Below the pieces are notes generated by a model. The model did not search any database. It was given only the letters and a program-made list of their open reading frames with translations, and was not told the DNA's origin. Position numbers and translations under genes: made by a program. From assembly GCF_964204645.1 (NCBI RefSeq), contig NC_134030.1, positions 20,279,110 through 20,343,109 of the forward strand: DNA of 64,000 bases, in the 5' to 3' direction. The DNA is from Tubulanus polymorphus (lineage: Eukaryota > Nemertea > Palaeonemertea > Tubulaniformes > Tubulanidae). This document shows, piece after piece, positions 1 to 64,000 of the stretch. Within the stretch, counting starts at the first letter, position 1, and each line of letters opens with the position of its first letter.

Positions 1-1910
1 GACGAAAGTAAATTATAGAAATAAATAAATAAACCAGCAGCGAGTGGCTGTGAGGCATTCGATAATACAAAACATCCGAGTACAAAATTTCGAATATAGA
101 AAATCAAAGTGTTACACGATAATTCGTTGAGCATCGCATCTCTTGATTTAGAAAAAATACTATAAAACACCCAGCCGATAAAACGTGTATATACAAAATC
201 ACCGTATTTGCATGAGAAGAGCAGTTGTTATTACAAGGTGACAACTTTACTAGCATGTAGCGGGCCCCGTAACAACAAAACAAACAATTTACTTTGTTAC
301 TCATTTCTCATTTTTACATTTCTAATTATGAAAAGAAATATCAAGCCAAAAAAATTACTTTTTACAACCATAACAACATAGTACGCGTATATGGGAATCT
401 CTGAATCAGGCTGTCGTTCAAAGTTTTCTAAGGGAGGGGCACAAGAACCCTGTCAAGTTTTGTGCAGAGGCAATAGGCCTGTGTAGTGCAGGTGGATGTT
501 ATGGTGGTGAAGAGCAACTGAAAAGGAACCAAAAAGGCCAGGTGTGCGAGGGTCCTTCCCTGAAAAATCTTGAATAGGATTCAAGCCCTTGGGCCTATTT
601 ACATAGAATTCCTTCCCAAAACTAATTCTTATCGCAGCCACTATTGTGGAAAGTGAATGCCCTCAATGCCAGGACCAAATTGGACATCGCGCCCAAATAG
701 CTAATTAGTTGGGTCCAGTCAGTGGGGAACCATAGCAGACGGTCTGAAGAGCACTCGGTCTCACTAGCAGTTTCAGTAATTCAGTGGGACAAGGCGTGAT
801 GTTGTCACATTTACTGATCAGTGCCGAGTGACAAGTGCAGGTTCCAGTCCTGCTGGCCGCTTACAGTGCGCGGGCAACAATTCGAAAGTGTCGGTGGCGT
901 GGTGAGGTTAAACGAACAATCAAATCGGGCTTGACTTCAGAAAAACCAAGATCCGAACGACTTCGAGCGAGATTAAACTAACGCGTTTAATGAGATGCCG
1001 CGTGATATGCTGAACGGGACTCAAATTGGTGTTGAGATCTACGAGCCGAAGTTTGGAATGATAATAAAATCTGGCAGTTTATGATCTTTATATTATCGTG
1101 TTAAGTATATCGGTTTATCAGGGATGTACCTAGTATTAGTACGTTGGTTGGGAGAAGGGGGGGGGGCAGAGAAAAATTACAAGTTACCTAGAGTAAAAAC
1201 CAATATAAAAATTCTTCTTATAAGCCTTAACAAAATTAAAACAAAATGCTTGTCAGTCCCAAGTGAAGGATTCCACATTAAATTTCTATTTGATATAACA
1301 ATAATATTTGCTAAAGGGCACTTTTCCAAAATTTCTAGGGGGGGGGCATGCACCATGTACCGTCCTGGTAATACTCGAGTAGGTATTTTCATTCATTAGT
1401 CGGGAAGTTCTTTCAATAAATTCTTCGACAAAGAGATCTTACTCGTCCAAAAATTTGCCAGAATTCTTATGTTGACAAAATCTGATCGATACTTTCACCA
1501 GAATCGGTACTTAGACGACGGAAAATTCTATTCGTACTTTTCAAAATTACAGCTCAAAATAATATCAATTTTTTCCCTATATACGTACAGCAACTTTATA
1601 TATTACATATGTATCACCAATTGAAGAAAAAAAAAACAGGAATGATGTCCTCAACAATCCACCAACTGACGAAACATAATTGCAGTTGGTCCCGCGCAAA
1701 ATTTCACTGCCTTTAAAACAGGCCTACAATGTAAAACACATCGGGAGCCTATATACAGGTAGATTACACACATTCGCTATTACATTATTCGATCAGTAAT
1801 GAACCTATAGTCCAGTTATATGAAAAAACCCTCGAAAAAAATGTCTTCTTTACTCAACACGAAACCATTTTTTTAAGAATCCTGAGTGACCAATGTTGAC
1901 TCCATGAAGC
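1..1910. other. No gene recognised
   Basis: AT-rich sequence with two poly-G tracts (about 1156-1165 and 1339-1346). Short open frames here show no domain, and no splice-site pair continues the Fas2-like gene. A transmembrane or cytoplasmic exon of that gene was looked for on the minus strand and not seen. Confidence 0.5.
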
Positions 1911-1914
1911 ACGG

Positions 1915-2390
1915 CAGTCCCTCTATCACATAGACCACTCTCTACCCATTCCCTATCCACTGAGTGCCCTCTCTATCCACTGCATCCACCCTCTCTCCAC
2001 TAGTCCAATCTCTACCACTTAGCCCATTCTCTATGCACTGAACCAATTCTCTATCCACTGAGTCCACTCTCAAATCCACTAGCCCATTCTCTATCCATTG
2101 AGTCCACCATCTATCTACTTATCCACTGAGTCCTCTCTATCTATTCCCTATACACTGAGTCCATTCTCTAATCCAGTGAGTCCCCTCTCAATCCACTAGC
2201 CCATTCTCTATCCACTAGCCCATTCTCTATCCACTAGCCCATTCTCTATCCACTTAGCCCATTCTCTATGCACTGAGCCAATTCTCCATCCAATGAGTCC
2301 ACCCTCCATCTACTTATCCACCGAGTCCTCTCTATCCATTCCCTATACACTAAATCCCTTCTCTAATCCACTGTCAATCCACTGAATTAT
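1915..2390. repeat. Degenerate short tandem repeat, unit about 20 bp
   Basis: Repeated variants of CCATTCTCTATCCACTGAGT with CCACTAGC alternatives. There are dozens of imperfect copies in the region downstream of the Fas2-like stop. Confidence 0.75.
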
Positions 2391-2944
2391 ACATATTGTC
2401 ATGTACAGCGTTCATTTACACGAGTATCCGGTGTGAAAAGCAGCAATACTCGACCACAACATTACCGGGTACTTCGTTTCTTTCGCAAAAAAAACCACGA
2501 TACCATTCTATATTTCATAAACTATAATCCACTCCGGCAGATTTTAACAATATCAAAAGCAATTGCCATATTTCCCAAAGTGAATCGCATGTCTTAGTCG
2601 TAACTAAATTGTCTTTTCTACACGGTAGTTCACGTCATATTTCATACTATGGTCGATTATGAGCCACAGATGCGGCGTAACTGATTTTAATCATCTACTG
2701 CGATGAACTTAAGTCTGAAGAATATTCACAATGTTTTACGCCATAATTTTCGTTGTTTACACGAACTCCATTTAAAGAATGAAGAGGTAAATAAAAACTG
2801 TGACCGAAGAGTGACGACTTTCGATCGTTTTTACTTTCGCTTAAACGGCAAGTGAATGACGCACCGGATGAACTGCACGCGTACGCAGATGGATTTCATT
2901 TTAAAAAGACGAATTTGCATTGAGACTTAATTGAGTTATATTGC

Positions 2945-3325
2945 CGCAATAGTTGATGTCCTACTGTGCACTAGCGACACCTAGTGGATCCTCACTTTCC
3001 ACAAGTGGAATCCTCTACTGCTGCAGTAGTTGATGTCCTACTGCACACTAGCGACACCTGGTGGATCCTCACTTGCTACAAGTGGAATCCTCTATTGCCG
3101 CCATAGTTGATGTCCTACTGCACACTAGCGACACCTAGTGGATCCTCACCTGCCACAAGTGGAACCATTAACTGCTACAGTAGTTGATGTCCTACTGCGC
3201 ACTAGCTACACCTGGTGGATCCTCACTTGCCACAAGTGAAATCCTCTATTGCCGCAGTAGTTAATGTCCTACTGCACACTAGCGACACCTGGCGGATCTG
3301 CACTGGCAACAAGTAGTCGATGCCC
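2945..3325. repeat. 77-bp satellite array (locus 1)
   Basis: About five units containing GCACACTAGCGACACCTGG and GATCCTCACTTGCCACAAG with GCCGCAGTAGTTGATGTCC. The same unit forms arrays at 16.2-16.65 kb (opposite orientation) and 24.8-25.3 kb. It ends about 85 bp from the Fas2-like stop codon. Confidence 0.85.
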
Positions 3326-3410
3326 TACAGCACGATACGTTTAAACACATTTATAGCGGTAATATACATGCACGGCAACTTAAAAAACATAAACGACACA
3401 ACAACACGGA

Positions 3411-3544
3411 TCACAGTAATACAGTAGAGGTGGCGGTGGATATCACAACAACGGGTAGTAGCAACGCGACGACGACGACGACGCGGTCGAGGTGGTGGCG
3501 CGTCGCTTTCGACGCCAATACCGGACCAGTTTCTCCGATCGACG
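3411..3544 (-). CDS. Fas2: Fas2-like exon 16: terminal exon with GPI-anchor signal and stop
   Basis: Residues about 727-770. After the acceptor TAATTTCAG the frame gives a short linker with small residues (ASIGETGPVLASKAT) and a hydrophilic RHHLDR step. It then runs into a hydrophobic tail (VVVVVALLLPVVVISTATST) three residues before the TGA stop at 3413-3411. Small residues, a polar spacer and a hydrophobic C terminus with no cytoplasmic tail is the GPI-attachment pattern. GPI forms are known for fasciclin II, NCAM and apCAM. A transmembrane isoform would need another exon, not found between 3.5 and 6.1 kb and possibly off the left edge. Confidence 0.75.
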
Positions 3545-6500
3545 CTGAAATTACAAACAAAATAAAAACACGGTAAGAAAAAGACATCCACGATGCGAAA
3601 AAAACGTTAACCGCGATTAAAAAAATAAAACGAGAAACAAGAAACATTACCGAACGGTTTTGGATCGTTTAAAATCTTGGAAACGCATTTTTAGTTTAAC
3701 CTTTTCAGTGCGTCTACACGGTGTATAAATCAGTGATAGATTTTGCTAGTACACTGCAATGCGGTGTATCGATGTAATTAGTAATTATCTCTCTTGAGAG
3801 ATGGCAGCACCTGTCAAACATTGTGAAATATTAGTAACTAACGATACACCGCGCCGAGGTGTAGACGCACTATAGTGGTATTCCTGTTATTCAACACACT
3901 AGGGTGGAATTTTTCAGAATTTTCAAATTATCTCCGGCACTATTAGGGTATTGATTAGTCAGCACTGAAAGGGTTAAACTCATTTTGATGTAGAAATTGA
4001 TATATGGAATTGCCTTATAAAAATCCTTATTATTATTGCTTAGAATATTTTTACGAAAGAACCAAAATGTCGGTTGAATTCACGTAAGACGCAGTTTTTC
4101 AACGCAGAGATTTCTCTCATTACGCTCGAATATAAATCGACACAAATCTAATACGTCAGTCGACCGCCGAGACAAAACTTACCGAAACTGCTACAAAAAA
4201 TTAGATTCAGAATTGAAAATTTCTCACAAACCCGTGCGCAAACTGATGATAACTATCACATATACACACAATAACGAATTCAGGGTAGTCGAACTAAAAC
4301 GTGGCCGGGTCTGGGTCGGATTCAGGTAGGGAAGGGTGCTAACCCAAAATATTGCATATCATTAGAATTAAAAGGTACCCTCCTCCTCGTAAGAAAGCTT
4401 ATCGGAAATATAGAGATTCAGCTTATGATTTTAACATTTCTAGGAATCATTTGGATGTGTTTTACTTTCCTGTTGGCGCACCCGCTGCAATGGTGGTACA
4501 TCCTGTGGGATCAAGATATCTTGTAGTAGCTCATGTCTCAGCATATATTCGAGGCCAAAAACTTGAAATTATTTTTTTGTACTAAACTGCGACTAGACAA
4601 ATATTTTATGCACTAGACTTCCCCTAGACAAATATTTTATGTACTAGACTGCCCCTAGACCAATATTTTATATACTAGACTGCCCCTAGACAAATATTTT
4701 ATGCACTAGACTTCCCCTAGACAAATATTTTATGTACTAGACTGCCCCTAGACAAATATTTTATATACTAGACTGCCCCTAGACAAATATTTTATGTACT
4801 AGACTGCCCCATGACAAATATTTTATATACTAGACTGCCCCTAGACAAATATTTTATATACTAGACTGCCCCTAGACAAATATTTTATGCACTAGACTTC
4901 CCCTAGACAAATATTTTATGTACTAGACTGCCCCTAGACAAATATTTTATGTACTAGACTGCCCCTAGACAAATATTTTATGTACTAGACTGCCGCTAGA
5001 CAAATATTTTATGTACTAGACTGCCCCTAGACAAATATTTTATGTACTACACTGCCCCTAGACAAATATTTTATGTACTAGACTGCCCCTAGACAAATAT
5101 AGCATCTTCAGGGCCAAGCATTTAAGTAAAAGGCCAAAGAAAGGAAAAAAAGGCCTAATATGATTTCATGAAATACTACTACACACAATGTAAACTCGTT
5201 TCCAAGATTTTAAACGTCACGTATATGTCTAAGCGGAAATAAAATTACATCAAAAAATGAATACACCGAACTAAACTATAGTCGTGCTTAGATTATCCGT
5301 GTGTTTGCGGTGAGAGTAAACGAATTGAAAACCCGCGGTGCACATGCACTTTAACACAACAAAAATCGAAAACATTGACATTCGAAAATTATGTACGTAA
5401 ATTAGATGAATCAGTCTTGCTTCAGAAGCCGGGGCTTCGACTTGAGAACGGTCTGAGGCTGAACTCAATTTCAACGTTGATCGAAATGAACTCATTTTGA
5501 CTGCGTGAAACCGACTGTTAATGTCACGCCATCTAGACGGAGAGTTAACTGCATCCAGGGGCCAGTTGCTCAAAAGTTGGCTAAAGATAACTGGCCGTTA
5601 AATACCATCGTAACAATGAAATTTCAATTGTCACCATATCAACTATCCACTGGTTAACTCTAACCAACTTTTGAGCACCCGGCCCCTGGTCCGTAGCACG
5701 AGTAATACGCGAGTGGTTTCGTTTCTTATTTGACTGGAACTGAAAGGAGTCCGGGGGACTCCATCAGACAAATAAAATCTAAAATACACGTATTACGTTA
5801 AAATACTTTTAAGTGTAATACGTTTCAGCGTAATAATATAATAATATTTTCAAATAAAAAACGAGTGGAACAAAATCTTTTGGAGCGGGGATTGGATCAT
5901 TCCAACCCCCCGAACCCCTCCACACTACGGGTCTATGCGATGAATATGAGCCAGGCCAGTGACAACTTGCTTCGACTGGTCCTGGCTTAATATCATAAAC
6001 TAGCTTAACTGAAGTCTTTTTCAATATAATCACCACATAATTTCGACGATCAATGCTTTCGGGGGAAGGGTTTTCGGCATGCTGTGCGTTTTTCAAAACG
6101 GCGACGACGACGACGACCACTTACCGGATAGCGTTCGGAAAATTCCGTCGTTTTTCGCGTCGACCTTCGACCAGCCGCGGTCGTTGACGGCGAACACTCG
6201 CGCCTGGTAGTACGTGTTCGGCTTCAGGTCGGACAGCACGTACTCCTGTAAGTTCGGGTCGGCTTTGATGATCAACGGCACGAATTCCGACAACGCTTTC
6301 TCGTACTTTTCGTTTTCGTCGACTGCGACCTGAAAATGGAAATCGAATTTTTACAGGGTGCGGCCACTTTTATTAGAACTGCTTTTTCCCCCCGACTATT
6401 CGCTGACACGCGCTTTGTTTTCCCCTGACTTGACCTGCTAAGATACCATTCAATTAACACAGTCAAATATGTACGACATAGGTGGAAAGCGTTTGATCAT

Positions 6501-7237
6501 AAGCGCTATCAAAATATCTTAACATATTTCCCTAATTATAAGCTTTTTTCTAAAAATCCCTCTGACTTCTCGGAAGAAAATAAAATTTCCCCGAGTTTGC
6601 CCTGATTTACAGAAAAGTCGTCACACTGAATTTCTCGTCGAACTATTGGACAAGGCTATATATGCTACATCTGTTATGCATCCAACACTAGAACTGATCG
6701 GAAATTGTAGGTTAACCCTTTCAGTGCAGTGTATAAATCGGCGATGGACTTCGACCAGCTGGTACACTGAATCCCAGTGTATCGATGTTATTAGTGTTAT
6801 TAACATGTAGTTTTTATCTCATGATTAAAGATGGCAGCATCCGTCAAGAATAGTGAAATGTTAGTAACTAATGATACACTGCATCACATTGTTGACATAC
6901 TATAGTGGTAAGCATCACACTGGGGTTGAATTCTTTTAAGTTTTGAAATTATCTACAGCACTTTCAGGTATAAACTAGTCAGCGCCGTCGAAGGGGTTAA
7001 CAAACGTACCTGTCTATATTCGATCTTGTATGAATTGATCATTAATCCACCGTTTTGTGGTTTCTTCCAGCCCAATACGTGCGAATAAGGGTCGGTGCTG
7101 ACCTTCGACGAGGTTATCTCCACCGCATCGGGTTCGCCTAGAAAAAGACAACGATGATATCCAGAAACAAGGTCTCCACGATTTACTACCTCAATGTGAA
7201 AATCATCTTCACCTTCTGTCATACAATGTTCTCGGTG

Positions 7238-7269
<32 letters not shown>

Positions 7270-7270
7270 C

Positions 7271-7305
<35 letters not shown>

Positions 7306-10300
7306 GTGTTTTATACAGCGCTAGATCCAGCTTATAAAAACCGGTCAGAGCGCTTCACATAAAAGCCTCATTAAAGAGGAAATGTTTGAGTTGCCTCCTG
7401 AAGATCTCCAGGGGCCGGTTGCATAGTCATGGCTTAAGACTTAAGACCAGTCTAAGACCAACTTCGTTCTATAGCCAATCTAACAACTTAAGACCAGTCT
7501 TAAGATTTAAGACCATTTTTGGGCTTATGTCACGACTGGCCCCTGGTCTCCAGGAAGCTGATTCCATAAGGTCGGGCCATAAATGGGAAGGCCCGAGAAC
7601 CAAAAGACATTCTTTTGTATCTAGGGACTGGAGTCCTGTTGTAAAAACTAATGGAAATGTCACTTACGTATGGTGAGTGTTTTCACTTGTATGTTGCGAC
7701 CATCGCTCGTACCGACATCGTTAATGGCCATCACTTTCACCAGGTACAATGTCTCCGACTGAAGGTTCTTCAGATAAAGCGGTTCATCTGAGGAAATGAG
7801 GACAATACGTAGTTAAATCTCTCGGAAATCACTTTAAACACTGTACTGCATTTATGTGAAATTTGTAAGATAGCGAAGGATATCAGAAAACTTTAAAAAA
7901 ACTTAAGCATATAATGCGGGCAAATCTGCAGCCTGGAACCATCTGCTTCAGAAATTCATGTAAAATCTTGATGATCAGTTTTTGAAAGTGTGCTGATAAA
8001 ATGTCTAATATCTGGTGTTTGTAGTTCATTTTCAATTGGAAATGTCTCAGGTGAAGCACTGAACACATGTGAAGTGTGGACGATCAGTTTTTGAAAGTGT
8101 GCTGATAAAATGTCTAATATCTGGTATTTGGTGTTTGTAGTTCATTTTCAATTGAAAATGTCTCAGGTGAAGCCCTGAACACATGTGAAGTGTGGACGAT
8201 CAGTTTTTGAATGTGTGCTGATAAAATGTCTAATATCTGGTGTCTGTAGTTCATTTTCAATTAAAAATGTCTCAGGTGAAGCACTGAACACATGTGAAGT
8301 GTGGACGATCAGTTTTTGAAAGTGCGCTGATAAAATGTCTAATGTCTGGTGTTTGTAGTTCATTTTCAATTAAAAATGTCTCAGGTGAAGCACTGAACAC
8401 ATGTGAAGTGTGGACGATCAGTTTTTGAATGTGTGCTGATAAAATGTCTAATGTCTGATGTTTGTAGTTCATTTTCAATTAAAAATGTCTCAGGTGAAGC
8501 ACTGAACACATGTGAAGTGTGGACGATCAATCTCTTATAATACGCTGATAAAATGTCTTATGCCTGGCGTTATATGTTATTTCAAGTTATGACAAGAAAT
8601 ATGTCAGGTGCAGTCCTGCATATGTGTTAAGTCTGCTATTACTGTTGCTTTTGCTGTTGCTATTCTATTTATTCTAGAATATTCTATCCATGGAGGGCAC
8701 ACCGATCGTATTGATGAAATTTACCTAATCCGAATGATAAGGGTTGATTCCAGCCGAGCGAGTTCGCGCCTTTCTGCCAGGTCATCTGATACCCTTTGAT
8801 CGGCACTCCGCCGTCTTTTTTCGGCTTTTCGACTTTGACGAGAATCGTCGTTGGCGTCGCCTTCGCCGTGATCGATTCCGGATCCTCGGGACGATCTATT
8901 CACGAGAAAAAAAAACGCAACGTTCGTTCGTTAGAAAAATCGCACAAATTTAATTCTACGCGGGATGGCCACTTTCGCGCCCCGTTAAAAAAGTCCCCAA
9001 GTTTTCCCTGATTTTTTCATGTAATGACAGAAAACTCCGCGAGTGAATCTCTAGAAATTTCTAGATTTAACATGTTGAATTTCATTCATTTTTCAGTGAA
9101 AAAATTCGTTAAACAATTATCAGTTTCTTTCTGCCAATTCACAAATCCCCCGACGTTTTCCCTGATTTTCCCATATCGAAATTCCCCGAGTGAATGGCAG
9201 AAATTTATAGGGATGTTATAGTTCATTCAAACAGTTTCATCGAATCACATATTGATAAAGAAACAAGTGGTCAATAAACGTCATCCAAATTCCCTGAGAT
9301 TTTCCGGTTTTCTGGTGAAATTTGTCATATTCCCTCGTTTTTTCTAGATTTCTTGATATGCCGGAGTTTTTCGGGTTCTCCACCTCGGTGGCCACCCTGT
9401 GTTAGGACATCCCAAAGCTTAGTACAATGGAATTCAGTAATACAGCATCCCGGCAGTGAGACACTGTATTAATAAAGCATACAAACATACACACACTGTA
9501 TTAATACAGCATACAAACAAACACACACTGTATTAATACAGCATACAAACATACACACATACTGTATTAATACAGCATACAAACATACACACACTGTATT
9601 AATACAGCATACAAACAAACACAAACTGTATTAATACAGCATACAAACACACACTGTATTATTATAGCATAAAAAAACATACACACACTGTATTAATACA
9701 GCATACAAACATACACACACACACTGTATTAATACAGCATACACACACGCACACGACACTGTATTAATACAGCATACAAACATACACTGTATTAATACAG
9801 CATACAAACATACACACGCTGTATTAATACAGCATACATACATACACACACTGTATTAATACAGCATGCAAACAAACACAGACTGTATTAATACAGCATA
9901 CAAACAAACGCACGCTGTATTAATACAGCATGCAAACACACGCACTGTATTAATACAGCATACAAACATACACACACTGTATTAATACAGCATACAAACA
10001 AACACACGCACTGTATTAATACAGCATACAAACAAACGCACGCTGTATTAATACAGCATGCAAACATACATACACTGTATTAATACAGCATACAAACATA
10101 CACACACTGTATTAATACAGCATACAAACAAACACACGCACTGTATTAATACAGCATACAAACAAACGCACGCTGTATTAATACAGCATACAAACATACA
10201 CACACTGTATTAATACAGCATACAAACATACACACGCACTGTATTAATACAGCATACAAACAAACTGTATTAATACAGCATACAAACACACGCACACTGT

Positions 10301-13300
10301 ATTAATACAGCATGCAAACAAACACAAACTGTATTAATACAGCATACAAACACACGCACACTGTATTAATACAGCATGCAAACAAACACAAACTGTATTA
10401 ATACAGCATACAAACAAACGCACGCTGTATTAATACAGCATGCAAACACACGCACTGTATTAATACAGCATACAAACATACACACACTGTATTAATACAG
10501 CATACAAACATACACACACTGTATTAATACAGCATACAAACATACACACACTGTATTAATACAGCATACATACACACACAAACTGTATTAATATAACATA
10601 CAAACACACGCACTGTATTAATACAGCATGCAAACACACGCACTGTATTAATACAGCATACAAACATACACACACTGTATTAATACAGCATACAAACAAA
10701 CACACGCACTGTATTAATACAGCATACAAACATACACACACTGTATTAATACAGCATACAAACAAACACACGCACTGTATTAATACAGCATACAAACATA
10801 CACACACTGTATTAATACAGCATACAAACAAACACACGCACTGTATTAATACAGCATACAAACATACACACACTGTATTAATACAGCATACAAACATACA
10901 CACACTGTATTAATACAGCATACAAACAAACACACGCACTGTATTAATACAGCATACAAACATACACACACTGTATTAATACAGCATACAAACAAACACA
11001 CGCACTGTATTAATACAGCATACAAACATACACACACTGTATTAATACAGCATACAAACATACACACACTGTATTAATACAGCATACAAACATACACACA
11101 CTGTATTAATACAGCATACAAACATACACACACTGTATTAATACAGCATACAAACAAACACACACACTGTATTAATACAGCATACAAACATACACACACT
11201 GTATTAATACAGCATGCAAACACACGCACTGTATTAATACAGCATACAAACATACACACACTGTATTAATACAGCATACAAACATACACACACTGTATTA
11301 ATACAGCATACAAACATACACACACTGTATTAATACAGCATACAAACATACACACACTGTATTAATACAGCATACAAACAAACACACGCACTGTATTAAT
11401 ACAGCATACAAACATACACACACTGTATTAATACAGCATACAAACATACACACACTGTATTAATACAGCATACAAACATACACACACTGTATTAATACAG
11501 CATACATACACACACAAACTGTATTAATATAACATACAAACACACGCACTGTATTAATACAGCATGCAAACACACGCACTGTATTAATACAGCATACAAA
11601 CATACACACACTGTATTAATACAGCATACAAACAAACACACGCACTGTATTAATACAGCATACAAACATACACACACTGTATTAATACAGCATACAAACA
11701 TACACACACTGTATTAATACAGCATACAAACATACACACACTGTATTAATACAGCATACATACACACACAAACTGTATTAATATAACATACAAACACACG
11801 CACTGTATTAATACAGCATGCAAACACACGCACTGTATTAATACAGCATACAAACATACACACACTGTATTAATACAGCATACAAACAAACACACGCACT
11901 GTATTAATACAGCATACAAACATACACACACTGTATTAATACAGCATACAAACAAACACACGCACTGTATTAATACAGCATACAAACATACACACACTGT
12001 ATTAATACAGCATACAAACATACACACACTGTATTAATACAGCATACAAACATACACACACTGTATTAATACAGCATACATACACACACAAACTGTATTA
12101 ATATAACATACAAACACACGCACTGTATTAATACAGCATGCAAACACACGCACACTGTATTAATACAGCATACATACACACACAAACTGTATTAATATAA
12201 CATACAAACACATGCACTGTATTAATACAGCATGCAAACACACGCACTGTATTAATACAGCATACAAACATACACACACTGTATTAATACAGCATACAAA
12301 CAAACACACGCACTGTATTAATACAGCATACAAACATACACACACTGTATTAATACAGCATACAAACATACACACACTGTATTAATACAGCATACAAACA
12401 TACACACACTGTATTAATACAGCATACAAACATACACACACTGTATTAATACAGCATACAAACATACACACACTGTATTAATACAGCATACATACACACA
12501 CAAACGGTATTAATATAACATACAAACACACGCACTGTATTAATACAGCATGCAAACACACGCACACTGTATTAATACAGCATACATACACACACAAACT
12601 GTATTAATATAACATACAAACACATGCACTGTATTAATACAGCATGCAAACACACGCACTGTATTAATACAGCATACAAACATACACACACTGTATCTAT
12701 ACAGCATACAAATGTGCAGACACTGTATGGTTACTTACGAGCTTGTTGCAACGTGAATTTATACGTCGACGTATAGGTACGAGCTGCTAATTTATTCGAC
12801 GCGCGACATTCGTACGGTCCGAATATCCACGACTCCATACCCGGCCGGATCTTAACCTGAAATTCAAACGATTTTTACGGTGATGAAACGACTTTCCTCA
12901 ACCTCAATACCCGCCCGCCTTCCATAAATCGTATATGAATAAATTTGCAGAAATAACGTCGGCAATGACTGTACATAGCAAGTACCTGATATATATCTAT
13001 GTAGTTGTTCTCACCAAAAATGAGAGTAATTTGACATCAAAAATAGTAGATTAATCGAAAATGAACTGGGTATTATTCTTGTTTCGAGAGTATTTTGACA
13101 TTTTTCGGAGAAGTTAAACTCTTTAAGAGTAGTTCCTACTCTCCAATGGTAATAGTAGTTAGGTTTGCAGACAATATGCATGTATGACAAACCTGATATC
13201 TCTTCATTGTAGCGGTTTTCACCAAAAATTAGAATTTGACATCGAAAAAGTAAGTCTAATAGAAAATGATCTTGAATTTGAGAGTACTTTGATATTTCTA

Positions 13301-16300
13301 GTAATTGGGCGCTTAGAAAAAGCAAAAACTACTATCAAATACATAGCAGTCGTAGTTATGTCTAGCAAAGGGTAAACGTGATATCGGTTCCAAACGTTAA
13401 ATACCTGTAATATGCTGATCGTGTAGTTGAAGTTGTCGATTATTTTGAACGTGTCGTTTTTGGCGTCGGGATTCTTCGGCAGAATTTGATTGAGCCCGTG
13501 CCACCACGAAAACGAAGGCCGCGGCTCGGCGTACACCTCGCACGTGATGTTCTTCACGTGTCCCGGCCAGTGGTAGATAATAGCCGGCTGGTCTTTCACG
13601 AATTCTGGCGGATCTGAAAAAATACGTATCGGGACGTTTAACAGCGCATCGTCGCAAATTGATTAAAAAGTTAATAAAAAATTGCACCGTCCTTTTCAAG
13701 GCTAAAATCATATAATTTCAGACTGTGGAGGTCTTATTACTGATCTAGTTGATTTCGACACATTAGCACTGAGGAATTCAATACGTAATGTCTATAACTC
13801 CTCAGAACTTCAGGGACGATAACAAAATCCAAATGGTCCCTGACAAAGGGCCAGAAAAGCCCCTTTTTATCCTAGATTTACCGTGGGAAGGCCGATGTAT
13901 ACCAATGCATTGCGCTTGCAGCTCCTGCATTACCAAATCTGCCCCCAAGTAAATTCCAATTTTCTAGTCCACCCCCTCTAAGAATCTAAGCGCTATTCAG
14001 ACCAGTGGGATTGGAACCGTAGCAGCAGCACCGGCGAAAGCCTTGGCAATAATTCACTGAACGGCGTTAATTTTCTTTCTATACCAGGTTCTTGAAGAAA
14101 TTGAAGTAAATTTGCCGGCAACCCGTCAAAAAACACGACAATCGGCCGCGGCAATCAGAAAATTGCTCGTCGCGAGCTGCCGGAAATCGAACTATTCACG
14201 AACTTACATTCGACGATGATAGTTTTATTAACCCTCGTCTCTCCGCCGGCGTTACGAGCGATACACGTGTAATTGCCCGTGTCGAATCGCGACACGTTCT
14301 TGATGAACAACTCGCCGGTTTTCGACACGATCTGGATTCGTTTGTCGTTCTGAAAAACACCGAAAACAAAAAAAATAAACGATCGAGTTTAAACGAAGAA
14401 ACGCAATCTACGAATTTCAAACGCGAATGAAACTACGAAAAAGTTTCATTTCAGAAAACAATCTATAAAATCTTTTTTGCAAAAATATACACAAACCCTT
14501 TCAGTAATGACCGACGCCATTTGGATTATCACGGTGGCCACTTTCCAACAATTTACAAATTCCTCAAGCTCTCCTTGATTTTTCAATATGATTACGGGAA
14601 GCTACCCCGAGTGAAATAGAGAAATTTCTATGTTTAACCTTTTCAGTGCGTGTACACCGCGGTGCGGTGTATGAATCGGCGATGGATTTTGCTAGTACAC
14701 CACACTGCGGTGTATTGATGTAATTAGTTATTAGTTTTTATCTCTATTGAAAGATGGCAGCACCTATCAAACATAGTGAAATATTAGTAACTAACGATAC
14801 ACTGCACCCAGTGTAGACACACTTAAGTGGTATTCCCGTTATTCAACACACTAGAGCAGAATTTTTCAAAATTTTCAAATTATCTTCAGCACTATAGGGT
14901 ATTGATTAGTCAGCACTGAAAGGGTTAAAATCTCACAACTCATTTTTTCCTTGAATCACGTATTCAAGGCTTTCATAGTATGTAATCGTTCAAGTATTTG
15001 TCTTAAGTCTCTATTAGAACTTTTGTTTTTCTCAAATTTTTCAATCATCATCATTGTTAACCTATTGTATCTTATTCTTATACTCTGTATGCCTCAGTCC
15101 GTAAGGATTTTAAGTACAATAAACAGTCATTTGAATTGAATTATTCATAAAGAAACACGCATGGTCAATAGCATTATGCGAATTCAGAGTTTTCGCGGTT
15201 TTTGGTTAAATTCGTCAACCCCTCATCCGGGTCGGCCTCGCGCGAGCGTGAAGAAACTGTTCGCCACTTACCGGTTGAAATCCTTCGACGTACGGTTTCT
15301 TACTGTAGACTTTCAGGAACTCGATGGTCGCCGCTGGTTTCGCTTGCACCTCGCAATGTAGCGACACGTCCTCGCCGATCACCGGTCGTTTATCGTAGTA
15401 TCGATAGATTCTCGGCGGCTCTGAAAAAATAAAAACAATCGATTTTTCACTCGACATGTTTCGAACCTAAAATAACGAAAATGCCTCGATATAGACGAAA
15501 ATATATAGTTTGAAAATGTTTCCTCGAGCTAGTGTAGTTTATTCGACGTTTCGACTATATCCTAATAGTCATCTTCAGGAATACTGTATTCCTTGAGCTA
15601 GTGTAGTTTATTCGACGTTCCGACCATATTATCCTAATACTGACGTTCAAACTGACCAATGGACTGACTGACTAATTGACCAACCAACGGATGAACTGAC
15701 CGACTAACAACCGGACTCACCGATCAACCAACCGATGAAATCACTGACTAATGTATGCACTGACCGATAGATAAGGTCACCAACTGTCAAGACTGACGAC
15801 TGATGGATGTTCTGACCGTTCGACCGATGTATGGAATGACTGACGATCCACTGGAATGACCGACCGACCATCACATCCGACCAACGGTCCAATACTAATA
15901 TTCTACTCGCCGATTTTCTATCATTCTATAATTTTCTCTCATACTGACCTATAACGTTGATGGTTACTGTAGCGCGGGCGTGAGACAGGTCGTTCTTAGC
16001 TTCGCATATGTAATCGCCGCTGTCGCTCGATTCTAAATTCCATATCGTAAACTTGCCCTGGAATTTATCTTCCTGGCTATACTTATCGCCGATTAGTGGC
16101 GTGTCTGGCATGTTCGCCTGTAATGAGAAACGATTAATAGAGATCAGTCGGACCAATTATCATTACTAGATCATCAAAATAAAATATCATATTCAGTGAG
16201 GATTCCTCGCGATAAAATAGCCTATTCTACTTTGGGCAAGTTAGTGTTCGATGGTACATCAACTACTGCGGCAATAGAGGATTCCACTTGTGGCAAGTGA

Positions 16301-19300
16301 GGATCCACCAGGTGTCACTAGTTTGCAGTAGGAAATCAACTTCTGACACGGTAGAGGATTCCACTTGTGGCAAGTGAGGATCCACTAGATGCCGCTAGTG
16401 TGCAGAAGGACATCAACTACTGCGGCAATAGAGGATTCCACTAGTGGCAAGTGAGGATCCACCAGGTGTCGCTAGTGTGCAGTAGGACATCAACTACTGC
16501 GACAACAGGGGATTCCACTTGTGGCAAGTGAGGATTAACCAGGTGTCACTAGTGTGCAGTAGGACATCAACTACTGCGACAACAGGGGATTTCACCTGTG
16601 GTAAGTGAGGATCCACTAGGTGTCGCTAGTGTCTAGACGAATGCCCGATTTCAAGTGAAATCTATCTATCATTTTTTCAAATTAACGAAGAAAATTATAA
16701 GCTATAGATCGTAAAGATCAATGCGAGTTGATCTTAAGACATTATTTACCTGATTTTTCTATGTGACGCCCAAAAAACTACATCCTCCCCGGCAGGGATT
16801 CGAACCTGATGGCATCGAGATTGCCACGGTTAGAAACCATGCCACACTAGACTGGAGTGCGAAGCTACACGCGCAGCTAAGATGATGTCATTATCAGCCA
16901 ATCAGATACCCGGTTTTATTTTAGCACGGGTTTTACCATTTATAGTTCTTCCGTGAAATTAATCTCAGAGATTATACAACAAGCAATTGGTGTCGCAACT
17001 ATTCAAAGCTGCGCATGTACCTGCGCACCCGGTCTAGTGTGGCAGGGGTTCGTGCCGTGGCTGAGTGTAGCGATGCTATCAGGTTCGAATCCCTGCCGAG
17101 GGAGGATGTAAAAACTAAGATCAACGATGTACAGTTGAAAATGAACTTAAGTTTCATCCAACTCTCTTGATGACCACGTTGCTACTAATCACACTTACCC
17201 GGTAGAGAGCGAATTTAGGTAATGGTTTACCGGTAGCTTCGCACACTATCGTTACTCCTTTCTGAGCGATCGCCGGATTCAACAATTTCGGTTTCATCGT
17301 TATCTTCGGCGGAGCTACGAAAAAAAGAGGAGTTCACCGTGAAATAGAGAAGTCGGACCGACGGGAACTGGGTGACCCGCGCGTCGGTTCCTATAGCGAA
17401 TATATAGACAACGGCTGCGATCACACGAGCGTTTGGAGCGAACAACTGTTCACACGGGTGCCCGAATGTGCCCGTGTCCGTTTGGCCCGAGCAAAAACTT
17501 CGGCCCAGGAAAGAGCCAAATTTTAGCACGGGACAAATGCTTGTGTTTGAACTGCAACTGATTCCGGGAATCACCCACTTCGCTTTGTTTAAGCATTGTT
17601 GATATCGAGTGAGTGGTTTGCGCGTGAACGCGCTCACTATATAGGCACGGGCCAAATTTGGACAGACCAAAAACGTCGGACCAGGCCCGAGCCAAATTTT
17701 AGCACCATACAAACGATTGCCTTTGAATTGCAACTAGCACCGGAAAGGATCCACTTCGCTTTGTTTGAGCATTGTTCAGTATCGAGTCAGTGGTTTGCGT
17801 GTGAACGCGCTCTCTAATTCGATACGGGCAAAATCTGAATCATCTGCGTGTGATCGCGGTCAATGACAGCTAGATTTCATACTTACTGTACACTTCGACT
17901 GTGATAGCTCGCGGCTGTATGTCTCCTTTCAGTTCGACCTCAGCCGTACACGTATAGATTCCGTTATCGGCTTCGGTCATGTTCTTTATACTCAATCCTT
18001 TATTACCGATCTGATATCTGTCACCTGGTTCAAAATAGTATATTCATATGAAAAACATTGACTAGAATTCACGTCAAATAAGATTCTGTCATGAGAACTT
18101 AGGCCTCATAGGCCAGTAGCGCGGGGTGTCAAGGGACCCCAAGGGGGTTACGACAAACCGCCCAAAATCTGAAAAGGTCCGCATTTAGCATTTGGAAAAC
18201 AAATTTTCAGAAACTTTGGCCTCGTCCTACATACTCCCGCAGCAATTGACCTACAGGTACTTAGGAATAACATAAATAAGAGACCTTGATCTGCAAGCAT
18301 TTTGCAATCCGAAAGGGAATGCTTCAGGGTTCATATAGTGTTCATGACCAATCTTATTTAATGACTTACAAGGACTCTTTTTACTCTGAGGGATCATTCA
18401 TTTATTACGTTCGCATTAGGGGAGGGGGAGGGGTCAGTGCGATTGCATACGGTAATGCTTAATGTATATAAAAGAATGGCCGATTTTGCGTACAGAGGGG
18501 GAGGGTAGGTTAAAAAATTCAAATTTTATGCGTACGTAATAAATGAATGATCCCCGATTCCAGGAATCATATATATCATATAATCGTCATGCTTAAAGCA
18601 GGAATCATGAAATCTTTGTGCATGTCCAAAAGCTTCAAATTATATTGGTGTGGCAAGACAGACACCGATCGAGGACCGTGATCATGATTAAAGGATTTTA
18701 GAGGCCACGAAATCAGTCATGCTGCAGACCCTGAGGTGCTTCCAATCAGCAAAACCACCGGATGATATCATCGGGACCGAACACGCCATAAGATACCACC
18801 GGCGGATAGACTTACCGATAGTAATTGGTCGTCTGGGACTGTTCTCATTTTTACGGTAGGACCACGTGACCTGCGGAGCCGGCGAACCGCTCACGACGCA
18901 CCTGATCAACCCGTCCTGGTAAATAGCCGGATGTTGTTCCCTCGCGCAATCGTCCCACGTTATTTTCTCTGCAAAGAATATCGGAATCAAATTGTAGGTA
19001 AATGGCGCGTATTTCTATTAAGCATTCAATTCAAAGAGCATGAAGTTCATTATGTGGCATAGTGTGGCTTGGCATAGTGTGGCTTGCATTTTGGTTAAAC
19101 AGAAATTACTAAATATTCATTACAAAATGTTCCCACCAATTTCGACCAACAGGATTTGTAGCAGTCTGACTGATACTGAGTCAGCAAATTTTTGAAGTCG
19201 AGTCAACACTTTTAGCACTCGATAAAGTCAAATGTCAGTACTTTAAAGCATTTTTCAAAAGTCATAAGTCAGCACGTAGTTCCTACATCAATGATTAAGC

Positions 19301-22300
19301 TATGAAATAAGCAAAATGCGTTTTTAATCAAATTTGAAATTTGTTTTTCAAAACCAAGAAACCTAAGCCTTGAAATTTGGTTTAAATCTGTATCTGGAAA
19401 GACACAATAGACCTGCCACAGGATTGGTAAGTAGAAAAATCCTAAGACGAGACTCGGAGTCCGAAAAGAGAAGTACCTAAAGGATTTTATTACCAGGATG
19501 CACGGTTTCATGGACTGAGTATCGAAGTTATCCCAAGGGATAAATCCTTAATCCGGGTCCAGTTCCACAGTCCTGAAGATTTGACTCCGAGTTAACTCAT
19601 TGAAAATGAACTAAATCTAACTCAGAGTTAACTCTAACTCACAATTGTGGAACTGAGTCCTGGGGCCGGATCCATAGTCATGACTTAGACTTACGACTGG
19701 TCTAAGACTCTTTTAGTTATATAGCTAATCTAACAGCTTATGACCAGTCTTAAGATTTAAGACCACTTTTGGACTTAAGTCTCGACTATGGAACCGGCCC
19801 CTGGGTAACAACCACCATAGTAACAATGAGGAACCACCGTTAAAACTGAAACATTTAGAAATGTTCCCAGGGACTATATTTCTTCCATTTCTATGAATCC
19901 GAGCCCTGGAAAGCCAACTCTAATCACAGCCTAACCTAGATTTTTTCCGTAAACGCTTTTCAGAATTTGTAGTTGAGTTGCGTAACCCTCCGATGAGTTC
20001 AACACGTTCGATAAATATTTCGAATCAACTCCTATCGTACGTAAATATTCTTTCTTTATCATATTAGTTTTTCGCAGCAGTTACAATTGATTTTAATCAT
20101 TTGAACAACATGATATCTAGAAAAAAAAAAAAACTCGGTACGACTAAACCGGGGTGCCTCGGCGACCGGCGGGCTGGCCTCGAGCCTAAAAAGTATTTCG
20201 AGACAACTAATCGAATTTCACAGCGACACCAGCGGGTAGACGAGCGTTTAATATAATATAAATAACAGGAAATGAAATCGAAAAATAAATTTATTTCCTG
20301 CTGTCAATAAAAGGGTGTTGGCAATATAAATACCCGTATCTCCGCAAACAGTCTGTCAATTTCATCGATCGCGACCAATCAACGACGGGTGTTGAATTTC
20401 GTTCAATCGACATCGCGGATCGTAAAAAAGTGAAATCAACGTCAGTCACTCGTTTGATATCGACATATCGTTCGGAATTATCGAATCTGTAGAGAGTGTG
20501 TTCGAATACCGTACAGGCTCAAACCATTCAGCGCGTCTACACCGCAGTGCGATGCATGTTCGAATACCGTACAGGCTCAAACCTTTCAGCGCGTCTACAC
20601 CGCAGTGCGATGCATGTTCGAATACCGTACAGGCTCAAACCTTTCAGCGCGTCTACACCGCAGTGCGAAGCATGTTCGAATACCGTACAGGCTCAAACCA
20701 TTCAGCGCGTCTACACCGCAGTGCGATGCATGTTCGAATACCGTACAGGCTCAAACCTTTCAGCGCGTCTACACCGCAGTGCGAAGCATGTTCGAATACC
20801 GTACAGGCTCAAACCTTTCAGCGCGTCTACACCGCAGTGCGATGCATGTTCGAATACCGTACAGGCTCAAACCATTCAGCGCGTCTAAACCGCAGTGCGA
20901 TGCATGTTCGAATACCGTACAGGCTCAAACCTTTCAGCGCGTCTACACCGCAGTGCGAAGCATGTTCGAATACCGTACAGGCTCAAACCTTTCAGCGCGT
21001 CTACACCGCAGTGCGATGCATGTTCGAATACCGTACAGGCTCAAACCTTCAATTCAAGGGAAAGGGTTCAATTCAAAATTCAAGCCACATTTCAATTTCT
21101 GCCACATCACACGAAATCCACAATCATCGAATTAAAAATCCAAAAAATTCAAAAGCCCAAAAATCCACGTTGAAATCACAATTTCAAATTCAACATTTTG
21201 CCTCAATATGATTATAAAAGTCTTTAAACTCGAACTTCATAATACTCACCATCACTGAAACATATTGAACATTTATTCAACAATTCGTTAATCTATTCAA
21301 TTTGATTTCGAGTAATTAACTACAGTATACATAAAACGATTACTAAAAGCAAGAAAAAGTGCAGGGAATTTAGATTAAACATAATATATGCTGTAACACC
21401 TATTAGTAACATACTTACCAGTATAGGCAATGCATCTGAAATATCAAAACAATCCCAACCCTTCAGCTCCCCCTGTTCAAACCAACCGGGCTCCAAACTT
21501 ACCCTAACTTTATTCAAGTAAACCGCTTTGGTTTGCTAATTACAGATTCGCAGAAAAACGACGATTTTGCAAGGCATACCACAGATATTATTGGCATGGC
21601 AAAACACTTTTCCGACCACTTTCAATGTGAATAATGGAAAGTTAGTTGAAACCAGTAAAACATTAATAGTTAACATTTGAAACATTTGTTAACATTTTTA
21701 GAATTAATATGGACAATATATAATTTAATTATAAATATATAAATATTAATATATTAATATGAATAATTCACTAGGGCTATGCGGTGATAATGTCTGCGTC
21801 ATATAATGGGGGCAAATGACAATGGGTACATGCCAATTGAGGATCCACCAGGTGGCGCTAGAATGGTGTACTGAAGGGCAAATGACAGCTACTGCGGCAA
21901 TCGAGTTCCACCTTAAGTTTCCAGTATATCATGGAAAGTCAACTGACTGCTTGGGCAATTGAGGCTCCACTAGGTGGCACTTCTATGATGCCACAATTGG
22001 GTATCGGACTCGTCCGACAATCAACGATCCAATAGGTGGCGCTAGTATAAGTTGCGGATGTGGATTACAGCATTCCAACAACTCAGTGTCGCTAGTCACT
22101 GGTCAGTTAATGTAATAAGTGAGTAAATTATCATTATACGTAATTTCACAAATCAGGGTGACCTCGATTCATGATTGGCAGGTTTAATCTCCGGGAACTG
22201 GACGATGAATATCCACTAATCTAACGTCCATCAATCAAGTGGAGCATTGAGATTATTCAGAGAGGATTAAGGATCGGTTAGGTGATTGTAATCTTACTGA

Positions 22301-23486
22301 ACAATATATAATTCAAAGGAGTTGGACTTCGAAAGGATGTTATGATCAGATAAAAATGAAATACAGTAAACCATGCACGAAGTCAGTTAAATGCTGAAGT
22401 GAAGGGGAAATGTCTCTTTAACTCGCTTGGTTCTGATAAGTCGTACATCTACACCGCAGTGCAGCATAGACACTCAGCATTGATTGCCTTTCTTTATACA
22501 TCGCACTGCGATGTATCCATATAGATATTAGTTAGTTATAATCTCTATTGAAAGATGGCAGCACCTGTCAAACATTGCGGAATATGAATAACTAACGATA
22601 CACCGCACCGCACTGCGGGTAAACACAATATAACGGTATGCCCATTATACACTGCACCGTTGTGCAATTTTCCAAAATTGTCAATTCATCTCAAACACTT
22701 TTAGGGTAAGAAGCCAGATCAGTCAGAACTGACGAAATTCAATTCAGGTGGACCGCAATTAACATTTGGATTAAAAATCTATCAGGTAGACAGGAGTTCA
22801 GTTAAATTTTTCCATATTTGAGTAGAACACAAACCCACTAAAATCGGAATTGCATCTACCGATCAATTCTGTAAATTCGACCGCCGATCACACTTAATCT
22901 GTATTTCAATTTCCGATTTCAAAACCAAACCCCGTTTCGCTACCGGCAGGCAGGTACGGCGGTTTGTAAGGGACTCCGAATCAAACAAATCATCAGCCTT
23001 TTTTAAAACCTTTTTGTCCGGGTACAAGAAGTCGTTCCATTTCGAAAACTCGCGCATGGTTTACTGTTATCGATTACGAATATGAATGTATTATACTGAA
23101 TTGTATAAATATATGTAAATATGTATAAATTAGTCCACGCGGGTTAAGTACGTAGTAGAGGTAGTCGAATTATGAATATGTTTCGGGGGGGGGGGGGACT
23201 TACTGTAAATGATCATGAGAGCCGACTCGGGCCGCACGTTCCGAAACGTTTTAGACCGGCACATGTACGTGCCGTAGTCCATTTCGGACACGGGATAAAA
23301 TATCAATTTCAAAACGGTTTTATCGCCGGCGTTAGTCTCTAAATACCTGTCGAAAACGAAAGTGAAATAAAAAAAACGCGGGGAAAGGAAAAAAAAACGT
23401 GTGCACAAAATAGGGGGGAAACAGCGCGATACGCATGCATACAGTATCAATAGGGGGAGGGGGAAAATAAACACATGCAAGAAGAT

Positions 23487-23548
<62 letters not shown>

Positions 23549-26500
23549 AAATGATGATTTAAGCTAAACGAATTTGATGACGATACTTGAACCAGTACAC
23601 ATCATTACTGAGGAAAGCAAAAATTACTGTAATTTAGATCAGGCTTTAAGCAGCTTTCCAATACAAATACGCCAAAACATGGTCGATGGGTAGGTTTTGG
23701 TTTGATGAAATGACGCAGACCCACGCCGCAGTTTGCGGAACTGGATCCGGAGTTGAACTAAACCCATACAACTGCGGAACTGGATCCGGAGTCGAATTAA
23801 ACCCGCATTGATGGCTAAAATGACATCGACTTAAATCAGGTCCACGCTAAAACTGCAGTTCACGGAACTGGATCCAGAGCGAAATTAAAACCTACACGAC
23901 TGTGGCGCGGCCGGGTTCGGTCAAATTAAACCCGCACACAAATGAAGAACTGGGTTAAGTCGAAGTCAGATTGGACCCATAACAGAATTCAGCTTCCGGC
24001 AATGGGATACTGATTTTTTTGACACTATGTAAGTTACGCAATCAGAATTTCTAACAGAAGAAAAATATACATTGCTGAAAATTGTTCGATGATTTATCAT
24101 TCTCACTATCTAATCAGTGGCGCATACTTGTGCTTCTTAATGATTACCACTTCATAGATAGTTGCACATTCCATAATAAAAACTCGCAAAAATTGCTACG
24201 ATCAATTTGCACTATAGGAATGACGATACGACTGAAGCTGCTCGAAGCCTGACAACCACATGAAAATACACTGCATTTAGCCGGTGTTTAGAGATTTCTT
24301 TTTCCATTAAGCGAAGGCTGAAATCCTGGGGGAGGGTACCCCGATATTTAAACAAATTTGTGAAGAACGTAGTTTCGCGTTATAGGAAACGATTATCAAT
24401 TTTAACCCCCTACACCATACGATGCGTATGTGCTTCAGGAAGTATAAGCCCGTTCGCATAAAATTTGTTCGGTAATTTTCAAAGAGCAAAACTAATATCT
24501 GAACTTTAAACCGTTCCGCTAGCCTGAAAATTGACTCAGACACTAAATTCACTACCCTGGAAAAAAAATTCTCAAACTCCAACCACTCACATTACGTAGT
24601 AGCGACTAAACATTGGACAGAAAAAATTTTTCTCATGCGACTAAAAATGAATCTGATTTGAGACCTATAATGATAAAAACAAAGCGACATGCAACCAGTG
24701 AATACAGACATACAGTTAACCTCGCTTAGCAGCAGCTTAGACTATACCGGAACATGTGGGCCTATCTTACTTTAGAAATCTTATAAGTAGCCTTTACGAC
24801 TCGAACTAATTTTAATTTGGATCCTCCTCACTTGCTGCATGGCTTGATTGCCGCAGTAGTTGATGTCCTACTGCACACTAGCGACACCTGGTGGATCCTC
24901 ACTTGCCATAAGCGGAATCTTCTATTGCTGCAGTTAGTTGATGTCCTGCTGCACAGTAGCGACAACTGGTGGATCTTCACTAGCCACGAGTAGAATCCTC
25001 TATTGCCACAGTTAGTTGATGTCCTACTGCATAGTAGCGACACCTAGTGGATCCTCCCTTACCACAAGCGGAATGCTCTATTGCCGCAGTAGTCGATTTC
25101 TTACTGCACACTAGCGACACCTAGTGGATCCTCACTTGCCATAAGCGGAATCCTCTATTGCTGCAGTTAGTTGATGTCCTACTACACAGTAGCGACACCT
25201 AGTGGATCCTCCCTTACCACAAGCAGAATGCTCTATAGCCGCAGTAGTTGATGTCTGACTGCACACTAGCGACACCTGGCAAATCTTCCCTTGCAGCAAG
25301 TGGTATGTATAAGCAATTTCTAAGTACGTAGTATGGCCAATAACACAGTATACAATTCTAATAGGCGATCTTGAACATTAATAGATATTCTAAGCGAGGT
25401 TTACTGTAGCCTCCGAACAGAACATGCAATAAATGGATATATATATATATACATATATTATACATATGCTCTCCTAAAACCGTGTGCCCGTGAACCTGTG
25501 TCGCGCGTGTCTAGACAGGTCAGCGCAGCGCGGAGCGACTTACTGTAGATGAATAACTCTTGTTGCACCTCGGTCGTGACGCCGCCGCCGCGTAACGATC
25601 GACACTTGTACGTGCCGCCGTCGTCCATCGTGACCGGATAGAATATCAGTTTCAATACGGTCAGCTCTCCGGCGTTCTGCTTAAGCGTCCTGTATGAGCG
25701 GCAGCGTTGAGGAGAAATTAACATCGACACTTGAATTCATACGAACCCGAGTTTGAACCGTCGGTATATTCATTGGAATCGAAAAGGCGGCAAAATACGG
25801 GATAATATTCGAGCAATGGGAGGGTGGTTCAATCCATTCTCGGTTATATGCGTCGGGCAAACAATAGTTAGTTTTTTCATAAAACTATCAAAATCTTGAA
25901 CTGAACAATTTTGCTAGCAGACTCCTCCTCCGCGACTCAAATCCAAGCGGAATTATTACTTTGAATTCGTAGTTCTAAGAATGAAAGCAATGAACTATCC
26001 ATGGGGCTCGTTAGAACTCAGTTAGAATTCCAACATTGACCATATGTTAACCCTTTCAGTGCATCTACACGGCAGTGCCGTGTATAAATCAGTAATGGCC
26101 TTTGTCCGCGGCATATCCATGCAATTGCCAATTAGTAATCATCTCTATGGAAAGATGGCAGCAGCTGTCAAACTTTCTGAGATATTACTGTCAATCACAA
26201 CATTCTGAAATATTGGTAACTAATGATACACCGTATTACAGTGTAGGCACGCTATAACAATACACTGCACTGCAGGACTGAGACACAATATAGTTGAATT
26301 ATACACTACTGCAATCACTGATTTATACACCGCACTATAGTTTAGATGCATTAAAGGGTTGAATATGAATGTGTTTAACTAAATTTAACTATCATTGGTC
26401 GGTGGATTAGAGCTAGGAGCAGTCTGCTGTAAGGAGCAACCATCAACCCTTAATCTGCCATGATACGACCAGAACACGGTTGAGACCGCGAACAAAGTTG

Positions 26501-29500
26501 AGACCGCGAACAAAGTGTAAGCGTTTGTCATTCAGGAACATCTTATGGGTCTAATGGGTTAAGGAAAAGAAAGTTCCCCGACTTTTCCGAGATTTCCAAC
26601 TAAGCGGCCACCGCGGTCAATTCATTCGAATTAGTAATGAAACGAATGTAAGCGAAAAAATCTACGTACCGTCTGTCGGTGCTGGTGATCTGTTGGGAGT
26701 CGGGATCGAACCAGGCGAGTTGAGGATCGGTGCCCGAGTCGACGTTCAACGCTTTGCAAGTGAACGCGAACGCCTCGTTCACCGGTCGCACGACGTTACC
26801 AGACGGCAAAATCTGCAGCTTTAAACTATCTGAAATAGAAACAATAATAATCATCGAATAATTCAGTTAAACGGACGTTTAGGATTTCGTTGAAATCAGC
26901 GCACGGGTCGTGTGGCCGAGACCAGGTGAGTGAACACCTTCAGTAAGTTAAACCCTTTCAGTGCTGACTAATCGATACCCTATAGTGCTGGAGATAATTT
27001 GAAAATTCTGAAAAAATCCGCCCTAGTGTGTTGAATAACGGGAATACCGCTATAGTGCGTCTACACCGCTATACCGCTATAGACGTCACTAGGGTCTTCA
27101 TTCCAAACAATGATGAAAGGCGAAATCTTTTCTAAATTCTAGTGAAATCACGAACTTCATGCAATAATTGAAAATCCTAGGAAAATGGAAACCAGAAAAA
27201 ATCGAAACCTTTAACCCTTTCAGTGCTGGCTAATTAATACCCTATAGTGCTGAAGATAATTTGAAAATTCTGAAAAATTCCACCCTTGTGTGTTGAATAA
27301 CGGGAATACCACTATAGTGCGTCTACACCGCGGCGCGATGTATCGTTAGTTACTAATACTTCACTATGTTTGACAGGTGCTGCCATCTTTCAATAGAGAT
27401 AATTAGTAATTACTAATTAAATCAATACACCGCAGTGCGCTGTACTTGCAAAATCCATCACTGATTCGTACACCGCACTGCGGTGTAGATGCACTGAAAG
27501 GGTTAACGGTTTTCAAGATATAAGATATTGGTCTGATCCGTGCCCGAGGAGAGCAACGCTTTCTCACGATCGAGACACATTGTTCGTACTTCTCTCGCTG
27601 TTTTTAGATTCCATCATTAAACTACGTCTGCTAATTATGACTCCGGGTACGAACACGTGGCGTTCCCCGGCACTCCCGACGTTTTCATATATCTTACTCT
27701 TTTTTCCTAACGCGTCCCTCCGGGATGCGGTTACCTTGGAAACTCGGGTGACACGTGATGTATCGCGCTGCAGGTATCCGTGCGCCGAAAAAATGAATTT
27801 TATCGCGTTTTCTTTAAAGCAATAAACAAACCGTGAGTGTTGCGTGCCTGGTGTCGCGCCGAAGATTTACTACATCGCTATACGGATGAAATTGTAACGG
27901 GACAATTTTTCTCATTCGTCAGACTTCTATTAACCCTTTCAGTGCATCTACACTGCAATTCGGTGTATAAATCAGTGATATATTTTGCTAGTACACCGCA
28001 ATGCTGTGTATTGATGTAATTATCTCTCTTGAAAGATGGCAGCACCTGTCAAACATAGTTAAATACTAGTAACTAACGATACACCGCGCGGTGTAGACGC
28101 ACTATAGTGGTATTCTCGATATTCAACAAACTAGGATGGAATTTCTAAAAATTTTCAAATTATCTCCAGCACTATATGGTATTAATTAGTCAGCACTGAA
28201 AGGGTTAAATGCAATAATTCATAAACTGTTCAAAACAATATTCATTCACAAAGAACCTCAGTATACGACAGTCACGGCGACAAAATAATAACAAGCCGTA
28301 GGCGACAACGGTTCTCGGGCTCAGACCCTAACTACGAAATTACCATGCGTTCGTTCCCGTTGCATTTTGGATACGATGTATCTACCTAAATTTCGGCAAA
28401 ACAACTTTTTGAATTTTTTCCCCGGGCTAGAATTAAACGAGATATCTGATTGGCTGATGTTGACATCATGCGCACGTGGCTGCGCACTCGGTCTAGCGTG
28501 GCAGGGTTTCGTACCGTGACAGTTCTGGCAAGGATGGAGTCCACATTGTGATGAAACATAAACTCATGTTCTAAAGGCTATGTACTTGTCTCTTTCTAGC
28601 TGAATTCTATATTATATTATATCGTTAATCCTGTTTTAGGAACTACCGTCGTCGGGCCCGGGATTCGAAGCCCTACCAGACCTGAATGACCGTAGGCATA
28701 CTTGAAATAAATCGCGCCACTTAAAGAGTGAAACCGATAATCAAGCGTTAATTCATGTCGTGCTAACGAGTGCGATTAGCGAATTGTTATCACATCATTA
28801 ACGGATTCTTAACACCTTTGACCGGTGCCACATCTGCCCGCAACACGAGATTCAAACCTGAATGACAGCCGTGCGTATCCAGAGACAAGACGCGCAGAGT
28901 GTTTTAGCAAATGTTCGTAACGCAAGTTGATAAGAAAAGGATATCCTGGCAGCGTCCTTCGACCACTTAAAAGAAGTATTTCTGGCAAAATAGCGCCAGT
29001 GATTTAAGCCTCTAGTCAAGAACACGCTGGAAGGAAATAAATCGAAAACATCTTCTATTGATGAAATATCTTCCATCCAGTCTCGATAGTTTCATTTCAA
29101 TTTTTCAGTATTTTTAGTATGCTAACAAAACATCTAGTTAGGTACGCAATCAGGATATCGAGATGCAGATCTTCGGGTGGTTATCTGTAGTTTTTCTAAA
29201 CATGTTGTAATCGGTGTTTGGTCACCAGGGGCCAGTTGCATAGTCATGGCTTAGACTTAAGACCAGTCTAAGACCAACTTCGTTCTATAGCCAATCTAAC
29301 GACTTAAGACCAGTCTTAAGATTTAAGACCAATTATGGACTTGAGTCTCGACTGTGCAACTGGCCCCTGGTTTCTATCTGCGACAGTGAGCGAGTATCAC
29401 ATCATCTACATTATCAATAACAGCAGCAAGACAATCATTAACTACTATATGTTCGGAATTGTTTTGCACTCCGATATCTATCGGATAGCAGCGGCTATTT

Positions 29501-32500
29501 TGTTAGTTGTAAAAACGATTACTTGGCCCCCGATACATGGAATAGAGTTATAGGCCGGGGGTATTAATACCAAATTAGGAGAGTATTTGAACTAGACACT
29601 GTTTAGGATACCTGCGCTATATAAATGACATTTTACCATTATCATCATTAGTAATGTAGTTAAGAACATACCCCCATTATATATCCCCCGGTAAATATCC
29701 CGATTTTTTTGGGGGGGACCGGGGGTTACCAGGGCAAGCGACTATTGTCGCGAAAAAAGTTTTACAGGACGCTCGATCGGACTTTATCCTGTCATTAGCA
29801 AACTTTTTGACGAGGCCAGTAATATTATATCCTCACTGGACCGGCCTAATAACCATCCTAAACGCGTATCGCATCATCCTCAGCCGCGACATAGGATCGT
29901 ATGGTGACTACTTCCAGTCACAAGTAACATCATCATCTCATCTATAAATCTGCGAATTATTAGTCACCATAGCAACTGCGTCGGATGGATCGTATGCGCA
30001 CGTATCTCAGTTAGGTTTCGAATGTACCTTCGGTGCGGTGTCTCGTAACTGAAAATCAATACTCATCACCATTGTCGACGACGACGACGACGACGGAGAC
30101 AAAGCGAGGTCACACGTGTGTCAGAATTCAGAATTCCGGCCGCTACTCCGGCCACAAGAGATGCCCATTTCATATATCGATGAATTTTCGGACGGCTCAT
30201 TTCGAACGGGCCATCCTACAGTAAATGCCCTTATAATGCTACAACCAATGCGCAACATTGCTTTAGAAACGAATTTGGTAACGTTGTTAAGTAATTGCCG
30301 ATTTGTGACAGGTTCTGATATATTGCTACGGCAAATCCACTTCAATTTCTTCAAAAACATAGCATACAGTCAGGCCTCGATATACCGCCCACATCGGTGC
30401 AGAATGATTTTGGTGGTGTAGAGGGTATGGCGGTATATCGGGGGTGTTTTACTATGTATTTGTATAGAGATATACATCGAGAAAAACCTGGCGGTAGGCG
30501 GGGTGGCGGTGTATTGGAGGGCTGTATTTGTATTGGGATGTATATTAAGAAAACCTGGCGGCAGGCGAGGGTGGTGGTAAATGGGAGGGGGGTATATCGG
30601 GGGTGTTTTACTATGTATTTGTATTGAGATGTATATTGAGAAAAACCTGGCGGTAGGCGAGGATGGCGGTAAATGGGAGGGCGGTATATCGGTGGGTTGA
30701 CTATATATTCAAAGAAAAAAAACTGTCATTCAGTAAATTATTGTCGTTGCACTTCCAATGCCACCGAATGGTATTTTCATCGAACTGAAGGATGATGACG
30801 GACTGTTGACAGTATTTCTAAATCAGCTGAGAGGCTGAAGGCCCCCCTTCCTCCAGATTCAGTTTCAGAAATAATGAAAACAATCGATACCGCGTTAAAC
30901 CGGGCAGTCCATTCCGAATCGGTTTACACCGACGAGTGGCTGGCTAAAGTCGATAAACTAAGCGCGCTCAGAACTCGATACAGCGAGAAACAGCCCCGGG
31001 ATTCAGCTGCTTTTTACCGTTTAAAAAGACGGCAGTTCGTGGAAGAATCTCTCGTGGTTTTCGGCCATTTTTAAAGGGAAATTCGATACCGTTGAAGACA
31101 CCTATGCGACGAACGTGCTTAGTCTATACCGGGATTGCAGCCCGGATAAAACTTTTTTTTTCATTGATTCGCACGAAACAAGACGAAACCCGTCCACGTT
31201 TCCGGGAAAAACATTTCGCAACAATCTTACTCGGAAATAATCGAGTTTTGCGCGCGGCGTTATTTCGAAGCACTCCGAACACGCGCCGAGGTTATCGCTA
31301 AAAAAAAAGAACGAGTACTCTTGACACACTGTTGAGGGAAACCTAGGCTCTTAGAAATTTGCTTGAATAGACCGTAAACGTATGCGGTCACTAGAAAGCC
31401 GGTAGGGGACACCTTAACGTGTGTCGACGAAACCTACTCTTAGAAGCGACGTACTTCAAGATACTCTGAAGTGCTGGAATTTCGAGAATTCCACTTGAAA
31501 ATTCCACCCAGTGCATCGTACACTGGGCATACTGCTAGTACCTAATATACCTACCAGTACAGTACGTTATACCTACCTTACAGAACAGTGTATTACAGAT
31601 ACCACTATTGCATCTACCCTGCAGTACGGTGTATTACAGACACCACTATTGCATCTACCCTATAGTACGCTGTATTAGAGATACCACTATTGCATCTACC
31701 CTGCAGTACGGTGTATTACAGACACCACTATTGCATCTACCCTGCAGTACGGTGTATTACAGATACCACTATTGAATCTACCCTGCAGTACGGTGTATTA
31801 CAGACACCACTATTGCATCTACCCTGCAGTATGGTGTATTACAGATACCACTATTGAATCTACCCTGCAGTATGGTGTATTACAGACACCACTATTGCAT
31901 CTACCCTGCAATATGGTGTATTACAGATACCACTATTGAATCTACCCTGCAGTACGGTGTATTACAGATACCACTATTGAATCTACCCTGCAGTACGGTG
32001 TATTACAGACACCACTATTGCATCTACCCTGCAGTATGGAGTATTACAGACACCACTATTGTATCTACCCTGCAGTATGGTGTATTACAGATACCACTAT
32101 TGAATCTACCCTGCAGTACGGTGTATTACAGACACCACTATTGCATCTACCCTGCAGTATGGTGTATTACAGATACCACTATTGAATCTACCCTGCAGTA
32201 TGGTGTATTACAGACACCACTATTGCATCTACCCTGCAATATGGTGTATTACAGATACCACTATTGAATCTACCCTGCAGTACGGTGTATTACAGATACC
32301 ACTATTGAATCTACCATGCAGTACGGTGTATTACAGACACCACTATTGCATCTACCCTGCAGTACGGTGTATTACAGACACCACTATTGCATCTACCCTG
32401 CAGTATGGAGTATTACAGACACCACTATTGCATCTACTCTGGAGTATGGTGTATTACAGACACCACTATTGCATCTACCCTGCAGTGCGATGTATAACAG

Positions 32501-35500
32501 GCATACCACTACTGCATTTACCCTATAGTTTGGTGTATTACAGACTTACTGCATTATTGCATCTACCCTGCAGTACGGTGTATAACAGGCGTATAGCTAA
32601 AGTAATTCTGCAACATGGCACAACATATTGCTAGTTACTAGTAATATTTCATAATGTCTGACAGGTGCGGCCATCTTAAAATCGTGATAACAACTTTAAG
32701 TTTGTCATCGATTTATACACCGCACTGCGGGGTAAAACCACCGAAATGGTTTTAAAGGCCGAGGAGTATGGATGCTAGTTAACCGGGTGGCAAACACTTG
32801 AGATCGGCCGTCCCACTTTTACAGTATCTTGTTTAAAATGTTTAGAGTGAGCGAGGTTGGCTCACAACAGAAAAGCAGGTCACACACAGTAAAATTTGAC
32901 AAATTCATAAAAGTTTTCATATCAAGTTCTAAACTAATTTTATATAATCTAGTCATAGTGGGAATGAAAATCTGATGCTAGCGATCTTTTTTTGTAGAGA
33001 TAGGGCCAAGATTAAACATTTTAGAGACATTTCAAATTTTTTGAAAATCATCAATTTTTATCCGATTTCGATGAAATTAGGACACAACATTGATGGTAGA
33101 TAGCTAAACAAGTGTACGAAATTTCAGACTGATCCATTGACCATAGAAAAAGTTTTGATGTTGCCAAATTTTGGTACTATGAATGAGGCTATGTTTTGTT
33201 TATGTATACTGATGACTATAGGTATCAAATTACTGTTAATGTGCTCTGTGAGCTACACTAATTCACTGGATAACTCCTCCCTCTATGTCATTCAAAGATT
33301 CAAATTTTGAAGGAAATACCAACTAAAAAGCTTAATTTCTCGTAGAGGAGGGCCTAAAACATATTTTTGACTGCAGAAATGAATATATTACACATTAATA
33401 CATATGTCTGACAAAAAGGAGGGTCCAAATCGGATAACTGACAGAGAAAATAGGAGATTTCCAGTTTCAACCGTTGGAGCTCTCCACTGCACTATTGCTT
33501 CATGGGTACTGCCATCTTTGACATTGATTGGGCTTTTATACTGCTCCTCGGCCTTTAAGGAAGACGGCGACTGAGTTATAGCGAAACTCTGAACTACGAT
33601 TGCCCTATCAGGTAGACCACCGGCGTAATGATGCAGCAGATCGTGTGAAAGGTACTGATGACCTATGAATCACACTGTGTTGTTCCATGCGGTATTCGAT
33701 TACGTGTCAGCTGAAGGTGAATTTAAGTCACATAAGTAAGTCTAATTTGACTATACCGTGTGCCAGAGTTAGTCACCTAATCACAATATTGTCTCTAAAT
33801 GAATTCGAAACCACGTACTATTGTGTAACTGTAGCTGAATATTATGTAACACTTGCCATGCACGCCATTCAACTGACTAATGATAAATCCATGTAACTGA
33901 AACCAAGTCATTGATTTATAGGCCTCGCAGGTGTCTGCTTGTGCCTGGACTGGAGGCCAATCTCGATTTAGTTTTTTTTATTCGCAAACAGTCAATTATG
34001 CATTTAGTTGCTGTAGTTAGGACTATCAGTTTCCAGCAAACAAAACGCCCAGTCTGCTCTATATTTTTAGGGTAGTCTATAAAGAAATTTCAGTCAAGTT
34101 TTCAGCCAAGTCTGGCGTAACATCAACAGATTTACTCTACATACATAAGGCACTCTACATGTAAAATGTCAAAGTCCAGTCAGACTGTGTACTCCAGCAT
34201 ACTCTACAAATAGTGTTCACGTAGACCACTATACTCTTCATGTAGTGTAAATGTAGTCCAGTCTACAGTCAGATAGTGTCAATGTAGTCCAGTCTACAGT
34301 CAGATAGTGTAAATGTAGTCCAGTCTACAGATAGTGTCACAGATAGTGTCAGTGTCAATTTAGTCCAGTCTACAGATAGTGTCAATGTAGTCCAGTCTAC
34401 AGATAGTGTAAATGTAGTCCAGTCTACAGTCAGATAGTGTAAATGTAGTCCAGTCTACAGTCAGATAGTGTAAATGTAGTCCAGTCTACAGTCAGATAGT
34501 GTAAATGTAGTCCAGTCTACAGTCAGATAGTGTAAATGTAGTCCAGTCTACAGATAGTGTCACAGATAGTGTCAGTGTCAATGTAGTCCAGTCTACAGAC
34601 AGTGTCAATGTAGTCCAGTCTACAGACAGTGTCAATGTAGTCCAGTCTAAGGATGGTGTATAGTGTCCTAGTCTACAGATAGTAGTGCGAATCAAGTCCA
34701 GCAACGGTAAATTAAATGTAGACCAGTCTACAGACATTGTAAATGTAGTTCAGTATACAGACATTGTAAATGTAGTCCAGTCTACAAAGAGGTTTAATGA
34801 AGCCCGCAACACCGCTCATCAATCTTGATGTTTGAAGAATATTTATGAGTTACATAATGATGCTATAATTCACCGGCAGTGAAGGGGTCATCAAGTACAT
34901 AATCACGTGTTATCTACACTGGAAACATCTTGAAATAGCGTCATAAACAAAAAGCGATATTCATAATTGAAAACGAAAAAGGAAGGCGACATGACGTACT
35001 GCATGAACCGGGTTCCAGCGATATACCACCACCAGCAGCAGCGCTACCCTGCACAGCAACACCCGCCCGTAATATAAATTCATCTACTACACCGCCGTCT
35101 CCGTCATCTACGGCTCGGTACGGTAACCATAGGGTCGTAATCACGCGTAACCATAGAAACCATCAAGATGTTGGACACGGCTAGGTCATAAGAAAGGTAG
35201 CGCGAATAATAAGTAAGCCGTAAAGATGATTCTAGACTATACGACGACAGTGCACAGCATCGAGTTTAACATCTAAATGTATCTGAACAATACCATTAGG
35301 CCTAAACATGTTGTGAATTCATTGAATAGATTAATGTCTAATGTCTGGTATCTGTCTCAAATAATGTTCTGACCAGAAGAGTGGATGATCAGTTTTTGAA
35401 AGTGTACGGATAAAATGTCTAATATCTGGTGTTTGTAGTTCATTTTCAATTAAAAATGTCTCAGATGAAGCACTGAACGCATGTGAAGTGTGGACGATCA

Positions 35501-38500
35501 GTTTTTGAAAGTGTGCTGATAAAATGTCTAATGTCTGGTGTTTGTAGTTCATTTTCAATTAAAAATGTCTCAGATGAAGCACTGAACACATGTGAAGTGT
35601 GGACGATCAGTTTTTGAAAGTGTGCTGATAAAATGTCTAATATCTGGTGTTTGTAGTTCATTTTCAGTTAGAAATATCTCAGGTGAAGCACTGAACACAT
35701 GTGAAGTGTGGACGATCAGTTTTTGAAAGTGTGCTGATAAAATGTCTAATATCTGGTGTTTGTAGTTCATTTTCAATTAGAAATGTCTCAGGTGAAGCAC
35801 TGAACACATGTGAAGTGTGGACGATCAGTTTTTGAAAGTGAGCTGATAAAATGTCTAATATCTGGTGTTTGTAGTTCATTTTCAATTAGAAATGTCTCAG
35901 GTGAAGCACTGAACACATGTGAAGAGTGGACGATCAGTTTTTGAAAGTGAGCTGATAAAATGTCTAATATCTGGTGTTTGTAGTTCATTTTCAATTAGAA
36001 ATGTCTCAGGTGAAGCACTGAACACATGTGAAGTGTTGACGATCAGTTTTTGAAAGTGTTCTGATAAAATGTCTAATATCTGGTGTTTGTAGTTCATTTT
36101 CAATTAGATATGTTTCACGTGAAGCATTGAACACATAAAATCTCTATCCATGAGCAAAAAATAGCAATATATAGTGAATGAAATATTTTGAAATATCAAA
36201 CCTGAGTGCAGAATCCAGATTGATACATGCAATATGCATTAAGCTGATGAAAATGAATCAATGAATTGCTGCTGTTTTTTACAAATCTAATCTAAACATT
36301 CGCGCGATCATTGTGAATTGTGATATTGTTATTTGATTGTAATCTATTGTTTCCCGCGATGGTTTTTGCGACCGTCCTCGTTCCTCGGTGCGCTCAGTTA
36401 CCATGGTTACGGCATCTATCAATCGCGGTAATATTCGGAATTTCTCGTACAATCAGAAGCAGAGGCCAGTGACTTACACGAGACAAATATGTATCGGAAT
36501 TGACCTCGAAAAATTTCTACGGCATATATTTTTCGAAGTGCGTAAGTAGTATAGATTTAGGCGTAGTCTACTGAACTACAAACTAGATACAATTTCTAAT
36601 TCTCTATTTCTCAAAAGTGCAGGGATCCTGGAAGAGCTCAAGGAGTCGCAGGGATCCTGGAAGAGCTCAATGAGTCGCAGGGATCCTGGAAGAGCTCAAG
36701 GATTTGCAGGGATCCTGGAAGGATTCAAGATGTCGCAGGGAACCTGGAAGGACTCAAGGAGTCGCAGGGATCCTGCAAAAACTCAAGGAGTCGCAGGGAT
36801 CCTGGAAGGATTCAAGATGTCGCAGGGAACCTGGAAGGACTCAAGGAGTCGCAGGGATCCTGCAAGAACTCAAGGAGTCGCAGGGATCCTGCAAGAACTC
36901 AAGGAGTCGCAGGGATCCCGCAAGAACTCAAGGAGTCGCAGGGATCCTGCAAGAACTCAAGGTATTGCAGGGATCCTGGACAGAGTTTCAGTACGACATT
37001 ATCAAAATTGTGCTATTTGTGGCAACATTCCGATTCAAGGTTTCGTAATAACCGATAAATTGTTTTATATACAAGCGAGGTCGTTATAACTAGTTTTCAT
37101 AGAACAGTTCTGCAATTTCGCCGATATTCAACGGCTCTTTAGCGCGCATGCAAGCGAGAAGTGGTCCTCCCCCAGCGAAGCCTGCAGTGCATGCTTCACG
37201 AATGGCACTCTTACACCGAGATACTCAAAAACACTTCATGTTTTAAATCGTCCCGAAGAGCCCTCCGTCTCGATAGGTATCCGCCGATATCAACAGCCGC
37301 TCGGATCAGCCGTGCAGGTAGTCGCGCGCCGCGGTACACGTCGCACTCACGCCTTTCTCATTAATATTTCAAAAACATCTCACCCGAGACTGATCACAAA
37401 CACCGATGAATTTGATTAACCCTTTCATTGCGTCTACACTGCAGTGCGGTGTATATATCGTTGATGAATTTTGCTAGTACACCACACTGCAGTGTATTGA
37501 TGTATCTCTATTGAAAGATGGCAGCACCTGTCAAACATTGTGAAATACTAGTAACTAACGATACACCGCGCCGCGGTGTAGACGCACCATAGTGGTATTC
37601 CCGTTATTCAACACACTAGGGTGGAATCTTCCAAAATTTCTAGATTATCTCCAGCACTATAGGGTATTAATTAGTCCGCACTGAAAGGGTTAACTCAGTG
37701 CGCACAAAGGTACGAAACAGGCTGTGAAACCTCGGACCCTTGAAAGTCAGACAGAAACCCAACGGTTCCCAAGTCTCTCCAAATTTCATAGGATTCTGCT
37801 GGCTCAGCCTGTGCCTTGTCCGCGCAGGATGTTAACCCGCTATTTCTAAAGAACAAAGAAGGCCAACAGTCAGCCATCTCGAATGATGGAACTTTCAAAA
37901 TCCATAGGGCTGTTTTGTGCATTACCAGACAACATGTCAGCAGGCAATTTCATGATTGTATTCACTCTAGTTCAGCGTGTATCTTATACATAAGATCGTT
38001 TTCCTGCTATTCTCGTGGAAAGACGGCCACCAGTCAGCCAGCTTGAAAAGTTGAACCTCCCGGCTATGCAAATTTTCGAGGTCACAATTTTTCATTCGAA
38101 ATACTAATTGATATTTGGGGTGAAAGTGATAGATAATTTGTAATTAAAGGCCCATTGGTATGAGCAGTAGTAAACCGGGTGGTAAGCACTTGAGATGGGC
38201 CGTCCCACTAGCTACACTAACATGTTGATGATGTTTACAGTGAGTAAGGGTGGCTTACAACTGTAACTGTAGAGGTCACACACTGTAATATCTGACAAAT
38301 TCATAAATTTTCATATAAAGTTCTGAGGTAATTTTAAATGGTGCAGTCTTATTGGGGATGAAAATCTGAAGCTTGTGATCATTTTCTGTAAGAAAAGGAC
38401 CAAGATTAAAGAATTTGGCGAAATTTTGAGATTTTAAGAAATTTTCAATTTTTATCCGATTTTGATGAAATTTGGGCATAACACTGAAGGTAGATAGCTT

Positions 38501-39324
38501 AACAAGTGTATGAAATTTCAGACTGATTCCTTGATCGGGAAAAAAGTTTTTTGTAGTGAGATTTTGGTACTATGAATTAGCCTATATTTTTGTTTATGTG
38601 TAGTGATGATCTAGGGTATCATGTTACTGTTACTGTGCCATGCAAGCTACGCTGATTCACTGGATAACTCCTCCCTTTACGTCATTCAAAGATTCAAATT
38701 TTGAAGAAAATACCAACGAAATTGCTTAATTACTCGAAGAGGAGGGTCTAAAACATAATTTTAACTGCAGAAATGAATATATTATACATTAGTACATATG
38801 TCTGACAAAAAGGAGGATCCAAATCGGATAACTGACAGAGAAAATAGGAGAATTCCAGTTTCCACCATTGGAGCTCCTCACTGCTCCACGGGTTCAAAGA
38901 TACTGCCATGTCTGACATTGATTGGGCTTTTATACTGCCAGTGGGCCTTTAATATCAGGTTTGTTTTTGGCAGGCGGACGGAGGAACCACGCGTTCCTCT
39001 TCAATTCAATAATAACGCACTTTGCTAATGCTCGAAATGACAATTTGCCCTTTTTGTAACTATGGTAACAGCTGCTCATACAGGCTGCTGTACCTGGACG
39101 TTAATTCCGCCCGTGTCGACCGAGTGCAGTTTATTACCCCGAACACTGCGCTGTCTTATTAGAGAAAATCTTCAATTATTCAAACTGATGAGATATCTAG
39201 GCCTAACACAGGTATTAATCGACCACCTGGCTTCACCCTAGTCCAGTAATAAACAATGCCCGATGTCTGGTGTTTCATTTCTTTTTTTCCTTGTCATGGT
39301 GGCTGGTTTTATTTCATAATAGCC

Positions 39325-39359
<35 letters not shown>

Positions 39360-42300
39360 TTTATTTTTATGTAGCGTTATTCTCATTACAGACTCGTAAC
39401 GCCTTTAAATAAAACAGGATTTGACATGTGACCTTGTATTTAAGCAGTTTTATCCTTTACACTTGGTTTCTAATTCAGGGTCCGATCCAAGGAATGAAAG
39501 CCACTTGTCCGGGGGGCAAGCATATCTGTAATTTCGCTTGCCCCCTCCAAAAGCTGCTTGCCCTACGCAGGCAATCCGATTGGTGGCACTATCATCCGTT
39601 GTATCGAGTGGGGAAAAAAGCTTTGTGACATAAAATTGCAATAGCGCGGGGGACAAGTGATAATGATAACCTACTCGCCCTGATGAGAATATACTTGTCC
39701 CGGGCAATCGGACAAGTGCTTAGATCGGACCTAGTAATTTGGTTACCGCCTAATTGGGTAAAGAAACAAAATCCTGGTGCAAACTGTACCGATTTTAAGC
39801 GCAGTCTACCGTGCAACTGCTAACATTTCTAATCGCCTATTTCTCAAAATCGATAGTTTTAAAAGAGTTTTTGGCATTTTGCCTGAGAGTTTCAAGCACC
39901 TTTCAGAGCAATTTCTGGAGTTTTTAAATGAATCAAGTAGTCATAGGGACCCTGACCGTATGAATCCTGTTGCATGTTATATCATGGCATCGATAATTTT
40001 GCTTTTCTCGATTTCAACAGCACAATTTCACAAATGCAGCCTATAATCATCAGGTTAAACATGGCCGCCAGACGAGGGTTAAAATATCCTATCGACGATA
40101 TCTCAAACAGAAATTGTCAGATTGATAATTGGAAAATGATCTAGTAGGCAATTAATGTAACGCAATCCTCCGGCAATGGCGCACTAAAATCCAACTATTG
40201 ATTTATCCGTTTTAAAAAACCGTCTGCAAGTATTCGTAATAAAGGCGTCTGCTGCGTGTAGGGGAATAGCTGCAGCTTTCAACATTTCAATTAAAACCTA
40301 ATCTACGACGCGAATCAATTATTACTAGTGTAAACTGCACCGAGTGCTCCGGGGGGGGGGGGTAAGACGGGCGATCTTCTCAAGGCCTGTGTACGCGAAG
40401 TCCGATATTGCCACCATGACCGTTAGTTACATGGACGGGTGTAGGGAAATTGGTAGGTCGGGGTCCAGAAGATAAGAAAAGGTATCTGTCAGATAAAGCA
40501 GCCATATCAACGCCTATTAGCGGGGTCCGACCCTCGTTATCGAGGAACGCGTTTCTTAAGAAATAGTTCCTAAAAGATGCAAATTTCGAGAAGATTAGTG
40601 TAAAATGTCCAGGTTTTTCTAATATCTTGACGAAAAAGGCAACCTCAGTAGGAAGGCGGGGCCAGCGGTCCAGACCCCATGAGATCATCCCCCTAAATCC
40701 TTCTCTGTCCACCCTATCTAAGAACATGTCAGGGTTACTTGGTCACCAAGCCAGTAGCAGGGCTGCCAAACTCTGAAAAATGCTATCAGTAACAAATTGA
40801 CTTATTTTCAGTAACATTTCATTGAAATATGAAAGAAAATGTTCAAATTAATCAGTAATCAACAGTAAGACCCTCAGTAACATCTTTCATATTTCTGTTC
40901 AAATCAATCAGTAATCAACAGTAAGACCCTCAGTTACATCTTTCATATTTCTGTTCAAATCAATCAGTAATCAACAGTAAGACCCTCAGTAACATCTTTC
41001 ATATTTCTGTTCAAATTAATCAGTAATCAACAGTAAGACCCTCAGTAACATCTTTCATATTTCTGTTCAAATCAATCAGTAATCAACAGTAAGACCCTCA
41101 GTAACATCTTTCATATTTCTGTTCAAATTAATCAGTAATCAACAGTAAGACCCTCAGTAACATCTTTCATATTTCTGTTCAAATCAATCAGTAATCAACA
41201 GTAAGACCCTCAGTAACATCTTTCATATTTCTGTTCAAATTAATCAGTAATCAACAGTAAGACCCTCAGTAACATCTTTCATATTTCTGTTCAAATTAAT
41301 CAGTAATCAACAGTAAGACCCTCAGTAACATCTTTCATATTTCTGTTCAAATTAATCAGTAATCAACAGTAAGACCCTCAGTAACATCTTTTATCTGTAC
41401 GCATCTTACAAGTCTAATCAGTATTTCTCGTAATAAAAGAGTAACAAATACTGAAAACAAGCAACAGTTGGCAGCTCTGCATTAGCATGGAGGGGGAGGT
41501 CATGACGAACCGCACAAAATGCGAAAAAGGCCACCAAAAACTGCCCATAAAAGAGTCAGGCTATTTCGATATTTTTGGGCTGTAATCGAGCTCTTACTCT
41601 CAAATACAGTTATTGTAGTCAGGTCCACATACGTAGGCTACACCCACACACAAATCAGACATCGCGACAATTTCGAATAATTGCGACTTTAATCAGACTA
41701 TGAGACTACACAAAAATCTGACCCAATAATTCAACCAAGCCCCCAGTATATAGTAATGTAATTGATATAAACCGCAGCTTAATGAGAATGAACAGTTGAA
41801 TTTGTTGTATACACACACATAATACTGGCGGCAGTTATCGAATTGTGTCCATCATCACGATGATTAATGATGCGAAAAATCAAAACAATTTAATACCAGA
41901 TCTGGTATTTATATCGAATTGAGGAGCGACTATTCGTTAATTCATGGTTAACTAGTACTAACCGAGCTACTGAGTGCCTATTTAACCTAATTGCGCGTAA
42001 TTATCTACTCAAAAACCCATCGTTTAAATAGCTATTAATGATAACAGTCGGTTCGCTAGGTCAGACCTGACGCAGTGACATAACATGATATATCAGCAGC
42101 CTGGAACCGCCATCATACAAGACATTCATGTGTAGTAGTAACCAGAGTAGTAACATCACTTTCAAAATGTCTAATATCTGGTGTTTGTAGTTCATTTTCA
42201 ATTAGAAAAGTCTCAGGTGAAGCACTGGACACATGTGAAGTGTGGACGATCAGTTTTTGAAAGTGTGCTGATAAAATGTCTAATATCTGGTGTTTGTAGT

Positions 42301-45300
42301 TCATTTTCAATTAGAAATGTCTCAGATGAAGCACTGAACACATGTGAAGTGTGGACGATCAGTTTTTGAAAGTGTGCTGATAAAATGTCTAATATCTGGT
42401 GTTTGTAGTTCATTTTCAATTAGAAATGTCTCAGATGAAGCACTGAACACATGCCCCTCGTTGATATTTCCTAGCTAAAGAATATTCTTGGAGCCTAACG
42501 AAATTATGAAGACAACGATAGGGCCCACTCACTGTTATACGGGGCCTACTTTATTTCAACACGACAAACTGCGACAACTCTTTAGTTTGTCACACGCCCT
42601 TAGTTCGACGCTTAAAACATGGTTTCATCACGTGGCTTAACCCAATCCACGACGACACTACATCGAATACTGTGAATTATTGAACGAGAGACCAACATCC
42701 CGCTGTCCAACAGTAACGATCAATAGTCTCCGGCGACTCCCTCCAAGATCATTTCAATCTGATGGAGCTATTTACTGCGTGAATAGCCCTACTGTCGACC
42801 CTAGCAGCAGCAGCAGCATCAGCAGCAGTAGCATCCATACATCAAAAATCAATAATTACTGATGATACCGAAGATGACTGGTCAATATGATGGAATCAGC
42901 TGAGCTACTTAGGTGGGTGTAAAGGTATATGTCTCTTAGCAACACGATCCAGTAACGCTGAGTCATTGACAGCGGTTTATTTCAGTCAGGCTGATACAAG
43001 TTGCACTTCTTGGCAAGGGCAAAATGACATTTCTCTTATATCATTTAAGATCGAGGCCCTCGCACCTAATCCACAACATAGGCCTAATCCTTGAAAGCCG
43101 TTTAGGATCGTCAGAAAAAGTCTTTGCGATAACAAAGTCAAAAGTTGGCGCTTTTAGAAATGAAATAAAATCATTTAAGACCACAGATCTCGTCTCAATC
43201 CACAACATGAATCGTTGATTTGTGAAATTCGTTGTCTACATATAGGCCTAGGGATATGAGATTGAGATATGAGACCTATATGGGATTGAAAGTGCCCGGG
43301 CCCGGTTTTATCGACTGGTATCATCTTTAACCCAGGGTTTAACTGAATAATAAATGAATTGAGTTAGCCCAGCCCTCAGGTAAAAGTTAATAACAGTCTA
43401 TAAAACCTGCATCTGGTTCAAATCACTGCAGAGTCTCACTACGTCATCAGGGCCCGGTTTTATATACTGGTATTACCTTTAAAGGTTTAACTGAATTGAA
43501 AATAAATTGAGTTAGCCCCCGGATTCAAGTTAATACCAGTCTATAAAACCGGGCCCAAGCTATTACGCGGGCAATCATAATTGAACGCGAAATAATTTTG
43601 GATAGGCCTAGACCAATAGTCGAAAGTAAGCACTTTTTTATGAAGACCTTTTTTGAATTTTTTACAAAAGGCACCTCGTTCTAAGGAGCTTAGAAAATTT
43701 TTGTGAAAAGTAAGCACTTTTTTAGCGCTTCGATGCCTGACGAAGCCTAAGGGTAGACACCAGAACTTCATACACATAAATATAACGCTTTAAAAATAAC
43801 AAGTTATAACCGAGAATCAGATATACGCGGAAATAATAACTCAGCCTCGGGGGGGGGCGCGTGACGAAAATCGGTTTTAAATCCGACTTCCTAGATTGCG
43901 AAATCGATGACGCAGATATGATGAACGTCTGTTTAAACGACTCGGGGAAATCATTTCAAACGTATTTCGTTACTCGGAAAAAAAGGCGCAACCTTTCAGA
44001 TTAAGACAGGTTACGACTTTCAGTGCGGTGTATGAATCAGTGATAGATTTTGCTAGTACACCACAATGCGGTGTGTTGATGTAATTAGTAATTATCCCTC
44101 TTGAAAAATGGCAGCACCTGTCAAACATAGTGAAATATTAGTAACTAACGATACACCGCACCACAGTGTAGACGCACTTTAGTGGTATTCCCGTTATTCA
44201 ACACACTAGGGTGGAATTTTTTAAAATTTTCAAATTATCTCCAGCACTGTAGGGTATTAATAGTAAGCACTGAAAGGGTTAAGTGACTCGGGGAAATCAT
44301 TTCAAATGCATTTCGTTACTCGGAAAAAAAGGCGCAACCTTTAAGATTAAGACAGGTTACGACTAGGCCTAAATGAATTTCGGTTTAGGAATGCTGTTAC
44401 ACAGATCTACGCTCTATATTTGAATATATCAATCTGGTTGAGATTTCCACTCGAGGATATTTCAGAGCCAACTATTCAGTGTAGTCGCTTCTCGTTCATT
44501 TACAAATCTCTTATTTTTCCACGTTGTAACACGAATTCCGCGAGCGAGGAATTTCTTGCTTTAAAGTGTTTACTCATTCATTCGTTTTCCCCCGATTTTT
44601 TTTACTTCCCGAGTTTTGGTAGCTTTCGGCAAAATTTGTCAATTCCGAGTTTTCCCCGATCTTTTTAAGATTATTCTGATTTCCTGAGTTTTCCAGGTCA
44701 GCGGCCGCCCAGCTTCTACATGGACATCCACCAGACATTTCTTCTAAGCCAAAGCCAAACCAAAGTTAGGCTTTAGCCTAGTTACTGACTAATTCAACCT
44801 TTCAATTATGGTACTTACTAAACCACAGTTCAGTAACTGACTAAACCAGTCCGTTTACTGACAAAACAATAGTCCATTTACTGACTAAACTGCAGTCCAA
44901 TTAGGCCTACCGCCTCAACCAAGCCGCAGTCCAGTTATAAACTAAACCGCAGTCCAGTTACTGATACTGACTAAAACATGGTTAGGTTTGACTATAAAAC
45001 CAAACAGTCCAGGTAGATAGTTAGGCCTACTTAACTGACTACCATTACCAACCAAGCCCACCACCACGGTACCGACCGGCGACAGTCGTTGTTAGTCGTC
45101 TGACTGACAGACTAAACCAACAATAATGAATATCAAAACCAATCGAGATTAAATGCGTAAAATTGAGGACTAAATATCATTCCAATCATGGAACGACCGA
45201 ACTGGGTCGACATGATATACGACAACGACATTCCGAGATTCTCTCCTCCATTTCAATATTTTCATTAAACAACAAACAGAAAGTGAGTTTGAACGCGGCC

Positions 45301-45397
45301 GTGTAGGCTTACACATTACAAAAATTCGTCTAGAAAACTCACCGATTAGCTGAACAGATAATCCTAAAACGACTGACAATATCAGTAAGGCGCGCAT
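3411..45397 (-). CDS. Fas2: Gene span (16 coding exons joined): GPI-anchored Ig/FN3 neural cell adhesion molecule, fasciclin II/NCAM/apCAM type
   Basis: Joining the listed exons gives one uninterrupted reading frame of 770 aa (769 aa with the alternative exon 3). The order is a signal peptide (1-18), Ig1 (about 20-120), Ig2 (121-218), Ig3 (218-313), Ig4 (313-410), Ig5 (410-519), FN3-1 (519-616), FN3-2 (616-727) and a GPI-anchor signal (727-770). Every junction has GT and AG and agreeing phase. Each Ig or FN3 domain is built from two exons, and the boundaries between domains are phase 1, as in NCAM-class genes. Five Ig plus two FN3 is the family hallmark; fasciclin II, NCAM and Aplysia apCAM are homophilic adhesion molecules in axon bundling and synaptic growth, with both GPI and transmembrane forms known. 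No transmembrane exon was found here. Family assignment rests on architecture and motifs; exact orthology is inferred. Confidence 0.88.
3696..3977. mobile_element. TTAA-flanked fold-back element, family A (copy 1)
   Basis: TTAA target duplication, left end CCTTTTCAGTGCGTCTACAC, right end CAGCACTGAAAGGG; about 274 bp. The interior has the conserved segment GATGGCAGCACCTGTCAAAC. TTAA target duplications and CCCTTT-type ends fit a non-autonomous piggyBac-like element. The copy lies in the last intron of the Fas2-like gene. Confidence 0.8.
4590..5100. repeat. 31-bp tandem array
   Basis: About 16 copies of a 31-bp unit containing ACTAGACTGCCCCTAGACAA and ATATTTTATGT, with TGCACTAGACTTCCCC variants recurring as a pattern. 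Intronic. Confidence 0.9.
5555..5689. mobile_element. Fold-back element with CCAGGGGCC ends (GCTCAAAAGTT subtype)
   Basis: About 25-bp imperfect inverted ends: CCAGGGGCCAGTTGCTCAAA at the left and the complement TTGAGCACCCGGCCCCTGG at the right. 135 bp, non-coding. Confidence 0.75.
6125..6329 (-). CDS. Fas2: Fas2-like exon 15: second half of FN3-2
   Basis: Residues about 659-727. It contains LSDLKPNTYYQARVFAVNDR, a strong FN3 signature. The acceptor is ATTTTCAG and the donor GTAAGTGG. Phase 0 in, phase 1 out. It must be followed by a phase-1 terminal exon, which the GPI exon satisfies. Confidence 0.88.
6712..7000. mobile_element. Family A TTAA element (copy 2), beside exon 14
   Basis: Left TTAACCCTTTCAGTGC and right GAAGGGGTTAA, with the family interior (AGATGGCAGCA). 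Its right TTAA ends 9 bp past the donor of Fas2-like exon 14. Confidence 0.8.
7010..7137 (-). CDS. Fas2: Fas2-like exon 14: first half of FN3-2
   Basis: Residues about 616-658. It reads HVLGWKKPQNGGLMINSYKI, the FN3 tryptophan and the G-G-x-x-I-x-x-Y element. The acceptor is TTTCTAG and the donor GTACGTTT. Phase 1 in, phase 0 out. A fold-back transposon ends 9 bp past this donor. Confidence 0.87.
7239..7302. repeat. (TAA)n microsatellite
   Basis: About 20 copies of TAA/AAT with one interruption, intronic. Confidence 0.95.
7408..7546. mobile_element. Fold-back element with CCAGGGGCC ends, ACTTAAGACC subtype (copy 1)
   Basis: CCAGGGGCCGGTTGCATAGTC at the left and GACTGGCCCCTGG at the right. 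The interior is rich in CTTAAGACCAGTCT, itself near-palindromic. Sister copies lie at 19.66 and 29.2 kb. Confidence 0.8.
7668..7787 (-). CDS. Fas2: Fas2-like exon 13: second half of FN3-1
   Basis: Residues about 576-616. LKNLQSETLYLVKVMAINDV is the typical FN3 L-x-P-x-T-x-Y-x-x-x-V-x-A-x-N element. The acceptor is TTCCTCAG and the donor GTAAGTGA. Phase 1 on both sides. Confidence 0.86.
7975..8530. repeat. 109-bp satellite (locus 1)
   Basis: About five units with GTTTGTAGTTCATTTTCAAT and CACTGAACACATGTGAAGTG, in the intron between exons 12 and 13. The period is not a multiple of three. The same unit recurs at 35.3-36.1 and 42.1-42.5 kb. Confidence 0.92.
8725..8895 (-). CDS. Fas2: Fas2-like exon 12: first half of FN3-1
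   Basis: Residues about 519-576. It starts RPEDPESITAKATPTTILV and continues with GGVPIKGYQMTWQK, the proline-rich start and the G-x-P-I-x-x-Y-x-x-x-W pattern of fibronectin type III. The acceptor is GAATAG and the donor GTAAATTT. Phase 1 on both sides. Confidence 0.86.
8906..9460. other. Intronic sequence without recognised feature
   Basis: AT-rich, with a degenerate run repeating CCCGAGTGAAT and CCCTGATTTT motifs, also seen near 6560, 14570 and 44590; probably an old interspersed repeat. Confidence 0.45.
9461..12728. repeat. 3.3-kb minisatellite with a perfect palindrome in every unit
   Basis: About 100 units of mostly 27-33 bp, each made of CTGTATTAATACAG (a perfect 14-bp palindrome), GCATACAAAC and a variable CA-rich tail. 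A higher-order pattern is visible: the variant ACTGTATTAATATAACATAC recurs near 10.58, 11.52, 11.77, 12.09, 12.19, 12.50 and 12.60 kb within similar blocks. It fills most of the intron between exons 11 and 12 and stops about ten bases from the exon 11 donor. Confidence 0.95.
12739..12856 (-). CDS. Fas2: Fas2-like exon 11: second half of Ig5
   Basis: Residues about 480-519. It has WIFGPYECRASNK, the second Ig cysteine. The acceptor is AATTTCAG and the donor GTAAGTAA. Phase 0 in, phase 1 out. The 3.3-kb palindromic minisatellite starts only about ten bases inside the intron after this donor. Confidence 0.85.
13405..13613 (-). CDS. Fas2: Fas2-like exon 10: first half of Ig5
   Basis: Residues about 410-479. 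B-strand cysteine in KNITCEVYAEP and C-strand FSWWHG. The sequons NIT, NDT and NYT suggest heavy glycosylation. The acceptor is TTTTTTCAG and the donor GTATTTAA, weaker than its neighbours. Phase 1 in, phase 0 out. Confidence 0.88.
13620..14200. other. Intron 9 of the Fas2-like gene, nothing recognised
   Basis: No repeat family or coding signature seen. Open frames running out of exon 10 here are read-through of the intron. Confidence 0.5.
14208..14349 (-). CDS. Fas2: Fas2-like exon 9: second half of Ig4
   Basis: Residues about 363-410. It contains RFDTGNYTCIARNAGG, a textbook F-strand, and three N-glycosylation sequons (NVS, NYT, NKT). The acceptor is TTTTTCAG and the donor GTAAGTTC. Phase 0 in, phase 1 out. 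A longer open frame across this place is in the wrong frame; only this one carries the Ig signature. Confidence 0.88.
14634..14928. mobile_element. Family A TTAA element (copy 3)
   Basis: TTAACCTTTTCAGTGCGTG at the left and CAGCACTGAAAGGGTTAA at the right, with the family interior. Intronic. Confidence 0.85.
15272..15420 (-). CDS. Fas2: Fas2-like exon 8: first half of Ig4
   Basis: Residues about 313-362. It starts EPPRIYRYYDKRPV and has the B-strand cysteine in VSLHCEVQAKP. The usual C-strand tryptophan is replaced by phenylalanine (TIEFLKVY). The acceptor is TTTTTTCAG and the donor GTAAGTGG. Phase 1 in, phase 0 out. Confidence 0.88.
15520..15650 (-). ncRNA. Tandem pair of hammerhead-like motifs (Penelope-type)
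   Basis: On the minus strand, 15577-15541 reads CTGAAGA, a perfect 6-bp stem (GACTAT/ATAGTC) and GAAAC, the order of a hammerhead core with CTGAAGA in place of CTGATGA. About 70 bp on, the surrounding CTAGTGTAGTTTATTCGACG repeats with a decayed second motif. Hammerhead motifs are known in Penelope-like retroelements. Activity is unlikely for the second unit. Confidence 0.5.
15650..15890. repeat. Degenerate tetranucleotide-rich tract (GACTGACC)
   Basis: Irregular runs of GACTGACC, GACCGACC and similar; no fixed period. Intronic. Confidence 0.6.
15949..16117 (-). CDS. Fas2: Fas2-like exon 7: second half of Ig3
   Basis: Residues about 257-313. It includes SSDSGDYICEAKNDL, the F-strand DxGxYxC motif. 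The acceptor is ATTACAG and the donor GTCAGTAT. Phase 0 in, phase 1 out. Confidence 0.88.
16245..16640. repeat. 77-bp satellite array (locus 2, inverted orientation)
   Basis: About five units with GGACATCAACTACTGCGGCA and GTGAGGATCCACCAGGTGTC, the reverse complement of locus 1. Intron between exons 6 and 7. Confidence 0.88.
16770..17112. mobile_element. Inverted-repeat element with tRNA-like ends
   Basis: Inverted arms of about 90 bp. The right arm contains TGGCTGAGTGT and GGTTCGAATCCC, resembling A- and B-box promoters of a tRNA gene; the left arm is its complement (GGCAGGGATTCGAACCTGAT). It is probably two head-to-head copies of a tRNA-derived SINE or a fold-back element built from one. 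Related fragments lie at 28.44-28.56 kb. Confidence 0.6.
17199..17314 (-). CDS. Fas2: Fas2-like exon 6: first half of Ig3
   Basis: Residues about 218-256. The B-strand cysteine is in VTIVCEATGKP. There is no tryptophan in the C strand; the equivalent run is KFALYR. The acceptor is TCGTAG and the donor GTAAGTG, in phase 1 and out phase 0. Confidence 0.83.
17887..18024 (-). CDS. Fas2: Fas2-like exon 5: second half of Ig2
   Basis: Residues about 172-218. It carries the I-set motif ADNGIYTCTAEV and a possible N-glycosylation site (NMT). The acceptor is GAACCAG and the donor GTAAGTAT. It is phase 1 on both sides. It is too short to stand out as an open frame and was found by reading the strand directly. 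Confidence 0.86.
18391..18556. mobile_element. Short MITE with 20-bp perfect inverted ends
   Basis: GGATCATTCATTTATTACGT at the left and ACGTAATAAATGAATGATCC at the right; about 165 bp, G-rich interior, no coding capacity. Intronic. Confidence 0.8.
18816..18968 (-). CDS. Fas2: Fas2-like exon 4: first half of Ig2
   Basis: Residues about 121-172. The exon has the B-strand cysteine (LIRCVVSG) and the C-strand tryptophan (VTWSYRK). The acceptor is TTTGCAG and the donor GTAAGTC. It is phase 1 on both sides and accepts either exon 3. Confidence 0.88.
19553..19661. mobile_element. Fold-back element with CAGTTCCACAG ends
   Basis: GGTCCAGTTCCACAG at the left and TTGTGGAACTGAGTCC at the right, with GAGTTAACTC palindromes inside. 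A sister copy lies at 56.26-56.43 kb. Confidence 0.7.
19659..19804. mobile_element. Fold-back element, ACTTAAGACC subtype (copy 2)
   Basis: CCTGGGGCCGGATCCATAGTC at the left and GACTATGGAACCGGCCCC at the right; directly abuts the previous element. Confidence 0.78.
20495..21050. repeat. 58-bp minisatellite derived from a family A transposon end
   Basis: About nine units of 58 bp. Each joins CCTTTCAGCGCGTCTACACC (the family A terminus) to TTCGAATACCGTACAGGCTC. Long open frames here (up to 237 aa) come only from the lack of stops in the unit; 58 is not a multiple of three. Confidence 0.92.
21840..22100. repeat. Degenerate 77-bp-type repeats (inverted orientation)
   Basis: Diverged units with GAGGATCCACCAGGTGGCGC and related GCCACCTAGTGG cores. 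Together with the forward array at 24.8 kb they bracket alternative exon 3b as inverted repeats. Confidence 0.6.
22441..22740. mobile_element. Decayed family A element
   Basis: Keeps ATCTACACCGCAGTGC, GAAAGATGGCAGCACCTGTC and ACTAACGATACACCGCACC. Both termini are mutated and no TTAA pair is visible. Confidence 0.65.
23204..23346 (-). CDS. Fas2: Fas2-like exon 3b: second half of Ig1, alternative copy b
   Basis: The exon is 143 nt, one codon shorter than copy a. It reads KLIFYPVSEMDYGTYMCRSK, keeping the strand and cysteine framework of copy a. It differs most after the cysteine (TFRNVRPES instead of LRGGGVTTE), which is where a homophilic interface could be tuned. The acceptor is CGACAG and the donor GTAAGTCC. 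A poly-G tract (poly-C in the transcript) lies about a dozen bases inside the intron after the donor. Tandem duplication of a half-domain exon is the likely origin. Confidence 0.86.
23488..23544. repeat. (AT)n microsatellite
   Basis: About 27 dinucleotide units, in the intron before exon 3b. Confidence 0.95.
23700..24820. other. Intron between exons 3a and 3b: weak repeats, otherwise unrecognised
   Basis: At 23.70-23.96 kb there are degenerate units sharing GGAACTGGATCCGGAGT. From about 24.0 to 24.8 kb nothing is recognised, including any third copy of exon 3. Confidence 0.45.
24830..25310. repeat. 77-bp satellite array (locus 3)
   Basis: About six units in the same orientation as locus 1, located between alternative exons 3a and 3b. 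Confidence 0.88.
25544..25689 (-). CDS. Fas2: Fas2-like exon 3a: second half of Ig1, alternative copy a
   Basis: Residues about 72-121. It encodes the Ig1 F-strand signature GTYKCRS after the run KLIFYPVTMDDG. The acceptor is TACAG and the donor GTAAGTCG. It enters in phase 2 and leaves in phase 1. Copy b at 23204-23346 has the same phases and clear similarity (NAGxxTVLKLIFYPV shared). Splicing a to b would read AGT ATT TAG, an immediate stop, and skipping both also shifts frame, so the pair is built to be mutually exclusive. Confidence 0.87.
26047..26361. mobile_element. Family A TTAA element (copy 4), rearranged
   Basis: Left TTAACCCTTTCAGTGC is intact. The interior has partial duplications of the CACCGCACT segment, and the right end AAAGGGTTGAA has lost TTAA. 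Confidence 0.7.
26670..26829 (-). CDS. Fas2: Fas2-like exon 2: first half of Ig1
   Basis: Residues about 19-72. The acceptor is TTTCAG and the donor GTACGT. The exon carries the B-strand cysteine (FAFTCKAL) and the C-strand tryptophan (LAWFD) of an Ig fold. It enters in phase 1 and leaves in phase 2 (AGA CG). The second cysteine of the domain must come from one of the two alternative exons 3. Confidence 0.88.
26950..27100. mobile_element. Truncated family A element
   Basis: Begins AAACCCTTTCAGTGCTGACT in inverted orientation and breaks off after TATAGTGCGTCTACACCGC, about half of a full copy. Confidence 0.7.
27211..27506. mobile_element. Family A TTAA element (copy 5)
   Basis: TTAACCCTTTCAGTGCTGG at the left and GATGCACTGAAAGGGTTAA at the right; full length, inverted relative to copy 1. 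Intron 1 of the Fas2-like gene. Confidence 0.85.
27930..28208. mobile_element. Family A TTAA element (copy 6)
   Basis: TTAACCCTTTCAGTGCATC at the left, CAGCACTGAAAGGGTTAA at the right, with the conserved interior. Confidence 0.85.
28440..28870. repeat. Fragments of tRNA-like SINE sequence
   Basis: CGGTCTAGCGTGGCAGGGTTT matches the element at 16.8-17.1 kb. Two further B-box-like sites on the minus strand (complement of GGGATTCGAAGCC and of AGATTCAAACC) suggest degraded tRNA-derived repeats. No intact tRNA cloverleaf was found. Confidence 0.4.
29225..29370. mobile_element. Fold-back element, ACTTAAGACC subtype (copy 3)
   Basis: CCAGGGGCCAGTTGCATAGTC at the left and GTGCAACTGGCCCCTGG at the right; the cleanest of the three copies. 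Confidence 0.82.
29375..30365. other. Intron 1 sequence, nothing recognised
   Basis: Includes a short ACG repeat near 30080. Open frames here lack codon bias or domains. Confidence 0.4.
30370..30705. repeat. About 100-bp tandem repeats with inverted GGTATATCG ends
   Basis: Units with CTATGTATTTGTAT and AAAACCTGGCGGTAGGCG recur three to four times. The left flank CCTCGATATACCGCC is complementary to the unit's GGCGGTATATCG, so this is probably a fold-back element whose interior expanded. Confidence 0.7.
31550..32600. repeat. 41-bp minisatellite inside a family A-like element
   Basis: About 24 units of 41 bp containing ACCACTATTGCATCTACCCT and GCAGTACGGTGTATTACAGA. To the right (32600-32755) follows recognisable family A sequence (GACAGGTGCGGCCATCTT, TTATACACCGCACTGCGG) ending near a TTAA. 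The array seems to have grown inside a transposon copy. Confidence 0.88.
32752..33558. mobile_element. TTAA-flanked 800-bp non-autonomous transposon, family B (copy 1)
   Basis: TTAA duplications flank AGGCCGAGGAG at the left and CTCCTCGGCCT at the right. The interior is AT-rich with no transposase frame. A second copy lies at 38144-38952, collinear over its whole length. Its left TTAA coincides with the right end of the family A-like element before it. Confidence 0.82.
33560..34170. other. Intron 1 sequence, nothing recognised
   Basis: AT-rich, no repeat family or coding signal seen. Confidence 0.4.
34180..34795. repeat. Tandem array of GTAGTCCAGTCTACAG units, about 27-31 bp
   Basis: About 20 units alternating between a TCAGATAGTGTAAAT and an ATAGTGTCAAT spacer; two larger blocks with CACAGATAGTGTCAGTGTCA recur. 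Confidence 0.88.
35330..36125. repeat. 109-bp satellite (locus 2)
   Basis: About seven units, exact 109-bp spacing (for example 35461 and 35570). Neighbouring units differ by a few bases, so homogenisation is incomplete. Confidence 0.93.
36610..36985. repeat. 29-bp minisatellite
   Basis: About 13 units of CAGGGATCCTGCAAGAACTC plus AAGGAGTCG. The unit has no stop in the plus-strand frames used, giving 114- and 139-aa frames that rotate through all phases; not considered coding. Confidence 0.88.
37416..37693. mobile_element. Family A TTAA element (copy 7)
   Basis: TTAACCCTTTCATTGCGTC at the left and CCGCACTGAAAGGGTTAA at the right, full-length interior. Confidence 0.85.
38144..38952. mobile_element. 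Family B TTAA transposon (copy 2)
   Basis: TTAA duplications, left AGGCCCATTGG, right CCAGTGGGCCT. The ends differ from copy 1 at the inner bases, yet within each copy the two ends still match. The interior shares long stretches with copy 1, such as TCTGACAAAAAGGAGG. Confidence 0.82.
39000..40750. other. Intron 1 sequence with a TAA microsatellite
   Basis: (AAT)n at about 39327-39358 and a poly-G tract near 40350. A plus-strand frame near 39480-39570 (TCPGGKHICNFACPLQ) and one at 39777-40046 show no recognisable family. Confidence 0.4.
40755..41485. mobile_element. Inverted-end element with an internal 56-bp minisatellite
   Basis: Left end GCAGGGCTGCCAAACTCTG and right end CAGTTGGCAGCTCTGC are complementary. 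Between them (40840-41390) lie about ten units of 56 bp with TCAGTAATCAACAGTAAGAC and CCTCAGTAACATCTTTCATA. Units alternate CAATCAG and TAATCAG variants. Confidence 0.85.
42165..42455. repeat. 109-bp satellite (locus 3)
   Basis: About 2.7 units with the same sequence and orientation as loci 1 and 2. Confidence 0.92.
42460..43290. other. Intron 1 sequence, nothing recognised
   Basis: A short AGC-rich tract near 42800; no gene signature. Confidence 0.4.
43295..43555. mobile_element. Fold-back elements with GGGCCCGGTTTTAT ends
   Basis: GGGCCCGGTTTTATCGACTGG at 43297 and CAGGGCCCGGTTTTATATAC at 43449, with the complement AGTCTATAAAACCGGGCCC at the right. Probably a complete element nested in or beside a partial one. 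Confidence 0.7.
44011..44282. mobile_element. Family A element (copy 8) between two 80-bp flanking duplicates
   Basis: The right end GCACTGAAAGGGTTAA is intact; the left end is shortened to ACTTTCAGTGCGGTGTATG. An 80-bp segment starting GACTCGGGGAAATCATTTCA occurs at 43939-44018 and again at 44285-44364. Confidence 0.78.
44370..45340. other. Start of intron 1, mostly unrecognised
   Basis: Contains irregular repeats of CTGACTAAACCGCAGTCCAG at 44790-45050. No regulatory motif can be named with support. Confidence 0.45.
45343..45397 (-). CDS. Fas2: Fas2-like exon 1: start codon and signal peptide
   Basis: The ATG at 45397 opens an 18-residue, almost wholly hydrophobic leader (MRALLILSVVLGLSVQLI), followed by a GTGAG donor in phase 1. 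The split codon makes Asp with exon 2, a plausible start of the mature chain. The upstream in-frame codons lack an ATG in the visible extension (the first is TTG), so this ATG is the best start. Intron 1 runs about 18.5 kb to exon 2. Linking this exon to exon 2 rests on phase, signal-peptide character and the lack of any other candidate, so it is slightly less certain than the other joins. Confidence 0.78.
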
Positions 45398-45803
45398 CCT
45401 GACGAGAACTGGCTCTGTTGTAAACAACCACCTCAGGATCTTAATAAATCCCAGAATCTGATGAGAGTTTCATAGCAAACCGAAGCGCATCGCCGATCAA
45501 TAACCAGTCCATCCGCTAACAATATAATTCTAACCATCAATTCTTTCCCCGCTCGATTTAGTAGACTTTACTGATCGAAATCAATTCTCATATCTTATAT
45601 CTTGTGTTTTTGTATGTTTTAGGGGCTTCGATCATAGATTTTCGGAGATTTATTTAAGGTCGAATCGATACGCGAAATCAATTCAATCCAACGCAGATTT
45701 ATTAACGACGCGCACTACTTGCGATAATGAATCCGCGTCAGTGACTAAACGAGTACCCGCCCAGCCATTATGAAACCAGTCATTGCTCAATGGCGTTCGA
45801 ATC

Positions 45804-45805
<2 letters not shown>

Positions 45806-45900
<95 letters not shown>
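45806..45900. repeat. (AT)n microsatellite
   Basis: About 47 AT units; the alternating Tyr-Ile frames through it are meaningless. Confidence 0.97.
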
Positions 45901-45902
<2 letters not shown>

Positions 45903-46681
45903 ACGGGGCTAGTCACGACAGCTTGGGGCCTATAATCAAAGATATGACCAGTATCCTAGTCCCCTATAAAAAAGAGTTTACCCTTTTATGATGGATTTCT
46001 TTTTATAGGCGCTACTAGGATACTGGGTCATTGATTTTGGCCCCAGCTGAGACGAGAGATTCGAATTCAAGATTTGTTAACAGTAGCAGCCTCGTAAACT
46101 CTTTGACTTCTTGGAAATTCTTTTTGGAATTGTGTAATAAATTTCGCTATAAAATGTTTTAATCTTTTAAATTTTGTTGGGTTTTATAATTTTATATCAT
46201 ATGATTACTTCAAAGATGGCTGTTTTATTTTATCTATGCCAACGAACTTGCGGATACGATCCCCGCTTTGTTTGTTTTCAAAATTTCAATTTCAAGAAGA
46301 TTCGGGGAAATGCTCGTTTAATGCTCGGTGAAAATGGCATGAAGTACATGGCATAGGCCCGGCCTAGTTACTAATTTAAAAAGAATCTGTTGATTTCAGA
46401 TGGCCGCCTGTCATTGGTAATTATATACTAAATAAAAGTTAATTATGATGATTTTTCCTAAGATAGTTTATATATGAACGGTCTCTTCTATTTTGGCGTG
46501 GTCGTCTTATCGGTGACACAAAAGGCCCGATCCGTGCGGCCCGGCGATCCGTGCGGCGACCCGGCAATTTTCATCGAAGAATCTTCTTGCAGAAAATTCA
46601 TTTCAGCTATCCACGTGACCTCCATCGGTGTTACTAGGCATCTATGCCAGCATAGAGCCTCTCAAAATTTTCACCATTTTG

Positions 46682-47090
46682 TTAGGGGCCGTCCATTGAG
46701 AGACATCCACGCTGTAGGGGGAGGGGAATTTAGATTTTTTTGTACTTCTGTAGACAAGGGGGTTCATGGATGCCCACCTTGTTAGGGACATCGATCACTA
46801 GTTAGGGACAACTTTTGTGGATAGGTGAAATCACATGACAATACCTGAACTTTACAAGTTATAATTATAATGCCAGGTTAAGGGAATAAATGTAAATACG
46901 TTGATAAAAGTTAAAATTTTTCATGCTGCATCAAATCATTATCAACTGTGAAACTTCAGGTCCACTGTCCGTCGGACAAGGAGGGTGAGGTCAAGCTGAT
47001 ATGGATTTTATGTGGACATAGGGGGAGAGGGGGTCAGATTTTCCATACTTTCGTGTGTGGACGTCTTTTACTGGACAGCCCCTTATGTCG
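46682..47090. mobile_element. MITE with TAGGGGCCGTCCA ends
   Basis: Left TTAGGGGCCGTCCATTGAG, right CTGGACAGCCCCTTA, about 405 bp. The inner ends (GACATCCACGC and GTGTGGACGTC) also pair. No coding capacity. Confidence 0.7.
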
Positions 47091-47631
47091 ATGATAAAAT
47101 TGGTTAGTGTAGCCAATGATAAAACATGACAAAAATCCACAATTATAAGGAGAAGAAAAAATGACTCCGAAAATGGTTTATTTATAGAATATTGATGTAT
47201 TGTTTCTCTCTTGCGCATCGGTTTAAAGTAGACCCGGTCAGCCGCTTATCTGTACATGCATTTCTACAAAGAAAATGACGATCAAGCTACTAATCATAAC
47301 AAACCAGGAAGTTTTAGAAATGAACTGATAACAGATTATTATATCGCAGTTGATCCGACCGATTAGAAGAAACGAGGTATCATTTTATGAGCCTTTAGTC
47401 GAATTCCTGAACGAGTATTTTATAGCTTTTATTCGATACGAATTTTGAAAGTTTTATACAGCTATGTCTATGTGTTTGGACTATCGTTGAATTGGTGTTC
47501 ATCTCTTTTAAGATATTCAGACAAAGCGCTTCCGACCGTTATAGTCATAAGACTTATCCTTAAATCATTCAGAAGGTTTTTGTTTTTGTTGTGATTAACG
47601 TTTACGCCGATAGACGGCGAACTAGTCGCGT

Positions 47632-48317
47632 TTATTCGTGCGGAAATTTATAGTAATCCCAAACGCTTCGGACCAAATCCATATCTGCGGCTTCCCAGAA
47701 AATCAATTCGTCGATGATTAGCGGAGTAGGATTTTGATCATCGCTGGGTTGAATACCGACAGTCAACCGATAGAAGTCGTTCGTGCATTTCCACGCTATA
47801 TCGTTTTGTTCAACGGTTATTCCCGAAGTAGCGTTCGTCCACATTCGCGGCCGATCGCTCCACGCGACGGTCACGTGAACCCAACCGACCCCGACGGGGC
47901 TCGAACTGGAAACGGCTATTTTTCTGATGGTCGTCCCGTTCACGCAATAACGGTTCCTCATTAGTATGTAACCGCCGTGCTGATAAACGGAGAAGACGCC
48001 GTTTGCCATATAGCGTAAAAACTCGTAATTGACTTGCTGGTCAGTCGTGTACTGTTCGAGCTGTTCGTACACGTATAGCCAAAACATCAACGTGCAACCT
48101 GCGGCGCAGCCTTTCTCGAAATTCCCGTCGAAAAAGCCCGAGAAGTCACCGGCGACTTTTCCGAAAATCATCGAAGTCGAGTTCATTCGCAGCGCGTACT
48201 TTGAGAACGTACCGGCGACCACTTCGTAGTCGGTACCGTTCATCGTGGCGTTTAGTTTGGAGCCGATACAAACCCGGTCGGTGGTTACCGTATCCATCGA
48301 GAAATACTGAGCTGCAT
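47632..48317 (-). CDS. Exon 3 of PAN/LamG gene: LamG/pentraxin-like domain and stop
   Basis: The exon enters in phase 1 after TTAACAG and encodes 228 residues to the stop at 47632. The pattern is of a concanavalin-A-like sandwich: FSKYALRMNST, GCTLMFWLYVYE, RKIAVSSSSPVGVGWVHVTV and LIIDELIFWEAA close to the end. Cysteines at CIGSK, GCAAGC, RYC and WKC could form disulfides. Several N-x-S/T sequons agree with secretion. Confidence 0.78.
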
Positions 48318-49862
48318 CTGTTAAACATCAAGAAAAATTAACTTTTAGAAGTGTCCTGATGGATGCCTTGAAAAATAACGGACCCTCCCTCCCTCCCTCC
48401 CTCCCTCCCTCCCTCCCTCCCTCCCTCCCTCCCTCCCTCCCTCCCTCCCTCCCTCCCTCCCTCCCTCCCTCCCTCCCTCCCTCCCTCCCTCCCTCCCTCC
48501 CTCCCTTATCGTCTGTTCTCCACGTCAGAGTGTGGCTAGTCTACTTCATATTGTCGACAATAAATAATCAATAATAATTAGTAAGTTATATGATATTAGC
48601 ATCAACTAAGTTACGTATTTGGGATTTCTGGTGTAGCCCATTGATGTGGTGCGCATATCCTTTCAAAAATAATGAAATATGTTTAACTGAAAGAAGGCAA
48701 GAATTCACAATTGTAATTGTTATTTTGAAACGCCAATATTGATGACGTAGTGCACATCGACTCACACGGAAACCCATTCTCGCTTGCCAGGGTTTGATTG
48801 CCACACGCCGAAGCTTACGCCAACTCAAGCCCTCTGGCCGTAAACCCTTCATTTGTCTTGGTCTACATTGCCCGCGATTTCTTGGGCGGGTAGATTACGG
48901 CTCGTATAAAGCCAATCAGAGGCGTTGTTTTTTCAGCGGCGTGGCAGATTCACTACGCATCTGATTGGCTAGATATATAGACTAGCTGCCGCTAAGTCGG
49001 CAACCTGTCCACCCAAGAAATTCTGGACAAGTTAAGAAGTCCTAAATAATCCTAATCAAGCTACCCATTTCTGTTAGTCCGCTTACCGCTCGTGTAATAT
49101 TCACAATTTCTACCGAAGAAACTAGTCGTGCATTCAACGCTGCCATCTATCGGATTCTCGTTAACCTATTATGCAAATTTTCAACCATTAGCAAATATAC
49201 CGTACATACGTAATATTCATCGAAGTTGAAATAGGATAAAAACCCACTATGTACAATCGGAAGAATTTAAAATCGAGAATTTATTTCTAAAATGTAAAAA
49301 ACACGACGTTACTTTTTAGAAATAAATTCTCGATTTTAAATTCTTTTAATTGTACATAGTGGGTTTTTATCCTATTACCCGTTCACCACGTTTCTCGTAC
49401 TATAAAGTTGAAATAGTTTGAATTGTGTCTGAAAACATCAAATTTCGATATGAGACAAACCGCAAAATTTCTAAACTTATGAAAAACTATTTAAGTTGTA
49501 AATGATGTACGTAGCTGGTTGAATTGTCGTGTAGTCTGCGTTCTTACCGTTCGTTCGTAAAATTTCGTATCATCCGTGGTGGGTTCGAGTCCCGCACAAC
49601 TCGAGTTGCTAGTCCGCGAGTAATGTCGGCACGTGCGGCTCGTTTTCGAGTAGGTGACTGATTTGCAGCGGTCATCCGCGGCGCATCGACTAAAACAGTC
49701 CCCATATCGACGAGTTTCTTCGAAGTCGTTGATCGAGTGGAAAATCGGGATCTTATCTCTACAATTCGGAGGTCGTTTGAATCGATGTTGCTCAGCCGTG
49801 CATTGAACGCAGTTTGCAAGACTCGTCGTTACAAGCCACAAACAAAGGAACAACGCTAACAT
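47632..49862 (-). CDS. Gene span (3 coding exons joined): secreted PAN/apple plus LamG-like protein
   Basis: The joined product is 356 aa: signal peptide (about 1-16), a cysteine-rich PAN/apple-like domain (about 17-105), a 23-aa cysteine linker and a laminin-G/pentraxin-like (concanavalin-A-like) domain (about 150-345). PAN and LamG domains bind proteins or carbohydrates outside the cell, so a secreted adhesion, lectin or immune role is possible; no specific function is claimed. The three exons fit in phase 0 then phase 1. The gene lies about 2.2 kb beyond the signal-peptide exon of the Fas2-like gene on the same strand. Introns 1 and 2 hold an inverted repeat and a CCCT microsatellite. It might alternatively be two genes if the small middle exon is wrong. 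Confidence 0.72.
48382..48506. repeat. (CCCT)n microsatellite
   Basis: About 30 perfect units, in intron 2 of the PAN/LamG gene, 65 bp upstream of the exon 3 acceptor in gene orientation. On the coding strand it is a (GGGA) tract. Confidence 0.97.
49087..49156 (-). CDS. Exon 2 of PAN/LamG gene: short cysteine linker
   Basis: A 70-nt exon reading NPIDGSVECTTSFFGRNCEY and three more residues. It was found because exon 1 leaves in phase 0 while exon 3 needs phase 1: this exon enters in phase 0 after an AG and leaves in phase 1 at GTAAGCGG. The pyrimidine tract before its acceptor is poor, which is the weakest point of the model. Confidence 0.6.
49228..49378. repeat. Long inverted repeat with Penelope-type end sequence
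   Basis: Two arms of about 65 bp (TAGGATAAAAACCCACTATG and the complement CATAGTGGGTTTTTATCCTA) around a short spacer with ACACGACGTT. The arm matches the fragment at 57.12 kb that carries a hammerhead-like motif. It lies in intron 1 of the PAN/LamG gene. Confidence 0.75.
49548..49862 (-). CDS. Exon 1 of PAN/LamG gene: signal peptide and PAN/apple-like domain
   Basis: Starting at the ATG at 49862, MLALFLCLWLVTTSLA is a clear signal peptide. Two upstream in-frame ATGs (49916 and 49895) would put a charged stretch before it. The mature part has C-V-Q-C, then DCFSRCAADDRCKSVTYS, the C-x3-C-x4-C-x2-hydrophobic core of PAN/apple domains, then RTCRHYS. The donor GTAAGAAC follows Thr105 in phase 0. 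Confidence 0.8.
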
Positions 49863-49919
49863 ATTGTATACCGGTTCAGATCTTTCTAAAAGCATACCGG
49901 GATATGTATAAATCAATTT

Positions 49920-51170
49920 GAAATCAATTTTTCTCTATTAGAACAGGCCCTTATCTTTGATTCTTTCAAAAAATAAAAATTCACTTTTAAGTCACTTCGA
50001 CATATGAAAAATAACATACAAAAATAATATGTCAGCAATAGATTATTCGCTAAACAAAGACATTGGAATCTCTTTAGAAGAGAATAAAAAAGAGTTACTA
50101 GGTGGATGTACCCCAAGATAGAATAGTAAGCTTGATAAGGTTTTTTAGATAGTACTGATAAAATAAAAAAATACAAACCCGTAATATCAATTTTTACTAA
50201 GTGATGTTGATGAGAGAAAGAATTTTAGATCCACGCCTCACCGCCCGACTAACAGAATATGAACCACCAGTTTTCGCATGACTCAAAAAGTACCTCAACT
50301 GTTGCCGTTACGCATCTGGTTTTTTTAATAAACAAATGGAAAAAGCATTCACCGTGATAGGACACCGTACTTTGGGTCATAATCTTCTGGCGGTGGTAGG
50401 GTTCAGTATTTTTATCTGTTTTAACGATTATCAAAAACGCAACCCCGGTAAATATAGAATAATACACCTTCAGCTTAATGGAGTGTTAGCTGGATATACG
50501 TATATGAGGGTAAAGGGCTTCAGTGTGTTTTGTATATGCAGTGAAAGTCCTCGATTGAAATGCCACTTATCATGGGACAAAAAAAAAATCATGGAATTTA
50601 GCGTAAGAATGAATGATATTTCCATTGGATTTGAGTTGGTTTGAGCAGATTTGTTTTCTGAAAAATGTTCGTTATAACGGACTTTGACAGTATTTACAGA
50701 ATTCCGATATTTCCCAGGGTTGAATCCAGAAAATTAGACTCAGGGGCAAGGCATCCAAAGCGTTGTAACATGTTCATGTTACACGAAAAATGAGCAACGT
50801 ACGAGGTGAAAAGCCTTTTTGATGGGTTATCCCCCCCCCCATGATAATTTTCGAAGAACGTGAGAGTGATGTCACACAAAAATTGGCCCGCAATAATTTG
50901 CCATTTTTTGTGCAAGTTCATAAAATTGTTGGCAAAAGATCCCGGGCTTCCCTTAAAAATCCATCCAGTTTTATCCACGAGCTTTTCAAAATCGGTCTCG
51001 TAAGCTCGCGAGGGTGTGGTAGAGGCTAGCTGTGTTTCAATCTATCGAACGATGAGGTGGGACTCAAACGGAGCTCGGTAACTTTTACATAAAAAATGAT
51101 GATGTAGAAAACAAATAAACTGAAATACTGTTGTGTTAAAAAGAGGAACCATTAAACTAGAAAAGACCGG
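49920..51170. other. Intergenic, nothing recognised
   Basis: AT-rich DNA between the PAN/LamG gene and the GPCR, with a poly-C tract near 50830. No promoter motif could be assigned. Confidence 0.4.
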
Positions 51171-51224
51171 TTGGTCGAATTGGTTCTTTTGAGTAAGATA
51201 TATCCTCATCACTTGGGAATGCTT

Positions 51225-51610
51225 CCCTCCTCAGCCTCTCCATCTGCATCGTGTCTCCATCTCCGCCTGCCTATCCTCTCCCTCTCTGTCTCCCAGTCCA
51301 TCTCCCCTCCCTCTCGTTCCATCTCCATCTTTCTCATCCTCATCTCCCTCGCTGCCTCCTCCTTCTTCTTCCATCCGTATGCCTCTCCGTCTCGATCTCC
51401 GTCAGCCTGCTCCGTCTGCCTCTGGGTGTCCGTCTCCCTCCACATCCCCATCTCCCTCTTCGTCATCTTATCTGCCCCGCCTACCACTCTGCCTCCCTCT
51501 CCATCTCCGGCTCCGTCTCAATCTCCATCTCCCTCCCTATCCCCATTTCCCTCCCCATCCCCATCTCCCTCCTAGACATCCTCTCTGTCTCCCTCTCCGC
51601 CCCGTCTCCC
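51225..51610. repeat. Pyrimidine-rich CTCCCTCTCCATCTCC tract
   Basis: Degenerate CTC/CCT hexamer-like units, almost pure pyrimidine on the plus strand. All three forward frames stay open, producing proline/serine-rich spurious proteins. Confidence 0.85.
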
Positions 51611-51937
51611 ATCAAATGAATATATTGGGAGTTATACTCTTGCATCATGGCAACGAATTGAATTCGCGCAAACTTTTACCGACCTGCTCGAAATGTTGCA
51701 ATGTCGACATTTACAAATGCATCCTTCTTGTACAACGAACTAATTTAACTAAATATAAATTATGTCTGACTCGATAATAGAATTTGACAAAATTCTGAAT
51801 CTATTGTGCAAAACTTTCTCAGAATCGATTTCTAATTTGACGCGAACAATATAAATTGTCGGCTTCTACATCTAAGACGTGGATTTTAAATTAGCGTTGA
51901 TATCGATACCGTATCGTCAATGATATTATTGTGAGTC

Positions 51938-52885
51938 ATGAATTCTTCTCAGATGCAGATCGGACGACCTTACAACAGTTACATCGTCCTCATGTCTTTG
52001 GAAAACAGGTCTGGAAGCTACCGTACGCTTTCGTTTGCCATACTGTTCATTTTATTCCTGTTAGGAGCCTTCGGGAATTCGACTACCTTCCTGATAATGA
52101 TAAGTCGTAGATTCCGCGGACTATCTTACGCTAACTATCTGATCGTGTTGTCCGCGAGTGATTCGCTGTACTGCGTAAGTCTAACTTTGATGCCCGTTTT
52201 ACAGTTCGTCCTCTTGCACGTGGACGCCGGTCCCGTATATGTGATGACTTCGTTGATCAGTTGTAAAATCTATGAATTTTTCATGGAGCTTGGCGGCACC
52301 AATAGTTCGTGGTTGATAGTAGCTGTGTCATTAGAACGCGCGGCGGTTGTTCTCTTCCCGTTCACATCTCGTTTGATATGTACACCGAGATTCGCTAGAT
52401 TTACTATAATGACGATTACTACAGTAAATGCACTGGTAATATATCTCACACCTGCTTTGGTGTTACATTTCTCCAAGTTTCTCGGATGTTTCCACGAACT
52501 TCGTGATCAAATCATGTTTTTCACCATAATCGTCATCTACGCTAATCTTATACCTTTAACGTTGATCGTCACGTCGAATTCTGTAATAATAGTTCAGTTA
52601 TTCAGAGGTTCAAAAATGGTTTCGTCCGATCAGAAAACGACAAAATCAAAACGTACGACAATAATGCTCGTAACAGTTTCACTCGCATTTGCAGTTTTCA
52701 CACTTCCGTCTTGTATTACTACATTTTTATCGATTTCACCGGAACAGAGAGAATCGCTACTCGACATATTCACTCAATTCCATGTTTGTAACTTTGTGGT
52801 AAATTTCTACATATATCTTCTACTTGGGCGTGAAATTCGTGAATATTTCTGTATGAAATTCTGTCGGCGAAATTCAGTCAAATAA
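51938..52885 (+). CDS. Intronless rhodopsin-class G-protein-coupled receptor, 315 aa
   Basis: There are seven hydrophobic segments: TM1 about 31-55 (with GN at 46-47), TM2 62-90 (LSASD), TM3 104-140, TM4 154-178, TM5 192-222, TM6 240-264 and TM7 276-298. Cys109 before TM3 and Cys184 in loop 2 can form the class-A disulfide. The DRY box is ERA (133-135), the TM6 CWxP motif is replaced by FTLPS, and NPxxY is NFYIY (289-293), so it is a divergent, probably peptide- or chemosensory-type receptor. The N terminus has sequons (NSS, NRS) and no signal peptide. A polyadenylation signal AATAAA lies about 65 bp after the stop. A near-identical partial paralogue lies inverted at 63.5 kb. Ligand unknown. 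Confidence 0.88.
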   Translation: MNSSQMQIGRPYNSYIVLMSLENRSGSYRTLSFAILFILFLLGAFGNSTTFLIMISRRFRGLSYANYLIVLSASDSLYCVSLTLMPVLQFVLLHVDAGPVYVMTSLISCKIYEFFMELGGTNSSWLIVAVSLERAAVVLFPFTSRLICTPRFARFTIMTITTVNALVIYLTPALVLHFSKFLGCFHELRDQIMFFTIIVIYANLIPLTLIVTSNSVIIVQLFRGSKMVSSDQKTTKSKRTTIMLVTVSLAFAVFTLPSCITTFLSISPEQRESLLDIFTQFHVCNFVVNFYIYLLLGREIREYFCMKFCRRNSVK

Positions 52886-54480
52886 CCGTTCGACCCCACT
52901 ATTTGCTGGTTACGGTGAAAAAGTGTCCTCGTCAATTTTCACAATTTCAAATAAACATCGAACTTCGGACGATTAAAATTCTTTTACCGCAAGTAATCAT
53001 TGGATGTTTAATGTTTGTTTTTTTCTAAATTTCTACACAAATCACACCATACACATGCAGTGTTTTAGAGATATCTTCGCGCTTTTTTGCGCTTCTCGAA
53101 TTGACTTCAAATTGAAAGTAAAATTCTTTCTAAAAGCTTCATTAAATGCAACTTTTTCATTCACCTGATGAAACTATTATATACATTAGTAGCCAAAGCT
53201 TGTACGTCAAATAAATTAGTTAACCTATAAAGTACTATCCGTCTCGCTGTGAATCGCTAGTGTAAGCTTATGCGTCAAATAAACTACTGTCTGTCACACA
53301 TGCTCTTCGTACGACGTTTTGGTCCGTAATTTCGTTAATAATCGGTTGATCTGTAAATATTATGCATCAATTTGTTCAGTAAGGAATTTGCATTCAAAAA
53401 TAAATCATGAACTGGCATAAATTTGCTTGTGTTTTCATCTATCGGCTATAGATTACCTAGCATACGCTCGCGTAATGCTGAAAAACGGCTTTTATGGCCC
53501 GTCACGTGGCGCCACCTACTGTATTTTGATATGCTAATGAGCAGGTGATGACGTCACTGTAACGTCTCCGAGCGTCCGAAACCTATACAATACAATCAGT
53601 TTCGTTGTATTTATTCTAAACCAGATTTAAAACGGCTACTCTCTGCGAATCTGCAAGTGTTCTGCAATAAACCAGTGCTTCAGTCCGATAGATTCTTGTA
53701 CCGGATTTAGATTTACTGGTTTTACAAACATGTCTGTCTCTGTTCGCCCTCTATTACCACAACGTCTGATAAACAAACCGCAAATAAATCAACGTTTTTC
53801 GCAAATAACTTTTCTAATTGATACCGTTCGTGTACTTAATTCGCACAAAACAAGTAGAGCTTAGGCTAAACAAAAATGATACCTTGTTTCTCCGCAGCGG
53901 CCGGGTCATTTTTGTAAAATATGATAAAATTTATAAACAGTTCATTTCTATAGCGGCCGGGTCTGTTATGGTAAAATTGATCACGATTTTAAAAAAAGTA
54001 ATGTATATGGTAGATAGGCGGCCGGCCGGGTCAACATTTAAGCTCAGCAGAGCGGAGAAACAAGGTATCAATTTTTTTTTGCCTCATAAGCGTGATATAA
54101 AATTCTAAAATAGTCGTGACCGTTTTTCCGCCAAATCAACCACGCATCAAAACAACTAGAAATCCAACTTCACCGATGCCTTGAAGAATAACGCATATAA
54201 AACGAAAATAGTTTTTCATTTCTTACCAGTACTATAACCAGTGATCCGTTCACCCGACGAAGCTACTATTCATTAGTAGCGAAGAAAGCTCGTGCGTCAA
54301 ATGAAATAGTTAGCAAGTACTACTAGTTTCGTTATTTAACACCAGGCTACATCTACGAATCTACTTATAATCGGGTTGATGACGACGTCACCGTTAGTTG
54401 TCGAATAAACACTATAATCCGTGTAAACTGTAGATAAATGAAGAAATCCCACACTTCGAATTTGAAATTATACTATCAAA
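52886..54480. other. Downstream of the GPCR: diverged duplications, no gene
   Basis: A segment with ATTAGTAGC and CGTCAAATAAA followed by TAGTTA recurs at about 53.19, 53.25 and 54.27 kb. At 53.89-54.03 kb three spaced copies of GCGGCCGGGTC occur. TGACGTCA, a CRE-type palindrome, lies near 53549. Confidence 0.45.
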
Positions 54481-54494
54481 TTTATTATAATGAA

Positions 54495-54545
54495 ACCACA
54501 ACGTTTCGGCTGTTGACTAACAGCCATCATCAGGTGGAATGACCA
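54495..54545 (-). ncRNA. Hammerhead-like motif (Penelope-type)
   Basis: Minus strand: CTGATGA (54533-54527), stem GGCTGTT/AACAGCC with loop AGTC, then GAAAC (54507-54503). The core is canonical in its first two parts, with a perfect 7-bp stem II; stem I and the short stem III were not resolved by eye. Confidence 0.6.
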
Positions 54546-54799
54546 GGAAAACAAGTAACAAAGCATATTAACTCACAGGATCTAGAATAGAAGCAGTGTG
54601 TCAAAACTAAAGATAAACAGACCAAGCAATAAAACGCCACCGTTATTATTCTTATTAATCACTCTTACACAACCGGATGTGCTCAGTAGGACGTTTAGTT
54701 TTACACTGAACAACTAGCCAATCAGCGCTCACCGCTGGATAATTAGTCAACAGATCAACAAGCGTCCTGATTGGTTTCCCGTTGGGAGCATATAGCTTG

Positions 54800-54807
54800 T
54801 ATAAATA
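54800..54807 (+). promoter_or_regulatory. TATA box of the 198-aa gene
   Basis: TATAAATA, 63 bp upstream of the ATG at 54870; transcription would start near 54830, giving a 5' leader of about 40 bases. Confidence 0.55.
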
Positions 54808-54869
54808 GCGCTCACGTACTCATAGTTTTAACTGCTCTACGTTAGACACCAGTCCGTACCAGTAACGCT

Positions 54870-55466
54870 ATGATGGAAACGAACACTTTTACCGATGATG
54901 ACCGATTGCCGAATATCGACGAACCGAACAGCCCGGCTTCTACGATACCGGAACCCGCAACGAGTTCCCCAACACCGGATCTACCGCCGCCTCAACTCAG
55001 CGCAGTATTCCGGATGTACGAGGACAGCCATCGAAGAATGCATCAACACCGAGAGCAGGCGTCTTTCCTCAACATCTGCTTGATCGCCGAACAGATTCCG
55101 CGAGAATACGAAATTCACCTGCCGCTGATCCGAGTTATGGAATCGGATGAGAACCCTGAACTCGCTGCGGAATGGTCCGAACAGCTCCGTCGGACGAGCT
55201 TAGATCTGATGAGGATATCGTTACGCCACCACGAAGCTATGGGCGATGAGAATTGGAGAAGAGCCGGAGTGATAGGCTCCGAAATCCTGAAACTTCTAGG
55301 AACTTCCGAGAGACAGCTTGAAGAAGCAGAGTCTCTGACCACAAGAACAGATGCAGACGATGCAGACGAGCCGCAGTCTAGACAAACAGCAACCAGAGGT
55401 CGCCACAAGTCTGGTGGCCGCTCGTTTTACCGTCGCAGATCGAACAGACGTGGTCGTCGGGAGTGA
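54870..55466 (+). CDS. Unrecognised intronless 198-aa protein with arginine-rich tail
   Basis: I do not recognise this family. The N terminus (1-45) is acidic then proline/serine/threonine-rich (PEPATSSPTPDLPPP). Residues about 46-150 look helical and charged (AVFRMYEDSHRRMHQHREQA, AAEWSEQLRRTSLDLMRISL). The tail (175-198) is strongly basic (RSFYRRRSNRRGRRE), suggesting nucleic-acid binding. A TATA box lies 63-70 bp before the ATG, and a 6-bp stem with a 4-base loop starts 36 bp after the stop. The second ATG directly follows the first. The gag-like order of an acidic/proline N terminus and Arg-rich tail leaves a retroelement protein possible. Codon use is GC-rich relative to the flanks, supporting real coding sequence. 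Confidence 0.65.
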   Translation: MMETNTFTDDDRLPNIDEPNSPASTIPEPATSSPTPDLPPPQLSAVFRMYEDSHRRMHQHREQASFLNICLIAEQIPREYEIHLPLIRVMESDENPELAAEWSEQLRRTSLDLMRISLRHHEAMGDENWRRAGVIGSEILKLLGTSERQLEEAESLTTRTDADDADEPQSRQTATRGRHKSGGRSFYRRRSNRRGRRE

Positions 55467-55502
55467 TTTCACTTACTGATACTACAATCAATATCTCTAA
55501 TC

Positions 55503-55518
55503 AGCCCTTGTCAGGGCT
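55503..55518 (+). terminator. Histone-like 3' stem-loop after the 198-aa gene
   Basis: AGCCCT TGTC AGGGCT: a perfect 6-bp stem and 4-base loop 36 bp after the stop codon. Replication-dependent histone mRNAs end in a 6-bp stem with a U-N-U-C-type loop within about 60 bases of the stop. This site keeps loop positions 1 and 3 as U and the second G-C pair, but the outer pair is A-U rather than G-C. No obvious purine-rich downstream element was seen. Functional identity is inferred. Confidence 0.4.
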
Positions 55519-55519
55519 A

Positions 55520-56035
55520 CCTCGCAGTACCAGGATGACTCTAGTCGAGTCTCATCTGCTTAACCCAAAGCATACTCATCTCATTGCGTTGAGAATGATT
55601 ACGAATTGTTTTGTTTTTTTTGCAAGTCAACCATTTCTATGGTACATAACTAGGAATTCTAGGAAATTAAATAAGCTACTTACAAAAAAAAAATTAAAAA
55701 GTTCGAAGCCTAACAACAAACTAATCAACACTAACACATCTACATCCACACTGTAACACATCGATCATTTACACTACTGGAAAATATAGCTATGGTGTAT
55801 GTCGAATTTCTCTAGATATTCTGGATTCATAAAAAAATCGCTTGGGAATCGTATTATTTTGATACAAATATAGATATTTTATTCATGTATATGACAAATC
55901 ACTATATAATAATGATAATAATATATCTTTATTGTGAGAGAATATTCTCGTATGACACATACAAATATAAATATATATATACCAAAGAACAAATTTCATT
56001 GCAAACGACAATCTACAACACGAGTTGAAGTAATT
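55520..56035. other. Downstream of the 198-aa gene, nothing recognised
   Basis: AT-rich; a palindrome AGAATATTCT near 55940. Confidence 0.4.
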
Positions 56036-56039
56036 TGAA

Positions 56040-56720
56040 AACGAAGATCAGAAAACAATAGTGAATCGAAGTTCTAACGTTTGCAAACGACAAACTAGGG
56101 GTAACAACACAAGTTAAAGTAATTTATAAAGAAAGACTGCAAAATTATAGTGAATGAACTCATTATACACTCTAAAGGGTCAACCGCCCGAGTGGTTGTA
56201 ATTACGAACATAAAGATTTCTCATAGTTTAATCATTACACACCCACACATTAACCACCCGGACCCAGTTCCACAGTTGTGAGTTAGAGTTAACTCTGAGT
56301 TACAGTTAGTTCATTTTCAATGAGTTAACTCGGAGTTAAATCTCAACTCGGAACTGTGGAACTGATGATTCAGGTTTGAGTGTGGTCATCGTTCTATCGG
56401 AACTGTGGAACTGGAACCTGGACTATCAAATAGTGGACACACACATAACTCAACCAACGAAATTTTGTTGGTTTGTTTTATTTATCACAAACCTTTTATG
56501 CTCTGATGTTTGAACCCGTCCTAAATCTCCTCTGAAAAGGATTATTCAAATTCAATGTAGACAGACAACTTGTATATAAATTAACACTAGTTTTTCGTTT
56601 GTCTTTGCATAGTCTGATTTTGCTATTGTTTTGCAATCTTTGTTTTTAAATTACTTAAGCTTGTGTTGTAACCCCTAGTTTGTCGTTAGAACTTTGATTA
56701 AAGATTGTTTTTCGGTCTTT
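56040..56720. mobile_element. Inverted-repeat unit with a nested CAGTTCCACAG element
   Basis: CGACAAACTAGGGGTAACAA (about 56088) and its complement TTGTAACCCCTAGTTTGTCG (about 56668) head arms of roughly 100 bp. A fold-back element with GGACCCAGTTCCACAG ends (56.26-56.43 kb) lies between them. Confidence 0.65.
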
Positions 56721-57119
56721 GTTTCGAATAACTTTGACTCGTGTTCTCGTCTGAACAACTGTTTAATCACTCGATCCAGTCCCATTGTTTAATTCTTGTA
56801 TCGATATACTCAGTGCTAGTTCGTCTTGTATCATGTTCTGCGTAACTTTTCCAACTTAAATCTCATGAATTTAAGAAAAGAAGCTGCTTTATGTCTGGGT
56901 TGATGATATAATGTATATACGTATTGAGACTGTACAAAACTGGTACGACATAAAGAGATTCGTCTTAACGAAATCTGAATTTTTCCAGCGCTATACAATA
57001 CATTTTCCATCCTATGAAAATAGTGATAATTTTGCCATATAATTTGTTTTCGACCCTATGAAAATACTGATAATATGCCGCCCGCGTTTAGAGTAGATTT
57101 GACGATACTCAGAGAGGTG

Positions 57120-57260
57120 TGTGTTTAACAAGATAAAAACCCACTATCTACAGATAAAAAGAATTTTAAAAAACCAAGAATTTATTTATTCGAACAATCT
57201 AAAATATACAAAATACACGACGTTTCGATCCCACCCTAGAGACCATCGTCATGTGATTTA
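57120..57260 (-). ncRNA. Decayed Penelope-type end with hammerhead-like motif
   Basis: AAACCCACTATCTACAG matches the inverted repeat at 49.23 kb. On the minus strand GAAAC (57226-57222) follows a GGTCTC...GGGATC stem, but the CTGATGA box has become ATGACGA. Probably inactive. Confidence 0.45.
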
Positions 57261-57264
57261 AAGA

Positions 57265-58380
57265 CTAAAAACTTATAGACTAAAGGTGTGTGTGTTACAG
57301 CAGAGACACCGATTACAGGTTGTCAGATTCAAGTTACATGAATTCTACCACAATCTCTACGACACTTAAACCCTGCCACCCGAGCCGGTATCCACCAGAA
57401 CGATCACGTTTTCAGCTATAGTATTTACTTGTACGGATATTTGCCGGCGTCAGTTTTAGGGATAATTCTGAACCCTGTTTCTATGTATAGGTTAGAAACC
57501 GAAGACACATCTCTACGCGAAATAGAGCCGTCGAACTAGTTCTATTCGCGTAGAAATGGGACCGAAAGTTGAACTTCGAAAGTTATGACAACACGGCGGT
57601 ATATTTGTATGGTTGTTTTTCATTCGCTTGTTGTGTCATTTCGTTTTCCCGGGGAGCTCCATATACCGTCAACCGCTTTACAAATACGGTACGTAACTTT
57701 CAACAAGTCTACCTTGACATAAATCCTAAAAGGCACAAATTCACGAGTAGTTATAAGTTTAAGATCTACCCCGTTATAAAATTTCGATGTATTAAGTCGA
57801 GCAGCCAACAAAACAAACCCAATCAGTTGCTTGCCGGTTCAGGCTGGTTAGAAGATTGTTTGATGAACCGAATTTCCCAACTTCGATTTAAACAGAAAAT
57901 TCTGTAATTTTGACCGCCGATTACACAACGCTTTATCCGTACTTCGATTACCGATTACCAAAATCAAACCCCCTGTTTCGTTCGGTATACGGGCATTTTC
58001 CCACATGGACATTTTCCCATATGACATTATTTTCCGTCATGGCTATTTTCCCACATACTCTTGGACATTTTCCCACATGTTTTTCTTTATTTATTTTATA
58101 ATACTTTATTTAGACATTATTTAATGGCTGGATGTCTGTCTACCAATCAAATAAAGGGTCATTCCCGATTTTGAGATGAAAATCAGCCCCGTACAGTGAA
58201 CGGTCGTCTGAATATCGAGTTCGAAAAGATTTTTGACTAGGTCTGTCTTTGTTTTAGTGTACCCTAATCCCCTACAACAATTCCACCTTTATACCGTATA
58301 CATTCTAAAAAATGCATACATTCTAATAATGCATACATTCAATAACTGAATCTATGAATTCATCATGAATTATTTCGTAT
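57265..58380. other. Intergenic; one unrecognised 112-aa frame
   Basis: The plus-strand frame 57569-57907 has no known domain. Part of it (TTCTGTAATTTTGACCGCCG onward) resembles 22.87 kb, so it overlaps an interspersed repeat. TTTTCCCACATG recurs several times at 58.0-58.08 kb. Confidence 0.4.
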
Positions 58381-58383
58381 TTT

Positions 58384-58475
58384 AGAGGTATTTCTCGTTG
58401 GTATGACGGTCTTGTTTATCGTCGTGATCGGGCAATTCATCAATCCACCGCATTTCGCTGTATATCTATTCGGGG
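58384..58475 (+). CDS. Possible internal exon encoding a membrane segment
   Basis: Between a TTTTAG acceptor and a GTATGTAA donor, one frame reads VFLVGMTVLFIVVIGQFINP and continues PHFAVYLFG: one membrane helix and a short loop. It would be phase 1 in and phase 0 out. A second possible exon (58739-58830) and a longer terminal one (58907-59251) follow within 800 bp on the same strand. I do not recognise the protein; a decayed or intron-bearing receptor is one option. Confidence 0.3.
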
Positions 58476-58906
58476 TATGTAAATCTGATTTGAAAAAAGA
58501 CAAATCATTCAGTCGTCTCAACAAAACAAAAAAGAAATTCCAGGTACCTGATACAGTACCAGGCACCTCACGAATATATTCATTACTCATAGTGAGTTTC
58601 ACTTTCTATTTCGTAATGTGCATTCAACGCAATCATAAAGAAATGAATTGAACAATGTTGTCATCGTAAACGGTAATAATAAAGGCAACTTTTTTACTTT
58701 GTTAACAACCTTTCTCACTGATTATATATTTTACGTAGATGAAAATGGCTCCATCGATTATATTCCGATGTAGCCTATGCACTACTCATTGTTTAGCTGC
58801 AAATTCAACCATCATTATTTGGGAGGTAGATTGCATTTCGGCAATATTTTGATTACGAAATTTCATAATACTTTCCGGATTTCTAATAATCTTTCGCTGT
58901 CTTTGT

Positions 58907-59251
58907 AGACGTACGTTGGTTGTACAAGAGTTTCCATGGAACTTCGTTGTACCGAAGATCATCGCTCGACTTGTCGAACCGGGTACGAAATATGAGCAGT
59001 TGCAGCAGCAAATTGACGACGACTTTCAGCAGGAATACCTGTGGTCATCTGCCGATCGTCTGTCGTACAGGTCGAGTCAGCACGCCGAATCAGAGTTGGT
59101 TATTCCGGCCATTAAAACCAGTACCGACGAAATCAACCTCCTAATGCCCAGGCATTCTCAGTCGAGACTAAGCCTATACCATCCATTATCACGATGCAAA
59201 AATAGCGTCGCATATCGTTTGATATCTATCGGACTCCGAATATATGTTTAA
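58907..59251 (+). CDS. Possible terminal exon, acidic and glutamine-rich cytoplasmic-like tail
   Basis: Preceded by TTTGTAG. The frame ending at the TAA at 59251 reads VVQEFPWNFVVPKIIARLVE, then TKYEQLQQQIDDDFQQEYLW, then VIPAIKTSTDEINLLMPRHS. Composition and codon use look like real protein, but a second frame is also open to about 59144. The phase link to the upstream candidate exons is not resolved. No family is recognised. Confidence 0.35.
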   Translation, partial: RRTLVVQEFPWNFVVPKIIARLVEPGTKYEQLQQQIDDDFQQEYLWSSADRLSYRSSQHAESELVIPAIKTSTDEINLLMPRHSQSRLSLYHPLSRCKNSVAYRLISIGLRIYV

Positions 59252-59259
59252 TTGTTCCT

Positions 59260-60380
59260 ACGCGAAAAGTCAGATCCGCCGTCGAAGAAACAATATCGAT
59301 ACAGCGTTCTTTCAGGTTTTTAAATCTGAAGATTCTAAAGATTCTAAAGATTCTAAAGATTCTAAAGATTCTAGCTTGGATTCATGACAGAGGAGCGTCA
59401 TTTAAAAAAACATCGAAAATTGATTCAAACAATAAAAAAAAACTGTTTCTCTAAATGAACGTTCTTCGTCTGTGCCGATGATTGCGTCAAATGTGGGAGG
59501 GCCCCAGCGATCATCGTTACTTTTCACCTGCGCCGAAACAACACGAATCATTCGCATCATCATCGTTATCGTCATTATCATCACCGAGTCGAGGTCAGTC
59601 GCATCGTCATCACAAACTCATATGAAATTGAACGCGCAGGCAGTTACAGGAAAAATGAGATCATTGGACAGTCTATATACAACAAACACATCCCCGAAAT
59701 AGACGGTTAGACACATCGACCAATCACTGATCAAATTCGGACATTTGAAATAGAATTTTCATGTTCTAAAATACTGAGATCATTCGGAGTTCACGTGTTT
59801 TCAGTGATTTAGAGACTTTCTTTCAAATTCGCGTGACTCATGTAAATAAATACTCTCAAAATATCGTCAATAAAAATGCTCGTTTTCTCGTCCACTTAAG
59901 TACAGCTGCACTACAAGGTTTATCTCCTGACGTATTTTAATAATTCTTTCTCTATTCGAGAACACAAACATTTTTATGTATTTATCAAATCTGTATTGCG
60001 TACATTCAATAAAGGACACAAAAGATTTGAATATGAATTGCGTTATTCTTGGATAATGTTCGAACGTGTTATTGTTAAGAAATGAATATCTTCAGAATTC
60101 AGAATGTTAGACTTTCGCAGATTTATATCCAATAAATTTTCATGTTTGTTTTACTGCTAAACGATCAACGGGTCGGGCAAAGAAAGTCACATCGAACTAG
60201 GAAGTTTTATTCAGTTATATCAAAAGGAACTTTTTTTAGGAATCTGACATGATTTACTGCAATTGCGAGTATATAATTGATGACTCTCTTTATCAAGAAT
60301 CAATGCATTTTTTGCTGAATGCCGCATATTTTGCTCGTCGGGATTTTTCGACCCGGAAAAAGCCACATTTTATTGTGAGA
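59260..60380. other. Intergenic, nothing recognised
   Basis: Includes five tandem copies of AAGATTCTA near 59340 and an ATC-rich tract near 59550. No gene signature before the TATA box at 60388. Confidence 0.4.
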
Positions 60381-60387
60381 AATACTG

Positions 60388-60394
60388 TATAAAA
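60388..60394 (+). promoter_or_regulatory. TATA box of the Cys-hairpin/EF-hand gene
   Basis: TATAAAA; predicted start of transcription about 60415-60420. A non-coding first exon would run to 60494, where GTAAGTAA begins an 83-bp intron ending in TTTCTAG at 60577. Confidence 0.6.
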
Positions 60395-60577
60395 GTAGCG
60401 AAAATCGGAAGCATTTCATAAACAACTGAGATTCTTGAAGAATAGGTCGCAAGAAAATTCAACAATCCAATTATAAATTCAACACTCCAATAATGTAAGT
60501 AAACAATCTCAACAAATCTTTTCCTTCTAGTTTATAAATTTGTTCCATGAAATTGTTTTTTTTCTATTTCTTTCTAG

Positions 60578-61960
<1,383 letters not shown>

Positions 61961-61969
61961 AACCGACAG

Positions 61970-63530
61970 AAACATTGACAAATCGCTCTCAATAGACTAG
62001 CACATATCTACGTAGTTTACTGTAACCGTCCAGTTTATTTTATATATGACATTTCACTCATTTACTGATTCTATCGTGTTCCGTGTATTTCCGTAATTCC
62101 GTCCGTGATTCTTTATTGACGATGAATTGAAATGTAAATTATCATTATTATCATTACACTTTGTAACAAATAATAGATCTGATTTATTCGCTTTTAACGT
62201 AAAATTATTTTTTCTAGAAATATGTAGAATACCGCATAATAAACTATAAAACGTAGATATATTTTGAAAAAATATTTTTCTAGTTTTATATTAGGTAATT
62301 ATGTATCCTATTACATGTTCCAATAATGATTAGTCGAGGTTCATATTTCAACGTACGTACGATGGAACTGATGGGGAATGAGGAAAAGGCACAACCCCTC
62401 TTTATAAGCCAACTTCATGAAACATGCAAAATACCTTGACCTTACGATTTGAATTTCTAGATGATAGATATAAAATTCAAGTTCAAAATTCAAATTCATA
62501 TAAGTTAATTGACATTTACTTTCTAGGGATGAACACAATAAAGGAACAAAATATATACAAAGGAAAACACAGAATAGTACACACAGAATTAGTATATGAC
62601 GTTGCTTATGGTGGTGCCCGGTGGTTGTGAATGGAACACACATCGTTTTACGCAGCAGACGTTACTCAGTTTTTATGACAATTTGCAATGAATAGAATTA
62701 AGACAAACAGTTTACACGTCCTCCACGCGTTGACGATGGCTACGATTTAAAAGTTCGCAATGATATGTGACAACATTTTGATAAATGGAACAGGACAATG
62801 GAATATCTCGGGATGATTGAATCCTAAAGCCAGCCGCATACGGCATAACATTCGTTTCGCCAACACAGAAATCCCGTTTAAAAAAAAAAAACGTTTCGTA
62901 AAACGTTTTGTCCGCAAACGTTCAACACACGGCACGGCGTAACGAAAACGCGCAGAAAACATTGCTTGCACCATGGAATCCTTAAGAAAATATCGATCAC
63001 GAACCGATCGGATTTTCACCAATTCTCGACAAATTCTCGAACAATGTACAATGAAAAATGACCCCGTGTTTTCTCGCGTATCTGAGAATTCATTCCACCT
63101 TCGCTTCTATTATATACACGTATGTTATTAAAATCTTAATTACAGCATGAAATCTTTTTTAGAGATTTAAAACAATCGCGACTCAACAATTTTATCGTTA
63201 ACAACGACAGGAAAAAGAAAGGTTTCAGACGCAACACAATTGACTCAGAATTTCTGAATGTTTATCATTTTGAAAAACAAATCATTCACTGCCCTTTCAC
63301 ATGCACGTCTGTTGTTTAGAGCAACTACAATTATGATGATTAAACTAACCTGTAACTTATTTGTAACTTGCAACTATACAATTCAATGATTTGCCACAAG
63401 AATGTTATCGTCCGAAGTCTTACATTTGTGGATTTGTAGGTCACAGATTCACCGAATGTCACCGCGCCATTCTATATAGCGATACGTAGGGGTAAAGTTG
63501 TTTGGGGTGAATCAAATATGAAAGCAACGG
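61970..63530. other. 3' flank and intergenic, nothing recognised
   Basis: AT-rich, with AATAAA near 62238. Open frames at 62.3-63.0 kb show no domain. Confidence 0.4.
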
Positions 63531-63533
63531 TTA

Positions 63534-64000
63534 TTATTTGATCGAACTTCTACAGCGGATTTTCATACAGAAATATTCACGAATTTCTCGTCCCAGCAAA
63601 AGATATATGTAGAAATTTATCACGTAATTACACATTAGGAATTGTGCAAATATATCGTATAGAAATTCTCTTCGTTCCGGTGAAATTTCTAGAAATGCAG
63701 TTATAGTAGTTGGAAGTGTAAATATCGCAAATGCGAATGAAACTGTTACGAGCATTATTGTCGTACGTTTTGATTTGGTAGTTTTCTGATCGGACGAAAC
63801 CATTTTCGATCCTCTGAATAACTGAACTATTATTACAGAATTCGATGTAAGAATCAAAATTAACGGCAGAAGGTTGACGTGGATGACGATTATTGAGAAA
63901 AATCTTATTTGGTCAATTAGTGTGTAGTAACATCCATGCGAAACATCGGTCAAGTGCATCGACAAAGTTGGCAGAAGAATCAGAACCAGTATATTCACCG
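63534..64000 (-). CDS. Partial paralogue of the GPCR, C-terminal half, cut by the window edge
   Basis: The frame is open from the right edge to the stop at 63534. It corresponds to residues about 163-315 of the receptor at 51938 (late TM4 to the C terminus). The stretch SNSVIIVQLFRGSKMVSSDQ and the lysine-rich residues after it are identical, with NFYIYLLLGREIREYFCMK at the end. Extracellular loop 2 and the outer ends of the helices differ, for example GCYYTLIDQI against GCFHELRDQI. The 5' half lies outside the window, so whether the gene is intact is unknown. Confidence 0.87.
   Translation of the reverse strand, partial: VNILVLILLPTLSMHLTDVSHGCYYTLIDQIRFFSIIVIHVNLLPLILILTSNSVIIVQLFRGSKMVSSDQKTTKSKRTTIMLVTVSFAFAIFTLPTTITAFLEISPERREFLYDIFAQFLMCNYVINFYIYLLLGREIREYFCMKIRCRSSIK

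Follow-up and report, generated by a model that had tools for sequence, protein, structure and literature searches.

A nemertean gene of the NCAM/fasciclin II family probably contains a two-way mutually exclusive splicing switch that works like that of FGFR2 and acts in a full-length member of this family. The gene lies on the minus strand of the window, the whole stretch of 64,000 nucleotides of Tubulanus polymorphus (Nemertea) DNA that was analyzed, and by the exon model and Pfam it encodes an NCAM/fasciclin II/apCAM-type protein with five Ig domains, two FnIII domains and a transmembrane segment. The coding part of exon 1 (45344..45397, minus strand like all features below), for the signal peptide (MRALLILSVVLGLSVQLI), was located by tblastn with the N-terminus of the NCBI model (100%). 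Exon 2 (26670..26829), with GT-AG sites and a 100% match to the public NCBI model isoform X2 (P0002), encodes the first half of Ig1 (strands A-C) and ends in phase 2. It is followed by two alternative second halves of Ig1, both of phase 2-1: the conserved exon 3a (25544..25689, 146 nt) and exon 3b (23204..23346, 143 nt), the one used by isoform X2. In the exon model, the two halves of Ig2 come next (exon 4, 18816..18968; exon 5, 17887..18024) and then, each in a first and a second part, Ig3 (exon 6, 17199..17314; exon 7, 15949..16117), Ig4 (exon 8, 15272..15420; exon 9, 14208..14349), Ig5 (exon 10, 13405..13613; exon 11, 12739..12856), FnIII-1 (exon 12, 8725..8895; exon 13, 7668..7787) and FnIII-2 (exon 14, 7010..7137; exon 15, 6125..6329). 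The transmembrane and cytoplasmic exons were found by tblastn outside the window (C6:20276699 down to 20267239), and the tail of P0002 has a predicted helix at residues 740-763, after the five Ig and two FnIII domains.

Judged by sequence, the closest family is NCAM/fasciclin II/apCAM, and one full-length gene of the NCAM/fasciclin II type was found in T. polymorphus. The best named full-length matches beyond the gene itself were the insect fasciclin-2 proteins P0004 and P0005, the former from an ant and 30% identical. The top PDB chain for Ig1-Ig2 was NCAM2 (2wim), and for the whole ectodomain Robo2 (6iaa) ranked above NCAM2. No kinase family was present among the precomputed Pfam domains of P0002; the gene works like an FGF receptor switch and is not a member of the FGF receptor family.

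The first-pass annotation had read 3a and 3b as interchangeable exons for the second half of Ig1, the membrane-distal Ig domain of a protein of the fasciclin II/apCAM type, with a frame that allows only one of them to be used, and this description held. The bounds of both exons were confirmed base for base (3a, 25689-25544; 3b, 23346-23204), with AG and GT at both ends, and the four junctions that it had listed (26670-25689, 26670-23346, 25544-18968 and 23204-18968) were all correct. Both exons enter in phase 2 (exon 2 ends in AGA CG) and exit in phase 1. Double inclusion and double skipping both give early stops, as had been predicted: the 2-3a-3b-4 transcript reads IYSI followed by a stop, the third codon past 3a, and a 2-4 splice shifts the frame to a stop at codon 92, counted from the reading start of exon 2. 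The either-or frame is no special device, since a partial duplicate of the gene with a single exon 3 (described below) has the same phases; the 2-1 phase of exon 3 is that of the host introns. As adjoining homologous exons with matching phases and similar lengths, 3a and 3b are consistent with a mutually exclusive pair, and it is very likely that 3a is used and that the use of the two is exclusive. Steric or U12 exclusion was thought unlikely, the exons being 2197 nt apart and having GT-AG sites with U2-like donors. The tblastn search for a further copy of exon 3 in the window and five adjoining 10-kb pieces gave short matches only (E from 0.55 to 1.6).

The likeness between 3a and 3b was more than chance (tblastn E = 6e-10, 70% over 30 residues) and amounted to 49-53% depending on the method. 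Identical aligned codons numbered 23 of 47 in total and 21 of the first 31 (through CRS); only 2 of the last 16 agreed, which bears out the earlier observation of a common framework and a divergence past the cysteine. The dN/dS between the two exons was 0.32 overall and 0.20 over the first 31 codons, with dS near saturation, and the framework of the pair is evidently under constraint. Positive selection past the cysteine is not claimed because synonymous sites are saturated; the net charge in this part is 0 in 3a and +3 in 3b. The Ig1-Ig2 part with 3a had five relatives at E <= 0.01 beside the gene itself, all of them distant, and 3a and 3b were each 15-24% identical to segments of five relatives. 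Compared with the 49-53% between the two exons, these values suggest that the pair is younger than the splits from those relatives. The signals for which of the two exons descended from the other were contradictory, NCAM2 favoring 3a (103.2 bits for the 3a form, 89.7 bits for the 3b form) and the alignment scores of four of the five relatives favoring 3b.

With respect to the fold, exon 2 joined to 3a scored 34.8 bits and joined to 3b 34.0 bits against Pfam ig (cut-off 21.8); against I-set (cut-off 23.7) the 3a form scored 28.3 bits and the 3b form, just below the cut-off, 22.9 bits. In the AlphaFold model of the 3b form, where exon 3b is residues 73-119, the strands of Ig1 run from 72 to 76 (D), 83 to 88 (E), 97 to 104 (F) and 112 to 117 (G), and exon 3b is modelled as strands D-G; by alignment, exon 3a would be the C-terminal half of Ig1. 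The tyrosine in FYPV is kept in both forms and aligns with NCAM Tyr65, a cis-contact residue.

The acceptors of the two exons differ in composition. At positions -23 to -6, that of 3a has 3 T and that of 3b has 11, within the range of 6-13 for the other 14 acceptors listed (3b included). Pyrimidines occupy 12 of these 18 positions in 3a, which is ordinary, and 15 in 3b; the acceptor of 3a is T-poor, not pyrimidine-poor. The Rbfox motif TGCATG was counted about 116 nt downstream of 3a (25423..25428) and about 133 and 93 nt upstream of 3b (23474..23479 and 23434..23439). For one copy after 3a and two before 3b within 150 nt, the joint shuffle P was 0.0025, unadjusted (0.0045 with 200-nt windows), in a post hoc test on one genome, where the motif had already been noticed and four other patterns were also counted. 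Only 2 of the 4096 hexamers, TGCATG and TTTATT, had this pattern, and TGCATG was absent from the 22 other exon flanks. Further copies that play no part in the model lie in the 2-3a intron (one, at 26123), in the middle of the 3a-3b intron (one, at 24693), in the 3b-4 intron (one) and in intron 1 (six). Exons for Rbfox-like RRMs were located at C4:24071505 (72%) and C4:24086713 (62%). Rbfox control of the 3a/3b choice is a tentative lead, found post hoc in one genome, which we would sooner doubt than rely on.

In the switch that we propose, exon 3 would have been tandemly duplicated in the T. polymorphus lineage, and each copy would supply strands D-G of Ig1, giving each protein one of two outer Ig domains with a common core and a different F-G hairpin and G strand. 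Exon 3b, with its T-rich acceptor, would be the default. A protein of the Rbfox type would repress 3b by binding to the UGCAUG pair in front of it, probably together with a tissue-specific cofactor comparable to ESRP in FGFR2; the UGCAUG after 3a would help, and the T-poor 3a would then be chosen. Transcripts with both exons or with neither would carry an early stop and presumably be destroyed. The switch would thereby alter the partner or the strength of adhesion, and we lean towards the view that the 3a/3b choice changes binding.

The only transcript model seen, isoform X2 (in a protein cluster of three members), uses 3b, and this and the T-poor acceptor of 3a would agree with a rival reading in which 3b alone is used and 3a has fallen silent or is decaying, or the other way round. 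Among 41 candidate short proteins, none resembled the joined 3a form at E <= 1. The case for 3a is drawn from its intact splice sites and its conservation. Both exons are, however, open with intact splice sites; in a substitution-only simulation of neutral decay starting from 3a, 15, 11 and 10% of the sequences stayed open at distances of 0.5, 1.0 and 1.5, and the 99.9th percentile of residue identity was 58, 35 and 27%, against 49% observed, figures that leave room for a recent silencing of one copy. A silent 3a is further countered by the constraint on the 3a-like sequence in the duplicate gene (dN/dS of 0.16 between 3a and the exon 3 of the duplicate) and by the higher score of the 3a form against NCAM2, and we consider a silent copy very unlikely. 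An assembly artefact or uncollapsed haplotype, for which no supporting point was seen, is extremely improbable: the copies differ at 24 of 47 aligned residues, stand in order in one intron series on one 23-Mb contig and have unrelated flanks.

Dscam1 arrays use docking/selector RNA structures, and exclusivity could here too be enforced by competing intronic pairings of one docking site with a selector per exon. The 3a-3b intron pairs with the 3b-4 intron at -51 kcal/mol, where three shuffles gave -34 to -39, and this pairing would loop out 3b; the 2-3a and 3b-4 introns pair at -34.8, slightly beyond the -31.6 to -32.2 of three shuffles. The strong pairing nevertheless derives from an array of a 77-78 bp minisatellite in the 3a-3b intron (24847..25277), which its genome matches (at least 211 for the 77-bp unit, with inverted copies present) show to be dispersed and not switch-specific, and it brackets 3b alone, not both exons; the two other combinations went no more than 0.2 kcal/mol beyond their best shuffle, and all these figures come from one genome. 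Among the intron combinations compared, a dedicated docking/selector pairing was not found, the dispersed minisatellite being the only strong signal, and such control is quite unlikely. As to function, the switch may serve a heterophilic ligand or a cis Ig1-Ig2 contact, not homophilic specificity. The retention of the FYPV tyrosine in both forms agrees with this, and the charges past the cysteine are as compatible with a change of partner as with a change in self-fit; FGFR IIIb and IIIc select different FGFs. NCAM/Fas2 proteins are, on the other hand, generally best known as homophilic adhesion molecules, and we treat the heterophilic or cis alternative as conceivable without expecting it.

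Apart from the FGFR2-like switch proposed for the full-length gene, a partial duplicate comprising Ig1-Ig2 was found 335 kb away (C6:20640423-20638560). Its exon 3 may be a third member of the array. The ancestor would then have had an array of at least three interchangeable Ig1 halves. Through a segmental duplication and losses, the full-length gene would have kept 3a and 3b, and the third variant would have remained in the Ig1-Ig2 gene, which may act as a decoy or a secreted partner. On this view, exons would be born and lost in NCAM/fasciclin II as they are in Dscam, independently and among lophotrochozoans, and an Rbfox switch resembling that of FGFR2 would govern the choice. This scenario is speculative and rather unlikely.

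The domain order of five Ig, two FnIII and a transmembrane segment is that of NCAM1, NCAM2, fasciclin II and apCAM. These proteins (NCAM/fasciclin II) are usually viewed as offering one recognition surface and varying in their tails, and known variation in the NCAM family concerns the VASE insert, the tails and the anchors. Exon 4 of fly Fas2 marks isoform RF, as indicated in PMC11911433. Growth-factor receptors and Dscam offer known examples of a half-Ig exon switch, and no report of one was found for the NCAM/fasciclin II family; no exclusive Ig1 exon pair was reported among the best-ranked open-access entries, which is not proof. Should 3a and 3b both be in use, there is at least one animal phylum in which the outermost domain of NCAM/fasciclin II is subject to a coded choice, and the gene would be an independent case of such a switch. 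It would also provide a compact two-isoform system for the effect of half an Ig domain on adhesion.

The likening to Dscam in the first-pass annotation is loose: Dscam1 varies N-terminal halves, whereas here the C-terminal half of Ig1 varies, and the regulatory layout is nearer to FGFR2. As in the exon 4, 6 and 9 arrays of arthropod Dscam1 and the Ig7 pair of Dscam2, mutually exclusive exons supply portions of the Ig domains of an adhesion molecule of neurons. According to PMC3364881, the variants supplied by the arrays of Drosophila Dscam1 are the N-terminal half of Ig2, that of Ig3 and the whole of Ig7, and Dscam-hv has 10 Ig and 6 FnIII domains. Unlike these proteins, the gene described here has five Ig and two FnIII domains, and in place of arrays with many variants each it has two exons. 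In C. elegans, as described in PMC3585155, exons 5A and 5B of the FGF receptor gene egl-15 are mutually exclusive, and RBFOX represses 5B through UGCAUG in its upstream intron; SUP-12 is also needed, and the repressed exon is the upstream one. Our case belongs to another gene family, and the exon proposed to be repressed, 3b, is the downstream one.

The closest working parallel is FGFR2 IIIb/IIIc. FGFR2 is a receptor kinase whose exons 8 and 9 (IIIb/IIIc) encode alternative C-terminal halves of one, membrane-proximal, Ig domain. The halves encoded by 3b (from the model) and 3a (from the alignment) are likewise C-terminal, but belong to the membrane-distal Ig of an adhesion molecule. According to PMC2880598, the IIIb and IIIc exons are mutually exclusive, the first with a weaker 3' splice site and the second as default, and Fox represses the second exon by way of a preceding UGCAUG; alone, Fox has a smaller effect than ESRP. 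The nemertean pair would resemble this arrangement in the two candidate UGCAUG sites before its second exon and, in composition only, in the lower T and pyrimidine counts of the first acceptor (3 against 11, and 12 against 15 of 18). This layout allows one to ask whether the FGFR2 logic, with a weak first exon, a strong second exon and Rbfox between them, recurs by convergence.

The gene lies in a window drawn from positions 20279110-20343109 of contig NC_134030.1 in the 268-Mb genome of the palaeonemertean Tubulanus polymorphus. When its exons were joined with exon 3b, a protein search returned P0002, the NCBI model "neural cell adhesion molecule 2-like isoform X2" of T. polymorphus, at 100% identity across 707 residues; hence, the locus is annotated. 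Transcribed from the minus strand, the gene extends from exon 1 at window 45397 to an exon at NC_134030.1 20267239, which carries the last residues of P0002. Its product comprises five Ig domains and two FnIII domains together with a cytoplasmic tail and a transmembrane helix. Upstream of the gene, a PAN domain (PF00024) was observed in an open frame at 49491-49916, and a rhodopsin-type receptor sequence (Pfam 7tm_1) in one of 315 residues at 51938-52885. Also upstream, on the opposite strand to the latter and near the window end (63534-63998), is a frame of 154 residues that belongs to this family too and resembles it by eye.

AG and GT were found at the intron ends of all 15 modelled exons (exon 2 to exon 15, with 3a and 3b counted separately). 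Exons 3a (25689-25544, 146 nt) and 3b (23346-23204, 143 nt) each complete the codon CG|N opened by exon 2, and each ends one base into the following codon. The joins 2-3a-4 and 2-3b-4 kept the reading frame open through exon 6 (four joins read), while inclusion of both exons (2-3a-3b-4) led to a stop at codon 104 and skipping of both (2-4) to a stop at codon 92. The coordinates of the first-pass annotation were all correct, and its argument that the reading frame allows only one of the two exons was borne out by these four combinations. The same exon-3 phases were observed in a partial duplicate of the gene where a single exon 3 was found; the phases are therefore a property of the introns flanking exon 3, and tandem duplication of such an exon thus yields frame-exclusive copies from the outset. 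This argues for the exclusivity of productive messages, not for any dedicated mechanism. Both exons are probably used.

At 47 aligned positions, 3a and 3b had 23 residues in common (21 of the first 31 and 2 of the last 16), in agreement with the shared framework and divergence after the Ig1 cysteine described in the first pass. By the NG86 method, dS was 1.85 (near saturation) and dN 0.60, a ratio of 0.32. The ratio was 0.20 for the first 31 codons and 0.87 for the last 16, where it gave no evidence of positive selection because synonymous sites were saturated and few. Neutral decay was simulated from 3a (substitutions only) at distances of 0.5, 1.0 and 1.5, and 15, 11 and 10% of the sequences, respectively, were still open. 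The 99.9th percentiles of identity were 58, 35 and 27%. Unconstrained decay thus fails to account for the observed 49% at the larger distances but could do so at 0.5. Both exons were also compared with the aligned segments of five relatives: the fasciclin-2 of two insects and a crab, a bivalve protein and an unnamed one. To these, 3a and 3b were 15–24% identical, against 49–53% to each other, which suggests that the pair arose once those lineages had parted. As to which copy is the older form, the comparisons pointed in opposite directions: NCAM2 favored 3a (103.2 versus 89.7 bits for 3b), and 3b had the better alignment score with four of the five relatives.

P0002, the 3b form, was modelled with AlphaFold2 from a sparse alignment comprising 6 sequences (mean pLDDT 75, pTM 0.39, ten-residue blocks of Ig1 at 72–83). 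The Ig1 strands were placed at residues 22-26 (A), 39-46 (B), 55-59 (C), 72-76 (D), 83-88 (E), 97-104 (F) and 112-117 (G). Since exon 3b corresponds to residues 73-119, the switch would exchange strands D, E, F and G, with the F-G hairpin and the G strand predicted to change most. Past the cysteine, 3a aligned to NCAM2 without gaps and 3b required one; net charge there was 0 in 3a and +3 in 3b.

The duplicate (NC_134030.1, 20640423-20638560, outside the window; loci L012 and L013) holds counterparts of exons 2, 3, 4 and 5 (Ig1-Ig2) with intact splice sites and an open frame. No convincing counterparts of exons 6-15 were found in the 150 kb searched, nor among the 49 of 130 candidates scored in a whole-genome search, whose other matches were at most 36% identical. 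Its exon 3 was 85% identical in residues to 3a, with a dS of 0.49; exons 2, 4 and 5 gave 0.15, 0.10 and 0.13, respectively. Synonymous differences were in excess in exon 3 (12/33.2 versus 11.5/96.8 sites, Fisher P 0.003–0.004), as were all differences (20/141 versus 29/441, P 0.008). Gene and duplicate were alike in the introns flanking exons 4 and 5 and downstream of exon 2 (z 4–19), with z 2.0 upstream of exon 2; the flanks of the duplicate's exon 3 matched neither those of 3a (z 0.6, -0.4) nor those of 3b (z 0.7, 0.3). This exon is perhaps a third variant, a third member of the array. The same pattern would also be produced by gene conversion in the other exons, or by fast intron turnover around exon 3.

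Intron pairing was scanned in 40-nt windows for four intron combinations (3 shuffles each, low-complexity windows removed, first 120 of 209 kept windows of the 3b-4 intron). One strong excess was detected, between the 3a-3b and 3b-4 introns (-51 versus -34 to -39 kcal/mol in shuffles); the 2-3a and 3b-4 introns showed a small excess (-34.8 versus -31.6 to -32.2 kcal/mol). The strong pairing arises from a 77-78 bp minisatellite at 24847-25294 and its inverted copies beyond 3b (21830-21987). This pairing could loop out 3b but does not itself amount to a docking/selector system; the 77-bp repeat is dispersed, with at least 211 genome matches. A separate 58-bp tandem array (9.5 copies, 97% matches, several frames open) lies at 20499-21049.

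At acceptor positions -23 to -6, 3a has 3 T, against 6–13 at the 14 other acceptors (11 at 3b), with an ordinary pyrimidine total (12/18; range 8–15). TGCATG, the Rbfox motif (UGCAUG in RNA), has one copy starting about 116 nt downstream of 3a and two upstream of 3b, at about 133 and 93 nt. The 14 other exons (1, 2, 4-15) had no copy within 150 nt, except for exon 11, which is followed by two in a minisatellite intron. Away from exons, it occurs in the middle of the 3a-3b intron (24693), once each in the 2-3a (26123) and 3b-4 introns and six times in intron 1. The exon 11-12 intron (8896-12738) holds a long short-repeat run readable on both strands, with YSVCMFVCCINTVCVCLYAVLIQ-type frames; its minus strand carries 16 TGCATG and 110 TGTTTG. 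The 3a-3b intron has 4 copies of TGCATG versus 0.83 in shuffles (P 0.006), and its presence in both windows, after 3a and before 3b, had an unadjusted shuffle P of 0.0025 at 150 nt and 0.0045 at 200 nt. Only 14 of 4096 hexamers occurred in both windows, two of them (TGCATG and TTTATT) with at least two copies before 3b; TGCATG was among the five of these 14 missing from 22 other flanks, a count that leaves out those of exons 1, 11 and 12. As the motif was spotted by eye ahead of the test and four other patterns were counted alongside, the signal is treated as a lead. TGCATG was absent from the two introns flanking the duplicate's exon 3 (340 and 454 nt). Rbfox-like RRM exons were present in the genome.

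Among the matches listed from the portion of the open-access literature covered, no exclusive Ig1 exon pair appeared in NCAM/fasciclin II/apCAM genes. The half-Ig exon pair is real and well-formed and sits in an unexpected gene; such exons are familiar from FGFR and Dscam. FGFR2 pairs a first exon that has the weaker 3' splice site with a second exon used by default; UGCAUG before the second is bound by Fox, which represses that exon, an effect smaller alone and largest in combination with ESRP (PMC2880598). In C. elegans, egl-15 exon 5B is repressed by RBFOX via an upstream UGCAUG (PMC3585155) and a daf-2 exon is promoted via a downstream one (PMC4876481). The layout of 3a and 3b in Tubulanus matches both rules, upstream repression and downstream promotion, and FGFR2-like control of the pair would be a testable lead.
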